Source: Streptomyces fodineus (lineage in GTDB: Bacteria > Actinomycetota > Actinomycetes > Streptomycetales > Streptomycetaceae). From it: a stretch of DNA of 64,000 nt. Positions 1-64,000 of the stretch are shown here, piece by piece. Position numbers and translations under genes: made by a program. Position 1 is the stretch's first letter; each line of letters opens with the position of its first letter. The notes beneath the pieces are model-generated. The model was given only the letters and a program-made list of their open reading frames with translations. It searched no databases and was not told where the DNA came from. The stretch spans positions 1,364,001-1,428,000 of the forward strand of contig NZ_CP017248.1 of assembly GCF_001735805.1 (NCBI RefSeq), written 5' to 3'.

Positions 1-1539
1 GGTGCCCCAGACGATCACCCGGCCGCGGGTGCCGGCCGCGAGCAGCCGGCCGTCCGGGGACCAGGCGGGCCGGCGCACCCCGTCCTCCACGGGCAGCCGT
101 TGCGGTCCGCCGCTGTCCTGGGCCAGGTCGTGCACCAGCAACTGCCGTGGGTCCGCGCCGGGTTCGGGTGCCGCCCAGCGCAGCGGGCGCACCGGGTCGG
201 CGGCGACCGCCTGCCCGGCCACCCGCTCGGCGAGCACCCCGCCGTCGCGCGGGTCCACCAGCCGGTTGACGCCCTGTTCGTAGTGGGCGGCGAGCACCAG
301 GACCGCGCGGTCGCCGGCCAGGCAGGCGGCGTCGTACCAGCCGTGCGGGAAGCTCGGCACGGGCGCCTCGCCGTCGGGGTGTGTGGCGTCGGCGGCGTAC
401 TCGAGGAGGCGGCCCGGCCCGGACTCGCACCAGTGCCGGGCGCCGTCCGGGGACCATACGAGGGCCGGTGCGACACAGCCGAGTCCGGCCTCCGGCAGCC
501 GTACGGCGCGCAGCACCCCGGGGGGCCGTTCCCCGGTGCGGGTGTGGACCTTGCCGACGGTGACGCCCATCGCGTTGGCCCAGCGGCGCAGCGCGGCCGG
601 GTCCCGGCGCCGGTGCGGGCGCGGTACCGCTCCGGACGGCTCCCACACCGCCGCCGTGTCCGCATCGAGCAGGGCGGCGAACAGCCCGCTCGCCGACAGG
701 CTCAGCGCGCCGGGTCCGGTCACCCGGCCCGGCAGCTGCCCGAGGAGGTCCAGGCGCGGGCCGAGGATGCGCAGTCCGTCCAGTTCGGATCCGGCGATCA
801 GCAGGGAGCCGTCGTGGCTGAAGGTCAGCGCGTTCATGCGGTACGGCACGAACTCCCGCCGCAGTTCCCGGCCGGAGCCCGGGTCCAGCAGCCGTAGCCC
901 CGCGTAGTCCTCGACGGCGATCGCCCGGCCCTCCGGGGAGCACGCCACCCGGCGCAGGCCCTCGAAGAGCCCGCCGAGGGTGCCGGTCATGGTGCGGCCG
1001 TGCGGTTCCCACAGCTGCGCGGAGGTCGCCGTGGCCACGCAGAGGGTGTCCTGCCGGCCCGGGAGCCAGCACACCTCGACCACCGGGTCGACGCCGCGCA
1101 GCCGGGTCACCGTGCCTTCGGCGCGTTGCAGCAGCAGGACGTCGCCGGAACGCAGTCCCGCCGCCAGCACCCGGGCGTCGGGGGCGAGGGCGAGGGCCGT
1201 GATCTCGCCCTCGGTGTGGAGCTCCGCGGGCAGTTCCACGGGCTCGCCGGTGTCGGCGTCGAGGAGGACCAGGTGGCCCGCGCCGAGCAGGAACAGCCGG
1301 TCGCCGTCGGGGGTCCACACGGCCGCGTCGGTGCCCGGGTGCCGGCCGGCCGCCGGTGGTGGGCCGGGCCAGGGCAGCCGCCATACGACGCGGCCCTCGT
1401 CGTCGTGGCGTACGACCTCACCGCCGTGCACCACGACCAGTCCGGTGCCGTCCGGCGACAGGCACAGGCAGCGGGCGTCGGCCGCGGGCACGGTGAGGAT
1501 GTGCTGGGCGCTCCAGGCGCCGGCCGGGGGTGTGCTCAC
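1..1539 (-). CDS. WD40-type beta-propeller protein, 3' end outside window
   Basis: The reading frame is open for 513 codons from a GTG at 1539 to the window edge, so the C-terminus is missing. The translation has the cadence of WD40 blades: repeated stretches of the type 'SPDG..L' followed by 'V..W' or 'LW', for example RVIVWGT at the window edge and 'LTFSHDGSLLIAGSELDGL' mid-protein. Its GTG overlaps the stop of the preceding gene (GTGA at 1536-1539), so it is translationally coupled and is the most distal visible gene of the operon. No signal peptide is seen. In known MoxR/vWA ternary conflict systems a propeller protein is thought to act as scaffold or sensor; that role here is inference from context. 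Confidence 0.8.
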   Translation of the reverse strand, partial: MSTPPAGAWSAQHILTVPAADARCLCLSPDGTGLVVVHGGEVVRHDDEGRVVWRLPWPGPPPAAGRHPGTDAAVWTPDGDRLFLLGAGHLVLLDADTGEPVELPAELHTEGEITALALAPDARVLAAGLRSGDVLLLQRAEGTVTRLRGVDPVVEVCWLPGRQDTLCVATATSAQLWEPHGRTMTGTLGGLFEGLRRVACSPEGRAIAVEDYAGLRLLDPGSGRELRREFVPYRMNALTFSHDGSLLIAGSELDGLRILGPRLDLLGQLPGRVTGPGALSLSASGLFAALLDADTAAVWEPSGAVPRPHRRRDPAALRRWANAMGVTVGKVHTRTGERPPGVLRAVRLPEAGLGCVAPALVWSPDGARHWCESGPGRLLEYAADATHPDGEAPVPSFPHGWYDAACLAGDRAVLVLAAHYEQGVNRLVDPRDGGVLAERVAGQAVAADPVRPLRWAAPEPGADPRQLLVHDLAQDSGGPQRLPVEDGVRRPAWSPDGRLLAAGTRGRVIVWGT

Positions 1540-3158
1540 AGGCCCTCGCCCAGCTCGGCCGCGGCCCGCTCGTACATCTGGGCCGCGCGCTGGAAGTGGC
1601 CCGCCTGCTCCAGCAGTTCGGCGGCCTTGCGGTACTCGCCGCGCAGGGAGTGTTCCATCGCGACCTGGTTCAGCCGCCGCCGTTCGGCCTCCGGGGTGCG
1701 GGGCGCGGCCGGTGCGGCGGGCTCGGGTTCGGGCATCACGGCGGCGAGCCGGTCCAGCAACTCCCGTGCGGACTCGGACAGTCCGGCGGCGAAGGCGGGC
1801 GGCGCGGGCGTCCACAGCTGCCAGGCGGGCCGTACGTCGGCCAGGCGCAGCCGCCAGGCGCCGTCGCGGCACAGCACGGTGACGACGTCCGGGCCGAGGC
1901 CGAGGACCTCGTCGCGGGCGGTGTCCGGCAGCGGCGGGTTGAGGACACAGCCGCTCTCCAGGTAGAGGGCGCCCGGTCCGGCCTGGTAGACGGGCACGCC
2001 GAAGGGCAGGGTCCGGCACAGTCCGGGCGGCTCGGTCAGCAGGTGGCGTCCGGGGCCGAAGGCCACCACGGCGGTCTCGTGCAGCGGGCGGGTGCGCAGG
2101 AAGCGGCGCAGCGCGTCGAGTTCGCCGTCCGCGATCAGCACGGCGTCGACCCGGTGCGGGGCGCGTGCGCTGGACACCAGGCGGACCGGCACCGGCGGCC
2201 CGAGGGCGGGCACGGGCACCGGGGTGCGCACGGGGGCGGGGGTGCCCGAGGCCGGGGGCGCGTAGAGGAGTTCGCCCGCGGCGGGTTCGCCCAGGGGCCG
2301 CCACTGCCAGGGGGGTCCGGCGACGGCGCGCTCCACGACGAGGTGCTGTCCGGGCGGGACGTCGTCCAGCAGGACCGCGTCGTCCAGGGGCAGTCGCAGC
2401 CGCAGGTCGACCAGCACCCGGCAGTCCGGGTCGGCCGCCCGGCAGGCCACGGTGCCCGGCAGCCTGCCGCAGGCCTCGACGAGCCCGGCGGGTACGGCGC
2501 CGTCCCCGGCGCGCAGCCGCAGCAGCAGCCAGCCCGAGTCCGGCCGGCCGTCCGGGCCGCGCCGCTCGACCAGCGTGAAGGTGGTCTGCACGCCGGTGGC
2601 CAGGCAGCGGCGCAGCAGCCAGCGGCCCAGCGCGCCCGGTGCGAGGACGGCGACCTCCTTCAGGCCGGGCGGCGGGCCGGTCACCGGGCTGTGCGCGGCC
2701 AGTTCGGCGAGGGACACCGGCTCCCATCCGGCGACGGTGGACAGGTGGTCGAAGGCCCGCCGGGCGCTTCCGGCGGGCCGGTCGGGCCACAGCAGGCCGT
2801 CGGCGTCGGCCTCGTAGACCAGGCCGCCGTACCCGGCCGCCAGCGGCAGGCCCGGCTGGTGTCCGGGGGTGAGCAGCGCCCACACGGAGAGGTCGTGCGG
2901 CGATCTGCGCAGGCCGGCCGGGCCCAGCTCCACCGTGGCGGCGGCATGTCCCAGGGCGGCGCGGGGCGACGGGAAGCGGACCGCGGCCGACCAGCCGGAC
3001 GGTTCGCCCCGCTCCCCCGGCTCGGCGGCCGGGGGTTCGTCCGGCGGCGCGGGCGGTATGGTGTGGTCGTCCTGCGGGGTCAGGGGGACCGCCGTGAAGC
3101 GTCCGGCCGGGCGGACCGGCGGGAGTGTCCGCTTCTTGCGCGGTCTCAGATAGCTCAT
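1536..3158 (-). CDS. Hypothetical ternary-system protein with C-terminal TPR-like helices
   Basis: 540 residues from an ATG at 3158. I do not recognise the main body with certainty. It starts with a basic, proline-rich tail, followed by several alpha/beta segments without an obvious catalytic motif. The last 60 residues form helical hairpins of the kind 'LLEQAGHFQRAAQMYERA', like the TPR-type protein encoded just upstream. Its place between a TPR protein and a WD40 propeller in a MoxR operon suggests one of the propeller-associated accessory domains (bpX-type) described in MoxR-vWA-propeller systems, but I cannot assign which. No membrane segments or signal peptide. It overlaps the propeller gene by 4 bp and follows the upstream stop by 37 bp. 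Confidence 0.75.
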   Translation of the reverse strand: MSYLRPRKKRTLPPVRPAGRFTAVPLTPQDDHTIPPAPPDEPPAAEPGERGEPSGWSAAVRFPSPRAALGHAAATVELGPAGLRRSPHDLSVWALLTPGHQPGLPLAAGYGGLVYEADADGLLWPDRPAGSARRAFDHLSTVAGWEPVSLAELAAHSPVTGPPPGLKEVAVLAPGALGRWLLRRCLATGVQTTFTLVERRGPDGRPDSGWLLLRLRAGDGAVPAGLVEACGRLPGTVACRAADPDCRVLVDLRLRLPLDDAVLLDDVPPGQHLVVERAVAGPPWQWRPLGEPAAGELLYAPPASGTPAPVRTPVPVPALGPPVPVRLVSSARAPHRVDAVLIADGELDALRRFLRTRPLHETAVVAFGPGRHLLTEPPGLCRTLPFGVPVYQAGPGALYLESGCVLNPPLPDTARDEVLGLGPDVVTVLCRDGAWRLRLADVRPAWQLWTPAPPAFAAGLSESARELLDRLAAVMPEPEPAAPAAPRTPEAERRRLNQVAMEHSLRGEYRKAAELLEQAGHFQRAAQMYERAAAELGEGL

Positions 3159-3195
3159 GGATCCCCCGATGTCTGGATCTGGTGGTGCGGTTCGC

Positions 3196-3870
3196 CTAGC
3201 CCTCGGCCAGGCCCGGCGGTGCGGCCGCGGCGGGTACGCCGGTGGTGTCGCCGAGGGTGCGGGCGGCCCAGTGCTGCCAGCGGTCGGCGCAGCCGGTGAC
3301 GCCGGCCCGGTAGGAGGCGGCGAAGACCAGGGCGCCGAGGTCCGGGCGGCGGACGTGCTCCGCCGCCGTGACCGCCCACAGTTCGACCTTGGCCCGCTCC
3401 CTGGCCGGCTTGAGCGAGCCGATGCGCTCCGGTACGTCCGTCAGGGTGCGCAGCAGGGCCGCGCTCTGCCCGTATGCCCGGGCCGCGGCCAGCTGGCGGC
3501 CCAGGCGGCGCCGTAGCCGCTCACCCGCCGTGTGCGGCTCGGCGAGGGCGAACAGGTGCTCCGCGGTGGCGTACGACCGGGTGCGGGTGACCAGGGTCCA
3601 GCCGGCGTTCAGCAGGTCGCCGCCCTGTTCGTAGGCCTTGGCCGCCTCCTCGAACCGGCGTGCGGCCAGCAGGCATTCGGCGGCCCGGCCCGGCCGGCGG
3701 GCGCGCAGCCAGCGGTCGGCGGCGCGCACCGGGTCGCCGGCGTGCTCCCACAGCTCGGCCGCCTTCAGCGGGTGGCCCGCCTCGTCGTGGCAGCGGGCGG
3801 CCTGGGCGTAGTCGCCCGTCAGCTCGTAGCAGCGGGCGGCGGACGCCAGGAGGTCGGGCGGTCTCGTCAT
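3196..3870 (-). CDS. TPR-like helical repeat protein
   Basis: 224 residues from the ATG at 3870, which overlaps the previous stop (ATGA). At least five consecutive helical hairpins of about 20 residues fill the first 150 residues: 'CYELTGDYAQAARCHDEAG', 'AAELWEHAGDPVRAADRW', 'AAECLLAARRFEEAAKAYEQ'. This is a TPR/Sel1-like superhelix, usually a protein-protein interaction surface. The C-terminus is helical and less regular. No catalytic motif, signal or membrane segment. As the fourth-last visible operon gene it is probably an adaptor between the MoxR ATPase and the propeller components; that is inferred from position only. Confidence 0.8.
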   Translation of the reverse strand: MTRPPDLLASAARCYELTGDYAQAARCHDEAGHPLKAAELWEHAGDPVRAADRWLRARRPGRAAECLLAARRFEEAAKAYEQGGDLLNAGWTLVTRTRSYATAEHLFALAEPHTAGERLRRRLGRQLAAARAYGQSAALLRTLTDVPERIGSLKPARERAKVELWAVTAAEHVRRPDLGALVFAASYRAGVTGCADRWQHWAARTLGDTTGVPAAAAPPGLAEG

Positions 3871-4133
3871 TCGTGGGCTTGCCTTCGCTCGGGCCGCTTC
3901 TCCTGGGTGCCCCCGTCGGTCTCGGGGAGCCAGACTTGCGGCTCGCGCTCCCGGTCGGGTACCACCTCGGCCACGCCGGGCCGGCGGTCCAGCACCCGGC
4001 CGATCGCGTGGGCGATCTCGTCGTGGGTGGCGTCGTGGTCCTCGATCCGGGTGCTGCGGCCGATGTCGTCCACCTGGAACAGCTCGACCTCGCCCGTCTC
4101 GGCGTTGTACCGGAAGTCGACCCTGACCCGCAT
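3867..4133 (-). CDS. Small acidic protein of the ternary system
   Basis: 88 residues from an ATG at 4133, three bases after the preceding stop. The first 25 residues read as two beta strands ('VRVDFRYNAETGEVELFQV'), then a charged helix and a polar tail rich in E, R and P. Small proteins like this commonly accompany FtsH/MoxR ternary systems; the exact family cannot be fixed by eye. The stop overlaps the start of the TPR gene by 4 bp, so tight stoichiometry with its neighbours is likely. No catalytic residues or targeting signal seen. Confidence 0.7.
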   Translation of the reverse strand: MRVRVDFRYNAETGEVELFQVDDIGRSTRIEDHDATHDEIAHAIGRVLDRRPGVAEVVPDREREPQVWLPETDGGTQEKRPERRQAHE

Positions 4134-4136
4134 CGC

Positions 4137-4931
4137 TCAGGCCTCCATCTCGAACTGGATGTTGAGCGTGCCGTCGCTCTCGTCGACCTGGATCTCCTGT
4201 ACGCCGCGGGCGCGCGCGTACTCCACGATGGCGTCGCGGTAGGCCACGGCCAGTACCTCGTGCACCGGGCGCAGAAAGCCGGTCCGCGCCTCGCGGAGCT
4301 GGGCCTCGGCGTCCCGGTCCAGTTCCTCGCGGCGCCGTTCGGCCTCGGCGGCGGCCCTGCGTTCGGCCTCGGCGCGGGCCTCGGCGTCGATCTCGTCGCG
4401 CTGGCCGGCCAGTCTGCGCTGTCCGGCGAGCCGCTCCCGTTCCTCCTGGCGGGCGGCCTGCTCCGCGGCCTCGCGGTCGGCTTGCGCCTGGGCCTGGGCG
4501 CGGGCGGTGCGCTCGGCCACCGACTTGCTCAGGCCCGCCCAGCTGTCGTCGAAGTACCGCTCGGAGTGCTCGGCGCTGGCGTTCACCTCGACCGTGCCGC
4601 CGAGCGTGCGGGTCACCTCGGCCTCTGCGGTCACGACGTCGCTGAGCCGGGCGGTCATCTCGATCCAGCCGTCCTCCAGGTCGTAGACGATCGTGCCGCC
4701 GTCCACCTCGAGCCGGTAGGTGCCGTCCTGCCAGGTCCACCGCGTGTCGGCGCCGAGCGCGTCCTCGAAGGCACGGCGGGCCGGGGCGCCGAGCAGGGTG
4801 CCGAACTCCTCCCGCAGCGTGGCCTGGCCGGCCACCTCGGCGCTGGCCCGGCCGGTGCGGCGCAGCTCTTCCTGCCACATGCGGGTGAGCCGGCTGGAGG
4901 CCCGGACGCGGACCCGTCGGGGATTGCACAT
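4137..4931 (-). CDS. Coiled-coil accessory protein of the ternary system
   Basis: 264 residues from an ATG at 4931. Residues 1-135 form a mixed alpha/beta domain; residues about 138-215 are an uninterrupted Ala/Glu/Arg/Gln-rich coiled coil ('AERRAAAEAERRREELDR'); the final 45 residues are a small domain ending in the strand 'LNIQFEME'. The layout (globular, coiled coil, globular) suggests a rod-shaped adaptor. It lies 30 bp after the MoxR gene and 3 bp before the 88-residue gene, so the three are probably co-translated. No enzyme motif, no signal peptide. Function is otherwise unknown. Confidence 0.75.
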   Translation of the reverse strand: MCNPRRVRVRASSRLTRMWQEELRRTGRASAEVAGQATLREEFGTLLGAPARRAFEDALGADTRWTWQDGTYRLEVDGGTIVYDLEDGWIEMTARLSDVVTAEAEVTRTLGGTVEVNASAEHSERYFDDSWAGLSKSVAERTARAQAQAQADREAAEQAARQEERERLAGQRRLAGQRDEIDAEARAEAERRAAAEAERRREELDRDAEAQLREARTGFLRPVHEVLAVAYRDAIVEYARARGVQEIQVDESDGTLNIQFEMEA

Positions 4932-4961
4932 GCTGGGGTACCCCCTCGTGTGTTCCCGCTC

Positions 4962-6167
4962 TCACTCGAACTGGTCGAGCAGGGCGTTCACTTCGGCAAT
5001 GATACGAGACAGCTCTGCCTCGGTCTGGGTGTTCACGGGTGGATGCTCCCTCAACTCCCGTGACAGGTCGGCGAGTTTGTGGAGCCCCTCGACGACGCTC
5101 CACTCGCTGGGCCGCCGGTCCGCGGTCAGCGGGGCGCCGATCTCCCGGGCGTCGAGCAGGATCTCGTGGTCGGGGCGGCGGCGCCGGGCCGGCTCCCCGC
5201 CGTGCTTCTCCACCACGGCCTGTACGGCCTCCTCCACCGTGGTGCGGTCGGCCGGGTCGGTCCAGATGTGGGCCAGCGGCCACAGGTCGACGGGCTCGGC
5301 GGTGCGCGACTCGCGCAGCAGCGCGGACCCGGCGACCAGTTTCAGGCTGCGCACCAGCCGGCGGTCCGAGAGCCGCACGCCCTGGATCAGCAACTGCCGT
5401 ACCAGTTCCCGGTGTTCGCCGAGGACCGGGGTCAGGTCGACGTCCTTGAGCCGCAGGGTGAGCCGGCCCAGCCGTGCCACGGTGACCGTGCCCGAGGTGT
5501 GGTCGGTACGGGTGCGGGCGGGCGGGTCGGTGCCCCGGGCCTGTTCGGCGGCCTGGACGGCGGCGGTGAACCGGCGGCTCTCGTGGTCCCAGCCCACCTG
5601 GAGCAGCCGCTCCAGATCGGTGCCGCCGACCGGTTCGACCTGGAGCCGGATCAGGAAGCGGTCCGAGAACGCGGTCAGGCCGGGATCGTCGGGGATCTCG
5701 TTGGTGGCGCCGAGCAGGCTGATCAGCGGGGCGATCTCGGCGCGGGCGCCGTTGTGGTAGCGGCGTTCGTTGAGCAGGGTGAGCAGGGTGTTGAGGATGG
5801 CGCTGCTGCCCTGGAACACCTCGTCCAGGAAGACGAGTTCGGCCTTCGGCAGCATGCCCTCGGTGCGCACCTGGTACGTGCCCTGCCGGAACTGCTCGAA
5901 GTCCAGCGCGCCGAAGATCTCCGACGGCTCGGTGAACCGGGTGAGCAGATAGCTGAAGTGGCGGGCCTCGATGTGCCGGGCGAGGGCGGAGATCAGCTCG
6001 CTCTTGGCGGTGCCGGTGGGGCCGAGCAGCAGTGCGTGTTCCCGGCAGACCACGGCGAGCTGCAGCAGCCGTACGGCGCGGTCGCGGCCGACGAACTCGC
6101 CGTCGAGCCGCCGCCGCACGTACTCCAGGTCCCTGATGGTGTCTACGGTGTCCTGGCCCCAGCTCAC
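4962..6167 (-). CDS. MoxR-family AAA+ ATPase
   Basis: 401 residues from a GTG at 6167 (other starts would cut into the conserved N-terminus). Walker A GPTGTAKS at 49-56, Walker B LVFLDE at 111-116, followed by the MoxR-typical 'SSAILNTLLTLLNERRYHNG' stretch and sensor-1 'GATNEIPDDP' near 153. MoxR ATPases act as chaperones that usually partner with a vWA protein, remodelling or licensing client complexes. The vWA gene is not visible; it could lie left of the window. The C-terminal 170 residues (lid and a helical extension) are longer than in minimal MoxR proteins. It is 39 bp downstream of the FtsH-like ATPase gene. Confidence 0.93.
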   Translation of the reverse strand: MSWGQDTVDTIRDLEYVRRRLDGEFVGRDRAVRLLQLAVVCREHALLLGPTGTAKSELISALARHIEARHFSYLLTRFTEPSEIFGALDFEQFRQGTYQVRTEGMLPKAELVFLDEVFQGSSAILNTLLTLLNERRYHNGARAEIAPLISLLGATNEIPDDPGLTAFSDRFLIRLQVEPVGGTDLERLLQVGWDHESRRFTAAVQAAEQARGTDPPARTRTDHTSGTVTVARLGRLTLRLKDVDLTPVLGEHRELVRQLLIQGVRLSDRRLVRSLKLVAGSALLRESRTAEPVDLWPLAHIWTDPADRTTVEEAVQAVVEKHGGEPARRRRPDHEILLDAREIGAPLTADRRPSEWSVVEGLHKLADLSRELREHPPVNTQTEAELSRIIAEVNALLDQFE

Positions 6168-6206
6168 CGCGCCTCCTGTCGTGTGTCCCTCGTGTCCGCC
6201 ACGGTG

Positions 6207-8109
<1,903 letters not shown>

Positions 8110-8123
<14 letters not shown>

Positions 8124-8268
8124 ACGGGACTCCCCCCACTCGCTTCCAACCGCTTCACCTGCCGGTACAGAGCGAGCACCAAGCCGGCGCCCACCGGCAC
8201 ACACCACACGGACGCGGTCATACGGCACTCCCCCCACTCGCCTCCAGCCGCTCCACCTGCCGGTACAG
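8110..8268. repeat. Direct repeat of a gene junction, offset 98 bp
   Basis: About 60 bp at 8110-8170 recurs at 8208-8268 with a handful of substitutions. Each copy covers the last 16 codons of one reading frame, the ATGA overlap and the first codons of the next. The 33-residue peptide lies between the two copies. Confidence 0.75.
8120..8221 (-). CDS. 33-residue peptide between two operon genes
   Basis: An ATG at 8221 overlaps the upstream stop and the peptide's own stop overlaps the next ATG, so it sits exactly in the translational relay. The peptide starts MTASVWC and ends LYRQVKRLEASGGSPV. Its start resembles the N-terminus of the following ATPase (MTTSVRR) and its end is nearly identical to the C-terminus of the preceding protein (LYRQVERLEASGGSAV). 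It may therefore be a by-product of a tandem duplication of the gene junction. The middle is hydrophobic (VPVGAGLVLAL) and could insert in a membrane. Small peptides are reported in some FtsH ternary systems, so a real role cannot be excluded. Confidence 0.45.
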
Positions 8269-8997
8269 ACGCACACCCGCCAGATACGCGGTGCCGATGC
8301 CGGAGCGGGAGCGCAGCAGGCGCCGGTGTGAGCGTTCCAGGCGGGCGAGGGCGGACCACCAGCAGGCGACCGGGCGGGCCGCGGACAGGTCGGGCGGCGC
8401 GGTCAGGCCGATGCGGGCCCGGCGTATCAGCGACAGGTGCGCCTCCGTGTGGCGCAGCAGTGCGGCCTCGTACACGTCGATCACCAGTTCCCGCTCGCTC
8501 ATCCGGAGCTGGTCGAGCAGCCGGCCGCGCCACAGGGCCTGCGCCGGGGAGGCGGGGGCCTCGCAGTAGACGGCGGTGATCAGGCGGCGGCCCTGGGGGT
8601 GGGTCAGCAACACGTCTTCCAGGAGGAGTTCGGCGTTCGTCTCGCCGACCGGGTCGGGGCGGTCGAGCAGTCCGGTGAGCGGTGAGGCGGCGCGCAGCCG
8701 GCCGGCCAGTGCCGGGTCACCGATGTGCGGCAGTGCGGGCGCGACCACCGCGTGGTGGGCGAGGACGTCCCACAGCGAGCGGGCGGGCGGTACGGCGCGG
8801 ACCGTCTCGGCCGCCAGGTGGGCCTGCGTCCGGCCGCCGACCGCGGCGGCCAGCAGCAGGGCTCCGGCCCCGACCGGCCGTCGTTCGCGGGAGGCCAGGG
8901 TGTCCAGCCGCAGCCGGGCCGCGGTCCGGGCCGCCAGCCGGACGACGGCCGCGGTAATGTCGGGCGGCGGCGCCGCCAGTTCCTGAGGATGCGTCAG
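8218..8997 (-). CDS. Hypothetical helical protein, start unclear
   Basis: The frame is open without interruption from the stop of the JAB gene (9037) to 8218, and the codon pattern looks coding throughout. The only conventional in-frame start is a GTG at 8748, which gives 176 residues and discards about 80 well-formed codons upstream ('ALLLAAAVGGRTQAHLAAET'). I therefore list a tentative CTG at 8997 (259 residues), preceded closely by GAGGGGGAG. The protein is alpha-helical, rich in Leu/Ala/Arg, with no recognised motif. It sits between the JAB isopeptidase and the AAA ATPase. The stop overlaps the next start by 4 bp. Confidence 0.55.
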   Translation of the reverse strand: MTHPQELAAPPPDITAAVVRLAARTAARLRLDTLASRERRPVGAGALLLAAAVGGRTQAHLAAETVRAVPPARSLWDVLAHHAVVAPALPHIGDPALAGRLRAASPLTGLLDRPDPVGETNAELLLEDVLLTHPQGRRLITAVYCEAPASPAQALWRGRLLDQLRMSERELVIDVYEAALLRHTEAHLSLIRRARIGLTAPPDLSAARPVACWWSALARLERSHRRLLRSRSGIGTAYLAGVRLYRQVERLEASGGSAV

Positions 8998-9036
8998 CTC
9001 CCCCTCGGGGGCGCCGGATGCAGCGCCGCCCCGGGG

Positions 9037-10128
9037 TCAGCGGCCGTCGCCCACAACAGCACGCGCAAGGCGGTATCGACCGCGGTCATCTTTCACCCAC
9101 TGTCCGCATTCGCGCACCGAGTCACCGGAGCGTGCGTAGAAACGCAGCAGCCGGTCGTCGCCGCTGAGATTGATCAGTCCGGCCACCTGCCAGGGCTGCT
9201 GGAACGTGCCGAGGTGCAGGTCGACGTCGATGCTCGACAGACCCGACTCGTTCCCCGAGAACAGATGGGTGTGGTACCAGCCCATCAGCTGCCGGTCCTG
9301 CCCGGAGGCGGTGATGCGCTGGTTCACCTCGCGGAAGGAGTCCCCGGTGAAGGTGAAGTGCAGCGCTCCGGCGCCCGAGTGCTCGGCCGGGGTGACCTCG
9401 TTGATCTCCACCAGATAGCGGTCGGCGGGGGCCTCGCCCTCGTCGCCCGCCTGCCCGGAACGGTCCGGGTCGAGGACGCGCAGCACCTTGCCGAGCAGGA
9501 AGCCGCCCTCCTCCAGTCTGCGGGAGAGCTTCATCTCGTGCAGATGGCCGTGGATGTCCCGGGACAGCAGGACCGTCACCTGGCCGAGTCCGGCGGCGTC
9601 GATGCCCAGCTCGGCCGGGTCGACCCCGGGCACCGGCGGTTCGGCCACCTTGCGGACGGTGAAACTGCGCCTGCTCTCACGGAGGTTGAGGTCCATGGTG
9701 CCCTCGACCTCGGGGGTCGAGCGGCCGAGGGCCAGTCCGCTGAGCGAGGGGTGGTCGATGCAGAAGCCCCACACGCTCTCGTCGGGGTCGAGTTGCTGCA
9801 CCACGTGCTGCAGGACCGGGCCGAGCAGCTCGCGCACCGGGTACTCGCGGTCGATGAGGGTCTCTCCGCCCTGGGAGACGATCACCCCGAGCCGGCCGAT
9901 CTGGCTGCGCAGGTTGTGGATCGTGCGCGGGCCGTCCACCAGCCGGGGATCGGGCCTGCGCACGTACCGCAGATGCATGATCAGCGGCTCCTCCGGCTCG
10001 CCGCCGGGCAGGTCCCGGCGCAGTGCCTCGACCATCAGCGAGGAGAGGGTCATCTTGCCCACCAGGTCGAAGGAGGCGCCCTTGTAGAGCAGCACCGTGG
10101 CCGCGCCGGCGCGGTTCTCCTCACTCAT
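9037..10128 (-). CDS. JAB/MPN metalloprotease (deubiquitinase-like isopeptidase)
   Basis: 363 residues from an ATG at 10128 that overlaps the E2 stop by 8 bp. The C-terminal half carries the JAMM zinc site: acidic residue in 'LEEGGFLLGK' (about 206), H286-T-H288 in 'GWYHTHLF', then S298-x-x-D301. This is the catalytic set of MPN+ isopeptidases that remove ubiquitin-like proteins. The N-terminal 190 residues form a separate alpha/beta domain of unknown kind. Its location directly after E1 and E2 genes indicates that it processes the Ub-like precursor or reverses conjugation. The next ORF continues in the same frame just beyond its TGA. Confidence 0.9.
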   Translation of the reverse strand: MSEENRAGAATVLLYKGASFDLVGKMTLSSLMVEALRRDLPGGEPEEPLIMHLRYVRRPDPRLVDGPRTIHNLRSQIGRLGVIVSQGGETLIDREYPVRELLGPVLQHVVQQLDPDESVWGFCIDHPSLSGLALGRSTPEVEGTMDLNLRESRRSFTVRKVAEPPVPGVDPAELGIDAAGLGQVTVLLSRDIHGHLHEMKLSRRLEEGGFLLGKVLRVLDPDRSGQAGDEGEAPADRYLVEINEVTPAEHSGAGALHFTFTGDSFREVNQRITASGQDRQLMGWYHTHLFSGNESGLSSIDVDLHLGTFQQPWQVAGLINLSGDDRLLRFYARSGDSVRECGQWVKDDRGRYRLARAVVGDGR

Positions 10129-11620
10129 CCGGGGTCGCCTCCACACGCTGGAGCTGAAGGAACCGGGAGCGGTCGGCCCGTTCGGTCAGGCCCGCCCGGG
10201 CCAGCCAGGTGGTGCCGCCGATCTCCTTGATGCGCTCCTGGCCCTCCCAGGAGAACGCCCAGGCGGCGGCGTCCCCGTCGAGGTATCCGCCGCGCTCGAT
10301 GATGTCCTGTACGAGGCTGTCGAAGTCCATGGCCATCTTGTAGTCGTGCGGCAGGATCTCGTAGTTGCGGTAGCGCGCCATGTCGATGAGCATCTGGCAC
10401 AGGGAGTACATGCTGAGGTCCGGGGTGTAGTCCGTCATCAGCGGGCCGAGGCAGACCGCGCCCTTGCGGTCCTCGTCGCGGGCGATGTTCGGATGGAACA
10501 CATCCGAGCGCCAGCGCACCCGCGGGGCCTGGATGGGGAATTCGGAGGGCATCCAGACGACCAGTTCGTGCTGGTCGATACGGCGTGGTTCGAGCGGCCA
10601 GGAGTCCAGGTCGTCGGGCGGGGCGAAGCCGGGGACGTGCAGCTGCGCCGTGTACTCGACGGGGAGTTTGTCGTCGTCCATGGAGACGAGCGTGAACTCG
10701 TCGTGCTCGGCGGCGAAGTCGACGATGTCGTCGCGGGCCCGGGCCAGCGCCTCGAAGCGCAGCCAGCTGTCGACACCGGCCGTCGACTCGGCGGACATCT
10801 GCAGCCGGCCGCCGTCGCGCACGCCCTGGTTGTACAGCGGCTGTTCGGGGTCGAGTCGTTGGGCCTCGCCGCCCTCGTCGCGGTAGTCGACGACGGCGCG
10901 CAGCAGGTGCCCGTTGGCGTCCTGGGCCACCTCGGGCCGGTACTGCGCCCAGACGGCCGGGACGAGTTCGCTCGGCAGGGTCGTGTTGGGCACGTAGGGG
11001 ATCTCGAACTGCTGGCCGTCGGGGCCCATGACCTCCAGGCGGGTGTACAGGGTCGGGCGGAAGTCGTACTCGCCGTAGAGGACCTCGACGCCGGGTGCGA
11101 TGGGCGCGGCCCGCTCGCGCAGCTCCTCCAGCCGGTCCGGGGGCATCGCGGCGACCCGGAAGGCGGCCTGCCGGTGGCCTGCGTACAGCTGGACGGCGTC
11201 GGCGTCGATCAGCTCGCGCACCAGCCTGAGCAGTTCGGGATAGGCCTCGCTGCCGACGAACTCCACCGTCCGGTACAGTGTGTCGGCATTCCCGGCGGCG
11301 GCGCCCTGCTCCCGCTCCTCCTCGTCGAGGAAGGCGCGGATCTTCTGCAGGACCTGGTTGCCCGGCCAGCGGCGCAGCACCGTGTCCAGCAACTGCTGGA
11401 CGCCGTCGCGCTGTACGGCCCCCAGCTCCAGCGCGCGCACCACCTGCCGCCAGTAGGCGACGACCTCCTGGCCCGCGTCCCAGCGGGGCCGGGCCTGCGG
11501 CGGGAAGTCCATGTCCTCCAGGACTTCCTCGGCCTGGTTCTGGGTGCGGTAGAGCTCGGCCAGCAGGTCGACCAGCTCGCGTTTGATCTCGGTGGGCAGC
11601 TTGCCCGTGTCGTAGGTCAT
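10121..11620 (-). CDS. Fusion of EAD-like domain, YukD-like ubiquitin domain and E2 enzyme
   Basis: 499 residues from an ATG at 11620. Residues 1-97 resemble effector-associated adaptor domains ('ELVDLLAELYRTQNQAEEVL' then 'GVQQLLDTVLRRWPGNQVL'). Residues about 110-190 form an unassigned alpha/beta domain. Residues 192-278 have a YukD/ubiquitin-like grasp pattern: strand 'TRLEVMGPDGQQFEI', a helix, 'RLDPEQPLYNQGVRDGGRLQ'. Residues 285-499 are an E2 fold with the HPN motif at 376-378 and catalytic Cys390 in 'KGAVCLGPL'. Having a Ub-like domain in the same chain as its E2 is unusual. No C-terminal Gly-Gly is present on the Ub-like domain because it is internal. Confidence 0.85.
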   Translation of the reverse strand: MTYDTGKLPTEIKRELVDLLAELYRTQNQAEEVLEDMDFPPQARPRWDAGQEVVAYWRQVVRALELGAVQRDGVQQLLDTVLRRWPGNQVLQKIRAFLDEEEREQGAAAGNADTLYRTVEFVGSEAYPELLRLVRELIDADAVQLYAGHRQAAFRVAAMPPDRLEELRERAAPIAPGVEVLYGEYDFRPTLYTRLEVMGPDGQQFEIPYVPNTTLPSELVPAVWAQYRPEVAQDANGHLLRAVVDYRDEGGEAQRLDPEQPLYNQGVRDGGRLQMSAESTAGVDSWLRFEALARARDDIVDFAAEHDEFTLVSMDDDKLPVEYTAQLHVPGFAPPDDLDSWPLEPRRIDQHELVVWMPSEFPIQAPRVRWRSDVFHPNIARDEDRKGAVCLGPLMTDYTPDLSMYSLCQMLIDMARYRNYEILPHDYKMAMDFDSLVQDIIERGGYLDGDAAAWAFSWEGQERIKEIGGTTWLARAGLTERADRSRFLQLQRVEATPDE

Positions 11621-12630
11621 CGGGGCGTTCCCTTCCCGCCGGCCTCGGCCAGTTCCAGGTAGCGGATTGCGCGGGTGCGGCCGGTCGAGAGGACCGGCAG
11701 GATCTCGCGCGGGGCCACCCCCAGATCGGCCAGCCGGGCGCCCGGGGGCGCGTCGGCGAGCCGGGTGGACTCGCGGGTGGGCGTGGAGCCGGGCAGCGGC
11801 GCCCAGGTCATCACGGTCTCCTCGGGGGCCAGATGGTCGGTCAGTTCGGCCGGGGTGGACAGCACCGTGTCCGGAACGGGAGCCACCAGCTCGGCGGGGA
11901 TACGGCTGTGCAGCGGGCAGTCGGGGTCGCGGCGCACGGTGACCGGGGTCGCCGTACCGCCGGCGGCGTCCACCCGGATCACGCCGGGGCTGGTGGGCGC
12001 GCCGCACAGCAGGCGGACCGCGGTCACCGCCAGCCAGGAGCCGATCAGCGCGGAGACGGGTGCCGAGGCGCCGGCCTCGGGTACGACGGCGTCGGCGCAG
12101 GCCCACGGGTCGTCCTGGGCGGCGCGGTCGCGGGGGTTGAGGCCGCAGCCGAAGCAGGGCCCGGCCGGCTCGTACAGCCGTATCTCGCCGCCCCAGGCGC
12201 TGGTGCCGCCGTCCAGCAGCGGCGCGCCGACCAGGAGGCAGCGGCCGGCGAGCTGGAGCCGGGCGGCGAGGCTGTCCAGGCAGCTGACGACCAGCGAGGC
12301 GTCCCGCAGTTCCGCCAGGCCCACCCCGCTGACCAGGGGGGAGGTCCGGGCCTCGGCCCGGGTCACCGGGGACAGTTCGGCGAGCCGGCGGGCCGCGGTG
12401 GGTGCCTTGGGCCGGCCGATGTCGGCGGCGCGGAACAGCGGGGCGCGGCTGAGGTTGGACTCCGAGACGTCGTCGGGGTCGCACAGCACCAGCCGGCCGA
12501 CCCCGGCCAGGGCGAGCGCCTGCGCCAACTGGCTGCCCAGGGCGCCCACTCCGCACACCACGACGGTGGCCGCGGCCAGCCGCTGCTGGTCCCAGCCGGT
12601 GATGAGGGCGTGCCGGTCGTAGCGCCCCAT
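11617..12630 (-). CDS. E1-like/ThiF-family adenylyltransferase
   Basis: 337 residues from an ATG at 12630. The Rossmann nucleotide loop GVGALGS starts at 27, with D51, N59, R62 and K75 matching the adenylation-site residues of MoeB/ThiF/E1 enzymes. C159-x-x-C162 and C238 fit a structural zinc site. C178 in 'WACADAVVPEAGASAP' aligns with the thiolating cysteine of ThiF/MoeB. It would activate a Ub-like C-terminus with ATP and pass it to the E2. It overlaps the E2 gene by 4 bp and is one base away from the zinc-protein gene upstream. The last 90 residues are an extra domain that may bind the Ub-like or the E2. Confidence 0.92.
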   Translation of the reverse strand: MGRYDRHALITGWDQQRLAAATVVVCGVGALGSQLAQALALAGVGRLVLCDPDDVSESNLSRAPLFRAADIGRPKAPTAARRLAELSPVTRAEARTSPLVSGVGLAELRDASLVVSCLDSLAARLQLAGRCLLVGAPLLDGGTSAWGGEIRLYEPAGPCFGCGLNPRDRAAQDDPWACADAVVPEAGASAPVSALIGSWLAVTAVRLLCGAPTSPGVIRVDAAGGTATPVTVRRDPDCPLHSRIPAELVAPVPDTVLSTPAELTDHLAPEETVMTWAPLPGSTPTRESTRLADAPPGARLADLGVAPREILPVLSTGRTRAIRYLELAEAGGKGTPR

Positions 12631-12631
12631 G

Positions 12632-13270
12632 TCAGTTCCGCCTCAGCGTGCGGAAGTTCATCGGGCACTGCTGGACGGTCAGTTCGCTGCGCCACTGCTC
12701 GAAGCAGCCGAGTCCGCGCGCCGGGTCCTGGTGGACGGCCTTGCGGCAGCCGGGCTTCTCGGGCGAGCAGGGGCAGACGACCACGGTCTCGAACAGCCGG
12801 AAGGTGTGGGTGCACACGAAGCAGGCGTTGCGCTGCCTCGGGTGGCCGAGCACCGGGTCGTCCGGCATCAGCCGCACGGTGTGCAGGGTGTCCGGCCGGG
12901 GGTCGGTGTTGTCGACGCCGCGGAAGAAGGCCGCCTGTGCCCCCGGGTCGGGCGGGTCGGCGGGCGGGGCCTGGCCGCTGCACGGCAGGTTGCGCAGGTG
13001 GTGGGTGACGTCGGCCAGCTTGCCGTCCTCGGCGTGGCGCAGATACACGGTGTCGTCCAGCCGGAAGGTGTGGCCGCACACCCGGCAGGGGGCGCGGCGC
13101 CGGGAGCCGGGCCTGCGCCAGGTGCCGAGCCAGCGCGAGTCCAGGGTGGTGGAGGCCGGTCCGTCGGCGCCGGCCACCTGCGGGTTGTCGCCGCGCTGCA
13201 GCCCGCGCTCGAAGGCGCTGACGACGCCGGCCGGGGCGGAGGTCGCGGTGGGCGTGTCGGGGGTCGTCAT
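12632..13270 (-). CDS. Double treble-clef/RING-like zinc protein, possible E3
   Basis: 212 residues from an ATG at 13270 (ATGA overlap with the CHAT gene). Two homologous cysteine-rich units are visible: residues 62-97 (C62, C65, H79, H90, C97, with 'CRVCGHTFRLDDTVYLRH') and residues 150-202 (C150, C153, C166, C168, C175, H180, C189, C202, with 'CFVCTHTFRLFETVVVCPC' and 'GLGCFEQW'). The order CxxC, CxC, His, C..W, CP is like cross-brace RING fingers. Next to E1, E2, Ub-like and JAB genes, a role as E3 ligase or zinc adaptor is plausible. The family assignment is inference from pattern only. No membrane segment. Confidence 0.7.
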   Translation of the reverse strand: MTTPDTPTATSAPAGVVSAFERGLQRGDNPQVAGADGPASTTLDSRWLGTWRRPGSRRRAPCRVCGHTFRLDDTVYLRHAEDGKLADVTHHLRNLPCSGQAPPADPPDPGAQAAFFRGVDNTDPRPDTLHTVRLMPDDPVLGHPRQRNACFVCTHTFRLFETVVVCPCSPEKPGCRKAVHQDPARGLGCFEQWRSELTVQQCPMNFRTLRRN

Positions 13271-14118
13271 GCGGCGTGGCCCCTTCGGGAGAGCTGGAAG
13301 ACCCCGTCCGATGTGTGACCCTCCAGAGCGAGGGCCGCGCGGCCGGCCTCGAACGCCCGGTCGATGAGGCCGGAGTGGGCCAGGGAGTCGTAGAAGCCCT
13401 TGGCGAAGGCGAGCGCGGCGGCGTCACCGAGCTCTCCGTGGGTGCCGACGACGGTGCCGGCGCAGCCGAGCAGGGAGGTCGCGAACCTCCCCCAGCAGGA
13501 GTTGAGGACGACGCAGTCGAGCGGCCCGTGCAGGGCGAGCACCTCGGCCAGGACGTCCACCGGGACCGGCGCGGAGGTGCCCGTCTCGTCCTCGAGGAGC
13601 AGCCGCCCGCCTCGCGTGCCGTGTCCGGCGAAGTGCACGACGTGCGGCCGTACCGCCTGGAGCCGGGGCAGGACGTCGGACACCCGGGCCGCCGGCTGGA
13701 CCACCACCGTCAGCCGGCCCGCGGAGCGGTCCGCCGCCTCCCGGATGACGCGCTGCTCGGCGCCCAGCCGCAGCCTGGCCTCGTCCAGCGGCGCGGACAT
13801 CAGGCACAGCACCCGCAGTGCGGTGGCCGCGCCCCGGCCGGTGAGCGCGGCGAGGCCGGCGTGCCCGGGGTACTGGGCGGCCACCGCGTCGACGAGGCCG
13901 CCGAGCGTGACGTCCCTGAAGCGGCCCTGGTCCACGGTCCGGCACACCGTGCGCCACCAGGAGGCGGCGGGCAGGGGCGGGGCGAACGGCGGCAGCAGGG
14001 CGGGGCTGATTCCGATGTCCTCGAGAAATGCGTGACTGCTGAGTACGTCCGGAAATAATTCGCCCAGTGTTTCGAATGCGCCGGCATCGCGCAGTTGTGT
14101 CCACGTCGGACTGGCCAT
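13267..14118 (-). CDS. EAD-CHAT caspase-like protease
   Basis: 283 residues from the ATG at 14118, with GGGGGACG eight bases upstream. Residues 1-92 are a small helical adaptor similar in layout to effector-associated domains ('WTQLRDAGAFETLGELF' ... 'LVDAVAAQYPGHAGLAAL') and to the start of the E2 fusion protein. Residues 100-283 are a CHAT/caspase-fold domain with catalytic His166 in 'HFAGHG' and Cys208 in 'VVLNSCWG'. It is the first gene of the minus-strand operon, divergent from the kinase gene. It is likely the executioner or processing protease, recruited through matching EADs. No signal peptide, so it acts in the cytosol. Confidence 0.88.
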   Translation of the reverse strand: MASPTWTQLRDAGAFETLGELFPDVLSSHAFLEDIGISPALLPPFAPPLPAASWWRTVCRTVDQGRFRDVTLGGLVDAVAAQYPGHAGLAALTGRGAATALRVLCLMSAPLDEARLRLGAEQRVIREAADRSAGRLTVVVQPAARVSDVLPRLQAVRPHVVHFAGHGTRGGRLLLEDETGTSAPVPVDVLAEVLALHGPLDCVVLNSCWGRFATSLLGCAGTVVGTHGELGDAAALAFAKGFYDSLAHSGLIDRAFEAGRAALALEGHTSDGVFQLSRRGHAA

Positions 14119-14235
14119 GTGTGCGTCCCCCGAGCCAACTACCGTTGCTTCCCAGGCCGTTGGTGAGAAGGGTACGCGCAGTGACGCTCTGTGGGTGTAG
14201 TTTCGGATTCCGCAGCACACTTATCGGGGGCGGGT
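14119..14235. promoter_or_regulatory. Divergent intergenic region between two conflict systems
   Basis: About 117 bp separate the CHAT start (minus) from the kinase start (plus), so both operons must be driven from here. A TAGTTT at 14197-14202 could be a -10 for the plus strand and a TAGTTG on the minus strand (14136-14141) could serve the other side, but neither has a convincing -35. No clear operator palindrome is visible. Confidence 0.35.
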
Positions 14236-15300
14236 TTGATCGAGCATCTGGAAATGATCACCTGTGGTGGCCGCGATGCCGGAAAATCGATCTTCGAGAT
14301 CGATTTTGATCAGCAGGGAGTCAGTGCCCGGGACGGATTCCGGGAGCGCCGCGGTCTGCTGGTGCACGGCGGCGGGGAGCATGTCGTCCAGCGCATCGCC
14401 CACAGCGACGCGGCGCGCCGGGAGCTGGAACGGACCATCAGGACGGCCGACGTGCTGGTGCGCCGGCTCGGCGTCCTCGGCTATCCGCCCGAGCTGAGCC
14501 GCATCATCGGCTACCGTCCGGACGGCCGGGCGCCCTTCCTGGTCGCCACCCGGCGCGGCCGGCCGCTGTCCGAGATGGGCGACCGGTTACCCCTCGCCGC
14601 GGGCCAGTTGTGGGCCGTCGTGGACGGCATCCTCGCGGTACTGCGGCACCTCGGGGACCTGCGTCTGGTGCACCGGGACATCCGGCCCGAGACCCTGTGG
14701 TGGGACGGGACCACGGTGCAGCTGGCCGACTTCGGTCTCACGGTGGACGAGGGCGAGCCACGCGGCGGGACGGCCGGCGCCGACCCGTGGCGGTCCCCGG
14801 AGCAGGCCAAGGGCCAGGGCCGGGCCGACTGCCGGGACGACGTGTACTCCGCCGGCGCGGTCATCTTCCATCTCGCCACCGGAGAGGAGGCCACCGGCGC
14901 GGCGGACATGCGCGACCGGGTGCGCTGGCTCGACTCCAGCCTGCGCAACCTGCTGGAGGGGGTCTTCACCGACGAGGCGCGCCAACGCGTGAGCGCGTAC
15001 ACGCTCCGGCTGCGCCGCGGCACCCAGCCGGGATTCACGGACACCTCCGACTTCCAGCGCCCGCCCAGTGTCTCCGAGCTCGAACAGCAGGCCCGCCAGC
15101 ACTTCCGTGAACTGCGCGCCCGGCAGCAGGCCTTCCACCAGCAGCAGCAGCGCAGACCGTCGTATCCGCAGCCGCCGGCCCGCCCCCCGGGCAGCCGCAA
15201 GGTCCTGCCCGTCGACGTCCGGCGGTTCGCCGTCCTGTCCTTCGCCGTGGGCGTCACGATCCTCGGCGTGCTGATCGCCCTCGTCCTGGCGCTGGCCTGA
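14236..15300 (+). CDS. Membrane-anchored kinase-like protein, possibly a pseudokinase
   Basis: 354 residues if it starts at TTG 14236, which has GGGGG five bases upstream; in-frame GTG 14191 and ATG 14254 are alternatives. The fold is a Ser/Thr kinase: catalytic-loop HRD at 146-148, DFG at 165-167, and 'DPWRSPEQAKGQG' as activation segment. Several residues deviate: the ATP-binding lysine position reads 'VVQRIA', and the catalytic loop reads HRDIRPET instead of HRDxKPxN, losing the lysine and asparagine. A Pro/Gln-rich linker leads to a C-terminal transmembrane helix (about 325-348), so the domain faces the cytosol. First gene of the GTPase operon, 13 bp before the GTPase. Confidence 0.8.
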   Translation: MIEHLEMITCGGRDAGKSIFEIDFDQQGVSARDGFRERRGLLVHGGGEHVVQRIAHSDAARRELERTIRTADVLVRRLGVLGYPPELSRIIGYRPDGRAPFLVATRRGRPLSEMGDRLPLAAGQLWAVVDGILAVLRHLGDLRLVHRDIRPETLWWDGTTVQLADFGLTVDEGEPRGGTAGADPWRSPEQAKGQGRADCRDDVYSAGAVIFHLATGEEATGAADMRDRVRWLDSSLRNLLEGVFTDEARQRVSAYTLRLRRGTQPGFTDTSDFQRPPSVSELEQQARQHFRELRARQQAFHQQQQRRPSYPQPPARPPGSRKVLPVDVRRFAVLSFAVGVTILGVLIALVLALA

Positions 15301-15313
15301 CCGGAGGAGTGAC

Positions 15314-16390
15314 ATGGCAGCACAGGTGAGGTGCCCCATCTGCCTCGACATGGTCGACTGGGCGAAGGCCGAGACCGTCACCCTCAACGCCGACGGCCGG
15401 CCCGAACAGCTCGTCCGGCTCGACGGCGAGGACGACGTGCGCTGGAACCACCGCCGCCTCAACGCCTACCGGCTGTGCGCCGGCGGCGGCGAACCGCACG
15501 TCCTGCCCGGGCGGTACGGCGACTTCGGCGAGCCCCTGGTCATCGGTGTGGTCGGCGAGTCCGCGGCCGGCAAGAGCCATCTGCTCGCCGCCATGCTCGG
15601 CACGCTCTCCGACGTCGACCGGATGGCCCGCCTCGGCCTGGTCGTCGGCGGGCTCGATCTGAAACTGCACCAGCGCTACCTCAAGGACGTCGTCCGCCCC
15701 TTCCTGGACCAGGGCCAGGGCCTGGCCGGCACCCCGGCCCAGCCGCCGGAGTTCACCGACGCCCTGTGGATCCACAACAGCAACACCAACCGCAGCTTCG
15801 CCGTCGCCTTCTTCGACGTCTCCGGCGAGTGGCTCGCCGACCACGACGCCGAGGTGCCCTTCCTCGGCGCGGTCAGCGCGCTGGTCTTCGTGGTCGACCC
15901 GACCCGGATCCGCGGACTGACCACCGCCACCGGCAGCGTCACCGGCGACCCGTCCTTCGGTGTCGTCCTGGACAAGATCGGGCGGCTGCAGGGGATGGAC
16001 GGCTCCCAGTTCCTGCCGCTGCCCGCCGCCGTCGTGATCGGCAAGTGCGACCTGCTGCAGCACCACGAACCCCTCGTCGACCGCTGGTTCCAGAACGTCT
16101 CGCCCGACGAGGAACTGCGGCTCGACACCGTGGAGAGGGAGAGCGAGGACGCCTACGCCTTCCTCAGGTCACGCGGCGCCCGTGGCTGGCTCGCCCCCTT
16201 CGTGCGCTGTGACCGCACCACGCTGCACTTCGCCACCGCCACCGGCCACAAGCCGGTCGAGACGGACGGCGTGCAGCGCTCCCCGCGCGGCAGTTTCGCG
16301 CCGCGCCGGACCCTCAAACCCATGCTCGCCCTCTTCGCCATGTGCGGGGTCCTCGGCCCCACCGACCTCGGCCAGGGAGCTGTCCGATGA
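15314..16390 (+). CDS. P-loop GTPase of the GAP1/double-GTPase conflict family
   Basis: 358 residues from an ATG at 15314 with GGAGGAG eight bases upstream. The N-terminus has a small CPIC zinc-knuckle-like start. The GTPase core shows Walker A GESAAGKS at 81-88, DVSG at 168-171 as the switch-2 DxxG, and GKCD at 243-246 as the base-specificity motif. GTPases of this kind are known next to GAP1 proteins in conflict systems of multicellular bacteria and are thought to set an activation threshold. The stop overlaps the GAP1 start (ATGA), which supports a complex between the two products. No membrane segment. Confidence 0.82.
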   Translation: MAAQVRCPICLDMVDWAKAETVTLNADGRPEQLVRLDGEDDVRWNHRRLNAYRLCAGGGEPHVLPGRYGDFGEPLVIGVVGESAAGKSHLLAAMLGTLSDVDRMARLGLVVGGLDLKLHQRYLKDVVRPFLDQGQGLAGTPAQPPEFTDALWIHNSNTNRSFAVAFFDVSGEWLADHDAEVPFLGAVSALVFVVDPTRIRGLTTATGSVTGDPSFGVVLDKIGRLQGMDGSQFLPLPAAVVIGKCDLLQHHEPLVDRWFQNVSPDEELRLDTVERESEDAYAFLRSRGARGWLAPFVRCDRTTLHFATATGHKPVETDGVQRSPRGSFAPRRTLKPMLALFAMCGVLGPTDLGQGAVR

Positions 16391-18543
16391 CGACGGTCGA
16401 CCAGATCCTCTTCGGCTGGGCCGAACGGGACCACGAAGGCAACGCCGGGGTCCGCCCCGTCGCACACTCCGGGCTGCGCACCATCGACCGCTGGGCCAAG
16501 CGGCTCCAGTACGTCTGGGCCACCCAGGACGGCCAGGGCGAGCAGCCGGAGCTGACGGCCAGCCTCGTCCACCTGGTGTTCGACGACGAGGCGGCCGTCC
16601 TGCGCAAGCTGCCCTCCCGCAACCCGCACGGCCGGGGCGGCGCCACCCTGACCCACGTCCTGGTCGGTGACCCGCACGCGATCGACGGCCGGCTCGCCCT
16701 GGGACTGCACGACTGGCCGGGCTGGCGGGACCGCGAACCCGACGGCACCGAGGGCCGGCTCGCCCCGCTCGACCTCGACGACCTCAGGGAGGCGGCCCGG
16801 CCCGGCCTCGCCGCACTGCGCGACCGGGTCGCCGAGGTCCCGGCCGTGCAGCTCACCGCGCTCGTCGCCCGGGTGCTCGCCGAGCCCGCCGAGGACTTCA
16901 GCGTCATCACCCGGCCGCAGCTCGCCCTGCCGGCGATGACCGCCCTGCTCGACATCGCCGGGCCCGTCTCCGGCCGGCCCTGGACCTTCGCCAGCCGCGA
17001 GTCCACCGACAAGGGCAGCCATCAGCCCCGGGTGGTGTTCCTCGCCGCCCGCCCGCCCCAGTCGATGTACATCAACCAGCGCCGGCGCGTCGACCTGGCC
17101 GAGGCGGCGCCCGACACGGACACCGCCCGGTTCGCCGCCCAGCTGGTGGAGCTGTACCGGGAGGCCGGACACGCGGCGCTGGAGCGGATCCGCCCGCGGC
17201 ACCCGCTGCACACCGCGGACGACGTGGACGCCTGGCGGCGGTCCGTGCCGGTCGTGGACGGCCGGATCGCCGACCCTCGGGTGCGCCTGGACATCTTCCT
17301 CGACGACGACCTGCTGGCGCGGGCCTCCGCACGTGGCGTCCTGGTGCACGAACGGGCCCGGATGACCGGCGAGTTGCGCAAGCAGCCCGTGGAGTGGCTC
17401 GCCGCGGCGCTGCGCCGCTGGCACCGCCTGGAGCGGCGTGCCGCACTCCATCCCGATCTGCGGGAGCTGCTGGTGGCCGAGGCCGTGGAGGTCTGCCTCA
17501 CCGGACAGGGGCACCAGTTCGACGCCCTGGTGCAGGCGACACGGGACGCGGAGCCGGCGCCCCCGCTGGTGGCCAGGATCTTCGGCGGAAAGGTGCCGTC
17601 CACCGGTCTCGACCTGAGCCGGGCCGGACACCGCCGGCTGCTGATCGTGGCCCTGGCCCTGCGCATGCCCGCCACCGCGCTCGACCAGGCCGATCTCCTC
17701 GCCGCCAGCCCGGCGGACGAGCTGCTGGACCTCGTCATGCGCTACGCCGACGGCTACCCGGAGGCCATGCACCTGGTACTGCGGCACCTCGGCGACGCCG
17801 GCCGGAGCCCGGTCGCGGCGCGGCTGTGGTACGACCACGGCCTGCTGCTCGAGACGGTGGACCGCATCGCCGCCGGCGACCGTCCGAAGGAGGTCGACTG
17901 CTTCCGCCATCTGCTCCTCGCCGCGCACGGCCCGCGGCTGGACCGCGAGACGACCTCGGCGCTGGTCCAACACGCCGGGGCCCGTGCGCCGTTGGGGCTG
18001 TACGCCGCCGCGCTGGAGCTGGCCGCGGACAGCTCCGCCGAGCAGCCGGTCCGGCACGAGCTCTCGGAGCAGTTCCTGCGCGCCGAGGGCTATGCGAGCT
18101 CCGGCGGGGGGTCCGCGTACGGGTCCCGGCCGCGCGGTCCGGTGCTCGGCAGACCCGACGCGGGGTACGCGCCGGCCGCCGCCCCGCCGGCCTCGCCCTC
18201 CGCCGCGGTGGGTGCGCACCAGTGGGAGCGCCCGGCTCCCACCGTCGCGGGGGCGCACCATCCGCGCCCGGCCGCCGCGAGTCCGGCGACGGGCCACCAC
18301 TCCCCCGGCGCCGTCCCGGATCCCGCCCGATGGGATCCGTACGGTCCGTCCGCCCGGCAGCAGCAGGGCTGGGGGCCGCCCGCCTCGCACACGGGTGGCA
18401 GCCCGCAGGCCCGGTCGGCCGACCGCGACGGCTGGTTCGGCGGCAGGGGGCAGATCGACGGCGTGAGCATGTTCTTCCTGGCGGCGCTGCTGCTCGTCCT
18501 GCTCTGCGCCGTCGGGTACGTCCTGGTGACCTCCATGCCCTGA
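16387..18543 (+). CDS. GAP1-like GTPase-associated protein with C-terminal membrane anchor
   Basis: 718 residues from an ATG at 16387. The N-terminal about 230 residues ('VDQILFGWAERDHEGNAGV' ... 'RPWTFASRES') have the look of the GAP1-N domain, followed by helical middle and C-terminal domains to about residue 575. A long low-complexity Pro/Ala/Gly/Gln linker follows, then a single transmembrane helix 'VSMFFLAALLLVLLC' at the extreme C-terminus, so the bulk is cytosolic and tethered. It is coupled to the GTPase gene. GAP1 proteins are known partners of conflict-system GTPases; biochemical activity is not established, and the name does not imply GTPase activation. Confidence 0.75.
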   Translation: MTTVDQILFGWAERDHEGNAGVRPVAHSGLRTIDRWAKRLQYVWATQDGQGEQPELTASLVHLVFDDEAAVLRKLPSRNPHGRGGATLTHVLVGDPHAIDGRLALGLHDWPGWRDREPDGTEGRLAPLDLDDLREAARPGLAALRDRVAEVPAVQLTALVARVLAEPAEDFSVITRPQLALPAMTALLDIAGPVSGRPWTFASRESTDKGSHQPRVVFLAARPPQSMYINQRRRVDLAEAAPDTDTARFAAQLVELYREAGHAALERIRPRHPLHTADDVDAWRRSVPVVDGRIADPRVRLDIFLDDDLLARASARGVLVHERARMTGELRKQPVEWLAAALRRWHRLERRAALHPDLRELLVAEAVEVCLTGQGHQFDALVQATRDAEPAPPLVARIFGGKVPSTGLDLSRAGHRRLLIVALALRMPATALDQADLLAASPADELLDLVMRYADGYPEAMHLVLRHLGDAGRSPVAARLWYDHGLLLETVDRIAAGDRPKEVDCFRHLLLAAHGPRLDRETTSALVQHAGARAPLGLYAAALELAADSSAEQPVRHELSEQFLRAEGYASSGGGSAYGSRPRGPVLGRPDAGYAPAAAPPASPSAAVGAHQWERPAPTVAGAHHPRPAAASPATGHHSPGAVPDPARWDPYGPSARQQQGWGPPASHTGGSPQARSADRDGWFGGRGQIDGVSMFFLAALLLVLLCAVGYVLVTSMP

Positions 18544-18599
18544 CCCCCGCCCCTCCTCAGCTCCCCACACCGACCGCCGGACGACACGATTGACGCCGC

Positions 18600-19766
18600 A
18601 TGACATCGACTGAAGAGGCAACACCGCCGCACCACGGGTCGGTTCCCGCGCAGCGCACCGGCTCCGATCCGGAACTCGACCGCATAGCCGGCCGGATCCG
18701 CGAGCTCGCCGGCCGCGCGCGCGCCGACGGCTCCGACAGCCGGGTACTGGACCATGTCGTAGCCGACCTGGAACGGGGCGGTGCCACCCTGGCCGGCACC
18801 GATCTGGTCGCCGCCTATCCGCCCGAGGTGCTGCTCCCGGACGCGCCCTCGAAGGGCCGGGGCACGCTGGAGGGCTGGCTCGGCGTCATCCGCGACGTGC
18901 TGGTGTTCGCGCCCATCGCGCTCACCTGGTGGCGGCTGCGCGGTGCGCTCGACGCCTACGATGCGACCCGCAGCACGGACCCCTTCCTGCTCGGCTGGGC
19001 CCGCGGCTTCCCGCAGGGCCACCCGCCCGAACCGACCACCGTGACCCTGGGCACCTCCGCGCTCCACGTCACGCTGCTCATCCTGGTGGTCGTCGTGCTG
19101 ACCCTGGCACTGCACGCCCTGCAGCGCAGCCGGGAGCGGCGGCTGTCCCGCGAGGAGGAACGCGGGCAGCTCGCCACCGAGCTGGCGCTCGCGACCTTCC
19201 TGCTCTCCACACCCGCACGGCCGGCCGGCAAACCGCTGGACAGCCGGAGCGCGGAGAAGCTCGCCTCCCAGCTCAACGCCGGTACGGAAGCACTGCAACT
19301 GGCGTTGCACCGTACCTCCCAGGAGATCACGGCCGCACTGGAGACCGGGCCCGGCAGCAGGATCCAGAGCGCGCTGGACGGCTGGACCAAGACGGTCGAC
19401 GAACTGACCCGGCTGATCCGCGGGCTCACCCCGCCGAACCAGCTGGCGCAGGACCTGATCCGGCTGCGGGAGCAGACCGCCGAGGACGAGGCGAAGCTGC
19501 GCGCCGCCATCGAGACGCTCGTCGCCGACCTGCGGCGCGCGCAGGAGGCGACCGGGAACGAGATCCACCGGCACGACCAGGCCGTCGCCGCGGTCCGCGA
19601 CCTGGCCCGCAGCCTCGGGGAGACCTTGCTGGTCTTCACCGAGCGGGCGGAGAACCTGGTGGACTCCACCCGGGGCATCTGGCAGCTCGTCGACCGACTC
19701 GACAGCCGTCTGGCGTCCGGCGGCCTGGACAACGCCGATCCACCGCCGTACCGGGGTGGGCCGTGA
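18600..19766 (+). CDS. Two-TM coiled-coil membrane protein, ZorA/MotA-like topology
   Basis: 388 residues from an ATG at 18600. A polar N-terminal region is followed by TM1 near 99-118 ('VLVFAPIALTWWRLRGAL'), a loop of about 40 residues, TM2 near 157-177 ('HVTLLILVVVVLTLALHAL'), and then about 200 residues of cytosolic helix and coiled coil ('DELTRLIRGLTPPNQLAQDL'). The long cytosolic tail after paired TMs recalls ZorA and MotA-type stator subunits, although those usually have more TM helices. The next gene, overlapping by GTGA, encodes a ZorB/MotB-like single-TM protein, which supports a two-component membrane complex. Sequence identity to ZorA cannot be tested here. Confidence 0.6.
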   Translation: MTSTEEATPPHHGSVPAQRTGSDPELDRIAGRIRELAGRARADGSDSRVLDHVVADLERGGATLAGTDLVAAYPPEVLLPDAPSKGRGTLEGWLGVIRDVLVFAPIALTWWRLRGALDAYDATRSTDPFLLGWARGFPQGHPPEPTTVTLGTSALHVTLLILVVVVLTLALHALQRSRERRLSREEERGQLATELALATFLLSTPARPAGKPLDSRSAEKLASQLNAGTEALQLALHRTSQEITAALETGPGSRIQSALDGWTKTVDELTRLIRGLTPPNQLAQDLIRLREQTAEDEAKLRAAIETLVADLRRAQEATGNEIHRHDQAVAAVRDLARSLGETLLVFTERAENLVDSTRGIWQLVDRLDSRLASGGLDNADPPPYRGGP

Positions 19767-20302
19767 GCCGGCGGCCGCCGCAGCGGGCGGTCGCCGGGCG
19801 CACCGTGCTGCTCGCCGGGTGGCTCTTCGCCGATCTGCTCCTGCTGCTGCTCGTGATCGCGCTCGGTTCTCTGCCGCGCGAGCAGCGCACGGGTGCGACA
19901 CCCAAGCCCACCGCGCCGTCCAGCCCGCCGCCGAGCACCCAGCCGGCGGAGCGCGGGCTGGTGCTCAAGCCGTGCAGCTTCACGGTGCGGACGGGCAGTG
20001 CCGCGTCGGTACGGCAGCAGTTCGGCGGGCAGCTGCGCGGGGCGGGGGTGGCGGGCCGTACGGCGGGTTTCGTGCTCTCCTTCGGTACGGCACCGGATCC
20101 GGGGCCGGGCCAGGACGCCGCCAACAAGGTCAACTCGATGATCACCAACGGGTTCTCCCGCTTCAAGCAGGCCCCCAAGCGGGGCTACTGGAAGGGCGGG
20201 CCGTCCGGCCAGGTCAGGATCGACGTCTTCTTCCTGGCCACACCCGACGGGGACACCTCGTTCCCGAAACGGTGCCACTCCTCGGACGACGAGGGCGGGT
20301 GA
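19763..20302 (+). CDS. Single-TM protein with acidic residue in the helix, ZorB/MotB-like
   Basis: 179 residues from a GTG at 19763. A short basic N-terminus precedes one TM helix (about 14-34) reading 'GWLFADLLLLLLVIAL'. The Asp inside this helix matches the ion-conducting Asp of MotB, ExbD and ZorB ('xDLLxxLLxxF'). A Pro-rich linker leads to an extracytoplasmic alpha/beta domain of about 110 residues with two cysteines. That domain is not an evident OmpA peptidoglycan-binding domain. Last gene of the plus-strand system; no terminator is obvious in the 51 bp before the convergent regulator gene. Confidence 0.6.
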   Translation: MSRRPPQRAVAGRTVLLAGWLFADLLLLLLVIALGSLPREQRTGATPKPTAPSSPPPSTQPAERGLVLKPCSFTVRTGSAASVRQQFGGQLRGAGVAGRTAGFVLSFGTAPDPGPGQDAANKVNSMITNGFSRFKQAPKRGYWKGGPSGQVRIDVFFLATPDGDTSFPKRCHSSDDEGG

Positions 20303-20353
20303 CGGCCGGCCCACAACGGCCCTGGGGACGCGACCGTACGGTGTCAGCGCTGT

Positions 20354-21166
20354 TCAACGGAACCGGCCCGCCGCGTGTCTGGCCAGCAGGTCCCGCAGTT
20401 CCCGGGCGTTGCGCCGGCTGACGGCGAGGACGCGGTCGCCGACCCGTACGGTCACATTGCCGCCGTCCAGCCGGAGTTCGTCGATGCGGCCGAGTGCGAC
20501 GAGCCGGCTGCGGTGGATGCGCACGAACCCGCGGGCGCGCCACTGTTCCTCCAGGGTGGACAGCGCGACGCGCACCAGGTGGCTGCCGTGCTGGGTGTGC
20601 AGCCGCGCGTAGTCGCCCTGTGCCTCGACATGGGTGATGTCGGCGATGGGGACGAACCGGGTCACGCCGCCCAGTTCCACGGGGACGTGATCGCCGAGGG
20701 CGGGCGCCGGATCGGGCCCGGTCGCGCCGAGCGCGGCCGGGCGGGGTCCCCGCCCGGCCCGGACCAGTTCGGCGACCCGCCGTACGGCCTCGGCGAAACG
20801 CTCCTTGCGCAGGGGCTTGAGGAGGTAGTCGACGGCCTGGAGATCGAAGGCGCGGACCGCGAAGTCGTCGTGGGCGGTGACGAAGACGATCAGCGGGGGG
20901 TCGGCGAACGCGCCGATCAGCCGGGCCAGTTCGAGGCCGTTCAGGCCCGGCATGTCGATGTCGAGGAAGACGACGTCGACGGCGTGAGCGCCGTGCGGAC
21001 CGTCCTGCACGGCCCGGCCGAGCATGCGCAGCGCCTGGGTCGGTCCCGCCGCGGGTACCACGCTGCCGACCCGCGGATCCTCGCCCAGCAGGTACAGCAG
21101 CTCCGCGAGCGCGGGCTCCTCGTCGTCCACCGCCAGCACACGCAAGGCGGTGTCGCTCGCGCTCAT
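20354..21166 (-). CDS. LytTR-family response regulator, orphan
   Basis: 270 residues from an ATG at 21166. Receiver domain at 8-130 with acidic pocket D14/D15, phospho-acceptor D69 in 'VVFLDIDMPG', Thr in 'VFVTAHDD' and Lys in 'LLKPL'. A linker is followed by a LytTR DNA-binding domain (about 165-266; 'ITHVEAQGDYARLHT', 'FVRIHRSRLVAL'). LytTR regulators bind paired direct repeats and often control cell-surface or virulence functions. No sensor kinase is adjacent, which is unusual for this family. It converges with the stator-like gene and is separated from GH65 by a hairpin. Confidence 0.9.
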   Translation of the reverse strand: MSASDTALRVLAVDDEEPALAELLYLLGEDPRVGSVVPAAGPTQALRMLGRAVQDGPHGAHAVDVVFLDIDMPGLNGLELARLIGAFADPPLIVFVTAHDDFAVRAFDLQAVDYLLKPLRKERFAEAVRRVAELVRAGRGPRPAALGATGPDPAPALGDHVPVELGGVTRFVPIADITHVEAQGDYARLHTQHGSHLVRVALSTLEEQWRARGFVRIHRSRLVALGRIDELRLDGGNVTVRVGDRVLAVSRRNARELRDLLARHAAGRFR

Positions 21167-21287
21167 CCCCGCGCCCCCTTCCCTCTGCAACCTCTTACCC
21201 CCTGCATGGTGGCCTTCCCGGGCGCCGGCGTCGAGATCGCGTACGCCGGTGTACGACGGCCGCCGCGCAGCCGCAATCGGCACAGCC

Positions 21288-21305
21288 CCGCGCCCCTTCG
21301 GGGCA
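21288..21305 (-). terminator. GC hairpin after the GH65 gene
   Basis: GCCCC-TTC-GGGGC at 21292-21304 lies 7 bp beyond the GH65 stop. The surrounding 'cacagccccgcgccccttcg' is typical of a short Streptomyces intergenic repeat; a relative occurs at 49637 in the other orientation. Confidence 0.5.
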
Positions 21306-21310
21306 CTGCG

Positions 21311-23680
21311 TCACTCCGGTACCAGCAGGCGGGCCGTTTCGCCCGGGCCCACCGATACGAGCCGGTCGCCCAGGCGGATGTCGATGGGTGAGCCGTGGGA
21401 GTCCGGTACGGCGATCTCCAGTCGGCCGCTGCGCAGGCGCAGGTGGACGCCCCAGTGGCCGTGGTAGCGCAGGGCGAAGCCGTAGGAGGAGAGTTCGGGC
21501 AGCGGGACCGGGTCGAGGCACAGGGCGCCGTCGCGGGTCTCCAGGCCGGTCAGTCCGCGCTGGACGAGGTCGAGGGTGCCGGCCATGGCGCCGAGGTGGA
21601 TGCCCTCACCGGTGGTGCCGCCCTGCAGGTCGGCGATGTCGCCGCGCAGCGCCTCCTGGACGAAGGCCCAGGCGTCGGCCCGGCGGGCGCGGGTCAGGAC
21701 CCAGCCGTGGACCAGGCCGCTCAGGGTGGAGCCGTGGCTGGTGCGGTGCAGATAGTGGTCGACGGTCGCGGTCCAGGTCCGCTCGTCGAGGTGGTAGCCC
21801 AGCCGGTGGAAGAGGCAGCGGAGTTCGGGCGCGGAGAAGAGGTAGCCGAGCATCAGGACGTCGGCCTGTTTGGACGCCTTGTACCGGTTGACGGTGTCGC
21901 CCTCCGCCTCCAGGATGCGGTCCAGGCGCCGGATGTCGTCGTACCGCTTGCGGTAGTCGTCCCAGTCCAGTTCGGCGAGGTCGTCGTAGCCCTCGAACTG
22001 GCTGATCACCCCGTCGTGGAAGGGCACGTGGAGGGACCGGGAGATCTCCTCCCACTCGGCGAGCTCGTCCTCCTCCAGGCCGGCGCTCTCGAGGAGTTCC
22101 TGGCGGCGCGGCTCGGGCAGGACGCTCAGCAGGTCCAGGGTGCGGGCCAGCACCCAGGCGGCGGTGACGTTGGTGTAGGCGTTGTCGTCCAGGCCCGGTG
22201 CGGCCGCTCCGGGGTAGGCGTCGTGGTACTCGTCGGGACCGACCACGCCCCGGATGCGATACCGGCTCAGACGGGCGTCGTATCCCGCGTAGTCCGCCCA
22301 GAAGCGGGCGATCTGCAGCAGCATCTCGGCGCCCTCGCCGTGCAGGAAGTCGATGTCGCGGGTGGCCTCGCAGTACTGCCAGATGTTGTAGGCCACCGCC
22401 GAGCCGACGTGGTACTGGAACCGGGTGTTGTCGGGCAGCCAGCGACCGGAGCGGGGGTTGAGATGGAATTGCTGGGTCTCCTCACGGCCGTCGCTGCCGC
22501 TCTGCCACGGGTAGAGCGCGCCGCACCGGCCGATTTCCCCGGCCGCGCGGCAGGCGGCTTCCAGGCGCCGGTGCCGGTAGTGGAGCAGGGCGCGGGAGAC
22601 CTCGGGGAGGTGCAGGTTGAGGTAGGGCAGGACGAAGAGTTCGTCCCAGAAGACATGGCCGCGGTAGGACTCGCCGTGCAGTCCGCGCGCAGGGACGCCG
22701 ACGTCGAGGTCCGCCGTGTGCGGCGAGAGGGTCTGCAGCAGGTGGAACAGGTGCAGGCGCAGGATGCTGCCCGCCTCGCCGGGGACCTCCAGCACGGTGC
22801 GCCGCCACAGCTGCTCCCACGCCGTGGCGTGCGTCTGCAGCAGTTCGTCGAAGCCGGGGGCGGCGACGATGTGGTCGACGGCCGCGTCCAGCGGGTCGCC
22901 GATGGCGGGGTCGTGGGAGGTGTACAGCGCGACGGTCTTGTCGACGGTGACGGTACGGCCCGGCACCAGGCGCAGCCTCATGTGCTGGACGGCCCGCAGG
23001 GGTTCGGGCACGGTCGTCACCGGCGCGTCGGCCGTCATCCGGGCGGCGAGACCGCATTCGATGCTGGAGGTACGGGTGTGGCAGCGCAGCCACACGGTGC
23101 CGTGCGCGGCGATGCCGGTCCGGATCCGGGTGAGGTGCCGGCCATCCAGCTCCCGGTAGCGGGCCACGCCGGAGTTGGTGACCCGTCCGTCGAGCGCGGA
23201 CTCGACGTCCAGGTGGGCTCCGTTGCCCTCGACGGTGAACTCGGTGCGCAGCGCGGCGAGATGGGGGTCGCCCAGATGGACGAGGCGCAGCTGGCGCACA
23301 TGGAGCGTGGCGCCGCCGTCGAGGGGGTAGCTGGTACGGCGCTCCAGCAGGCCGGGTTCGAGGTGCAGGATCTGGTGGTGCTCGGTGACGGGGGCGGTGT
23401 CCGGGGTGAGCCAGGCGCCACCCGCCGGACGGAAGCGCAGCGGCAGCCAGTTGGGGAGGTTGACCATGTCCTCGTTCTCGACCCGGCGTCCGGCGACCTC
23501 GGAGGTGAGCCGGTCGTAGCAGCCGGCCACATAGGTGCCCGGGTAGTGGATGTCGTCCGCGGTGCACTCGGGCAGCGCCCCGCGCGTGGCGAAGTAGCCG
23601 TTGCCCAGGGTGCACAGCGACTCCCGCAGGCGTTCCTCCTCGGGCCGGTAGCCGTCGTACTCCCAGGTCGGGCCCGTCAC
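21311..23680 (-). CDS. Glycoside hydrolase family 65 disaccharide phosphorylase
   Basis: 789 residues from a GTG at 23680, full length for GH65. The N-terminal beta-sandwich runs to about 270, followed by the (alpha/alpha)6 catalytic barrel. The general acid is Glu484 in GPDEYHD. The phosphate-binding signatures 'KASKQADVLMLGYLF' and 'HGSTLS' are present, so it should be a phosphorylase rather than a hydrolase. 'FWDELFVLPYLN' is the usual substrate-site signature. Which alpha-glucoside it splits (maltose, trehalose, kojibiose, nigerose) cannot be told from sequence by eye. Its start overlaps the restored stop of the molybdenum-hydroxylase large subunit (GTGA), an odd operon partner. No beta-phosphoglucomutase gene is adjacent. 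Confidence 0.9.
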   Translation of the reverse strand: MTGPTWEYDGYRPEEERLRESLCTLGNGYFATRGALPECTADDIHYPGTYVAGCYDRLTSEVAGRRVENEDMVNLPNWLPLRFRPAGGAWLTPDTAPVTEHHQILHLEPGLLERRTSYPLDGGATLHVRQLRLVHLGDPHLAALRTEFTVEGNGAHLDVESALDGRVTNSGVARYRELDGRHLTRIRTGIAAHGTVWLRCHTRTSSIECGLAARMTADAPVTTVPEPLRAVQHMRLRLVPGRTVTVDKTVALYTSHDPAIGDPLDAAVDHIVAAPGFDELLQTHATAWEQLWRRTVLEVPGEAGSILRLHLFHLLQTLSPHTADLDVGVPARGLHGESYRGHVFWDELFVLPYLNLHLPEVSRALLHYRHRRLEAACRAAGEIGRCGALYPWQSGSDGREETQQFHLNPRSGRWLPDNTRFQYHVGSAVAYNIWQYCEATRDIDFLHGEGAEMLLQIARFWADYAGYDARLSRYRIRGVVGPDEYHDAYPGAAAPGLDDNAYTNVTAAWVLARTLDLLSVLPEPRRQELLESAGLEEDELAEWEEISRSLHVPFHDGVISQFEGYDDLAELDWDDYRKRYDDIRRLDRILEAEGDTVNRYKASKQADVLMLGYLFSAPELRCLFHRLGYHLDERTWTATVDHYLHRTSHGSTLSGLVHGWVLTRARRADAWAFVQEALRGDIADLQGGTTGEGIHLGAMAGTLDLVQRGLTGLETRDGALCLDPVPLPELSSYGFALRYHGHWGVHLRLRSGRLEIAVPDSHGSPIDIRLGDRLVSVGPGETARLLVPE

Positions 23681-26353
23681 GGTCCCCCTCGGACAGCAGG
23701 CCGGCGAGTACCCGGTCGGGGGTGAGGGGCAGTTCGCGGAAGCGGATCCCGGTGGCGTGGTGGACGGCGTTGCCGATGGCGGCGGCGGTGCCGACGATGC
23801 CGATCTCGCCGATTCCCTTGCTGCCCATGGGGTTGAGGTGGGGGTCGTCCTCGTCGATCCAGTCGGCCTCGACGGCGGGGACGTCGGCGTGCGCGGGCAC
23901 GTGGTAGGAGGCGAGGTCGGCCTCGGTGAAGTCGCCGAACGGGAGGTCCATCGTGCTGTGTTCGGTGAGGGCCATCCCGAGGCCCATGGTCATGCCGCCG
24001 GTGAACTGGGAACGTGCGGTACGGGTGTTGAGGATCCGTCCGGCGGCGAAGATGCCGAGCAGCCGGCGCACCCGGGTCTCGCCGGTGACGGTGTCGACGG
24101 CGACCTCGGCGAACTGGGCACCGAAGGCGTGCCGGGCGTAGGGGCTGTCGGCGTCGGCCCGTCCGGCGGTGTCGGCGCGGGTCTCGATGCCGTCGGCGGG
24201 CAGGGGTCCGGCGTGCGCGGCGAGCCGGGTCGCCAGCTCGGCGCACGCCTCGTGCACGGCCCAGCCCCAGGAGGCGGTGCCCATGGAGCCGCCGGCCAGC
24301 CATGCGGAGGGCAGGTCGCTGTGCCCGATCTCGGTGCGGACCCGGTCGAGGGGCGCGCCGAGGGCGTCGGCGGCGATCTGGGCGAGGACGGTACGGGCCC
24401 CGGTGCCGATGTCGGTCGCGTTGATCCGGACGGTGAAGGTGCCGTCGGGCAGGGCCCGGGCGGTCGCGGTGGCCGGGACGGCCGCGGCCGGGTAGGTGGC
24501 CGCGGCGACGCCGGTGCCGAGGAGCAGCGGGCCCTCGCGGCGGATGCCCGGACGAGGATCGCGCTCGGCCCAGCCGAAGCGGCGGGCGCCCTCGCGCAGA
24601 CACTCCACGAGGTGCCGGCTGCTGAACGGTTTGCCGCTGTCGGGCTCCCGCTCGGGTTCGTTGCGGATGCGCAGTTCCACCGGGTCCGTGCCGAGCGCGT
24701 CGGCGAGTTCGTCCACGGCCGACTCCAGGGCGTACATGCCGGGTGCCTCGCCGGGGGCGCGCATCCAGGACGGGCTGGGCACGTCGAGCGGGACCACCCG
24801 GTGGGAGCTGAGCAGGGCCGGGGCGGCGTACATGACCCGGGCGGGCACCGCGGCCTGCTCGATGAACTCCCGTACCCGGGAGGTGTGGGTGGTCGCCTCG
24901 TGCAGTACGGCGGTCAGCCGGCCGTCCGCGTTCGCGCCGAGGCGGAGTCGCTGCAGGGTGGGGGCGCGGTGGCCGACGGTGGTGGGCAGGTGGCGGCGGG
25001 GGTAGGCGAGGGTGACGGGCCGGCCGGTGCGCTGGGCGGCCATGGCAGCGAGGACGACGTCGGGGCGCGGGGTGCCCTTGGAGCCGAAGCCGCCGCCGAC
25101 GTGCTCGGTGACGACGGTGATCCGGTCCTCGGGCAGCTCGAACAGCTGGGCGAGCACCTCCCGCACGGTCGTGCCGCCCTGACTGGAGGTGTACACGGTG
25201 AGCCGGTTCCCGTCCCAGTGGGCCGTGCTGGTGTGCGGCTCCATGGGGTGATTGTGCAGCGGCGGCACCCGGTAGGTGACATCGACGCGGACCTCGGCGG
25301 CGGCGTAGGCGGCCTCCGGGTCGCCGTGCTCGACCCGGCCCGGATAGCCGGCGTTGGTCTCCTCCGGCTCGTAGGCGTCCGGGTGACCGGGGTCCAGCTC
25401 GGCCTCGTGCGGTTCGACCGTGTAGGCGACGCGCACCGCCCGCGCGGCGGCGCGGGCCCGCTCCAGGGTGTCGGCGACGGCCAGGGCCACGCACCAGCCA
25501 CGGTGCGGCACGTCCGGGCCCTGGAGGACGGCCAGCGTCGCGTCCTCGGGCGGGGCGAGGCGGGGGCGTCGCCGGGGGTGAGGACGGCCAGAACGCCGGG
25601 CAGGGCGAGGGCGGCCGAGGTGTCGACGCCGGTGACCCGGCCACGCGCGATCGCGGCGGGCACGGGCCAGGCGTGAGCACGGCCGGGCAGACTGTACTCG
25701 GCGGCGTAGCGGGCCGCACCGGTGACCTTCTGCCGCCCTTCCCGCCGCTCGACGGAGGTCCCCAGGGCCCTGCCGCCCGCCTGCCGCCGGACGTCCCCGA
25801 GCTCGACAGGAGCGGCCACAGAAGCACCGGCGCCGGAGCCCACTCCCTCCCGGCGCTCACCGGAGACACCCGGGGTGCAACCGACGGCCGGCTCCCGCCC
25901 TGCCCGCCACTCACCAGGAGCACCCGCCGAAGTCCCGGGGCCCGAGCCCGGCCCCACCCCGCGCCCGCCGGAAGCACCCAAGGCGCAGCCGAGCGCCGGC
26001 TCCCGCCCTGCCCACCATTCGGCACGAACACCCGCGGGCGCGCCGGAGACCGAGTGCCGTCCCTCCCGGGGCCCGTCGCAAGCGCCCGGTGTAGAGCGGG
26101 CCACCGGCTCCCGTCCTGCCCACCGCTCAGCAGGAGCACCCGCCGAAGTCCCGGGGCCCGAGCCCGGCCCCACCCCGCGCCCGCCGGAAGCACCCAAGGC
26201 GCAGCCGAGCGCCGGCTCCCGTCCTGCCCACCGCTCAGCACGAGCACCCGCGGGCGCGCCGGAGGCCGCGTCCGGTCCCGCCACGCGCTCGCCGGGGGCC
26301 GTGTGCCGTGTGTGCCGGTGTTCTGCGGGGGTGCCCGGGGAGTTGCCGGTCAT
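23677..26353 (-). pseudogene. Molybdopterin-binding subunit of a PaoC/XDH-type hydroxylase with two frameshifts
   Basis: From the ATG at 26353 the frame carries an N-terminal repeat tract and then 'KVTGAARYAAEYSLPGRAHA', the usual start of this family. Near 25562-25566 (five G on the plus strand) the frame changes; adding one base restores 'GDAPRLAPPEDATLAVLQ'. The next frame then encodes the rest, including 'GGGFGSKG', 'WMRAPGEAPGM' and 'GSKGIGEIGIVG'. At five C (23684-23688) another missing base removes the expected stop; adding it gives an end in 'SEGGP' and a GTGA overlap with GH65. With both repaired, length is 893 codons including stop. Either assembly errors or a true pseudogene. Confidence 0.75.
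25890..26268 (-). repeat. Intragenic tandem repeat, 216-bp higher-order unit
   Basis: About 163 bp at 25890-26052 recurs at 26106-26268 with few differences, an offset of exactly 216 bp (72 codons). Related degenerate half-units flank them, so the encoded N-terminus alternates two Gly/Ala/Arg-rich units such as 'ERWAGREPALGCALGASGGR'. It sits between the initiator Met and the conserved start of the hydroxylase domain. Confidence 0.8.
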
Positions 26354-26390
26354 GGGTTCCTCCTGGTCTGCTCGCTTCTTCTGCGCCGGC

Positions 26391-27382
<992 letters not shown>

Positions 27383-27386
<4 letters not shown>

Positions 27387-27922
27387 CGGATCACGTCCTC
27401 CACCGCCTCGACGATGCGCGGGTAGGCCCCGCACCGGCACAGATTGCCGCTCAGCCGCTCGCGGATCTCCGCCCGGTCCAGCGGGACGGGTCTGCCGGAG
27501 GGGGCCACGGGGTCGGTGACGTGGGAGGGGTGACCGGCGGCGGCCTCGGCGATCATGCCGATGGCGGAGCAGATCTGCCCCGGCGTGCAGTAACCGCACT
27601 GGAAGGCGTCGCGGTCGAGGAAGGCCCGCTGCAGCGGGTGCGGCTCCTCGCCGTCCCCGCCGAGGCCCTCGACGGTGGTGATCTCGCTGCCGTCGAGGGC
27701 GACCGCGAGCAGCAGGCAGCTGTTGACGCGGCGTCCGCCGGCCAGCACCGTGCAGGCACCGCACTGGCCGTGGTCGCAGCCCTTCTTCGACCCGGTGAGG
27801 CCTAGATCCTCGCGGAGCAGGTCCAGCAGGACACGCCGGTTGTCGACGTGCAGGGTGTGGGGCTTTCCGTTGACCCGGAGGGTGATCACCGAGTCGGGAG
27901 GGAGCTGGTTTTCGCTGGTCAT
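27383..27922 (-). CDS. [2Fe-2S] subunit of the molybdenum hydroxylase, PaoA-like
   Basis: 179 residues from an ATG at 27922. The plant-ferredoxin-type cluster is bound by C49, C54, C57 and C69 ('GCDHGQCGACTVL'), and the second helical cluster by C109, C112, C162 and C164 ('FQCGYCTPGQ' and 'LCRCGAYP'). This is the standard small electron-transfer subunit of xanthine dehydrogenase and aldehyde oxidoreductase enzymes. The N-terminus has no twin-arginine signal, unlike E. coli PaoA, so the complex is expected in the cytosol. First gene of the Mo-hydroxylase and GH65 operon, 104 bp after the beta-helix gene. Confidence 0.93.
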
Positions 27923-27962
27923 GGCAGGGGTGGCCTTCCGGACGGGCCTGGTGTCCGTCCCG

Positions 27963-27978
27963 ACCGCGTATCCACGCG
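27963..27978 (-). terminator. Short perfect hairpin between beta-helix and iron-sulfur genes
   Basis: CCGCGT and ACGCGG arms around a 4-base loop (plus strand reading CCGCGTATCCACGCGG). It lies in the 104-bp gap after the beta-helix stop. No T-tract follows, so termination strength is uncertain. Confidence 0.35.
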
Positions 27979-28026
27979 GCGGCGCCTCACACGTCCGGTG
28001 GGCCACACCCTTCCCGCACGGGCGGC

Positions 28027-30240
28027 TCAGGGGTAGCGGACCAGGTCCGCCACGTTGCCCGAGGAGTTCGACGGTCCTCCGGTGGTGTTGATGACGTGAC
28101 CGATGGTGCCGGTGCCGCCCAGGGAGACGGTGACCATGCTGGTGAAGTGGACGTTCGGGTTGTTCGGCGCCTCGATGGCACGGTCGGCGGTGACACTCGG
28201 GTTGACGTTGAAGTAGCAGTAGCTGCCGAGGCCGTACGCCTGGTGGCTGGTGACGGAGTCGGCGACCTTGTAGGCGGCGTAGCCGCGCGTGGAGCCGTTC
28301 ATCCAGGCGGCCTGGTCCGGCGGGTCGTAGGGCATCTCGTTCTGGAAGAAGTAGGTGCGGCCGCCGTTGCCGTTCCAGAGCACCTGGTACTTCTGGAAGT
28401 GCTCCACGAACAGGCCGTACATCGTCACGTCGTCGCCGTTGACGACGAGCCCGGTGTCGGCGGTGTTGCTGGTCCAGCCGACGCCGCTGCCGTGGTCGGC
28501 GCGCCAGATCCACATGTGGTCGCCGATGACGTTGTCGCTGTTGACGACGAGGCTGGTGGCCGCCTTGCCGACGCCCGCGCCTCCGATGCGGAAGTAGACG
28601 TCGTGCAGGGAGGTCGGGTCGGCCGCGTGGGAGGCGGTGGAGCCGGCCGGCCCGACCTCGAGCAGGGTCTTCGAGCTGGTGGTGCCGGCGTCGAAGAGCA
28701 GGCCCGCGAGGGTGACGCCGTCGACGTCGGCGACGGTCATCGCGGTGATGCCGTTGTCGGGGACGAACGTGGCGAGCCCGAGGCCGAGGACGACCGTGTC
28801 GGGGCGGGTCACCTTCAGGGTCTGGTCGAGGTGGTAGACGCCGGGCGTGACGAGCAGGTTCTGCCCCGCCGCGAGCGCCGCGTTGATCTGTGCGGCACTG
28901 GCGCCGGGCTTGACGACGTAGAACCGGCTCAGCGGCAGGGAGGTGCCGGACGGGCTGCCGCTTGTCCAGCTGGTGCCCGTGCTGCCGGAGCGCACGGACG
29001 GCACGAACACCTGGTAGGCGCCGGAGCCGTCGACGTACAGGTACGGCTTCTCACGGGTGACCGGGCTCTGCGCGACGCTGGTGTACGGCGGGTGGGGGAA
29101 GCTGGTGGCGGGCACGCCCTGGCTGCCGACGAACACCATGTTCCAGTTGGACCCGGTCCAGCTGCCGAGCTGGGAGTTGCGGGTCAGCCACTGCTGCTGG
29201 GTGCCGGAGTCGACCTGCCCGTCGACCTTGCTGTCGGCGAGGTAGCCGCCGGAGGACCAGCCACCGTCGTCGAGGGCGAGGTTGCCGCGCAGATGCATCC
29301 GGCGGTACGGCGCCGCCTGCGAGACGGCCCAGCGGTCGCTGCCGTTCGTGGGGTTGACGGAGAGGTTCTCGGCGCCGCGCCAGAAGTTCTGGGTGGCGTT
29401 GCCCTGGAACCAGTCGGCCTCGGCGTGCACGGCGCCGTTGACCGAGACCGCGTCCGGGGTCAGGCCGAGGCCGAGCACCTGGGTGTAGAAGCCGACGTTG
29501 ACGTCCGCGCTGTAGGCACCGGGCTTGAACAGGACGGCGTAGCGCTGGGAGCCGAACTGGTCGGTCTCCTGCTGCTTGAAGATGGAGTCCAGCCTGCTCT
29601 GGATGGTCGAGGACGACATCGACGGGTCGAACACGACGACGTTCGGGCCGAGGTCGGGGTCGCTCGTGGACTGGGTCACGGGGACCACCTGGAAGCGCTG
29701 GGCGGCGGTGCCGTTGCAGGTGTACTGCGCGAACTGCGTGCTGTCGGCGAGCGAGGCGCCGGGGTCGTCCAGGCACTTGCCGCTGTTCTTGTTGACGAAG
29801 TGGAAGGCGCCGCCGCCGTCGTCCACGGCCTGCCACTGCTGGTTGGCGCCGCCGCCGTAACTCCACAGCTGGATCGGCGCGTTGTCGGCGGTGGACACGT
29901 CGGTGACGTCCACGACCTGGCTGGTGTTGTTGCGGTTGTCGATGTGGACGAAGCCGTTGCCGGCGTCGGTGAAGCTCCACTGCTGGGCCGTGGTGCCGTT
30001 GCACGCGTACTGCTGGACGACGGTGCCGTTGGCGGTGGCGGCGGCCTTGGCGTCCAGGCACTTGCCGCTGGCGGCGTTGATGACGGTCGCGAAGCCGGTG
30101 GGCAGCGCGGCGGCCTGGGCGGTGGCGGCGTGCGCGCGCCCGGCGGTGCTCAGGGGCGTCGGCGCGGCGGTGAGCAGGGCGGCAGCCGCTGCGGTGACGA
30201 GGGCGACGGCCGCTGGTCTGCGACGTGGATGAGGAAACAC
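28027..30240 (-). CDS. Secreted ricin-lectin (CBM13) and beta-helix protein
   Basis: 737 residues from a GTG at 30240 with AGGAGAA upstream. A Sec signal ends near 38 ('RAHA'). Residues about 45-190 form a ricin trefoil with 'QQWSF', 'QQWQA' and 'QRFQV' repeats. The remaining about 540 residues read as a right-handed parallel beta-helix of the pectate-lyase/GH55 superfamily ('ISQAAPYRRMHLRGNLAL'-like turns, 'LLVTPGVYHLDQTLKV', 'DVDGVTLAGLLFD'), probably two helical halves. The substrate is probably a polysaccharide, but I cannot name the family or catalytic residues. It is 18 bp downstream of the ricin-GH18 gene and co-transcribed with it. Confidence 0.8.
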   Translation of the reverse strand: MFPHPRRRPAAVALVTAAAAALLTAAPTPLSTAGRAHAATAQAAALPTGFATVINAASGKCLDAKAAATANGTVVQQYACNGTTAQQWSFTDAGNGFVHIDNRNNTSQVVDVTDVSTADNAPIQLWSYGGGANQQWQAVDDGGGAFHFVNKNSGKCLDDPGASLADSTQFAQYTCNGTAAQRFQVVPVTQSTSDPDLGPNVVVFDPSMSSSTIQSRLDSIFKQQETDQFGSQRYAVLFKPGAYSADVNVGFYTQVLGLGLTPDAVSVNGAVHAEADWFQGNATQNFWRGAENLSVNPTNGSDRWAVSQAAPYRRMHLRGNLALDDGGWSSGGYLADSKVDGQVDSGTQQQWLTRNSQLGSWTGSNWNMVFVGSQGVPATSFPHPPYTSVAQSPVTREKPYLYVDGSGAYQVFVPSVRSGSTGTSWTSGSPSGTSLPLSRFYVVKPGASAAQINAALAAGQNLLVTPGVYHLDQTLKVTRPDTVVLGLGLATFVPDNGITAMTVADVDGVTLAGLLFDAGTTSSKTLLEVGPAGSTASHAADPTSLHDVYFRIGGAGVGKAATSLVVNSDNVIGDHMWIWRADHGSGVGWTSNTADTGLVVNGDDVTMYGLFVEHFQKYQVLWNGNGGRTYFFQNEMPYDPPDQAAWMNGSTRGYAAYKVADSVTSHQAYGLGSYCYFNVNPSVTADRAIEAPNNPNVHFTSMVTVSLGGTGTIGHVINTTGGPSNSSGNVADLVRYP

Positions 30241-30258
30241 GGGTTCTCCTGCGGGGGT

Positions 30259-31617
30259 TCAGCCGGTGTAGCCGGCGAAGACGCGGGTGTAGTCCCAGTC
30301 GGACTGGCTCACGCCGGAGCAGCTGTCGGCGGGACCGCCGGTGCACGGCCGGTCGCGGTTGGCGGACCAGAAGGTGAGCCGGGCGAGGTGGTGCGTCTGC
30401 GCGTAGGCGAGGATGGTCCGGAAGTCGTTCACCGTGACGGTCTCGTTGTTGTCGGTGATGCCGTTCATGGACGAGATGCCCATGTCCCGGTAGGCCTGGT
30501 CGTCGCTGTAGTGGTAGGCGTTCTTCAGCGCGTTCTTCAGTCCCTCGGCCGCCCGCGTGGTGAGGTTGCCCATGTTCTGTCCGGCGCCGCCGAAGTCGAA
30601 CGGCATGATGGCCCAGGCGTCCACGCTCAGGCCCGAGGAGGCGGCGCGGTCGATGAGGCTGGTGTCGGGCCCGCTCTGTCCGGTGCCCTGGGTGATGTAC
30701 ACCTTCAGCCCGGGGTTGTTCGCCTTCACGCTCTTCAGCGCGTCCACGGTCCGCTGCTGCACGGTGGCACTGCTGTAGGCGTCCGCCTCGATGTCGATGT
30801 CGATCGCCTTCAGGCCGTAGGTGTCGATGACCTTCTGGTAGGCGGCGGCCAGCTCGCCCGCGCTGGAGCAGGAGCTCTCCAGCTTGTTGCCGCTGTAGCC
30901 GCCGAAGGACGGGATGATGTCGCCGCCGTTCGCCCGCACGGTGTCGACGGTCCGCTGGTCGGCCCCGCCGGTCAGCGGGCGGCTGCCGTCCCACTGCGGG
31001 TTGCAGTAGCCGTTGCTGAGCACGAAGGCGAGGGTGAACCACTTCACGCCCGTGGCCTGGGTGATGGTGGTGGGGTCCGGCGGGCTGCCCCAGCCGTTGT
31101 AGAGGTACGGCGCGACGGCCATCGGCGTGGCCGGGGTGGTGCCGCCGCCGGCCGCGGGTGCGGTCCACTTCTGGTTGGCGCCGCCGGAGCAGCTCCAGAT
31201 CTGGATCCGGGTGCCGTTGGCGGAGTTGTCGTCGGTGACGTCCAGGCACTTGTTCGCCTGAGGGTTGACGATGTCGTGGGCGGAGGTGACGGTCCACTTC
31301 TGGTTCGCGCCGCCGGTACAGCTCCACAGCTGCGCCTTCGCGCCGTCGGCCGTCGAATCACCGGTCACGTCCAGGCACTTGCCGAGGGCGCGGATCGTGC
31401 CGTCCGCGCCGACGGTCCACTGCTGGGCGTTGGTGCCGTTGCAGTCGTAGAGCTGGACGGGTGTGCCGTCGGCCGAGTTGGCCCCGGCGACGTCGAGGCA
31501 CTTGCCGGCGAGCCCGGTGATGGTCCCGGTGCCGGCCTGGGCGGGGGAGGCGGTGAGCAGTCCGGCGGAGAGCGCGAGTACGGCGACGGAGACTGCCGTG
31601 GGCAGAGGTCTGGCCAT
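30259..31617 (-). CDS. Secreted GH18 chitinase-like enzyme with N-terminal ricin lectin
   Basis: 452 residues from an ATG at 31617. The signal peptide ends at AQA (about 28). Three ricin QxW repeats follow ('QQWTV', 'QKWTV', 'QKWTA') to about 155, then a short linker and a GH18-type barrel. The catalytic DxDxE is D273-I-D275-I-E277 in 'LKAIDIDIEADA', with Glu277 as the acid. The N-terminal barrel strand 'APYLYNGWG' and 'SFGGYSG' fit bacterial chitinase D-like enzymes. Acts outside the cell, possibly on fungal or insect cell-wall glycans. A consensus vegetative promoter precedes it. Confidence 0.88.
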   Translation of the reverse strand: MARPLPTAVSVAVLALSAGLLTASPAQAGTGTITGLAGKCLDVAGANSADGTPVQLYDCNGTNAQQWTVGADGTIRALGKCLDVTGDSTADGAKAQLWSCTGGANQKWTVTSAHDIVNPQANKCLDVTDDNSANGTRIQIWSCSGGANQKWTAPAAGGGTTPATPMAVAPYLYNGWGSPPDPTTITQATGVKWFTLAFVLSNGYCNPQWDGSRPLTGGADQRTVDTVRANGGDIIPSFGGYSGNKLESSCSSAGELAAAYQKVIDTYGLKAIDIDIEADAYSSATVQQRTVDALKSVKANNPGLKVYITQGTGQSGPDTSLIDRAASSGLSVDAWAIMPFDFGGAGQNMGNLTTRAAEGLKNALKNAYHYSDDQAYRDMGISSMNGITDNNETVTVNDFRTILAYAQTHHLARLTFWSANRDRPCTGGPADSCSGVSQSDWDYTRVFAGYTG

Positions 31618-31707
31618 GCGGGGGGTGGCCTTTCGTGTGGGGGGTGCGACCCAACACCGGGGAGCAGAGTGGGTGTTGAGGCGTCCGTAGGCTTTGTTTA
31701 AGGCGTG

Positions 31708-31736
31708 AAACTAAAGGTACGGACCACCCGCGTCAA
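31708..31736 (-). promoter_or_regulatory. Vegetative promoter of the ricin-GH18 operon with overlapping inverted repeat
   Basis: On the minus strand TTGACG (31736-31731) and TAGTTT (31713-31708) are separated by exactly 17 bp, a close match to the HrdB-type consensus, about 90 bp upstream of the start codon. An imperfect inverted repeat, CTTTGTTT (31692-31699) and AAACTAAAG (31708-31716), covers the -10, so a repressor could bind there. It does not look like the DasR box known for chitinase genes. Confidence 0.65.
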
Positions 31737-31770
31737 GTGGTGTGACAGACGTTCACTACCGTGGGCCGCC

Positions 31771-32709
31771 ATGGGCTATGACACCAGCTTCCATCCCGTC
31801 GACCTGCCGCTGATCGAGCGACGGCTGCTGCCGTATCTCGCCGGTCACGGAGACGACGACGGCATCGACGACCTGATCGCCCGCGCCGTCGGCATCCGCA
31901 GGAACCGCTTCCGCGCCAAGGCCTGGGCGCTGGGCGTACTGGAGCACACCGCCGACGACGAGAGCCTCGGGTTCGAGACACGACTGCACCTGTGGGGCCG
32001 TCCCTTTCTCATCGTCGGGGACGGTCCGGAGCAGATCACCGAGGCCATGGTCCGGTATCTCGCCGCCTCCGAGGAGGAGGTGGACACCATCGCGCTCGAG
32101 ATGATCGGCCGGCTCGACCCCGCACTGCCCGGAAAGGTCCGGCCCGATACGGACGGGCAGTTGCCCGGCGATGCCGCGATCGCGCACGGCCTCGCCCACC
32201 CCTTGCGCATCCTGCGCGGTGCGGCGCTGGCGCTCCGCGCGGGCACACCGGTCGTACGGCACCCCTCCGACGGCAGGGAGCTGGACGCGGCCCGGCTGCT
32301 GACCCGCGAGGTCCCGTTCACGGTGCTGGAGTTCGCCGCCGCCCTGCTGCCGGGCTGGATGTCCCGTGGGTACACCTGGCCCACCCGGCTGTGCGCCGAA
32401 GCCGGCCTGGCCGCCGAGGGCTTCACCGCACCCACGGCGCTGGACGGACTGCTGCGCGCGGAGTTCCCCGGCCTGACGTGGCCCGAACCGCCCGCCACGA
32501 TCGTCGGCAACTACTCGGTCGGCGGCCTGGTCCCGGCATCCGCGACCGGCGGGGCTCGCGCCCATCTCGCCCGGCAGCAGGGCCGGTTGACGTGTGACCC
32601 CGTCGATCTGCGCAAGATCGACGAGGCCCTGGGCGTGGCCGGCCGTCTCGGTGTCGCCTTCTGCGAGGCCACCGAGGTCTACAGCGGCCTGGAGGGCAAC
32701 CTCAACTGA
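31771..32709 (+). CDS. Hypothetical protein, 312 aa
   Basis: Starts at ATG 31771, where 'MGYDTSFHPVD' opens a well-conserved-looking domain; an in-frame start further upstream would run through the promoter of the divergent gene. The protein is soluble, with 'LIERRLLPYLAGHGDDDGID' near the start and an alternation of helices and short strands. No catalytic motif is evident. It stands alone between a divergent glycosidase operon and a convergent ABC exporter. I do not recognise the family; similar proteins in Streptomyces are usually listed as hypothetical. Confidence 0.75.
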   Translation: MGYDTSFHPVDLPLIERRLLPYLAGHGDDDGIDDLIARAVGIRRNRFRAKAWALGVLEHTADDESLGFETRLHLWGRPFLIVGDGPEQITEAMVRYLAASEEEVDTIALEMIGRLDPALPGKVRPDTDGQLPGDAAIAHGLAHPLRILRGAALALRAGTPVVRHPSDGRELDAARLLTREVPFTVLEFAAALLPGWMSRGYTWPTRLCAEAGLAAEGFTAPTALDGLLRAEFPGLTWPEPPATIVGNYSVGGLVPASATGGARAHLARQQGRLTCDPVDLRKIDEALGVAGRLGVAFCEATEVYSGLEGNLN

Positions 32710-32757
32710 CCGCCACTTCGGCGTCCGGCTGCGCCCGCCCGGCGAGCCGGGTCCGGG

Positions 32758-34680
32758 TCAGGCCAAGGGCACCTCGGCAGGCTCGGCCGGCTCTCCCACC
32801 GCTTCCACCGCGGCAGTGCTCCGCCCCGCGAACTGGGTCCGGTACAGCTCCGCGTACCGCCCCTGCGCCGCCAACAGCTCCTCGTGCGTGCCCCGTTCCA
32901 CGATCCGCCCCGACTCCACGACGAGGATCAGGTCGGCGGCGCGGACCGTGGACAGGCGGTGGGCGATCACCACGGCCGTGCGGCCCTCCAGGGCCTCGGT
33001 GAGGGCTTCCTGGACGGCCGCCTCGGAGGTGTTGTCGAGATGGGCCGTGGCCTCGTCCAGGATGACCACGCGCTGACGGGCCAGCAGCAGCCGGGCGATG
33101 GTCATCCGCTGGCGTTCTCCGCCGGAGAGCCGGTAGCCGCGCTCGCCGACGACCGTGTCCAGGCCGTCGGGCAGGGACCGTACGACCTCGGCGAGGCGGG
33201 CGCGGCCGAGGGCGTCCCAGAGGTCCTCGTCCGTGGCGTCGGGGCGGGCGAGGAGGAGGTTGGCGCGGACCGTGTCGTGGAAGAGGTGGCCGTCCTGGGT
33301 GACCATGCCGAGGGTGCCGCGCAGCGATGCGGCCGTCAGGTCGCGCACATCCACCCCGCCGATGCGGACGGCGCCCGCGTCGACGTCGTACAGGCGGGGC
33401 AGCAGCTGGGCGATGGTGGACTTGCCGGCGCCGGAGGAGCCGACGAGGGCGACGGTCCGACCAGGCTCGGCGCGGAAGGAGACGCCGTGCAGGACCTCGG
33501 AGCCGCCCCGGGTGTCGAGCGCGGCGACCTCCTCCAGGGAGGCGAGGGAGACCTGGTCGGCGGAGGGGTAGGAGAAGTGGACGTCGTCGAACTCGACGGC
33601 GACCGGGCCCTCGGGGACCTCTCGGGCGTCCGGCTTCTCCTCGATGAGCGGCTTGAGGTCCAGCACCTCGAAGACCCGCTCGAAGCTGACGAGCGCGCTC
33701 ATCACCTCGACCCGGGCTCCGGCCAGCGCGGTGAGCGGGGCGTACAGGCGGGTCAGCAGCAGGGCGAGGGAGACGACCGCGCCGGCCTGCAACGTGCCGC
33801 GCAGCGCGAACCAGCCGCCGAGGCCGTAGACGAGGGCCAGCGCGAGGGCGGAGACCAGGGTGAGGGAGGTGATGAAGACGGACTGGGCCGTGGCCGTGCG
33901 GACGCCGATGTCACGGACGCGGGCGGCGCGCGCCGCGAACTCCGCCGACTCCTCCTCGGGGCGGCCGAACAGCTTCACCAGGGTGGCGCCGGGGGCGGAG
34001 AAGCGCTCGGTCATCCGGGTGCCCATGGCCGCGTTCAGCTCCGCCGCCTCCCGCTGCATCCGGGCCATCCGGCTGCCCATGCGCCGGGCCGGCAGCACGA
34101 ACACCGGCAGCAGAACCAGCGCCAGCAAGGTGATCTGCCAGGACAGGGTGAGCATCACCACGAGAGTGAGCAGCAGGGTGACCAGGTTGCTCACGACGCC
34201 CGACAGGGTGTTGGCGAAGGCCCGCTGGGCGCCGATCACATCGTTGTTGAGACGGCTGACCAGCGCTCCCGTACGAGTCCGTGTGAAGAACGCGACGGGC
34301 ATGCGCTGCACATGATCGAACACAGCCGTTCTGAGGTCGAGGATGAGTCCCTCCCCGAGCGTCGCCGACAGCCGCCGGCCGAGGATGCCGAGCCCCGCCT
34401 CCCCGAGCGCCACCAGCGCGATGAGCAGGGAGAGCCGGACCACGGTGCCGGAGTCGTGCCCCGCCACGATCGCGTCGACGACGCGCCCGGCGAGCATGGG
34501 TGTGGCCACGGCGAGCAGCGCGGTCACCACCCCGAGCAGTACGAACCGGACGATGCCCGCGCGGTGCGGGCGGGCGAAGGCGGCGATACGGCGCAGCGTG
34601 GCGCGGGCGAACGGACGGCGCTCGGACTGTGCGTTCATCACGCTGTGCAGCTGCATCCATGCAGTGGTCTCCATGCTCAT
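32758..34680 (-). CDS. ABC exporter with fused membrane and ATPase domains, predicted SoxR target
   Basis: 640 residues from the ATG at 34680. Residues about 38-330 are a six-helix exporter domain ('LLLTLVVMLTLSWQITLLAL'); residues about 365-615 are the ATPase: Walker A 'GSSGAGKS', Q-loop 'MVTQDGHLF', signature LSGGERQR, Walker B 'VVILDEATAHLD', H-loop 'IAHRLSTV'. It is a half-transporter that should work as a dimer exporting a drug or lipid-like compound. Directly upstream is a SoxR-type operator inside a 19-bp promoter spacer. In S. coelicolor an ABC transporter belongs to the small SoxR regulon that responds to redox-active antibiotics, and this is probably its equivalent. Confidence 0.93.
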   Translation of the reverse strand: MSMETTAWMQLHSVMNAQSERRPFARATLRRIAAFARPHRAGIVRFVLLGVVTALLAVATPMLAGRVVDAIVAGHDSGTVVRLSLLIALVALGEAGLGILGRRLSATLGEGLILDLRTAVFDHVQRMPVAFFTRTRTGALVSRLNNDVIGAQRAFANTLSGVVSNLVTLLLTLVVMLTLSWQITLLALVLLPVFVLPARRMGSRMARMQREAAELNAAMGTRMTERFSAPGATLVKLFGRPEEESAEFAARAARVRDIGVRTATAQSVFITSLTLVSALALALVYGLGGWFALRGTLQAGAVVSLALLLTRLYAPLTALAGARVEVMSALVSFERVFEVLDLKPLIEEKPDAREVPEGPVAVEFDDVHFSYPSADQVSLASLEEVAALDTRGGSEVLHGVSFRAEPGRTVALVGSSGAGKSTIAQLLPRLYDVDAGAVRIGGVDVRDLTAASLRGTLGMVTQDGHLFHDTVRANLLLARPDATDEDLWDALGRARLAEVVRSLPDGLDTVVGERGYRLSGGERQRMTIARLLLARQRVVILDEATAHLDNTSEAAVQEALTEALEGRTAVVIAHRLSTVRAADLILVVESGRIVERGTHEELLAAQGRYAELYRTQFAGRSTAAVEAVGEPAEPAEVPLA

Positions 34681-34687
34681 GGAAGAG

Positions 34688-34718
34688 AACGTAGAACCTC
34701 AAGCTTCGTTGAGGTCAA
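34688..34718 (-). promoter_or_regulatory. SoxR-type promoter with 19-bp spacer and palindromic operator
   Basis: Minus strand: -35 TTGACC (34718-34713), 19-bp spacer, -10 TACGTT (34693-34688). The over-long spacer contains a palindrome with arms ACCTCAA (34696-34702) and TTGAGGT (34709-34715), matching the SoxR box. MerR-family activators such as SoxR need this 19-bp geometry. The -10 ends only 7 bases before the ATG, so the transcript should be leaderless. Confidence 0.85.
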
Positions 34719-34785
34719 TGTCCGTCTCTTTTCACCCGCACCGGCGTCCCCGCTGCCCGACGCCCCGAAGCCTCCGAAGGCCCCG

Positions 34786-35835
34786 ATGACCACAGCCTGT
34801 AAGCCGGAGTCCGCGCATCCGCCACCCGCCGTTGGGGCGGCGCGGAAAGCCTCTGCGGATGTGACTGCCGTCCCGCTTCCCCCACGGCCCCGGGGACGAC
34901 TCCCCCGTCGCGTCCCCGTCCGCCAGGTGCTGTGCCTGGTGCCGCTCGTGCTCGTCGCCGTGATCGCCGTACGCAACCGCTCGCTGCTCGCCGAGGGCTT
35001 CGGCCAGCTGCGCACCGCCGACTGGCCGTGGCTGCTCGCGGCGGCCGGCGCCACCTGCCTGACCTGGGTGGCCGCCGCGTTCACCCGTCAGGGCGCGGTG
35101 ATGCAGCCGCTGCCGAAGGCGCGCCTGCTGGCCACCCAGTTCGCGGCGGCCTCGGCCAACCACCTGCTGCCCACCGGGCTGGGCGCGGGCGCGGTGAACC
35201 TGCGCTTCATGACCGTGTGCGGGGTGCCCCTCGCCCGCTCCTCGGCCGCGCTCGCCCTGTATCTGCTGGCCGAGTCCGTGGGCCGGCTCGGTCTGCTGGC
35301 GGCGCTGCTGTTCGCCTTCCCCGACGCGCTGCGTCTCGGCCCGCTGCTGCCGGACGGCTCGACCCTTCCGCTGCTGCTGGGCGCGGCCGGCCTGCCGGCG
35401 CTGGCGGCGGCCGTCGTGGCCCTGGTACGGCCGCTGCGCAGGCGCGTGTACGGGTTCCTGCGGGACGCCCTGGGCGAGGCGCGGTCGGTGCACACCCGGC
35501 CGTCCCGCGCCCTGGCCCTGTGGGGCGGCTCGCTGGCCTTCCCCGCCCTGCAGGCGGCCGGTCTCGCCGCCGTCGGCCAGGCGCTGCGGCTGCCGGTGCC
35601 GCCGGCGCACATGGCGCTCGCCTACCTCGCGGCGACCGTCGCGGTGGCGCTGGTGCCCACACCGGGCGGCCTGGGCTCGGTCGAGGCGGCGCTGATCGTG
35701 GCCCTGGTCGCGGTGGGCGGCCCGGCCGCGGTGGCCACGGCGGTGGTCCTGGCCTATCGCATCATCACGGTGTGGGTGCCGCTGCTGCCGGGGGCGCTGA
35801 CGCTGGGGGCGCTGGTACGGTTCAAGGTCATCTGA
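34786..35835 (+). CDS. YbhN/AglD-type integral membrane protein (UPF0104-like)
   Basis: 349 residues from an ATG at 34786; the preceding frame is open but low-complexity. After a basic, proline-rich cytosolic N-terminus (about 40 residues) there are about eight TM helices ('VLCLVPLVLVAVIAVRN', 'LALYLLAESVGRLGLLAALL', 'LAYLAATVAVALVPTPGG'). The motif 'PTPGGLGSVEAALI' near 303-316 is the signature of lysylphosphatidylglycerol-synthetase-like TM proteins without the synthetase domain. The C-terminal 'RIITVWVPLLPG' is also typical. The substrate is unknown, perhaps a lipid or glycan. It is divergent from the exporter, but the SoxR promoter points away from it. Confidence 0.85.
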   Translation: MTTACKPESAHPPPAVGAARKASADVTAVPLPPRPRGRLPRRVPVRQVLCLVPLVLVAVIAVRNRSLLAEGFGQLRTADWPWLLAAAGATCLTWVAAAFTRQGAVMQPLPKARLLATQFAAASANHLLPTGLGAGAVNLRFMTVCGVPLARSSAALALYLLAESVGRLGLLAALLFAFPDALRLGPLLPDGSTLPLLLGAAGLPALAAAVVALVRPLRRRVYGFLRDALGEARSVHTRPSRALALWGGSLAFPALQAAGLAAVGQALRLPVPPAHMALAYLAATVAVALVPTPGGLGSVEAALIVALVAVGGPAAVATAVVLAYRIITVWVPLLPGALTLGALVRFKVI

Positions 35836-35903
35836 GGGTTCGGGGTCACCTGGGGTTCGGGGTCACCTGGGGTTCGGGGTCACCTGGGGTTCGGGGTCAT
35901 CCG
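35836..35903. repeat. Four 17-bp tandem repeats
   Basis: The unit GGGTTCGGGGTCACCTG is repeated head to tail at 35836, 35853, 35870 and 35887, the last copy ending TCATCCG. The first copy begins right after the TGA of the YbhN-like gene and the array ends 43 bp before the crotonase start. No gene or clear promoter is seen inside. Confidence 0.9.
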
Positions 35904-35945
35904 GGGCAGCATGGCCTTCCGGACCAGACGAAGGAGGGCCTTGCC

Positions 35946-36710
35946 ATGCCGGTTCGCGTGGAGCGCACGGGTTACGTCACCACGGTCGTCCTCTCCCGGC
36001 CGGAGGCCCGCAACGCCGTGGACGGGCCGACGGCGGCGGAGCTCGCCGCCGCCTTCCGGGAGTTCGAGGCCGATGACGACGCCCGGGTGGCGGTGCTGTG
36101 GGGTGAGGGCGGCACGTTCTGTGCGGGCGCGGACCTCAAGGCGATCGGTACGGAGCGCGGCAACCGGGTGGCCGAGGACGGTGACGGGCCGATGGGGCCG
36201 ACCCGGATGCGGCTGTCGAAGCCGGTGATCGCCGCCGTCGCCGGGCACGCGGTGGCGGGCGGTCTGGAACTGGCCCTGTGGTGCGATCTGCGGGTCGCGG
36301 AGGAGGACGCGGTGTTCGGGGTGTTCTGCCGCCGCTGGGGTGTACCGCTGATCGACGGCGGCACGGTACGGCTGCCCCGGCTGATCGGCACCGGCCGGGC
36401 CATGGACATGATCCTCACCGGCCGCCCGGTGCCGGCCCGCGAGGCCTACGAGATGGGGCTCGCGAACCGCCTGGTGCCGACGGGACACGCCCGCGCCGAG
36501 GCCGAGGCGCTCGCGGCGGACATCGCCCGATTCCCGCAGGCCTGCCTGCGCGGCGACCGCGCGTCGGCCCTGGACCAGGAGGGGCTGGACGAGGAGACGG
36601 CGCTGCGGGGCGAACTCCGGTACGGCATGGGCGTGTTGGCGGAGAGCGCGGAGGGCGCCGCCCGGTTCGCCTCGGGGGCCGGGCGGCACGGCTCGTTCAG
36701 CGAGATCTGA
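35946..36710 (+). CDS. Enoyl-CoA hydratase/isomerase family protein
   Basis: 254 residues from an ATG at 35946 with GAAGGAGG eleven bases upstream. Crotonase fold: first oxyanion-hole segment 'FCAGADLKAIG' near 60, second 'AAVAGHAVAGGLELALWCDL' near 100, and 'FCRRWGVPLIDGGTVRLPRL' after it. The position of the first catalytic Glu carries 'RWGVPLIDGG', so it may be an isomerase or a hydratase with altered activity. The C-terminal trimerisation helices are present. It acts on acyl-CoA in the cytosol; the exact substrate is unknown. It stands alone, convergent with the glycerol operon. Confidence 0.9.
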   Translation: MPVRVERTGYVTTVVLSRPEARNAVDGPTAAELAAAFREFEADDDARVAVLWGEGGTFCAGADLKAIGTERGNRVAEDGDGPMGPTRMRLSKPVIAAVAGHAVAGGLELALWCDLRVAEEDAVFGVFCRRWGVPLIDGGTVRLPRLIGTGRAMDMILTGRPVPAREAYEMGLANRLVPTGHARAEAEALAADIARFPQACLRGDRASALDQEGLDEETALRGELRYGMGVLAESAEGAARFASGAGRHGSFSEI

Positions 36711-36747
36711 GCCGAGGCGCGTTACGGCGCTCCAGAGGCCCGGTCCA

Positions 36748-36868
36748 CTCACCCGACACTCACCCGCACCCCACCGCCCTCCGGATCGACGAGCCCCGTC
36801 CAGCGTGCGCCGAGGGTCAGCGTGCGGTTCGGCAGCACGGTCCCGAACCCCGACCGCTCGCGGTACAG
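36748..36868 (-). repeat. Identical 121-bp copy of the 3' end of the adjacent FAD-protein gene
   Basis: 36748-36868 is base-for-base identical to 36930-37050, the last 40 codons and stop of the FAD oxidoreductase gene. Beyond 36868 similarity continues weakly for about 50 bp ('ctgatgaaccctcaggac' against 'ctggtggaccttcaggac'). A partial frame of about 60 codons (36749-36934) ends in the same residues but has no start of its own worth trusting. It is a gene remnant, not an independent gene. Confidence 0.9.
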
Positions 36869-36930
36869 ACCCAGCCGCCCTGATGAACCCTCAGGACCGC
36901 GTTCGCACACGACACCGACAGCCGCCCCGC

Positions 36931-38685
36931 TCACCCGACACTCACCCGCACCCCACCGCCCTCCGGATCGACGAGCCCCGTCCAGCGTGCGCCGAGGGTC
37001 AGCGTGCGGTTCGGCAGCACGGTCCCGAACCCCGACCGCTCGCGGTACAGGAGCCGGCCGTTCTGGTGGACCTTCAGGACGGGGCGGGTCAACGCGACGC
37101 CGGTGCGCAGGACGTAACGGGCGGGCGGGCCGGCCGGGGTGATGCGGTTCGGGGCGATCCAGCTCAGCGGGGCCTCGACGGTGAGCGGGACTCCGGGGCC
37201 CGGCCAGGAGCTGCCCGCCAGGAAGTCCAGGACGGCACCGGCCGCCCGGGCACCCTCGCCTGCCGCGGTGCCGGCGGGCTCTACGGCGTGCAGGACGTTC
37301 CCGGCGGCGAAGACTCCCGGGCGCGAGGTGTGCAGGGCGCCGTCGACGGCGGGGCCGCGGGTGCCGGGGTCCAGGGCGAGGGCGCCGCGGCGGGCGAGTT
37401 CGTGGTCCGGGATGAAGTCGCCGGTGAACACGACGGTGTCGCAGGCCAGGACGGTGGTACGGCCGTCGCCGTGGCGGACGCGGACGCCGGACAGGCGGCC
37501 GTGGCCGAGGAGTTCGGCGACCGTGGTCCGCGTGAGCAGCGGAATGCCGTGGCGCAGCCGGGCCGACTGGGCGCGGGCCCGGCCGGTCTGGGCCCGCCCG
37601 TGCTCCGTGACGAGGGCGACGACCTCGGCGCCGGCCGCGCGCACGGTGTCGGCTGCCGCATACGAGACGTTCTCTGCGCCGACGACGACCACGCGGGTGC
37701 CGATGCCCTGCCCGAACAGATGGACCGCCTGCTGGAGTTCACCGGTGGTGTAGACACCGGCGGGGCGGGTGCCGGGCACCAGCCGAGCGGGACGCGGACG
37801 CTCCCGGGCCCCGGTGGCCAGGACGACGGCCCGCGCCTCGATGGTCTCCGGCCCGCCGGGGCCGACGGCGGTGAGCACCAGGCGGTGCTCCCGCCCGAGG
37901 CCGGCCGTGCCCGCCGCCACACCCCACCCGCTTCCGGCCCCCACCACCGCCGCGAACGCCCTGCCCGCACCCCCGCCCGACACACCAGGCCCAGCCGCGA
38001 ACACCCCGGCCGCACCCCCGTCCGAGTCGCCCAGCCCAGCCCCGAACACCCCAGCGGCACCCCCATCCAAAGCGCCCGGCCCGACCCCGAACACCCCAGC
38101 GGCACCTCCATCCGAGGCGTCCAGGCCCGCTACGAACGTCCCGGCCGCACCCCCATCCAAAGCGCCCGGCCCAGCCCCGAACACCCCAGCGGCACCCCCA
38201 TCCGAGGCACCCGACCCAGCCACAAACACCCCGGCCGCACCCCCGTCCGAGGCGTCCGGGCCCGCCGCGAACGTCCCGGCCGCACCCTCATCCATAGCGC
38301 CCGGCCGAGCGAACACCCCGGCCGCGCCCCCATCCGGCACACCCAGCCCCGCCGCGAACACCCCGGCCACCGCTGGGTCCGGATCGTCCCCAGTTGCCGG
38401 TGGTCCGGCAGCCGCCCAGTCCAGGACTGTCACCCCGGGCCGGATCACCGCGCCCGCCCGCTCGGCGGTCTCGGTCAGCAGGCGGGCGTACGCGGGGCCG
38501 GTCAGCGGGCGCGTCCACGTGCCGAAGCCGCCGTGCGCGCAGTGCCGGGGAACTCCGCCGGCCGACGCCTCCCGCTCCAGGACCTCCACGCGTCCCACAC
38601 CGGCGGCGGCCAGCCGTGCCGCGGCGGCGAGTCCGGCGGGGCCGGCGCCGACGACGAGGACGTCGACCCGGCGCAGGCTCGTCAT
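36931..38685 (-). CDS. FAD/NAD(P)-binding oxidoreductase of the glycerol operon, with repeat insert
   Basis: 584 residues from the ATG at 38685, overlapping the GlpA-like stop (ATGA). N-terminal FAD motif 'VVGAGPAGLAAAARLAAAG' at 11-29; 'ARAVVLATGARERP' and 'VVVVGAENVSYAAADTVRAAG' mark the second dinucleotide fold; 'GVFAAGNVLHAVEP' is the terminal FAD contact. Between the first FAD segments (about residue 106-243) lies an insert of some nine 15-residue repeats of the type 'DGGAAGVFGAGPGAL', which relatives are not expected to have. Pairs of this kind next to GlpA-like enzymes probably form a heteromeric dehydrogenase passing electrons to quinone. The final 120 bp are duplicated downstream. 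Confidence 0.85.
   Translation of the reverse strand: MTSLRRVDVLVVGAGPAGLAAAARLAAAGVGRVEVLEREASAGGVPRHCAHGGFGTWTRPLTGPAYARLLTETAERAGAVIRPGVTVLDWAAAGPPATGDDPDPAVAGVFAAGLGVPDGGAAGVFARPGAMDEGAAGTFAAGPDASDGGAAGVFVAGSGASDGGAAGVFGAGPGALDGGAAGTFVAGLDASDGGAAGVFGVGPGALDGGAAGVFGAGLGDSDGGAAGVFAAGPGVSGGGAGRAFAAVVGAGSGWGVAAGTAGLGREHRLVLTAVGPGGPETIEARAVVLATGARERPRPARLVPGTRPAGVYTTGELQQAVHLFGQGIGTRVVVVGAENVSYAAADTVRAAGAEVVALVTEHGRAQTGRARAQSARLRHGIPLLTRTTVAELLGHGRLSGVRVRHGDGRTTVLACDTVVFTGDFIPDHELARRGALALDPGTRGPAVDGALHTSRPGVFAAGNVLHAVEPAGTAAGEGARAAGAVLDFLAGSSWPGPGVPLTVEAPLSWIAPNRITPAGPPARYVLRTGVALTRPVLKVHQNGRLLYRERSGFGTVLPNRTLTLGARWTGLVDPEGGGVRVSVG
37957..38370 (-). repeat. 45-bp minisatellite inside the FAD oxidoreductase gene
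   Basis: About nine in-frame 45-bp units encode 15-residue variants of 'GVFGAGPGALDGGAA'. Units differ at a few codons (ALDGG, ASDGG, DASDGG), so the array is not fresh. All are in frame, and the flanking domain continues normally on both sides. Confidence 0.88.
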
Positions 38686-40147
38686 GGCCGGCTCCTTCCG
38701 AACGGCTGCCCGGCGGACCGCTTGCCCGCCGCCAACTCGCCCTCGGGAAGGCCCCGAAGGCCACGTTCGAACAGCTCCCGCACCATCGCCCCGCAGTAGA
38801 ACCCCTGACACCGGCCCGCCCGCGCCCGGGTGCGGCGGCGCAGGCCCTCCAGGGTGCGGGGCGGGATCGTACCGGCCAGGGCGTCGCGGATCTCTCCGCG
38901 GGAGACGCGTTCGCAGTGGCAGACGAGGCGGCCGTACTCGGGGTCGGCGGCGATGAGTTCGGGCCGCTGGTAGGGGCGTGGGAAGGCCTCGCCGAGGTTG
39001 GGCAGGGTCACCGGTTCCGGCTCGCGCGCCGGGCCGAGGCCGAGCCCGGCGTCGGCCAGCAGGCCGGTGACATGGGCGGCGATGGCCATCGACGCGGTCA
39101 GGCCGGTGGAGCGGATGCCGCCGACGGTGACGTACGCCTGCTCGGGGTGGGCGGCGATGCGGTAGTCCTCCTGCCCGGTGGCCGCGCGCAGCCCGGCGTA
39201 GACGGCGGTGACCTCCTCGTCGAGGAGGGCGGGGAGGATACGGCGGCCCTTGGCCCTGAGGCCGGCCAGGCCGTCGGTGGTGGAGCCGGTGGCCCGCTTG
39301 TCGTCCAGGTCCTCGGCGGTGGGGCCGAGCAGCACGTTGCCGTAGACGGTGGGCGCGACCAGGACGCCCTTGCCGAGCGCGGTCGGGACGGGCAGGAGGA
39401 TGTGCCGCACGAGCGGGCGGGCGAACTTGTCGTACACCAGGAGCTGGCCGCGGCGCGGGGTGACGGTGAAGTCCTGGTGGCCGAGCAGCCGGTCGACGGT
39501 GTCGGCGTGCAGTCCGGCGGCGTTGACCACGTAGCGGGCGCGCAGCGGGCCGCGGGAGGTGTGCAACAGGTGGTCGTCGCCCCGGCTCATCTGCTTCACC
39601 GCGGTGTTCAGGTGCAGGTCGGCTCCGGAGCGGACCGCCTGGGTGGCGTAGGCCAGGGTCGTCGTCCACGGGCAGATGATGCTCTCGCCGGGCACGTGCA
39701 GGGCGCCCAGCGCACCCGGGCCGAGGTGGGGTTCGCGGGCGTACAGTTCGCCGGGGCCCAGCAGGCGTGCCTCTCGGTAGCCGTTGCGCTCGGCCTTCTC
39801 GGCCAGCCGGGGCAGGGCGACCCGCTGTTCCTCGTTCCAGGCGACCAGCAGGGCGCCGACGCGTTCGACGGGGATGCCGGACTCGGCCGCGTAGGCGCCG
39901 AGCCGGTCGTAGCCCTCGCGGACCAGCCGGGCCTCCAGGGTCCCGGGGGCGGCGTCGAAACCGGTGTGCAGGATCGCGGTGTTGGCCTTGGAGGTGCCCT
40001 GGCCGACGTCGTCCTGGGCCTCGACCAGGGCGACGCTCAGGCGCGGGTGGCCGGCGAGTTCGCGGGCGATGGCGCAGCCGACGACACCGGCGCCGACGAT
40101 CGCGACGTCGTACGTCCGGGTGGGCAGCGGGCCCTCCGCGGTGACGG

Positions 40148-40151
<4 letters not shown>
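38682..40151 (-). CDS. glpA: GlpA-like FAD-dependent glycerol-3-phosphate dehydrogenase
   Basis: 489 residues from an ATG at 40151. FAD motif 'VAIVGAGVVGCAIARELAGH' near 16-35, DAO-type substrate domain with 'VNAAGLHAD' near 207, and 'TVGGIRSTGLTASMAIA'. The C-terminal 70 residues form a BFD-like [2Fe-2S] domain: 'VCHCERVSRGEIRDAL' and 'RAGRCQGFYCG', the same arrangement as in E. coli GlpA. It would oxidise glycerol 3-phosphate to dihydroxyacetone phosphate. It lies between the kinase and the FAD partner with 4-bp overlaps on both sides, so the three act on glycerol in sequence. A membrane anchor subunit is not seen. Confidence 0.85.
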
Positions 40152-41578
<1,427 letters not shown>

Positions 41579-41654
41579 CGCACCCTCTTCCGCTTCGCCC
41601 CGACGATCACATCGCGTCAGCCTGCCGTCGCACCGCGTCCGGCGTCAAGCTTCT

Positions 41655-41728
41655 CCGGGCGTTCAACTTGCCTGGATAAATGGTTGAGTTGGCAACAATG
41701 GCAAGGCGGAACCCGCCCCTCTATAGTG
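41655..41728. promoter_or_regulatory. Divergent regulatory region between glycerol operon and hypothetical gene
   Basis: The AT-richer stretch 41655-41710 holds interleaved repeats: TCAAC and GTTGA around 15 bp, TTGCC and GGCAA, and a direct TTGGCAAC/ATGGCAAG. They could form an operator for a glycerol-responsive regulator. On the plus strand a TATAGT at 41723 could be a -10 for the gene starting at 41833. No regulator gene is adjacent. Confidence 0.35.
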
Positions 41729-41832
41729 ACCGCCGACCAGCGTGTAACACCTCGATCGCCGCCCACAGGAGGGCTGTTGTCACGCCACCCCGCCATCTCT
41801 CCCGCGCGCCAGTGGCCCGGGGCCGACGGCTG

Positions 41833-42819
41833 ATGGCCAGAGAAGGACCCCGTCCCTCCTACGACCCCGCAGGCCCGGACCACGCCCTGCGCTCCGCGCT
41901 GCAGGATCTGCGCACCGGCCGCTGGATGGCCATGCGCGCGCTGCTGGCGGACACCGCGCCGGGCTGGCAGTGGACCCAGCGCACCCAGGTCCTCGCGGCG
42001 GCCGCGGCCGGCACCGACGTGGTGCGCGCCTGGCTCGCGGAGGAGCCGGACAGCGTGCACGCCGCGGTGATGCACGCGCGGGTCGGTGTGGAGCGGGCGC
42101 TGCGGGCCCAGCGGGAGAAGCACCTGCGCACCCACGAGCTGTGGATCGAGGCCTGGGACGCCGCCCAGTCCGCCACCCGGATCGCCGCGCGGGACCCGGT
42201 GCCCTGGGTGTGCCTGCTGGCGCTGGCCCAGCTGGATCCGGAGCAGCGCTGGGAGGAGCACCGGGCCCCCGCGCCCGAGCCGATGCTGCCGCCGGGGCCC
42301 TGGGGACTGCTGGCCGAGGCCGGCCGACGCGACCCGTACAACCGCGAGGCCCACCACCGGATGCTCCAGTTCCTCTACGTGCGCGGCGGTTCGGGCCGGC
42401 TCGCGGAGGCCGCCGGCTACGCGCAGTGGGCGGCCGGGCAGGCACCGCCCGGTTCGGCGCTGCATGTGCTGCCGCTGTACGTCCGCGTCGAGCGCTACCG
42501 GCGCGACAGCGGGCACGACGCGGCGCTCGACCTGCACTGGGTGGCGGAGGACGCGGCCCGCGAGGCGACGCGCGCCCTGCGCTCCTGGTTCGAGCAGACC
42601 CACCGCGCCGAACGCTCGCTGCTGGACCTGAACCATCTGGCCCACGCCCTGTGGGGATCGCTGCAGTTCCCCGACGCGACGCGGGTGTTCGACGCCATCG
42701 GCCCGTACTTCACACCCCCGCCCTGGATGTACCGCACGCCCGACCGCGCCCGTGCCGTGGAGGTCTTCAGCCAGGCCCGGGAACGCTGCCGGGCGGCCGC
42801 GGACGGCTCACGCCCCTGA
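41833..42819 (+). CDS. Hypothetical helical-repeat protein, 328 aa
   Basis: Start chosen at ATG 41833 ('MAREGPRPSYD'); the frame is open upstream but low-complexity. The protein is almost entirely helical with TPR-like spacing ('ALLADTAPGWQWTQRTQVLA', 'AAVMHARVGVERALRAQREK', 'GLLAEAGRRDPYNREAHHRM'). No membrane segment, no signal, no catalytic motif. It is followed 42 bp later by an amino-acid permease in the same direction, so the two may be co-transcribed. Similar Streptomyces proteins are annotated as hypothetical; a scaffold or regulatory role is only a guess. Confidence 0.75.
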   Translation: MAREGPRPSYDPAGPDHALRSALQDLRTGRWMAMRALLADTAPGWQWTQRTQVLAAAAAGTDVVRAWLAEEPDSVHAAVMHARVGVERALRAQREKHLRTHELWIEAWDAAQSATRIAARDPVPWVCLLALAQLDPEQRWEEHRAPAPEPMLPPGPWGLLAEAGRRDPYNREAHHRMLQFLYVRGGSGRLAEAAGYAQWAAGQAPPGSALHVLPLYVRVERYRRDSGHDAALDLHWVAEDAAREATRALRSWFEQTHRAERSLLDLNHLAHALWGSLQFPDATRVFDAIGPYFTPPPWMYRTPDRARAVEVFSQARERCRAAADGSRP

Positions 42820-42861
42820 ACGTGCCCTGTCCCCAAGCCCTTTGATCCGGAGGTCCCCCGC

Positions 42862-44394
42862 ATGTCCCCCACCCCCGATGCCGCGCCCGCCCCGGGCCTG
42901 CCCCAGCAGGACGAGGAACGGCGGCTGCGCGAACTCGGCTACCGGCCGGTGCTGGCCCGCCGTATGGGCGGTTTCGGCAACTTCGCGATCAGCTTCTCGG
43001 TGATCTCGATCCTGTCCGGCTGCATGACCCTGTACGGCTTCGGCCTGAGCACCGGCGGCCCCGCCGTGATGCTGTGGGGCTGGGCGGGCGTCGGCCTGTT
43101 CGTGCTGTGCGTCGGTCTCGCGCTCGCCGAGGTCACCAGCGCCTATCCGACCTCCGGCGCGCTGTACTACATGGCCGACCGGCTCGGCGGCCGGCGCTGG
43201 GGCTGGTACACCGGCTGGCTGAATCTGCTCGGTCTGCTCGGCGCGATCGCCGGTATCGACTACGGCGCCGCCCTGTTCACCGGCGCGTTCGCGAACCTGC
43301 AGTGGGGCTTCACACCGACGCCCGGCAAGACCATGCTGATCTTCTGCGCCATCCTGCTGCTGCACGCGGTGCTGAACCTGTTCGGCGTCCGCCTGGTCAG
43401 CCTGCTCAACTCGGTCAGCGTGTGGTGGCACCTGGCGGGCGTCGCACTGATCGTCGGCGCGCTCGCGATCGTGCCCGACCACCACCAGTCGGCGTCCTTC
43501 GTGTTCACCAAGTTCGTCAACGACACCGGCTGGCACAACCCGGTCTACGTGGCGGCGATCGGCCTGCTGCTCGCGCAGTACACCTTCTCCGGCTACGACG
43601 CCTCCGCGCACCTGTCCGAGGAGACCTCGCAGGCCTCGGTGTACGCGGCGCGCGGCATCGTGCGGTCCATCTGGGCGTCCTGGATCGCCGGCTTCGTCCT
43701 GCTCGCCGGTCTGACCTTCGCCATCCAGAACTACGACGCCACCCGCACCACCGACACCGGTGTGCCGCCCGCGAAGATCCTCCTCGACGGCCTCGGCACC
43801 GGCGGCGCGAGCGCCCTGCTCCTGGTCGTGATCATCGCCCAGCTGTTCTGCGGCAACGCCGAGGTCGCCGCGGCCAGCCGGATGGTGTTCGCCTTCAGCC
43901 GCGACGGCGCGCTGCCCGGCTCCCACCTGTGGCGCAAGGTCAGCAGCCGCACCCAGACGCCGGTCGCCGCCGTCTGGCTGTCCGTCGTCGTGGCGTGCGT
44001 GCTGGCGCTGCCGTCGCTGTACTCGGCGACGGCGTACAACGCGGTGACCGCCATCAACGTCATCGGCATCACCCCGGCCTACGCCATCCCCGTGCTGCTG
44101 CGGCTGCGCGCGGGCGACCGTTTCCAGCCGGGGCCGTGGCAGCTGGGCCGCTGGAGCAGGCCGATCGGCTGGATCGCGGTGATCTGGGTGGCCTGTGTGA
44201 CCGTCCTGTTCTGCCTGCCCCAGGCCTCGCCGGTCACCGTCGACACCATGAACTACGCGTCGGTGGCGCTCGCCGTGGTGCTGATCCTGGCGACCCTGTG
44301 GTGGTACATCGCCCGCCGGTCCTACGGCACCCCCACGACCGCCGCGTACGGCAGCGACCGCGACCAGGCCGAACTCGCGGAGGGCATCATCTGA
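42862..44394 (+). CDS. APC-family amino acid/polyamine permease
   Basis: 510 residues from an ATG at 42862 with GGAGG eight bases upstream. Twelve TM helices fit the length; 'GGFGNFAISFSVISILSGC' is the conserved TM1, 'LGLLGAIAGIDYGAALF' TM3-TM4, and 'FSGYDASAHLSEET' the TM6 to loop motif typical of the GABA/choline (ACT) subgroup. 'NAEVAAASRMVFAFSRDGALPGS' is also diagnostic. It should import an amino acid, GABA or a choline-like compound by proton symport. It is followed by a strong hairpin terminator. Confidence 0.92.
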   Translation: MSPTPDAAPAPGLPQQDEERRLRELGYRPVLARRMGGFGNFAISFSVISILSGCMTLYGFGLSTGGPAVMLWGWAGVGLFVLCVGLALAEVTSAYPTSGALYYMADRLGGRRWGWYTGWLNLLGLLGAIAGIDYGAALFTGAFANLQWGFTPTPGKTMLIFCAILLLHAVLNLFGVRLVSLLNSVSVWWHLAGVALIVGALAIVPDHHQSASFVFTKFVNDTGWHNPVYVAAIGLLLAQYTFSGYDASAHLSEETSQASVYAARGIVRSIWASWIAGFVLLAGLTFAIQNYDATRTTDTGVPPAKILLDGLGTGGASALLLVVIIAQLFCGNAEVAAASRMVFAFSRDGALPGSHLWRKVSSRTQTPVAAVWLSVVVACVLALPSLYSATAYNAVTAINVIGITPAYAIPVLLRLRAGDRFQPGPWQLGRWSRPIGWIAVIWVACVTVLFCLPQASPVTVDTMNYASVALAVVLILATLWWYIARRSYGTPTTAAYGSDRDQAELAEGII

Positions 44395-44456
44395 GCGATC
44401 CGTCCGAGGAGCGCCGGTCCCGGTACGAACTGGTGTTCCGGATACGGCAGGATGAA

Positions 44457-44498
44457 CGATCGCGCCGGTCACCGGAGTTTCCCCGGCCGGCGCGATCG
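44457..44498 (+). terminator. Strong hairpin after the permease gene
   Basis: Perfect 12-bp stem CGATCGCGCCGG (44457-44468) with CCGGCGCGATCG (44487-44498), 18-base loop, 60 bp after the permease stop. No T-tract follows, as is common in Streptomyces. Confidence 0.7.
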
Positions 44499-44527
44499 CA
44501 CATCCCGCACATCGAGCAGGTGACAAC

Positions 44528-44581
44528 GTGACGACACTTCACAACTCCGCAGCAGGCACGCGCCCCGGAGGTGACCGGTGA
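44528..44581 (+). CDS. Possible 17-residue leader peptide overlapping the MscS start
   Basis: GTG at 44528 opens MTTLHNSAAGTRPGGDR and stops at a TGA that overlaps the GTG of the MscS gene (GTGA). It contains the GGAGG used by MscS. A weak GAGCAGG precedes it. The coupling geometry is good, but the size makes chance likely. Confidence 0.25.
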   Translation: MTTLHNSAAGTRPGGDR

Positions 44582-45669
44582 ACCGCGCGGTGACCCTCGA
44601 CGACCTCGTCCTCGCCGGCATCTCCCTCGCGGCCGGCCTGCTGCTCGCCTTCCTGTCGCGCACCCTGCTGCGCTGGCTCGCGAAGCACGCCAAGCGGACC
44701 CGCTGGAGCGGCGACGACATCATCGTGGACGCACTGCGCTCGGTCGTCCCGTGGGCGGCGATCGCGGGCGGCGCGGCGGCGGCAGCGGCCGTACTGCCGC
44801 TGACCCGGACCCTGCAGCACCACACCGACCAGATACTCGAGGTGTGGCTGATCTTCGTGGTGACCCTGTCCGCGGCGCGGGTGATCTCCGGTCTGGTCAG
44901 CACGCTCACGCAGTCCCGGTCGGGCGTGGCGGGCTCGGCGACCATCTTCGTCAACATCACCCGGGTGCTGGTCCTGGCGATCGGTTTCCTGATCGTGCTG
45001 CAGACGCTCGGCATCTCGATAGCGCCCCTGCTGACCGCCCTCGGCGTCGGCGGTCTGGCGGTGGCCCTCGCCCTCCAGGACACGCTCGCCAACCTCTTCG
45101 CGGGCATCCACATCCTGGCCTCCAAGACGGTCCAGCCCGGCGACTACATCCGCCTCGGCAGCGGCGAGGAGGGCTATGTCGTCGACATCAACTGGCGCCA
45201 GACGACCGTCCGCCAGCTCTCCAACAACCTCGTGGTCATCCCCAACGGCCAGCTCGCCAAGGCCAACATGACCAACTACACCCATCCCGAGCAGCGGTTG
45301 ACGGTTCTGGTGCAGGTCGGAGTGGGCTACGACGCCGACCTGGAGCACGTGGAACGCGTGACGGCGGAGATCGTGGCGGAGACGATGCGGGAGGTCGAGG
45401 GCGCCGTACCGGACCACGAGCCCGCCATCCGCTTCCACACCTTCGGCGACTCGCGTATCGGCTTCACGGTGATCCTGGGCGTCGGCGAGTTCAGCGACCA
45501 GTACCGCATCAAGCACGAGTTCATCAAGCGCCTCCACCGGCGCTACCGCCAGGAGGGCATCACCATCCCGGCCCCCGCCCGCACGGTGGCGCTGCAGCAG
45601 GGGGCGGTGGTGATTCCGCAGCAGCGGAGCGGGGAGGAGATGGCGCCGGGGGCCACGGCGGCCCAGTAG
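44578..45669 (+). CDS. MscS-family mechanosensitive channel
   Basis: 363 residues from a GTG at 44578, with GGAGG seven bases upstream. Three to four TM helices in the first 190 residues; the pore helix and the MscS signature run 'LLTALGVGGLAVALALQDTL' followed by 'ANLFAGIHILASKTVQPGDY'. The beta domain 'GYVVDINWRQTTVRQLSNN' and 'VIPNGQLAKANMTNYTHP' are typical, and the cytosolic vestibule ends in a Gln/Glu/Ala-rich tail. It releases solutes on hypo-osmotic shock. It lies after a terminator and so has its own promoter or a short leader. The next gene starts 32 bp downstream and may share the transcript. Confidence 0.92.
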   Translation: MNRAVTLDDLVLAGISLAAGLLLAFLSRTLLRWLAKHAKRTRWSGDDIIVDALRSVVPWAAIAGGAAAAAAVLPLTRTLQHHTDQILEVWLIFVVTLSAARVISGLVSTLTQSRSGVAGSATIFVNITRVLVLAIGFLIVLQTLGISIAPLLTALGVGGLAVALALQDTLANLFAGIHILASKTVQPGDYIRLGSGEEGYVVDINWRQTTVRQLSNNLVVIPNGQLAKANMTNYTHPEQRLTVLVQVGVGYDADLEHVERVTAEIVAETMREVEGAVPDHEPAIRFHTFGDSRIGFTVILGVGEFSDQYRIKHEFIKRLHRRYRQEGITIPAPARTVALQQGAVVIPQQRSGEEMAPGATAAQ

Positions 45670-48621
<2,952 letters not shown>

Positions 48622-48656
48622 TGCCCGCGGCTCCTGCGCCGCCCTCGTGAGTGACC

Positions 48657-48691
48657 CTCCGCCCCGGCCGGGATTCCCCGCCGGGGCGGAG
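48657..48691 (+). terminator. Terminator hairpin after icd
   Basis: Perfect 12-bp stem CTCCGCCCCGGC (48657-48668) with GCCGGGGCGGAG (48680-48691), 11-base loop, 36 bp after the icd stop; no T-tract. Confidence 0.75.
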
Positions 48692-48851
48692 CCGTCGGGT
48701 CACCACTGCCGGGTGGCGACGCGCTTGCGGAAACCGGTGCCCCGCCACCCGGGAATCGCTGATCGGCATGCTCCGGCCCCGCCCCTCGCCCGGTCGTCGA
48801 TGTGACACCTTGATCCTGCACCAGACCACCGACAAAGCCCCGGAGCCATGC

Positions 48852-49631
48852 ATGCCCTCATTCGAACTCCTGCCCGGTTCCCCCGCATCGCCGGTGCTGC
48901 TGCACGTGCCGCACTCCGCGCGGACGGTCCCGGAGGACGTGCGGGCGGGGATCGTCCTGGACGACGCCGGTCTCGAGCGGGAACTGGACCACATCACGGA
49001 CGCGCACACCGCCGAACTCGCCGAGCGGGCCGCCGCTCTGGCCGGGGCCACGCCCTGGCGGTTCGTGAACCGGCTGTCCCGGCTTGTCGTGGACCCGGAG
49101 CGGTTCCCGGACGAACGGGAGGAGATGACGGCCGTCGGCATGGGCGCGGTGTACACGCGGACCACGCACCGCAGTGAGCTCCGCCCGGCGGACACCGATC
49201 CGGAGCCGCTGCTGGAGCGGTACTTCCGGCCGTATGCGCGGGCCATGACCGAGGCGGTGGCACACCGGCTGGCCGCGACCGGCCGGGCCGTGGTGATCGA
49301 CGTCCACTCGTATCCCACCGAGCCCCTTCCCTACGAACTGCACGGCACCGGGCCGCGTCCACCGGTGTGCCTGGGCACGGATTCCTTCCACACCCCGCCG
49401 GAGCTGGTCCGGGCGGCCCGGAAGGCATTCGCGCACTGCGGGGAGATCGGTCTGGACAGCCCGTTCGCGGGGACGTACGTACCGCTGGAGTTCTACGGCA
49501 CCGACGCCCGGGTCAGCGCCCTGATGGTGGAGATACGACGGGACACGTACATGGCGGAGCCGGGCGGTGCGGCGGGGCCGGGCCTGGACCGCCTCGCCAC
49601 AGCGCTGGCCGCACTGGTGGAAGCGGCCTGA
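48852..49631 (+). CDS. N-formylglutamate amidohydrolase family protein
   Basis: 259 residues from an ATG at 48852 with GGAG upstream. 'VLLHVPHSARTVP' is the N-terminal signature, 'DHITDAHTAELAERAA' gives metal ligands D and H, 'RFVNRLSRLVVDPERFPDE' the substrate arginines and 'VVIDVHSYPTEPLPYE' a further histidine. The family hydrolyses N-formylglutamate at the end of histidine degradation, and relatives cleave other N-acyl amino acids. No hut genes are nearby, so the true substrate is open. Single gene with its own upstream region. Confidence 0.88.
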   Translation: MPSFELLPGSPASPVLLHVPHSARTVPEDVRAGIVLDDAGLERELDHITDAHTAELAERAAALAGATPWRFVNRLSRLVVDPERFPDEREEMTAVGMGAVYTRTTHRSELRPADTDPEPLLERYFRPYARAMTEAVAHRLAATGRAVVIDVHSYPTEPLPYELHGTGPRPPVCLGTDSFHTPPELVRAARKAFAHCGEIGLDSPFAGTYVPLEFYGTDARVSALMVEIRRDTYMAEPGGAAGPGLDRLATALAALVEAA

Positions 49632-49636
49632 GTGCA

Positions 49637-49653
49637 GCGCCCCAAAGGGGCGC
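49637..49653 (+). terminator. Hairpin in a common Streptomyces intergenic repeat
   Basis: GCGCCCC-AAA-GGGGCGC six bases after the amidohydrolase stop, continuing 'ggggaactgcgtgagcaacc', a wording seen widely in Streptomyces intergenic regions. The rest of the 157-bp gap holds no gene. Confidence 0.6.
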
Positions 49654-49788
49654 GGGGAACTGCGTGAGCAACCAAGACCGAGCCGCACACGCCCGACGGC
49701 ACACAGCCCCACCCCGATAGGCGCCCGCCCCCACCACTCGGAGCACCACCGCAGGACAGCCGGAGGCACCCGTACCAGGCTGGACGAC

Positions 49789-51012
49789 ATGACCGAGGAG
49801 ACCACGCTCACCGGCCAGGTCCCGCCGCCCGTGCGGGACTGGCGCACACCCGACCTGGACGGGACGGACTTCGACCCGGTCCTCGCCGGCCTGATGCGGG
49901 AGGGTCCGCTGACCCGGATCCGGCTGCCGTTCGGCGAGGGCTGGGCGTGGCTGGCGACCCGCTACGACGACGTCAGGCTGATCACGAACGACCCCCGGTT
50001 CAGCCGTACCGAGGTGACCCACCGACAGGTGACCCGGATGGCACCGAACTTCGCGCCCCGCCCGGGCTCGCTGGCCTGGGCCGACCAGCCCGACCACAAC
50101 CGGCTGCGCAAGCCGGTCGCGGGCGCCTTCACGGTGAGCGCCGTGAAGCGGCTGCGGCCCCGCGCGCAGGAGATCCTGGACAAGCTGGTGGACGGCGTCG
50201 TACACGACGGGCCGCCGGCCGATCTGATCGAGCGGGTGCTGGAGCCGTTCCCGCTCACCGTGGTCAGCGAGGTGATGGGCGTGCCCGCCGCCGACCGGGC
50301 GCAGGTGCACGCCTGGACCCGGGAGATCATCTCCACCAACGGGGCCGAGGCGGCCGGCCGGGCCAAGGAGGGCCTGTACGGGTGGATCACCACGACCGTC
50401 CGGGCCCGGGCCGCGAGCCCGGGCGAGGACGTCTACTCGATGCTCGGCGGGGCCGTGGCGCGCGGCGAGATCAGCGAGGAGGAGGCCGTCGGGCTGGCCG
50501 GCCCGCTGCAGATCGGCGGCGAGGCCGTCACGCACAACTGCGGGCAGATGCTGTACCTGATGCTGACCCGCCCGGAGCTGATGGAGCGGATGCGGGCGCG
50601 GCCCGAGGCGCGCGGTCCGGTGCTGGACGAGTTGTTCCGGTGGATCCCGCATCGCAGCTCGGTCGGGCTGGCCCGGATCGCGCTGGAGGACGTGGAGATC
50701 GCCGGGCACCGGATCGCCGCGGGCGAGCCGGTCTACGTCTCCTACCTCGCCGCCAACCGCGACCCGGCCGTCTTCCCCGAGCCGGACCGCATCGACCCCG
50801 ACCGCGATCCGAACCCGCACGTGGCGTTCGGCAACGGACCGCACTTCTGCACCGGCACGCTGCTGGCCCGGATGCAGACCGAGTTGCTGGTGGACACCCT
50901 GCTCGACCGGCTGCCCGGGCTGCGGCTCGCCGTCCCGGCCGAGCAGGTGCGGTGGCGGCACCGGACGATGATCCGCGGACCGCAGACACTGCCGGTCACC
51001 TGGTCCCGCTGA
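49789..51012 (+). CDS. Cytochrome P450
   Basis: 407 residues from an ATG at 49789. I-helix oxygen-activation motif reads 'IGGEAVTHN' (GGExxT variant), the ExxR motif is in 'LDELFRWIP', and the heme loop is 'AFGNGPHFCTG' with Cys354 as iron ligand. Length and motifs fit bacterial class I P450s (CYP105/107-like). No signal anchor, so soluble; it needs a ferredoxin and reductase, neither adjacent. It is monocistronic and convergent with the small gene of the sigma operon. The substrate cannot be inferred. Confidence 0.95.
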   Translation: MTEETTLTGQVPPPVRDWRTPDLDGTDFDPVLAGLMREGPLTRIRLPFGEGWAWLATRYDDVRLITNDPRFSRTEVTHRQVTRMAPNFAPRPGSLAWADQPDHNRLRKPVAGAFTVSAVKRLRPRAQEILDKLVDGVVHDGPPADLIERVLEPFPLTVVSEVMGVPAADRAQVHAWTREIISTNGAEAAGRAKEGLYGWITTTVRARAASPGEDVYSMLGGAVARGEISEEEAVGLAGPLQIGGEAVTHNCGQMLYLMLTRPELMERMRARPEARGPVLDELFRWIPHRSSVGLARIALEDVEIAGHRIAAGEPVYVSYLAANRDPAVFPEPDRIDPDRDPNPHVAFGNGPHFCTGTLLARMQTELLVDTLLDRLPGLRLAVPAEQVRWRHRTMIRGPQTLPVTWSR

Positions 51013-51114
51013 CCCTCCTGCCGACCAGGTCCAGGCCCGCAACACCCGGCCGACCAGCCCGGCCCCGCCGATCTCGACGCCGATCAGCCCGACCCCGCTG
51101 GCCTCAACCCGCAT

Positions 51115-51597
51115 TCAGGCCCGCAGCCACTCCGTGACGATCACCCCCGCACCCGTCCGCAACCTCAACGCAAACGGACCCGCCGGCGGCGTATCACTGC
51201 TGAAACGACCAAGAGTGTCCACCGCAACGGGCCGGGCGGCCTGCGGGCCACCGAGCACGTCGATACGCGCCGACCGTGGCGGCAGCACCTGGCCGATCAG
51301 CCCGTCGTCGGTGACCTCGACATCGACGGTGACCTCGCCCGCGCGGAACGTCAGCATCCGCGGTGCGTCGGTGACGCCCCTGACCGGCAGCGCGTCCACC
51401 AGCGAGTCGAAGGTCAGCTCGGCGATCCTCGCGTCCAGGTCGTGCAGGGCATAGGCGTCCAGGGCCAGTTGGCGCAGCGCCTCCGGTACCGGGTCGAGGA
51501 CCGCGGCCGCCTGGCGCAGCTCCTCCTCCAGCAGGGCGTCGGCCAACTCGTCGTCGCCGGTGCCCTGTCGCGGGCTCTGGTTGTCGTCGTCGTTCAC
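51115..51597 (-). CDS. Small acidic protein coupled to the sigma factor, possible regulator
   Basis: 160 residues from a GTG at 51597 that overlaps the sigma stop (GTGA). The first 75 residues are acidic and helical ('DELADALLEEELRQAAAVL', 'EALRQLALDAYALHDLDARI'); residues about 75-160 are a beta-rich domain ('LTFRAGEVTVDVEVTDDGLI', 'ARPVAVDTLGRFSSDTPPAG') like a small transthyretin-type or carbohydrate-binding fold. There is no TM helix, so it is not a classical membrane anti-sigma factor, but its coupling makes a sigma-binding role plausible. It could also be the substrate of the neighbouring proteases. Confidence 0.75.
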   Translation of the reverse strand: MNDDDNQSPRQGTGDDELADALLEEELRQAAAVLDPVPEALRQLALDAYALHDLDARIAELTFDSLVDALPVRGVTDAPRMLTFRAGEVTVDVEVTDDGLIGQVLPPRSARIDVLGGPQAARPVAVDTLGRFSSDTPPAGPFALRLRTGAGVIVTEWLRA

Positions 51598-52169
51598 GCC
51601 GCACCCCGTGCGTCCATCCGGGCCCGCAGCCGGCGCAGACAGCGCTGGCGCAGCGGTCCTATGCTGCCGACCGCGATACCGAGCGCGGCCGAGATCTCCC
51701 CGTAGCTGGGCGGCGGGGAGGACACCAGCACGCGCAGCAACTGCCGGCAGCGCTCCCCCAGTCCGTCCAGCTCCTGCCACAGGCGGCGCACCCGCTCGGC
51801 CCGGTCCGCCGCCTCCTCCGAAGCGATCAGCGACTCCTCCGGAGTCCGCTCCTCGCTCGCCCGGTCCAGCACCCGCGGGTCGTCGGTCAGGGTCAGCCGG
51901 GTCAGGGCCTTGAGCACCTTCAGGCACTCGTGGCGGGCCGTACTCGCCAGCCACGACGCGGCCTTGTCGGGTTCGCGGATGCGCCCCAGGTGCTGGGCGA
52001 AGCGGAACCACACGGTCTGGTAGACCTCGTGTCCGTCGGCCTCGGAGAGCCGGTGTGCGCGCACAACCGACCACACCAGCGGACTCATCCCTTCCACCAG
52101 TGCTTTCCAGGCCGCGGCGTCCCCGTCGACGGCGGACTGGACGAGCGCGCCGACCTCTGTTCGGTCCAC
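51594..52169 (-). CDS. ECF-type RNA polymerase sigma factor
   Basis: 191 residues from the GTG at 52169, which has AGGGGTGG seven bases upstream; an ATG at 52232 overlapping the subtilisin stop (ATGA) would add 21 residues. Region 2: 'DGHEVYQTVWFRFAQHLGRI' and 'AASWLASTARHECLKVL'; region 4: 'LGERCRQLLRVLVSSPPPSY' followed by 'GEISAALGIAVGSIGPLRQR'. The gene upstream (subtilisin) and downstream (small acidic protein) are in the same operon. A GGAACC at 52218-52213 upstream resembles an ECF -35 and could mean autoregulation. Confidence 0.9.
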   Translation of the reverse strand: MDRTEVGALVQSAVDGDAAAWKALVEGMSPLVWSVVRAHRLSEADGHEVYQTVWFRFAQHLGRIREPDKAASWLASTARHECLKVLKALTRLTLTDDPRVLDRASEERTPEESLIASEEAADRAERVRRLWQELDGLGERCRQLLRVLVSSPPPSYGEISAALGIAVGSIGPLRQRCLRRLRARMDARGAA

Positions 52170-52228
52170 GGATCCACCCCTCGTGTACGGCACGTCATCG
52201 TACGCCGTGGAGTGGAGGGTTCCGGACC

Positions 52229-53653
52229 TCATGCGGGCACAGCCGGGGCGATGACCGGGACCGGCCGCCAGGTGGGCGGCCGGAACGCCGGAACACGCGC
52301 CCCGCGCACCTCGGCGGAGTCCGCGGTCGCGGCCAGCAGCCGGGCGCGCGCCACGCGTGGATCGCGCTCCCCCTGCGCCGTCATGTGCGCCGCGACGAGC
52401 CCCGCGACGACCGGGGTGGCGAAGGAGGTGCCGCTCCACTGCGCGAGGCCGTCGAACATCACCTGGTCCGGCTTGGCCCCCGTGCTCTCCCGGCCCTCGC
52501 TCAACGCGCCGGTGTGGCGCGGGAACTGGCAGGTGCAGGGGTAGTCGAAGCCGAACCGGCAGGCGTCGTAGGTGGAGTGCTGGTACACGTACGGCATGGG
52601 CGTGTCGAAGCCGGTGAGGGCGCTGGTGAGGCGCTCGCCCGGGGCGTAGACCCGCACCCAGGGGCCGTGGTTGCTGAAACAGGCCTCGCTCTCGCCGTCC
52701 GCGCGCAGCGCGCCGACCGACAGCACGCTGTCCGCGTACTCGGGCAGGGCGGCGTAGGCGGCGGGCCAGAACGGCGTGTCACTGGCGTTGTTGCCGGCGG
52801 CGGCCACCAGCAGGGTGCGCTGCTCACGCAGTTCGCGCATGAACGCGTCCAGGCCGATCAGGCCGTCGCCGCTCTCGGTGGGCGTGCCCGCGGAGAGGCT
52901 GATGATGTCGGGCCAGCCGCCCTGGTCGACCGCTTCGAAGAGCCGGGCGCCGAACTCGGACTCCAGGATCGCCCCGGCGTCGTTCAGGGTGCCGCGGACG
53001 GTGATGGCGGTGTCGGGCGCGACGGCGGCGAGGATGCCGGCGATGAACGTGCCGTGGCCGACGTACTGGCGCAGCACGCCGTCGGCGTCGGTCTCGGCCT
53101 GCTGGGCGTCGCCGGTGGTGTGGGCGAGCGGCGGATAGGAGCGGTGGTCGTGCACGAGACCGGTGTCGATCACGAGGACGCCCACGGCGCTGTCCGCGTC
53201 GTAACCGCCCTGCGCCGCCGCCGGGTTGGCGGGCTGGGTGCGTGCGACGGGTACCGGCTCGTCGCCGGGGCAGGCGTTGACCGCGATGTGCACGACGTGG
53301 TTACGGCTCACCAGCCGGCGGCCCCGGCGGTCCTCGGCCTGGCGCAGGGCGCGCAGCGCGTGCGGGACGGTGTCGTCGCCGGCGCCCGGGGCGCCGGTAC
53401 GGATGCGGGTGACACCCGTGCGGTTGGTGTCCGGGCCGTCCCGGCGGACATGGTCGGGTACGAGGCCTTCGGTCGCGGTGAAGTGGGCGCGCACAGCGTC
53501 CTCGACGGCGCGGGCCTCCTCGCCGTCCCGGGCCAGGACGACCCCCCTCTCGTACAGGAAGTGGGCGTCCTCCTCCGGCCCCATGGCCAGAGGTACGTCC
53601 GGCATGGAGCGCTGGATGTGCTCGAACTGCTCGTGGAATCGCTGTGGTGCCAT
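52229..53653 (-). CDS. Subtilisin-like S8 serine protease, cytoplasmic
   Basis: 474 residues from an ATG at 53653 with GGGGGAGGA about 10 bases upstream. Catalytic triad D163 ('VLVIDTGL'), H200 ('VGHGTFIAG') and S410 ('SGTSFATPVVAG'); oxyanion Asn288 in 'AAAGNNAS'. There is no signal peptide and no clear I9 propeptide; the first about 150 residues are a distinct domain with 'HFLYERGVVLARDGEEAR'. Four cysteines in 'YDACRFGFDYPCTCQFPR' insert before the active Ser. First gene of the minus-strand operon with the sigma factor, and divergent from TPR-CHAT, 76 bp apart. It may be activated by, or activate, the CHAT protease. Confidence 0.92.
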   Translation of the reverse strand: MAPQRFHEQFEHIQRSMPDVPLAMGPEEDAHFLYERGVVLARDGEEARAVEDAVRAHFTATEGLVPDHVRRDGPDTNRTGVTRIRTGAPGAGDDTVPHALRALRQAEDRRGRRLVSRNHVVHIAVNACPGDEPVPVARTQPANPAAAQGGYDADSAVGVLVIDTGLVHDHRSYPPLAHTTGDAQQAETDADGVLRQYVGHGTFIAGILAAVAPDTAITVRGTLNDAGAILESEFGARLFEAVDQGGWPDIISLSAGTPTESGDGLIGLDAFMRELREQRTLLVAAAGNNASDTPFWPAAYAALPEYADSVLSVGALRADGESEACFSNHGPWVRVYAPGERLTSALTGFDTPMPYVYQHSTYDACRFGFDYPCTCQFPRHTGALSEGRESTGAKPDQVMFDGLAQWSGTSFATPVVAGLVAAHMTAQGERDPRVARARLLAATADSAEVRGARVPAFRPPTWRPVPVIAPAVPA

Positions 53654-53729
53654 GTCCTGTCCTCCCCCTGAAGACGGTGTTCGACAGTCAGAGCCGCGGG
53701 ACCACCGTCTGATACAGCAGGCCACTACC

Positions 53730-56342
53730 ATGCGACACGTGACAGCGGGAAGCGAGTCGGTTCTCGAGCTGCTGCCCTTGGTGTTCGCCGACCCGGGCGC
53801 GGCCCGGGCACGTGCGGAACAGGTGCTCGACGCCGGTCCGCCGCCCCTGCACGCCAGCGTCGCCCACCAGGTGCTCGGCATCTGGCAGCGGGACTTCGGG
53901 GATCTGCGGATCGCGCTTCGGCATCTGCGCCGGGCCCGGGCCCTGGCCGAGCGCGCCGAGTCGGCCGACCGCGAGGCGGATGTGCTCGCGACCCTCGGGG
54001 TCGCACTGGTGCACGCGGGGCGCACGCGGCAGGGACTCACCTCCTTCGAGCGCGGGGTCGCCCGGGGCAGCGCGCACACCCGGGCCCGGGTGCTGTACCG
54101 GCGGGCGTATGTGTGGTGGGTGCTGGGGCATCACCGGGAGGCCCTGGAGGACGTACGGCGGGCGCTGCCCGTGCTGCGGCAGCTCGGCGACGACATCTGG
54201 ACCGCGCGGGCGCTGACCCTGCGGGCCACCGTGCATCTGGCGCTCGGCGCGGTGGACCGGGCGGTCGCCGACTTCACGGCGGCGGAGCGGCTGTGGGGCA
54301 CCACCGGCCAGGAGCACGACAAGGCCGACGCGGTGGAGAGCCGGGGCCTCGCCGCGTTCCGCTCCGGGGACATCCCGGCGGCGCTGCGGCTGCTGGACGA
54401 GGCCGAGGAGCGGTACGCGAAACTCGGCACGCCCACCTACATGCTGTCCATCCGGCGCTGCGAGGTGCTGATGGCGGCCGGTCTCGCCCCGGAGGCGCTC
54501 GCCGAGGCGGATGCGACGATCGCGCTGCTGGACCGGATCGGCGGGCAGTCGACCCGCAAGGCCGAGCTGCTGCTGGCCGCCGCGCGGGCCGCCCGCTCGG
54601 CCGGGGACCCGCACACCGCCGTGGCCCGCGCCGCCGTCGCCGTACGGCTGTTCGCGGCGCAGCGGCGGATGTGGTGGGAGCAGCACGCCCGGCTGGTGCT
54701 GATCGAGGCGCGGGTGGCGGCCGGGCGCCGTTCGGGGCGGCTGGTCGCCGACGCGGCCGCGGTCGCCGAGAAGCTGGCCTCCTTCGGCTCGCCCGCCGCG
54801 CCGGAGGCCTCGCTGCTCGCGGGCCGGATCGCGCTCGCGCTGGGCTGGACGGCCGACGCGGAACGGCATCTGGCAGTGGCCGCGCGCAGCCGGTACGGCG
54901 GGCCGCCGCCGGCCCGGGTGACGGGCTGGGCGGCACAGGCGCTCCGGGCGCGCGCGGCCGGGTCCCGGCGGGGCGTGCTGGAGGCCTGCCGGCGCGGCCT
55001 GGACGTGCTGGACGACCACCGGATGACGCTCGGCGCCTCGGAGCTGCGGGCCCACGCCACCGCGCAGGGCGCCGAACTGGCCGCGCTCGCCCAGGAGGTG
55101 AGCCTCGCCCACGGCACGCCGCGCCGGCTGCTGGAGTGGAGCGAGCGCTGGCGGGCGACCGTGCTGTCCGCGCCGCCCACCCGGCCGCCCGCCGATCCGG
55201 CGCTGCTGAGCGGTCTGACCGCCTACCGGGAGATCGCGGCCCGCGCCGAGGAGGCCCGGATGGAGGGCCGTCCGGTGCCCGCGCTGGAACGCGAACAGCG
55301 GCGCCTGGAACGGGAGATCCGCTCCCGCACCCATCACATACGCGGCGCCGCCCCGCACGGGGGCGACCGCTTCGACGTGGCCCGGCTGCTGGACCGGCTC
55401 GGCGAGGCGCGTCTGGTCGAACTCGCCGTGGTCGACGGGCGGGTGCACGTCCTGCTGTGCGGACAGGGCCGGGTACGGCGGTTCACCGGGGGCCCGCTGG
55501 CGGAAGCGGTGGCGGAGGCCGAACACGTCCAGGCCGGACTGCGCCGGCTCGCCCATCCGGGCGCCGAAGCCCGGCTGCCCCTGGTGGAGGCGGCCGGACT
55601 GCGCCTGCAGGAACTGCTGCTGGGCGGGGCGGCGGCCCAGCTCGGCTCCGGTCCCGTGGTGATCGTGCCGCCGGGGGCGCTGCACCGGGTGCCCTGGGCG
55701 CTGCTGCCCGCGCTGCGGGACCGGGTGCTCAGTGTGTCGCCGTCGGCGGGCAGCTGGCTGCGTGCCCGGGGGACCGAGCCGCCGCCGGGCGGCCGGCACG
55801 TCCTGGTGCGCGGTCCCGGACTCGCGACCGGCGGCGCGGAGGTGCCGGAACTGGCCGGCCGCTACGGCACGGCGACGGTCCTGGAGGGCGACGACGCCCA
55901 GGTGCCGCGTGTGCTGGAGCACCTCGACGGCGCGGCCCTGGCCCACCTCGCCGCCCATGGCACCTTCCGTGCCGACAGCCCCCTCTTCTCGGCCCTGCGC
56001 ATGGCCGACGGCCCGCTGATCGTGCACGACTTCGAGCGGCTCGACCGCAGCCCGTACCGGATCATCCTCTCCAGCTGCGACACCGCCCGCCTGGCCTCCG
56101 TGGGTGCCGACGAACTCCTCGGCCTGGTCACCGCGTTGCTGCCGCTGGGCACGGCCGGGGTGGTGGCGAGCAGCGCACCGGTCAACGACGCGGCGGTGGT
56201 GCCGCTGATGCTCGCCCTCCACAAGGGCCTGGACACCGGCCTCTCCCTGGCCGAAGCCCTGCGCGACGCCCGCACGACCCTGCCGGGCGACGCGGTCCAC
56301 CAGGCGACGGGCTGGGCGTTCGCGGCCTTCGGGGCGGCGTAG
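53730..56342 (+). CDS. TPR-CHAT protease
   Basis: 870 residues from an ATG at 53730 (GTG 53739 also possible). Residues 1-540 are an all-helical TPR array with repeats such as 'AYVWWVLGHHREALEDVRRA' and 'GLAAFRSGDIPAALRLLDEA'. Residues about 600-870 are the CHAT caspase-like domain with catalytic His743 in 'HLAAHGTF' and Cys783 in 'IILSSCDTA'. No signal or membrane segment. TPR-CHAT proteins are regulated proteases in bacterial defence; the best known (Csx29) cuts a protein that restrains a sigma factor. A sigma-factor operon lies divergently next to this gene, but no CRISPR genes do. Confidence 0.93.
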   Translation: MRHVTAGSESVLELLPLVFADPGAARARAEQVLDAGPPPLHASVAHQVLGIWQRDFGDLRIALRHLRRARALAERAESADREADVLATLGVALVHAGRTRQGLTSFERGVARGSAHTRARVLYRRAYVWWVLGHHREALEDVRRALPVLRQLGDDIWTARALTLRATVHLALGAVDRAVADFTAAERLWGTTGQEHDKADAVESRGLAAFRSGDIPAALRLLDEAEERYAKLGTPTYMLSIRRCEVLMAAGLAPEALAEADATIALLDRIGGQSTRKAELLLAAARAARSAGDPHTAVARAAVAVRLFAAQRRMWWEQHARLVLIEARVAAGRRSGRLVADAAAVAEKLASFGSPAAPEASLLAGRIALALGWTADAERHLAVAARSRYGGPPPARVTGWAAQALRARAAGSRRGVLEACRRGLDVLDDHRMTLGASELRAHATAQGAELAALAQEVSLAHGTPRRLLEWSERWRATVLSAPPTRPPADPALLSGLTAYREIAARAEEARMEGRPVPALEREQRRLEREIRSRTHHIRGAAPHGGDRFDVARLLDRLGEARLVELAVVDGRVHVLLCGQGRVRRFTGGPLAEAVAEAEHVQAGLRRLAHPGAEARLPLVEAAGLRLQELLLGGAAAQLGSGPVVIVPPGALHRVPWALLPALRDRVLSVSPSAGSWLRARGTEPPPGGRHVLVRGPGLATGGAEVPELAGRYGTATVLEGDDAQVPRVLEHLDGAALAHLAAHGTFRADSPLFSALRMADGPLIVHDFERLDRSPYRIILSSCDTARLASVGADELLGLVTALLPLGTAGVVASSAPVNDAAVVPLMLALHKGLDTGLSLAEALRDARTTLPGDAVHQATGWAFAAFGAA

Positions 56343-56350
56343 GAACGCCT

Positions 56351-58060
56351 CTACGCCGATTCGCACAGCGAGGGCAGCGCTCCCCGGTCACCGGTACCGA
56401 GGCGGCTGTACGCGCTGTACAGATGATTGCCCACGGTCCGCACGGACAGGGTCAGCCGCTCGGCGATCTCCCGGTTGCTGAGCCCCGCCGCCGCGAGCGT
56501 GACGATCTGCCGCTGCCGGGCGGTGAGTTCACCGAGGACCAGCCCGGCCAACGCCGGCGTCCGCGCACCCTGGCAGCGCCGCACGAGCGCTACCGCACGG
56601 GTACGGGACATCCGCGCGGCACCCGGATCCCGGTGCACCCGCCCGGCCTGCGCCCGGGCCTCGGCCGCGAACAGCAGGAAGCCGCGCTCCTCCAGATCCT
56701 CGGCGGCCCGGTCCAGACCGTCCCCGTCCCCCCGCGCCAGCGCGTCGGCGTGCCGCGCGAACACACTGCCCGCGGGCAGCCGCCCGGCAACCCGTTCGGG
56801 ATCACCGAGGCGTACGGCGTCGTACCGGGCGTACACGCCATCGTCCCCGCTGCGGCACAACTCACCGTCGGCCAGGCGGAGTTCAGCGCGGCAACCCGCA
56901 TCGCCCGGCGCCTCCCGCAACCCCTCACGGGCCCAGGCGGCGGCATCCCGAACCTCCCCCCGCAGCCGCGCGAACCGGGCGCGCACGGCGGCGTACCCGG
57001 CCGGGAGCACCGCGCCTTCCGCCACCAGCCACTCCCCCACCGGGGTGGGCACCGGCCGCACGTCAAGCTGTTCTATCGCCCGTAGCAGGACCCGTCGTTC
57101 GGCCTCGAGGGCCGGTCCGTGGTCCCGTGGCGCACCGACCAGCCGTCGGGTCCGGAGCCGGCCGGCCGTGGCCCGCAGGGCCGCCCCGTGCAGGGGGTGG
57201 GCGAGGGTGACGGCGCCACCCTGGTCGTCGACGTGGATCAGACCGTCCGCCTCCAGACACTCCAGGACGTCCAGATCGAGGTCGTCCAGCGGCAGGGGCA
57301 GCGGCTCGGCGAAGGCCAGACGCTCCAGCATGTCCCGTTCGCCCGGGCGGGGGCGTTCGAGCACCGGCGCGAGTCGCTCCCGTACGGCCGCGGTGACCGG
57401 CAGCGCCCCGCGCCAGGCCCGCTCATCCGTACCGGGAACGGGCATCAGCCGCCCGGCCGTGCCGAGCGCGGCGAGCACGTCCCGCAGCAGCCGCAGATCG
57501 CCCCGGCAGATCCGGTGCAGGCGGCGCACCGTGAGCGGTTCGAGACCGGCCGCGGCGACGAGCTGGGTGATGTCCTCGCAGGACAGGGGTTCGAGGGCGA
57601 GCCGGGGCAGCAGCTCCCCGGTCCACAGCCGGGACACCGCGCCGGGCACGGGTACGCCGTCAGAGGCGGCCACGACGAGCCGGGTGCGGCCGTGCACGGC
57701 GAGCTGGTGGACGAGGGCGGCGGATGCCTCGTCGAGTAGCTGGGCGTCGTCCACGACGAGGAGCCGTACCCCGGACAGGATCCGCACCGCGCGGTGCAGC
57801 GAGACGGTGTCGGGCAGCAGGTGGGCGAAGGCGGCGAAGGGCAGGGCCCGGGCCTCGGGCGTGCCGGTCACGCGGGCGTGCTCGGTGCCCCGGACCGCCT
57901 CCGTGATCAGCCTGGTCTTGCCGTGCCCGGCCGGTCCGGTCACCACGATGCCGTGCCGGCCGGCCGCCCACGAGCCGCGCACCAGCTCCAGTTCGTCGTC
58001 CCGGCCGGTGAACGGCCAGGGCAGTGCCGGCGTCTTCGCGTCCTGTTCGTAAGTCCTCAC
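56351..58060 (-). CDS. LuxR-family regulator with N-terminal ATPase domain
   Basis: 569 residues from a GTG at 58060. N-terminal ATPase: Walker A 'GPAGHGKTRLI' at 42-52, Walker B 'VRLLVVDDAQLL' near 97-108. A long helical middle follows. The C-terminal HTH reads 'ELTARQRQIVTLAAAGLSNR' and 'EIAERLTLSVRTVGNHLYSA', a classical LuxR/GerE motif. It belongs to the LAL-like or smaller STAND-type LuxR regulators common in Streptomyces. It is convergent with TPR-CHAT (8-bp gap) and divergent from the metalloprotease gene, which it may control. Confidence 0.93.
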   Translation of the reverse strand: MRTYEQDAKTPALPWPFTGRDDELELVRGSWAAGRHGIVVTGPAGHGKTRLITEAVRGTEHARVTGTPEARALPFAAFAHLLPDTVSLHRAVRILSGVRLLVVDDAQLLDEASAALVHQLAVHGRTRLVVAASDGVPVPGAVSRLWTGELLPRLALEPLSCEDITQLVAAAGLEPLTVRRLHRICRGDLRLLRDVLAALGTAGRLMPVPGTDERAWRGALPVTAAVRERLAPVLERPRPGERDMLERLAFAEPLPLPLDDLDLDVLECLEADGLIHVDDQGGAVTLAHPLHGAALRATAGRLRTRRLVGAPRDHGPALEAERRVLLRAIEQLDVRPVPTPVGEWLVAEGAVLPAGYAAVRARFARLRGEVRDAAAWAREGLREAPGDAGCRAELRLADGELCRSGDDGVYARYDAVRLGDPERVAGRLPAGSVFARHADALARGDGDGLDRAAEDLEERGFLLFAAEARAQAGRVHRDPGAARMSRTRAVALVRRCQGARTPALAGLVLGELTARQRQIVTLAAAGLSNREIAERLTLSVRTVGNHLYSAYSRLGTGDRGALPSLCESA

Positions 58061-58155
58061 ATCGTCCAGAGGGCGGGTACTCAGTTTTGATACAGGGCGA
58101 CTTGAGTAGCCCTCGACTCAGGCGTGCGGCGCCGGCGGGCAGGCAGGCTGGCGGC

Positions 58156-59241
58156 ATGACCCGACGTCTCTGCTCGCTGCCGCGGCAGCCGGCCCCGTGC
58201 TTCGCACCGGGGCTGACGGCCGAGCGGCTGGGCGCGCTGCTCGCCGGGCGGCGGATGTGGGTCAACGGCACGGTGTTGCACTACTCCTTCTTCGCCGACG
58301 ACTCCGCCGCCTCGCTGATCCCGGCTCCCCGGACCGGTGAGCTGCGCCGGGTGCCGTGGGCCGGCGGCGAGGAGCAGCGGGACGTGGTCCGCGACGCCTT
58401 CCGCGAGTGGCAGGGGCTCGGCATCGGCGTCACCTTCGCCGAGGTCGGCGACCCGCGCGAGGCGGAGCTGCGGATCGGGTTCCAGTCCGGCGGCGGTTCC
58501 TGGTCGGCGGTGGGCCGCGAGGCGCTGTCGGTGGGCCGCAGCGAGCGCACCATGAACCTGGGCTGGGACGTGACCGGGCCCGGGGAGCGCGGCACGGTGC
58601 TGCACGAGATCGGGCACGCGCTGGGCATGGTGCACGAGCACCAGAGCCCGTACGCCGGGCTCCACTGGGACGACGAGGCCGTGTACGCCGAGCTGGCCGG
58701 ACCGCCGAACTTCTGGACCCGGGAGACGACGTACACGAACGTCCTGCGCGAGCTGGACGCCGGTGAGGCGAGCGGCTCGGCGTGGGATCCGCAGTCGGTG
58801 ATGACGTTCCCGTTCGGGCCGGGGCTGGTCCTGGAGCCGGAGCAGTACCGCGGGGGGCTGTCTCCGTCGGGCGGTCCGTCCCCGGCCGACAAGGAGTTCG
58901 TGCTGCGCTGGTATCCGCCCGTGGACCCCACGGGGCCGGCCGCGCTGGTGCCGTTCCGGTCGGCGCCGCTCGGTCTGGGGCCGGGCGAGCAGGCCGACTT
59001 CGCCGTCGAGCCGCCGGAGACCCGCGACTACGCCGTGGGCACCTTCGGCGACGCCGACACGGTGCTGGTGGTCTTCGAGGAGCGCGACGGGGTGCCGCGC
59101 TTCCTCGCGGGCCACGACGACGGCGGCACCCAGGACAACGCCGTCGTCCGCGTCCGGTTCGTCAAGGGCCGGCGCTATGTCGTCCGCGTCCGCCTGTACT
59201 CCACCTGGGGCTCCGGAGAGACAGCGGTCATGTGCTGGTGA
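58156..59241 (+). CDS. Astacin-like (metzincin) zinc metalloprotease without signal peptide
   Basis: 361 residues from an ATG at 58156. Zinc motif HEIGHALGMVHEHQSPY at 150-166, i.e. HExxHxxxxxH with the following Glu of astacins (M12A); the Met-turn 'QSVMTFPF' is near 214. 'EQRDVVRDAFREWQGLGIGV' matches the astacin-like N-terminal part of the catalytic domain. Residues about 260-361 form a beta-sandwich ('DFAVEPPETRDYAVGTFGDA'). The N-terminus is not a signal peptide, which is odd for an astacin and suggests a cytosolic role or leaderless export. Divergent from the LuxR gene. Confidence 0.9.
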   Translation: MTRRLCSLPRQPAPCFAPGLTAERLGALLAGRRMWVNGTVLHYSFFADDSAASLIPAPRTGELRRVPWAGGEEQRDVVRDAFREWQGLGIGVTFAEVGDPREAELRIGFQSGGGSWSAVGREALSVGRSERTMNLGWDVTGPGERGTVLHEIGHALGMVHEHQSPYAGLHWDDEAVYAELAGPPNFWTRETTYTNVLRELDAGEASGSAWDPQSVMTFPFGPGLVLEPEQYRGGLSPSGGPSPADKEFVLRWYPPVDPTGPAALVPFRSAPLGLGPGEQADFAVEPPETRDYAVGTFGDADTVLVVFEERDGVPRFLAGHDDGGTQDNAVVRVRFVKGRRYVVRVRLYSTWGSGETAVMCW

Positions 59242-59350
59242 CGGCACACGGGCACCACCGACCACACTCCGGCGCCGGGGGAAGCGGTCGCGGTCGTCAC
59301 CCACGGGGGAGGTGACGACCGCGGCCCCACCGGTGCGTCCATGGGCGAGG

Positions 59351-60718
59351 TCACCCGGGTGTGGCCCAGCCCGCGTCCGGGTGGGCGAGGCCGAGGTGGT
59401 CGCGCAGGGTCGTGCCCTCGTACTCGGTGCGGAACACGCCCTGTTCCTGGAGCAGGGGGACGACCTCGTCGGCGAAGGAGTCGAGACCGCCGGGGGTGAT
59501 GTGCGGGACGAGGATGAAGCCGTCGGAGGCGTCCGCCTGCACGAAGTCGTCGATGGTCCGGGCGACCGTGGCCGGGGAGCCGACGAAGCTCTGGCGGTTG
59601 CCGGTGTTGATGACCAGGTCGCGGATGGACCACTTGTTGGCCTCGGCGAGCTGCCGCCACTCGCGGGCGATGGCGATCGGGTCCCGGTACATCCGCACCT
59701 GGGCCCGGCCCCGCGAGATGTGCTCCTCGCTCACCAAGGGGTCGATGTCGGGCAGCGGGCCCTCCGGGTCGTACCCGGACAGGTCCCGGTTCCAGACGAA
59801 CTCCAGGTGTTTGATGGCGGTCGCGCCGCTCACCTGCTGCCTGCGCACCTCACGGGCGAGTTCGGCGGCCTCCTGGTCGGTGTCGCCGAGGACGAAGGTC
59901 GCGGCGGGCAGGATGAGCAGCTGCTCCGGCCGGCGCCCGTACCGGGCGAGGCGGGACTTGACGTCCGTGTAGAAGTCCTGGCCCTCCTTCAGCGTGGCGT
60001 ATCTGCTGAAGATCGCGTCCGCACTGGAGGCGGCGAACTCGCGGCCCTCGTCGGAGTCGCCCGCCTGGAAGACGACGGGACGGCCCTGCGGGGAGCGCGG
60101 GACGTTGAACCGGCCGTGGATGTCGAAGTGCTGCCCGCGGTGGACGAAGGCCCCAGCCTTGGCGTCCTTGAGGAAGATGCCGGCGGCCTGGTCGGCGAGG
60201 ATCTCGTCACCACGCCAGGAGTCGAACAGTTCGTTCGCGGTGGCGAGGAACTCCTTGGCGCGCGAGTAGCGCTCCTGCTGCGGAAGGAAGCCCCCGCGGC
60301 GGAAGTTCTCGCCGGTGAAGGCGTCCCAGGAGGTGACCACGTTCCACGCGGAGCGCCCACCGGAGAGATGGTCGAGGCTCGCGAACTGGCGGGCCACCTC
60401 GTACGGCTCGTTGAACGTGGAGTTGATGGTGCCGGTCAGGCCGAGCCGGTCGGTGACGGCGGCCAGTGCGGCCAGCACCGTGAAGGTGTCGGGGCGGCCG
60501 ACGACGTCCAGGTCGTAGATCTTGCCGCCCTGTTCGCGCAGCCTGAGCCCCTCGGCGAGGAACAGGAAGTCGAACTTGGCGCGTTCGGCGGTCTGCGCGA
60601 AGTGCACGAAGGAGTCGAACTCGATGTGGCTGCCGGCGGCCGGGTCGCTCCACACCGTGGTGTTGTTGACGCCGGGGAAGTGGGCGGCCAGGTGGATCTG
60701 CTTCAGCGGCTTGCTCAT
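59351..60718 (-). CDS. NtaA/SnaA/DszA-type FMN-dependent monooxygenase
   Basis: 455 residues from an ATG at 60718. The LLM fold is clear: 'RAKFDFLFLAEGLRL', 'FTVLAALAAVTDRLGLTGTI', 'PYEVARQFASLDHLSGGRSA' and 'NVVTSWDAFTGENF', the flavin and substrate loops of the NtaA/DszA/SnaA subgroup. These enzymes use FMNH2 from a separate reductase to oxidise sulfur compounds, nitrilotriacetate or antibiotic precursors. Located 24 bp after a second LLM gene and behind a cysteine-type leader peptide, so use of an organosulfur compound as sulfur source is likely. Confidence 0.92.
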   Translation of the reverse strand: MSKPLKQIHLAAHFPGVNNTTVWSDPAAGSHIEFDSFVHFAQTAERAKFDFLFLAEGLRLREQGGKIYDLDVVGRPDTFTVLAALAAVTDRLGLTGTINSTFNEPYEVARQFASLDHLSGGRSAWNVVTSWDAFTGENFRRGGFLPQQERYSRAKEFLATANELFDSWRGDEILADQAAGIFLKDAKAGAFVHRGQHFDIHGRFNVPRSPQGRPVVFQAGDSDEGREFAASSADAIFSRYATLKEGQDFYTDVKSRLARYGRRPEQLLILPAATFVLGDTDQEAAELAREVRRQQVSGATAIKHLEFVWNRDLSGYDPEGPLPDIDPLVSEEHISRGRAQVRMYRDPIAIAREWRQLAEANKWSIRDLVINTGNRQSFVGSPATVARTIDDFVQADASDGFILVPHITPGGLDSFADEVVPLLQEQGVFRTEYEGTTLRDHLGLAHPDAGWATPG

Positions 60719-60742
60719 GGGGTGCGGTCGTCCTCTCCGGCG

Positions 60743-61945
60743 TCAGGCTGCGGCATAGCGGTTGGCGGGGCGGGCCAGGCCGAGCAGGCCGCGCAGGGTG
60801 CCGGCCTCGTAGGCGTCGCGAAAGCGGCCCCGGCGCTGGAGTTCGGGCACCAGGTCGCGGCTGATGCGCGGCAGGTCATGGCCGGCGACGGCGGGCCGCA
60901 GCCGGAACCCGGTCAGCCCTCCGCCCGCCAACTCCTCCAGGACATCGGCGAGTTCGGCGGCAGTGCCGGTGAAGATCCGGGCGTCACCGGTGTACGGCTC
61001 TCCCGCGAGCGTGTCCAGCCTCTCCCGCCGGGCCTCTGCCTCGGCCCGGCTGTCGTCGAGGAAGACGACGAGGTCGCCGAAGACATGCAGGGGCTCACCG
61101 GCGCGGCCCGCCGTGTGCTGCTCGGCGCGGATCTCGGCGACGATCGCGCGGGCCTGGTCCACGTCGTGCGGGGTGACGTAGCCGATGTCGGCCTGGCGGG
61201 CGATCAGCCGGTACGGGACCGTCTGGTGGGCCAGGGCGGTGACCGGCGGCTGGCCCTGGGGCGGGCGCGGCGTGATCGAGGGGCCCTTGACGCTGAAGTG
61301 GCGGCCCTCGAAGTCGATGTAGTGCAGCTTGTCCCGGTCGATGAAGCGCCCCGTCGCCGCGTCCCGGATCTCGGCGTCGTCCTCCCAGCTGTCCCAGAGC
61401 CGGCGCACCACGTCCACATAATCGGCGGCCTCGTCGAGCAGTTCGGTGATCAGGTCCTGGGCGGCCGGGCTGTCGTAGGCCTCGATCCGGTCGAGGGTAC
61501 GGCGGCCGAAGTGGGCGGCCTCGTGCGGCCGGGCGCTGATCTGCACGCGCAGGCCCGCGCGGCCGGTGCTGACGTAGTCGAGGGTGGCGATCGCCTTGGA
61601 GATGTGGAACGGCTCGGTGTGCGTGGCCACCACGGTCGGCACCAGGCCTATGTGCCGGGTGAGGGGGGCGACGCGGGAGGCGATGAGGACCGCGTCGAGC
61701 CGGCCGCGTACCTGGTCGGTGCGCTCGTCGGGGTCGAGGACGTGCGAGGACTGCGGGCCGAGGCCGTCCTCGAGGGTGACGAAGTCGATCAGGCCGCGCT
61801 CGGCCTCGGCGACCAGGTCGGCCCAGTAACCGGCGGTGAACAGGTCCCGGGGGCGGGCGCCCGGCTCGCGCCAGGACGCGGGGTGCCAGCCGGTGCCGTC
61901 CAGTGCGACGGCAAGGTGCAGGTGGGAAGGGGAAGTTGAGGACAC
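60743..61945 (-). CDS. LLM-class flavin-dependent oxidoreductase
   Basis: 400 residues from a GTG at 61945. Conserved segments: 'LIDFVTLEDGLGPQSSHVLD', 'ATHTEPFHISKAIATLDYVS', 'TGRAGLRVQISARPHEAAHF', 'FSVKGPSITPRPPQGQPPVT' and 'RADIGYVTPHD'-like flavin contacts. It belongs to the same luciferase-like family as the next gene but to a different branch; such pairs are common in sulfur-scavenging operons. The cofactor is FMN. First structural gene of the operon, 121 bp after the leader peptide stop. Confidence 0.9.
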   Translation of the reverse strand: MSSTSPSHLHLAVALDGTGWHPASWREPGARPRDLFTAGYWADLVAEAERGLIDFVTLEDGLGPQSSHVLDPDERTDQVRGRLDAVLIASRVAPLTRHIGLVPTVVATHTEPFHISKAIATLDYVSTGRAGLRVQISARPHEAAHFGRRTLDRIEAYDSPAAQDLITELLDEAADYVDVVRRLWDSWEDDAEIRDAATGRFIDRDKLHYIDFEGRHFSVKGPSITPRPPQGQPPVTALAHQTVPYRLIARQADIGYVTPHDVDQARAIVAEIRAEQHTAGRAGEPLHVFGDLVVFLDDSRAEAEARRERLDTLAGEPYTGDARIFTGTAAELADVLEELAGGGLTGFRLRPAVAGHDLPRISRDLVPELQRRGRFRDAYEAGTLRGLLGLARPANRYAAA

Positions 61946-62066
61946 GTCGGTGCCTTCCTTGATGTCCGTACGAGAACACCGGCTCGCGCGGGCAGGCGTC
62001 GGCGAGGGCGAGCGAGCGCGGCAGGAGGAGACCCGGGCCTTCAGACGGGTCAGGCCGGGGAAAAGG

Positions 62067-62177
62067 TCAGCGGCGACAGAGCGCGGCGGACACGCGCTGG
62101 AGGTCTATGTGCGGCCGGGAGTGCAGACGGACGGAGCGGTACGGCTGCGGGGCACACGGCGGGAGTATGCGGGTCAT
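62067..62177 (-). CDS. Cysteine-type leader peptide upstream of sulfur-oxidation genes
   Basis: 36 codons from ATG 62177, preceded by a strong GGAGGTGA. The C-terminal part RLHSRPHIDLQRVSAALC ends in Cys-Arg-Arg and matches the short actinobacterial leader peptides ('RRHVDLxRVxSALC') found before sulfur-metabolism genes. The Cys near the end could make translation sense cysteine or cysteinyl-tRNA levels and so set expression of the two monooxygenases. A second Cys lies at position 8. Too short to have another evident function. Confidence 0.75.
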   Translation of the reverse strand: MTRILPPCAPQPYRSVRLHSRPHIDLQRVSAALCRR

Positions 62178-62272
62178 GGCCGTCACCTCCGTCCGTCGGG
62201 CGCGGCGGGTCGGGTCGCCCGCCTGGTGAATCTCGTCAACACGCACAACGACCGGCCACCTTCGCTTGTTCC

Positions 62273-62307
62273 CGCGCCGCGGATCTTTTCGTATGTGCCG
62301 CGGCGCG
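62273..62307. terminator. Perfect 10-bp hairpin upstream of the leader peptide
   Basis: CGCGCCGCGG (62273-62282) and CCGCGGCGCG (62298-62307) enclose 15 bases with a short T-run on the plus strand. It may terminate transcription entering from the transposon side or be part of the operon's regulatory region. TTGACG on the minus strand (62239-62234) downstream of it could be a -35, but no good -10 follows. Confidence 0.45.
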
Positions 62308-62745
62308 AGTCGGCTGTGCTTGAAAAGGCTATGACGGAGCGTCGGCGGTGGCGCCTGCCCTTCGGCGGGGGAGACGACGGCGCCTTGGGAATCACTCATG
62401 GCGGGCTCCGGCTTGAGACGGTCACCCCGGGCCGGGGCACGCGAGCGCGGGCGGCGACGGCACTACGGCACGAGACGGCGACGGCCGCGCGGGGGAACCG
62501 GAGGCCGGCGGGCAACGGCACACCACGGGGCGGTGTGCGTCGGATACGCGGGGGCTGGAAGGGGGCGTCGGCCCTGGCAGCGGGCAGAGCCCGGTACGGC
62601 ACACAGCGCGCTGTCGACGCGGAGGAGATCGACGGCGCGGTCGGCGACGAGGAGCCCGCGTACGGCCGTACGCGGCCCTGGACGCGGCTCGCGGCCGTCC
62701 TGGGGCCCCCGTTATCTTCTTCGCGGTCCTGCAAGAGGACCGCTG
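62308..62745. other. Intergenic stretch without a supportable gene
   Basis: About 440 bp between the hairpin and the IS110 left part. Frames are open on both strands because of high GC, but none has a good ribosome-binding site, recognisable motif or consistent codon pattern. It could hold a decayed gene disrupted by the transposon. Confidence 0.5.
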
Positions 62746-62972
62746 GCCTCCGGGCCCGGCATGGCTGGTCCCCCCTGTCGAAAGCATGACCTGGGGGGTG
62801 GTGCCACCGGGCCCGAGAGGCGCCGTTGGAGACGCTGATGAGAGGTCCGACTACCGCCTGGCCCGGCGCAACGCCCGGCCGCTTGCGGGCGGCAGGTCTG
62901 CATAACGTGGATGCGCGCATACGACGCCAACGCCCTGGCCAGCACCGCACGAACCCCCCTCTGGAGGATGGG
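62746..62972 (+). ncRNA. Candidate bridge RNA region of the IS110 element
   Basis: Upstream of the transposase, 62746-62821 can fold into one long hairpin: a 14-bp outer stem (GCCTCCGGGCCCGG with CCGGGCCCGAGAGGC, one bulge), an internal loop with TGGC/GCCA, and CCCCCC with GGGGGG closing a 17-base loop. A second GC-rich hairpin follows near 62857-62900. IS110-family elements are known to express a structured bridge RNA from the non-coding end next to the transposase. Boundaries and guide loops cannot be set here. Confidence 0.45.
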
Positions 62973-64000
62973 TTGGACGACATCGACGACGTGGGCGTCT
63001 TCCTCGGCCTGGACGTCGGCAAGAGCGCCCATCACGGGCACGGGCTGACCCCGGCCGGCAAGAAGGTCTTCGACAAGCAGCTGCCCAACAGCGAGCCGAA
63101 GCTGCGGGCCGTCTTCGACAAGCTGGCCGCGAAGTTCGGCACTGTGCTGGTGATCGTGGATCAGCCCGCCTCGATCGGAGCACTCCCGCTCACGGTCGCC
63201 CGGGCCGCCGGCTGCAAGGTCGCCTACCTGCCCGGCTTGTCCATGCGGCGGATCGCCGATCTCTACCCGGGCGAGGCGAAGACCGACGCGAAGGACGCCG
63301 CGGTGATCGCGGACGCCGCACGGACCATGCCGCACACCCTGCGCTCGTTGGAACTGACCGACGAGATCACCGCCGAGCTGACCGTGCTGGTGGGCTTCGA
63401 CCAGGATCTCGCGGCCGAGGCGACTCGCACCTCGAACCGGATACGCGGCCTGCTCACCCAGTTCCACCCCAGCCTGGAGCGCGTCCTGGGCCCGCGCCTG
63501 GACCACCCCGCCGTGACCTGGCTGCTGGAACGCTACGGATCCCCAGCCGCCCTGCGGAAAGCCGGACGCCGCAAGCTGGTTGAGGTGATCCGGCCCAAGG
63601 CTCCGCGCATGGCCCAGCGGCTGATCGACGAGGTGTTCGATGCACTCGACGAGCAGACCGTCGTGGTCCCGGGCACCGGCACCCTCGACCTGGTGATCCC
63701 GTCACTGGCCCGTTCGCTCGCGGCCGTCCACGAACAGCGACGAGCCCTGGAAGCACAGATCGGACAGCTGCTGGAGGCTCACCCTCTTTCCGCGGTCCTG
63801 ACCTCGATTCCGGGGGTCGCGGTCAGGACCGCCGCCACCTTGCTGGTCACCGTCGGCGACGGCACCAGCTTCCCCACCGCCGCCCACCTGGCCTCCTACG
63901 CCGGCCTCGCCCCGACCACCAAGTCATCGGGAACCTCGATCCACGGCGAACACGCGCCCAGAGGCGGCAACCGGCAACTCAAGCGGGCGATGTTCCTGTC
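62973..64000 (+). mobile_element. IS110-family transposase, 3' end outside window
   Basis: Start chosen at TTG 62973 with GGAGG five bases upstream; GTG 62991 is an alternative. The N-terminal RuvC-like DEDD domain shows 'VFLGLDVGKSAHHGHGLTPA' (first Asp), 'VLVIVDQPASIG' and 'EAKTDAKDAAVIADAARTMP' (D and D). The C-terminal IS116/IS110/IS902 domain begins 'LTSIPGVAVRTAATLLV' and continues to the edge with 'SYAGLAPTTKSSGTSIHGEH' and 'RGGNRQLKRAMF', where the conserved Ser nucleophile is expected. At least 342 codons are visible and intact. No terminal inverted repeats are seen, as usual for IS110. Confidence 0.93.

What the first reader, a model, noticed from the sequence alone, without database searches (positions are those of the whole stretch)
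14236..20302. Divergent second conflict system: kinase-like protein, GTPase, GAP1-like protein and stator-like pair
Seen: a tight plus-strand operon back to back with the Ub-like operon, sharing a 117-bp intergenic region. Known: GAP1/GTPase modules are found in the same class of NTP-threshold conflict systems. Inference: the two operons may form one composite island, with the GTPase complex at the membrane and the Ub-like and protease arm in the cytosol.
Basis: partly seen in the sequence, partly recalled or inferred. Interest (0 to 1): 0.8.

Follow-up and report, generated by a model that had tools for sequence, protein, structure and literature searches.

The report
GTPase-stator module beside ubiquitin-like system
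A Streptomyces genome carries, back to back, a membrane-bound GTPase switch with an ion-motor-like protein pair and a bacterial ubiquitin-like system with a caspase-like protease; the two stand together in a few Streptomyces, although each also exists without the other elsewhere, and the motor-like pair seems to be an overlooked part of several bacterial conflict systems.

Summary
The genome is Streptomyces-like; a five-gene plus-strand operon (14236-20302) lies 117 bp from an FtsH-type ternary/ubiquitin-like (fvm) operon. It encodes a TM-anchored kinase-fold protein (probably a pseudokinase), a DO-GTPase2-type GTPase, a diverged GAP1-like protein with TM, and a stator-like pair: a coiled-coil membrane protein and a 1-TM protein with an invariant membrane Asp (AGW-x-[FY]-AD).

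All 9 loci carrying this form of the module have the fvm operon divergently adjacent; eight are close relatives, the ninth is 27-53% identical. But six fvm-bearing genomes lack the module, and two genomes have the five genes with no fvm operon in the 20 kb fetched. The composite is real, but a rare union of separable modules.

The GTPase and GAP-like protein are sisters of tubulin-type GTPase systems (Kaur et al. 2020), without tubulin, vWA or FNIII genes. New here: the stator-like pair recurs in actinobacteria beside HSP70/GrpE, vWA/PP2C and GAP1 genes, which that paper's text does not mention. Its profile's only PDB matches are TolR and ExbD, weak (E 0.04-0.18) and confined largely to a 15-residue membrane stretch; a narrower profile missed them. 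No function was tested.

The parts
14236..15300 (+). kinase-fold protein, C-terminal TM (residues 336-354); probable pseudokinase
   Evidence: PF00069 E 6.2e-10 on the C-lobe; HRD and DFG present, catalytic-loop Asn is Thr, no Lys in the beta-3-like VVQRI segment (read by eye); PDB matches to bacterial Ser/Thr kinases
15314..16390 (+). DO-GTPase2-type TRAFAC GTPase with N-terminal CxxC...C..H zinc-ribbon-like motif
   Evidence: PF19993 E 5.5e-6; hhalign E 6.6e-15 over 290 columns to 8 GTPases next to true GAP1-N2 genes; GESAAGKS, FFDVSGE, GKCD motifs
16387..18543 (+). GAP1-like protein, C-terminal TM (696-714)
   Evidence: no Pfam hit; blastp to GAP-like proteins of 11 distant loci E 4e-6 to 8e-18 in a 17-protein database; N-domain profile against true GAP1-N2 proteins scores above 94 of 94 completed column shuffles
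18600..19766 (+). MotA/ZorA-like? membrane protein with long cytosolic coiled coil
   Evidence: hydropathy: one TM (153-171) in the window protein, two in most relatives; low-confidence model with helices 88-122 and 150-203 (pLDDT 57); F-x-P-x3-TW ... FLxxW invariant in 17 of 17 aligned
19763..20302 (+). TolR/ExbD/MotB/ZorB-like 1-TM protein with membrane Asp24 and extracytoplasmic alpha/beta domain
   Evidence: A18-G19-W20, A23-D24 invariant in 18 of 18; profile hits in PDB are only TolR and ExbD, E 0.04-0.18, TM segment alone only TolR; AF2 TM 15-35 plus b-a-b-a-b-b domain; OmpA-like Z up to 7.4, not best
14119..14235 (.). 117-bp divergent intergenic region shared by both operons
   Evidence: conserved in 8 aligned loci; promoter activity untested
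13267..14118 (-). EAD1-CHAT caspase-like protease
   Evidence: PF12770 E 1.4e-10, PF19955 E 5e-7; HFAGHG at 162 and NSCWG at 206
12632..13270 (-). RING-like E3 candidate
   Evidence: weak PF14446 E 0.0078
11617..12630 (-). ThiF/E1
   Evidence: PF00899 E 9.4e-45
10121..11620 (-). EAD1 - YukD-like Ubl - E2 fusion
   Evidence: PF19955, PF20006, PF00179
9037..10146 (-). JAB peptidase with fvmJAB_N domain (start may be 10128)
   Evidence: PF20011 E 3.4e-50
8218..9036 (-). fvmX1; start codon unclear
   Evidence: PF19998; frame open to 9036, no ATG/GTG/TTG upstream of 8748
6207..8123 (-). FtsH-type AAA+ protein
   Evidence: PF00004 E 1.5e-39
4962..6167 (-). MoxR AAA+
   Evidence: PF20030 E 8.3e-74
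3867..4931 (-). fvmX2 (4137-4931) and fvmX3 (3867-4133)
   Evidence: PF20000 E 4.1e-66, PF19999 E 1.2e-27
3196..3870 (-). TPR-like protein of the fvm operon
   Evidence: weak TPR hits; homologue in G582
1..3158 (-). fvmX7 (1536-3158) and beta-propeller protein running off the window (1-1539)
   Evidence: PF20005 E 8.2e-95; WD40 hits

Best explanation
A composite conflict island made of two separable modules. Plus operon: a membrane-seated GTPase switch in which a TM-anchored (pseudo)kinase, a DO-GTPase2 and a GAP1-like protein sit on a stator-like pair: a coiled-coil membrane subunit, and a 1-TM subunit whose membrane Asp would carry ions and whose extracytoplasmic domain would feel the cell envelope. 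Minus operon: an FtsH-type ternary/Ubl system whose conjugation and chaperone steps release an EAD1-coupled CHAT protease. Proposed working: an envelope disturbance, such as phage entry, changes the state of the stator-like pair; its cytosolic coiled coil passes this to the GTPase/GAP complex; GTP turnover sets a threshold; the switched complex licenses the Ubl/FtsH/CHAT arm to kill or arrest the cell. Shown: gene content, adjacency in the nine loci, relatedness to GTPase-centric and FtsH ternary systems, recurrence of the pair with other GTPase-system parts. Inferred: ion flow, sensing, coupling of the arms, defence.
For: Adjacency in 9 of 9 loci: window, seven other Streptomyces records, and G582 with MotA 34%, GAP 37%, E1 53% identity. 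Right-hand neighbours fall into about four settings: LytTR and/or GH65 genes (window, L002-L005), L006, L007/L008, G582. Pairwise identities of E1 and UblE2 track those of GTPase and MotA (r 0.88-0.99). GTPase-centric relatedness. All five genes in the same order in two other genomes. MotB-like partner with the motif beside the MotA-like gene in 24 of 26 non-own genomes. Full-length and TM-only MotB profiles match only TolR and ExbD in the PDB. Pair found beside HSP70/GrpE and GAP1, vWA/PP2C, or DO-GTPase2/GAP1-N2 genes. ZorB D24 is needed for Zorya defence (PMC11890865, passages). [quoted passage not shown]
Against: Each arm also exists without the other. Eight of the nine composite loci are close relatives found by a close-relative search, so they are not independent; identity correlations could reflect vertical descent alone. 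The PDB matches are weak (E 0.04-0.18), come from two proteins in five constructs, rest on about 15 residues when the TM is searched alone, vanish for the extracytoplasmic domain alone, and were absent with a narrower 9-sequence profile, whose best matches were AF-9 and CutA. No stator family matches in Pfam or NCBIfam. The MotA-like protein has at most 2 predicted TM helices and a poor model. The MotB-like domain fits chorismate mutases and designed proteins (Z 8.0-8.5) slightly better than OmpA-like domains (Z up to 7.4). No expression or infection data.
Confidence: 0.5

Rival explanations
1. Two independent conflict systems that happen to share an island and a promoter region; they hitch-hike together but do not talk to each other.
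For: Each module occurs without the other; both are rare, with fvmJAB_N in 4 of 392 Streptomyces, one of the four without the module.
Against: 9 of 9 divergent adjacency, kept in the far-diverged G582 and across several flanks; of 14 of 295 Streptomyces genomes with a MotA-like match, only the window's was next to a kinase-GTPase-GAP operon in the stretches fetched.
Confidence: 0.27
2. An envelope or developmental machine of filamentous actinobacteria (cell-wall stress, division, sporulation) rather than anti-phage immunity; GTPase, kinase-like and stator-like parts steer assembly at the membrane and the Ubl arm disposes of it.
For: Relatives stand with tubulin, HSP70/GrpE, PP2C and vWA genes; the pair lies beside a giant surface-type protein in one small genome; DO-GTPases are also tied to psp envelope-stress operons (PMC11237479, passage).
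Against: Sparse presence and CHAT/EAD1 effector logic fit conflict systems better (PMC7159879); conserved developmental machines are usually present in most species of a genus (general knowledge).
Confidence: 0.15
3. The MotA/MotB-like pair is a static membrane anchor or scaffold, not an ion channel (compatible with any of the readings above).
For: At most 2 predicted TM helices in the MotA-like protein; no curated stator family hit; weak, short TolR/ExbD match; classical peptidoglycan-binding Asp/Arg of OmpA-like domains not evident (my reading; that motif is recalled).
Against: Invariant Asp inside the TM helix in 18 of 18 sequences; TolR and ExbD are the only PDB matches of the broad profile.
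Confidence: 0.33

Closest known systems
FtsH ternary system, Ubl-containing variant (Kaur et al. 2020, PMC7159879, section 21)
   Same: MoxR, FtsH-type AAA+ protein, beta-propeller gene, fvmX1/X2/X3/X7, JAB, E1, RING-like, EAD1-Ubl-E2, EAD1-caspase-like effector
   Different: a DO-GTPase/stator-like operon set back to back; that section does not mention one
[quoted passage not shown]
   Same: GTPase and GAP-like protein are sisters of those beside Tubulin_2 genes; kinase-fold domain upstream or fused
   Different: no tubulin, vWA or FNIII gene in the operon; a stator-like pair instead
GAP1-N2 systems of the HSP70/GrpE and kinase/PP2C/vWA themes (PMC7159879, section 29)
   Same: the same MotA/MotB-like pair stands beside such genes in other Streptomyces
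   Different: different partner set; the paper's text has no 'MotA', 'MotB', 'ExbB', 'TolR' or 'ExbD'
Zorya ZorA/ZorB
   Same: TM Asp, extracytoplasmic domain, long cytosolic tail on the larger subunit (PMC11890865, abstract and passages)
   Different: no ZorC, ZorD or ZorE found; only weak coiled-coil matches to ZorA (E 0.0071 in PADLOC; 0.0032 in PDB)
TolR and ExbD
   Same: Asp-bearing TM segment: shown aligned for TolR, by coordinates for ExbD
   Different: AGW-x-[FY]-AD motif; no match of the extracytoplasmic domain; actinobacterial hosts

Membership tests
FtsH ternary (fvm) system | FtsH-type AAA+ component and MoxR | tested here: met
   PF00004, PF20030 and fvmX1/X2/X3/X7
FtsH ternary (fvm) system | Ubl conjugation set with EAD1 on the Ubl and on a caspase-like effector | tested here: met
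   the RING hit is weak (E 0.0078)
FtsH ternary (fvm) system | beta-propeller fused to vWA | tested here: inconclusive
   beta-propeller repeats at 1-1539; the gene runs off the window, vWA not seen
GAP1-N2 GTPase-centric system | DO-GTPase with zinc ribbon | tested here: met
   PF19993 just under the cut-off (26.7 of 27 bits), hhalign E 6.6e-15; zinc-ribbon motif by eye
GAP1-N2 GTPase-centric system | GAP1 (N, M, C domains) | tested here: inconclusive
   no Pfam hit; N-domain profile alignment E 0.05, above all 94 completed shuffles; the nine composite sequences alone gave nothing (E 0.21)
GAP1-N2 GTPase-centric system | FNIII-repeat protein in the operon | tested here: not met
   no FN3 hit in the five products at E up to 1
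5:2 ion-driven stators (MotAB, TolQR, ExbBD, ZorAB) | small subunit with one TM and conserved Asp | tested here: met
5:2 ion-driven stators (MotAB, TolQR, ExbBD, ZorAB) | large subunit of the MotA_ExbB family, 3-4 TM | tested here: not met
   no PF01618 in 6 of 6 members scanned singly at E up to 1; alignment scan of 17 shows only 25 of 69 families; at most 2 TM in the window protein and most relatives
5:2 ion-driven stators (MotAB, TolQR, ExbBD, ZorAB) | 5:2 assembly and ion flow | not testable with these tools
   needs complex prediction or cryo-EM
Zorya | ZorC plus ZorD or ZorE genes | tested here: not met
   no such PADLOC hit in the rows shown for five of five plus-operon products and five other proteins (two lists were cut at 25 rows)
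Active Ser/Thr kinase | VAIK Lys, HRD Asp with Asn, DFG | tested here: not met
   VVQRI in 8 of 8 close members (Lys position by eye); Asn kept in 1 of 8; DFG altered in 2 of 8; HRD Asp lost in G582 and in 10 of 10 aligned distant loci, DFG Asp in G582 and 9 of these 10 (10 of the 11 distant loci aligned)

The most novel reading that the evidence does not exclude
Actinobacterial GTPase-centric conflict systems generally run on a previously unrecognised ion-driven rotary (5:2) motor or force sensor, and in these Streptomyces that membrane motor-GTPase switch triggers a ubiquitin-like, caspase-like death pathway.
Probability: 0.22. Interest if true: 0.88.

Novelty: new variant of a known kind. 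Interest (0 to 1): 0.6.

Why it matters
Both arms were predicted in 2020 as separate systems whose core pairs 'are not exchanged' (PMC7159879, passage). Here one island holds both cores side by side, and a recurrent stator-like pair with no Pfam or NCBIfam stator match is found in several kinds of GTPase-system neighbourhood. If the pair conducts ions, it would give these systems a physical input (cell envelope and ion gradient, as in Zorya) and a concrete residue to test (Asp24), linking envelope sensing to a bacterial ubiquitin-like death pathway.

Tried and rejected
The genome-contig scan with the MotA-like protein used the only scan and returned only close relatives. Plasmid searches for the JAB and MotA-like proteins found nothing. 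Direct Pfam detection of GAP1 failed. The MotA-like profile was compared with the ~880-aa TM protein and the vWA protein of tubulin systems, and the MotB-like profile with the vWA protein, as possible ancestors: no relation (E 0.13-0.46). AF2 of the MotA-like protein was too poor for a fold search. Foldseek with the MotB-like model gave no E below 1e-3; in the second look MotB of H. pylori and OmpA domains appear at Z 6-7.4, below chorismate mutases and designed proteins at 8.0-8.5, and TolR/ExbD periplasmic domains were not among the 50 rows shown, so the fold is not decisive. The 9-sequence MotB profile matched AF-9 and CutA, no stator; the 18-sequence one matched only TolR and ExbD; its TM part alone matched only TolR, three constructs of one protein, over 15 residues, its extracytoplasmic part alone matched efflux pumps and others weakly. 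A home-made TM matrix scored E. coli MotB below background proteins, so the resemblance is to TolR/ExbD rather than to E. coli MotB. Coiled-coil matches of the MotA-like profile to ZorA lie among many unrelated coiled coils and are not used as evidence. In one search two of five hhalign comparisons silently returned a stale result (gapTub-trueGAP, gapComp-gapTub) and are not used; gapComp-trueGAP gave nothing (E 0.21). In one search, 94 of 100 shuffles returned a score; shuffling columns is a mild control.

Not in print: four paper searches bear on this; no listed paper was seen to link DO-GTPase systems with a stator-like pair. Most listed papers were seen as listings only, and the library holds open-licence papers only. 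Papers: PMC7159879 abstract, found passages and sections 21, 27, 29, 33; PMC11890865 abstract and found passages; PMC11237479 found passages; others only as listings.
Full report
WHAT IS THERE. The window lies in a 9.70-Mb single-contig genome; seven near relatives of the island are named Streptomyces. Five plus-strand genes run from 14236 to 20302 with short gaps or overlaps. The minus-strand CHAT gene begins at 14118, leaving 117 bp between the operons. Predicted TM helices: kinase-fold protein 336-354, GAP-like 696-714, MotB-like 15-35. For the MotA-like protein hydropathy calls one in the window protein (153-171) and two in most relatives; the low-confidence model has helices 88-122 and 150-203. 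So four of the five products are predicted membrane proteins and the GTPase is not.

THE MINUS OPERON is a known kind. Pfam gives fvmX1, X2, X3, X7, bpMoxR, an FtsH-type AAA+ protein, fvmJAB_N, ThiF, EAD1-YukD-like Ubl-E2, a weak RING, EAD1-CHAT and a beta-propeller gene that runs off the window. This matches the Ubl-containing FtsH ternary systems of Kaur et al. 2020 (PMC7159879, section 21). It is rare: fvmJAB_N in 4 of 392 Streptomyces, 1 of 101 and 1 of 296 Actinomycetota, the window genome included each time; fvmX1 in 7 of 394 genomes of the class, 6 above cut-off, the window's included.

THE PLUS OPERON. The GTPase scores just under the DO-GTPase2 cut-off (26.7 of 27 bits), and its profile aligns over 290 columns (E 6.6e-15) with eight GTPases standing next to true GAP1-N2 genes. 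Searching 61 Streptomyces genomes with the GTPase gave 14 with a match: the window genome, 11 distant homologues of 37-43% identity and 2 short weak matches. In all 11 distant loci the GTPase lies beside (4) or fused to (7) the kinase-fold domain and next to a GAP-like protein, 10 of 11 with a C-terminal TM; 9 of the 11 have a homologue of one Tubulin_2 protein, and the other two run off their contigs. None of these 11 showed a MotA/MotB-like or fvm gene in a blastp scan at E up to 1e-3. The window module is thus a sister of the tubulin-type GTPase systems without tubulin, vWA or FNIII genes. The GAP-like protein has no Pfam hit. Aligned with its relatives, its N-terminal 300 residues match true GAP1-N2 proteins end to end at E 0.05, above all 94 completed column shuffles; the nine composite sequences alone gave nothing. 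Suggestive, not proof. The kinase-fold protein has HRD and DFG but Thr for the loop Asn and no Lys in the beta-3-like segment (by eye). G582 and 9 of 10 aligned distant relatives lost both HRD Asp and DFG Asp, the tenth only the HRD Asp. It is best read as a pseudokinase.

THE STATOR-LIKE PAIR. No Pfam or NCBIfam stator model matched the members scanned. With homologues from other families, the small protein shows invariant A-G-W and A-D in its only TM helix in 18 of 18 sequences. Its profile, run over 177,635 distinct PDB sequences, returned five matches with E up to 10: three TolR and two ExbD constructs (E 0.04-0.18). These are two proteins, not five independent finds. As controls, the TM segment alone matched only TolR (3 of 3, E 0.23-0.46, 15 residues from the Asp on) and the extracytoplasmic part alone matched no stator; an earlier 9-sequence profile matched AF-9 and CutA only. 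That the only matches fall in the ion-motor superfamily, with the Asp in register, is suggestive. The extracytoplasmic domain is alpha/beta and OmpA-like at best. In Zorya the equivalent Asp (ZorB D24) and the ZorA tail are needed for defence (PMC11890865, abstract and passages). I call the pair stator-like, not a member of MotA_ExbB.

DO THE TWO OPERONS BELONG TOGETHER? Nine loci carry the module in this form: the window, L002-L008 and G582. All nine have the Ubl operon divergently adjacent. Eight are close relatives, so the independent support is mainly G582, which is far diverged (27-53% identity; E1 53%, MotA 34%, MotB 30%) and has the kinase-fold and GTPase fused, yet keeps the whole arrangement, and the differing right-hand neighbours (about four settings). 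Pairwise identities of the two arms correlate (0.88-0.99), which vertical descent could also give. On the other side, six fvm-bearing genomes lack the module: G523, G876 and G939 have no GTPase match; G693 has only a tubulin-type one; G900 and G955 have only short P-loop matches. Several of these genomes are fragmented or 81-88% complete, and G939 shows only part of the fvm set. In the Streptomyces sample 3 of 4 fvm carriers have the module. And G821 and G829 have all five genes in the same order with no fvm operon in the 20 kb fetched (one weak AAA+ match in L111); G768 is cut by its contig end, with only a GAP-like tail before MotA. Pfam saw no kinase in the G821 protein; it matches only my own profile. 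Whole-genome absence of fvm in these was not tested separately.

A WIDER FAMILY. MotA-like proteins were found in 15 of 374 genomes of the class and 14 of 295 Streptomyces: 26 distinct genomes besides the window's. A MotB-like partner with the motif is beside it in 24 of 26; one of the two misses is cut by its contig end. By neighbourhood in the stretches fetched: kinase-GTPase-GAP operon in 3 (one truncated); HSP70 + GrpE in 5, with a GAP1-profile gene in the stretch in 4 (GAP1-M and GAP1-C confirmed by Pfam in the one scanned, L142); homologues of a vWA and a PP2C gene (Pfam-confirmed in L144) in 8; DO-GTPase2 in 2, one with GAP1-N2 and one below the Pfam cut-off; other or unresolved in 8. 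HSP70/GrpE and kinase/PP2C/vWA are two themes of GAP1-N2 systems in Kaur et al. section 29; that paper's text has no MotA, MotB, ExbB, TolR or ExbD; its figures are not held. The pair therefore looks like an overlooked membrane part of actinobacterial GTPase-centric systems.

HOW IT MAY WORK (inference). Envelope disturbance acts on the extracytoplasmic domain or the ion path of the pair; the coiled coil relays this to pseudokinase, GTPase and GAP-like protein; GTP turnover sets a threshold; in the composite island the output is the FtsH/Ubl/CHAT arm. A DO-GTPase in psp operons has been called predicted to act in membrane stress (PMC11237479, passage), which fits. In genomes with the module alone the output must differ, so the module is a general switch and the Ubl arm one possible effector.

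VERDICT. Observation confirmed; interpretation partly supported. New variant of a known kind. The most interesting part is the recurrent stator-like pair, whose ionic function is untested.

Noticed in passing
window 8218-9036 (-): fvmX1 has no ATG/GTG/TTG start upstream of 8748 although homology reaches about 9009; in the window its frame is closed by the JAB stop codon, while in five relatives it lies in another frame and runs on into the JAB end. Possible frameshift, unusual start or sequencing error.
   Followed up: partly
L123:9647-19893; L122:9168-10425: In small actinobacterial genomes (about 1.3-1.4 Mb) the MotA/MotB-like pair stands in other surroundings; in L123 next to a 2,986-aa repetitive surface-type ORF, reminiscent of SiiAB beside a giant adhesin (recalled).
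   Followed up: no
L117:3737-17592: MotA/MotB-vWA-PP2C-like cluster close to a BrxC/BrxD ATPase and a helicase with NOV_C domain, i.e. inside a likely defence island.
   Followed up: no
L053:11455-12587; L054:16314-17464: Two fvm loci of family f85 carry a plus-strand pair (about 237-aa TM protein plus about 140-aa protein) near the Ubl-E2 gene, where the GTPase operon is absent.
   Followed up: no
L111:5162-8837; L112:2501-4045; L113:16550-18205: Five-gene modules outside Streptomyces are flanked by further kinase-profile genes.
   Followed up: no
L142:6405-19862; L118, L139-L141 similar: Operon of a ~1,450-aa protein with no Pfam hit (L142 scanned), a ~100-130-aa protein, GrpE, HSP70, HSP70-like/TPR, MotA-like, MotB-like and a ~500-690-aa protein; in L142 GAP1, PP2C and kinase genes on the other strand.
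   Followed up: partly
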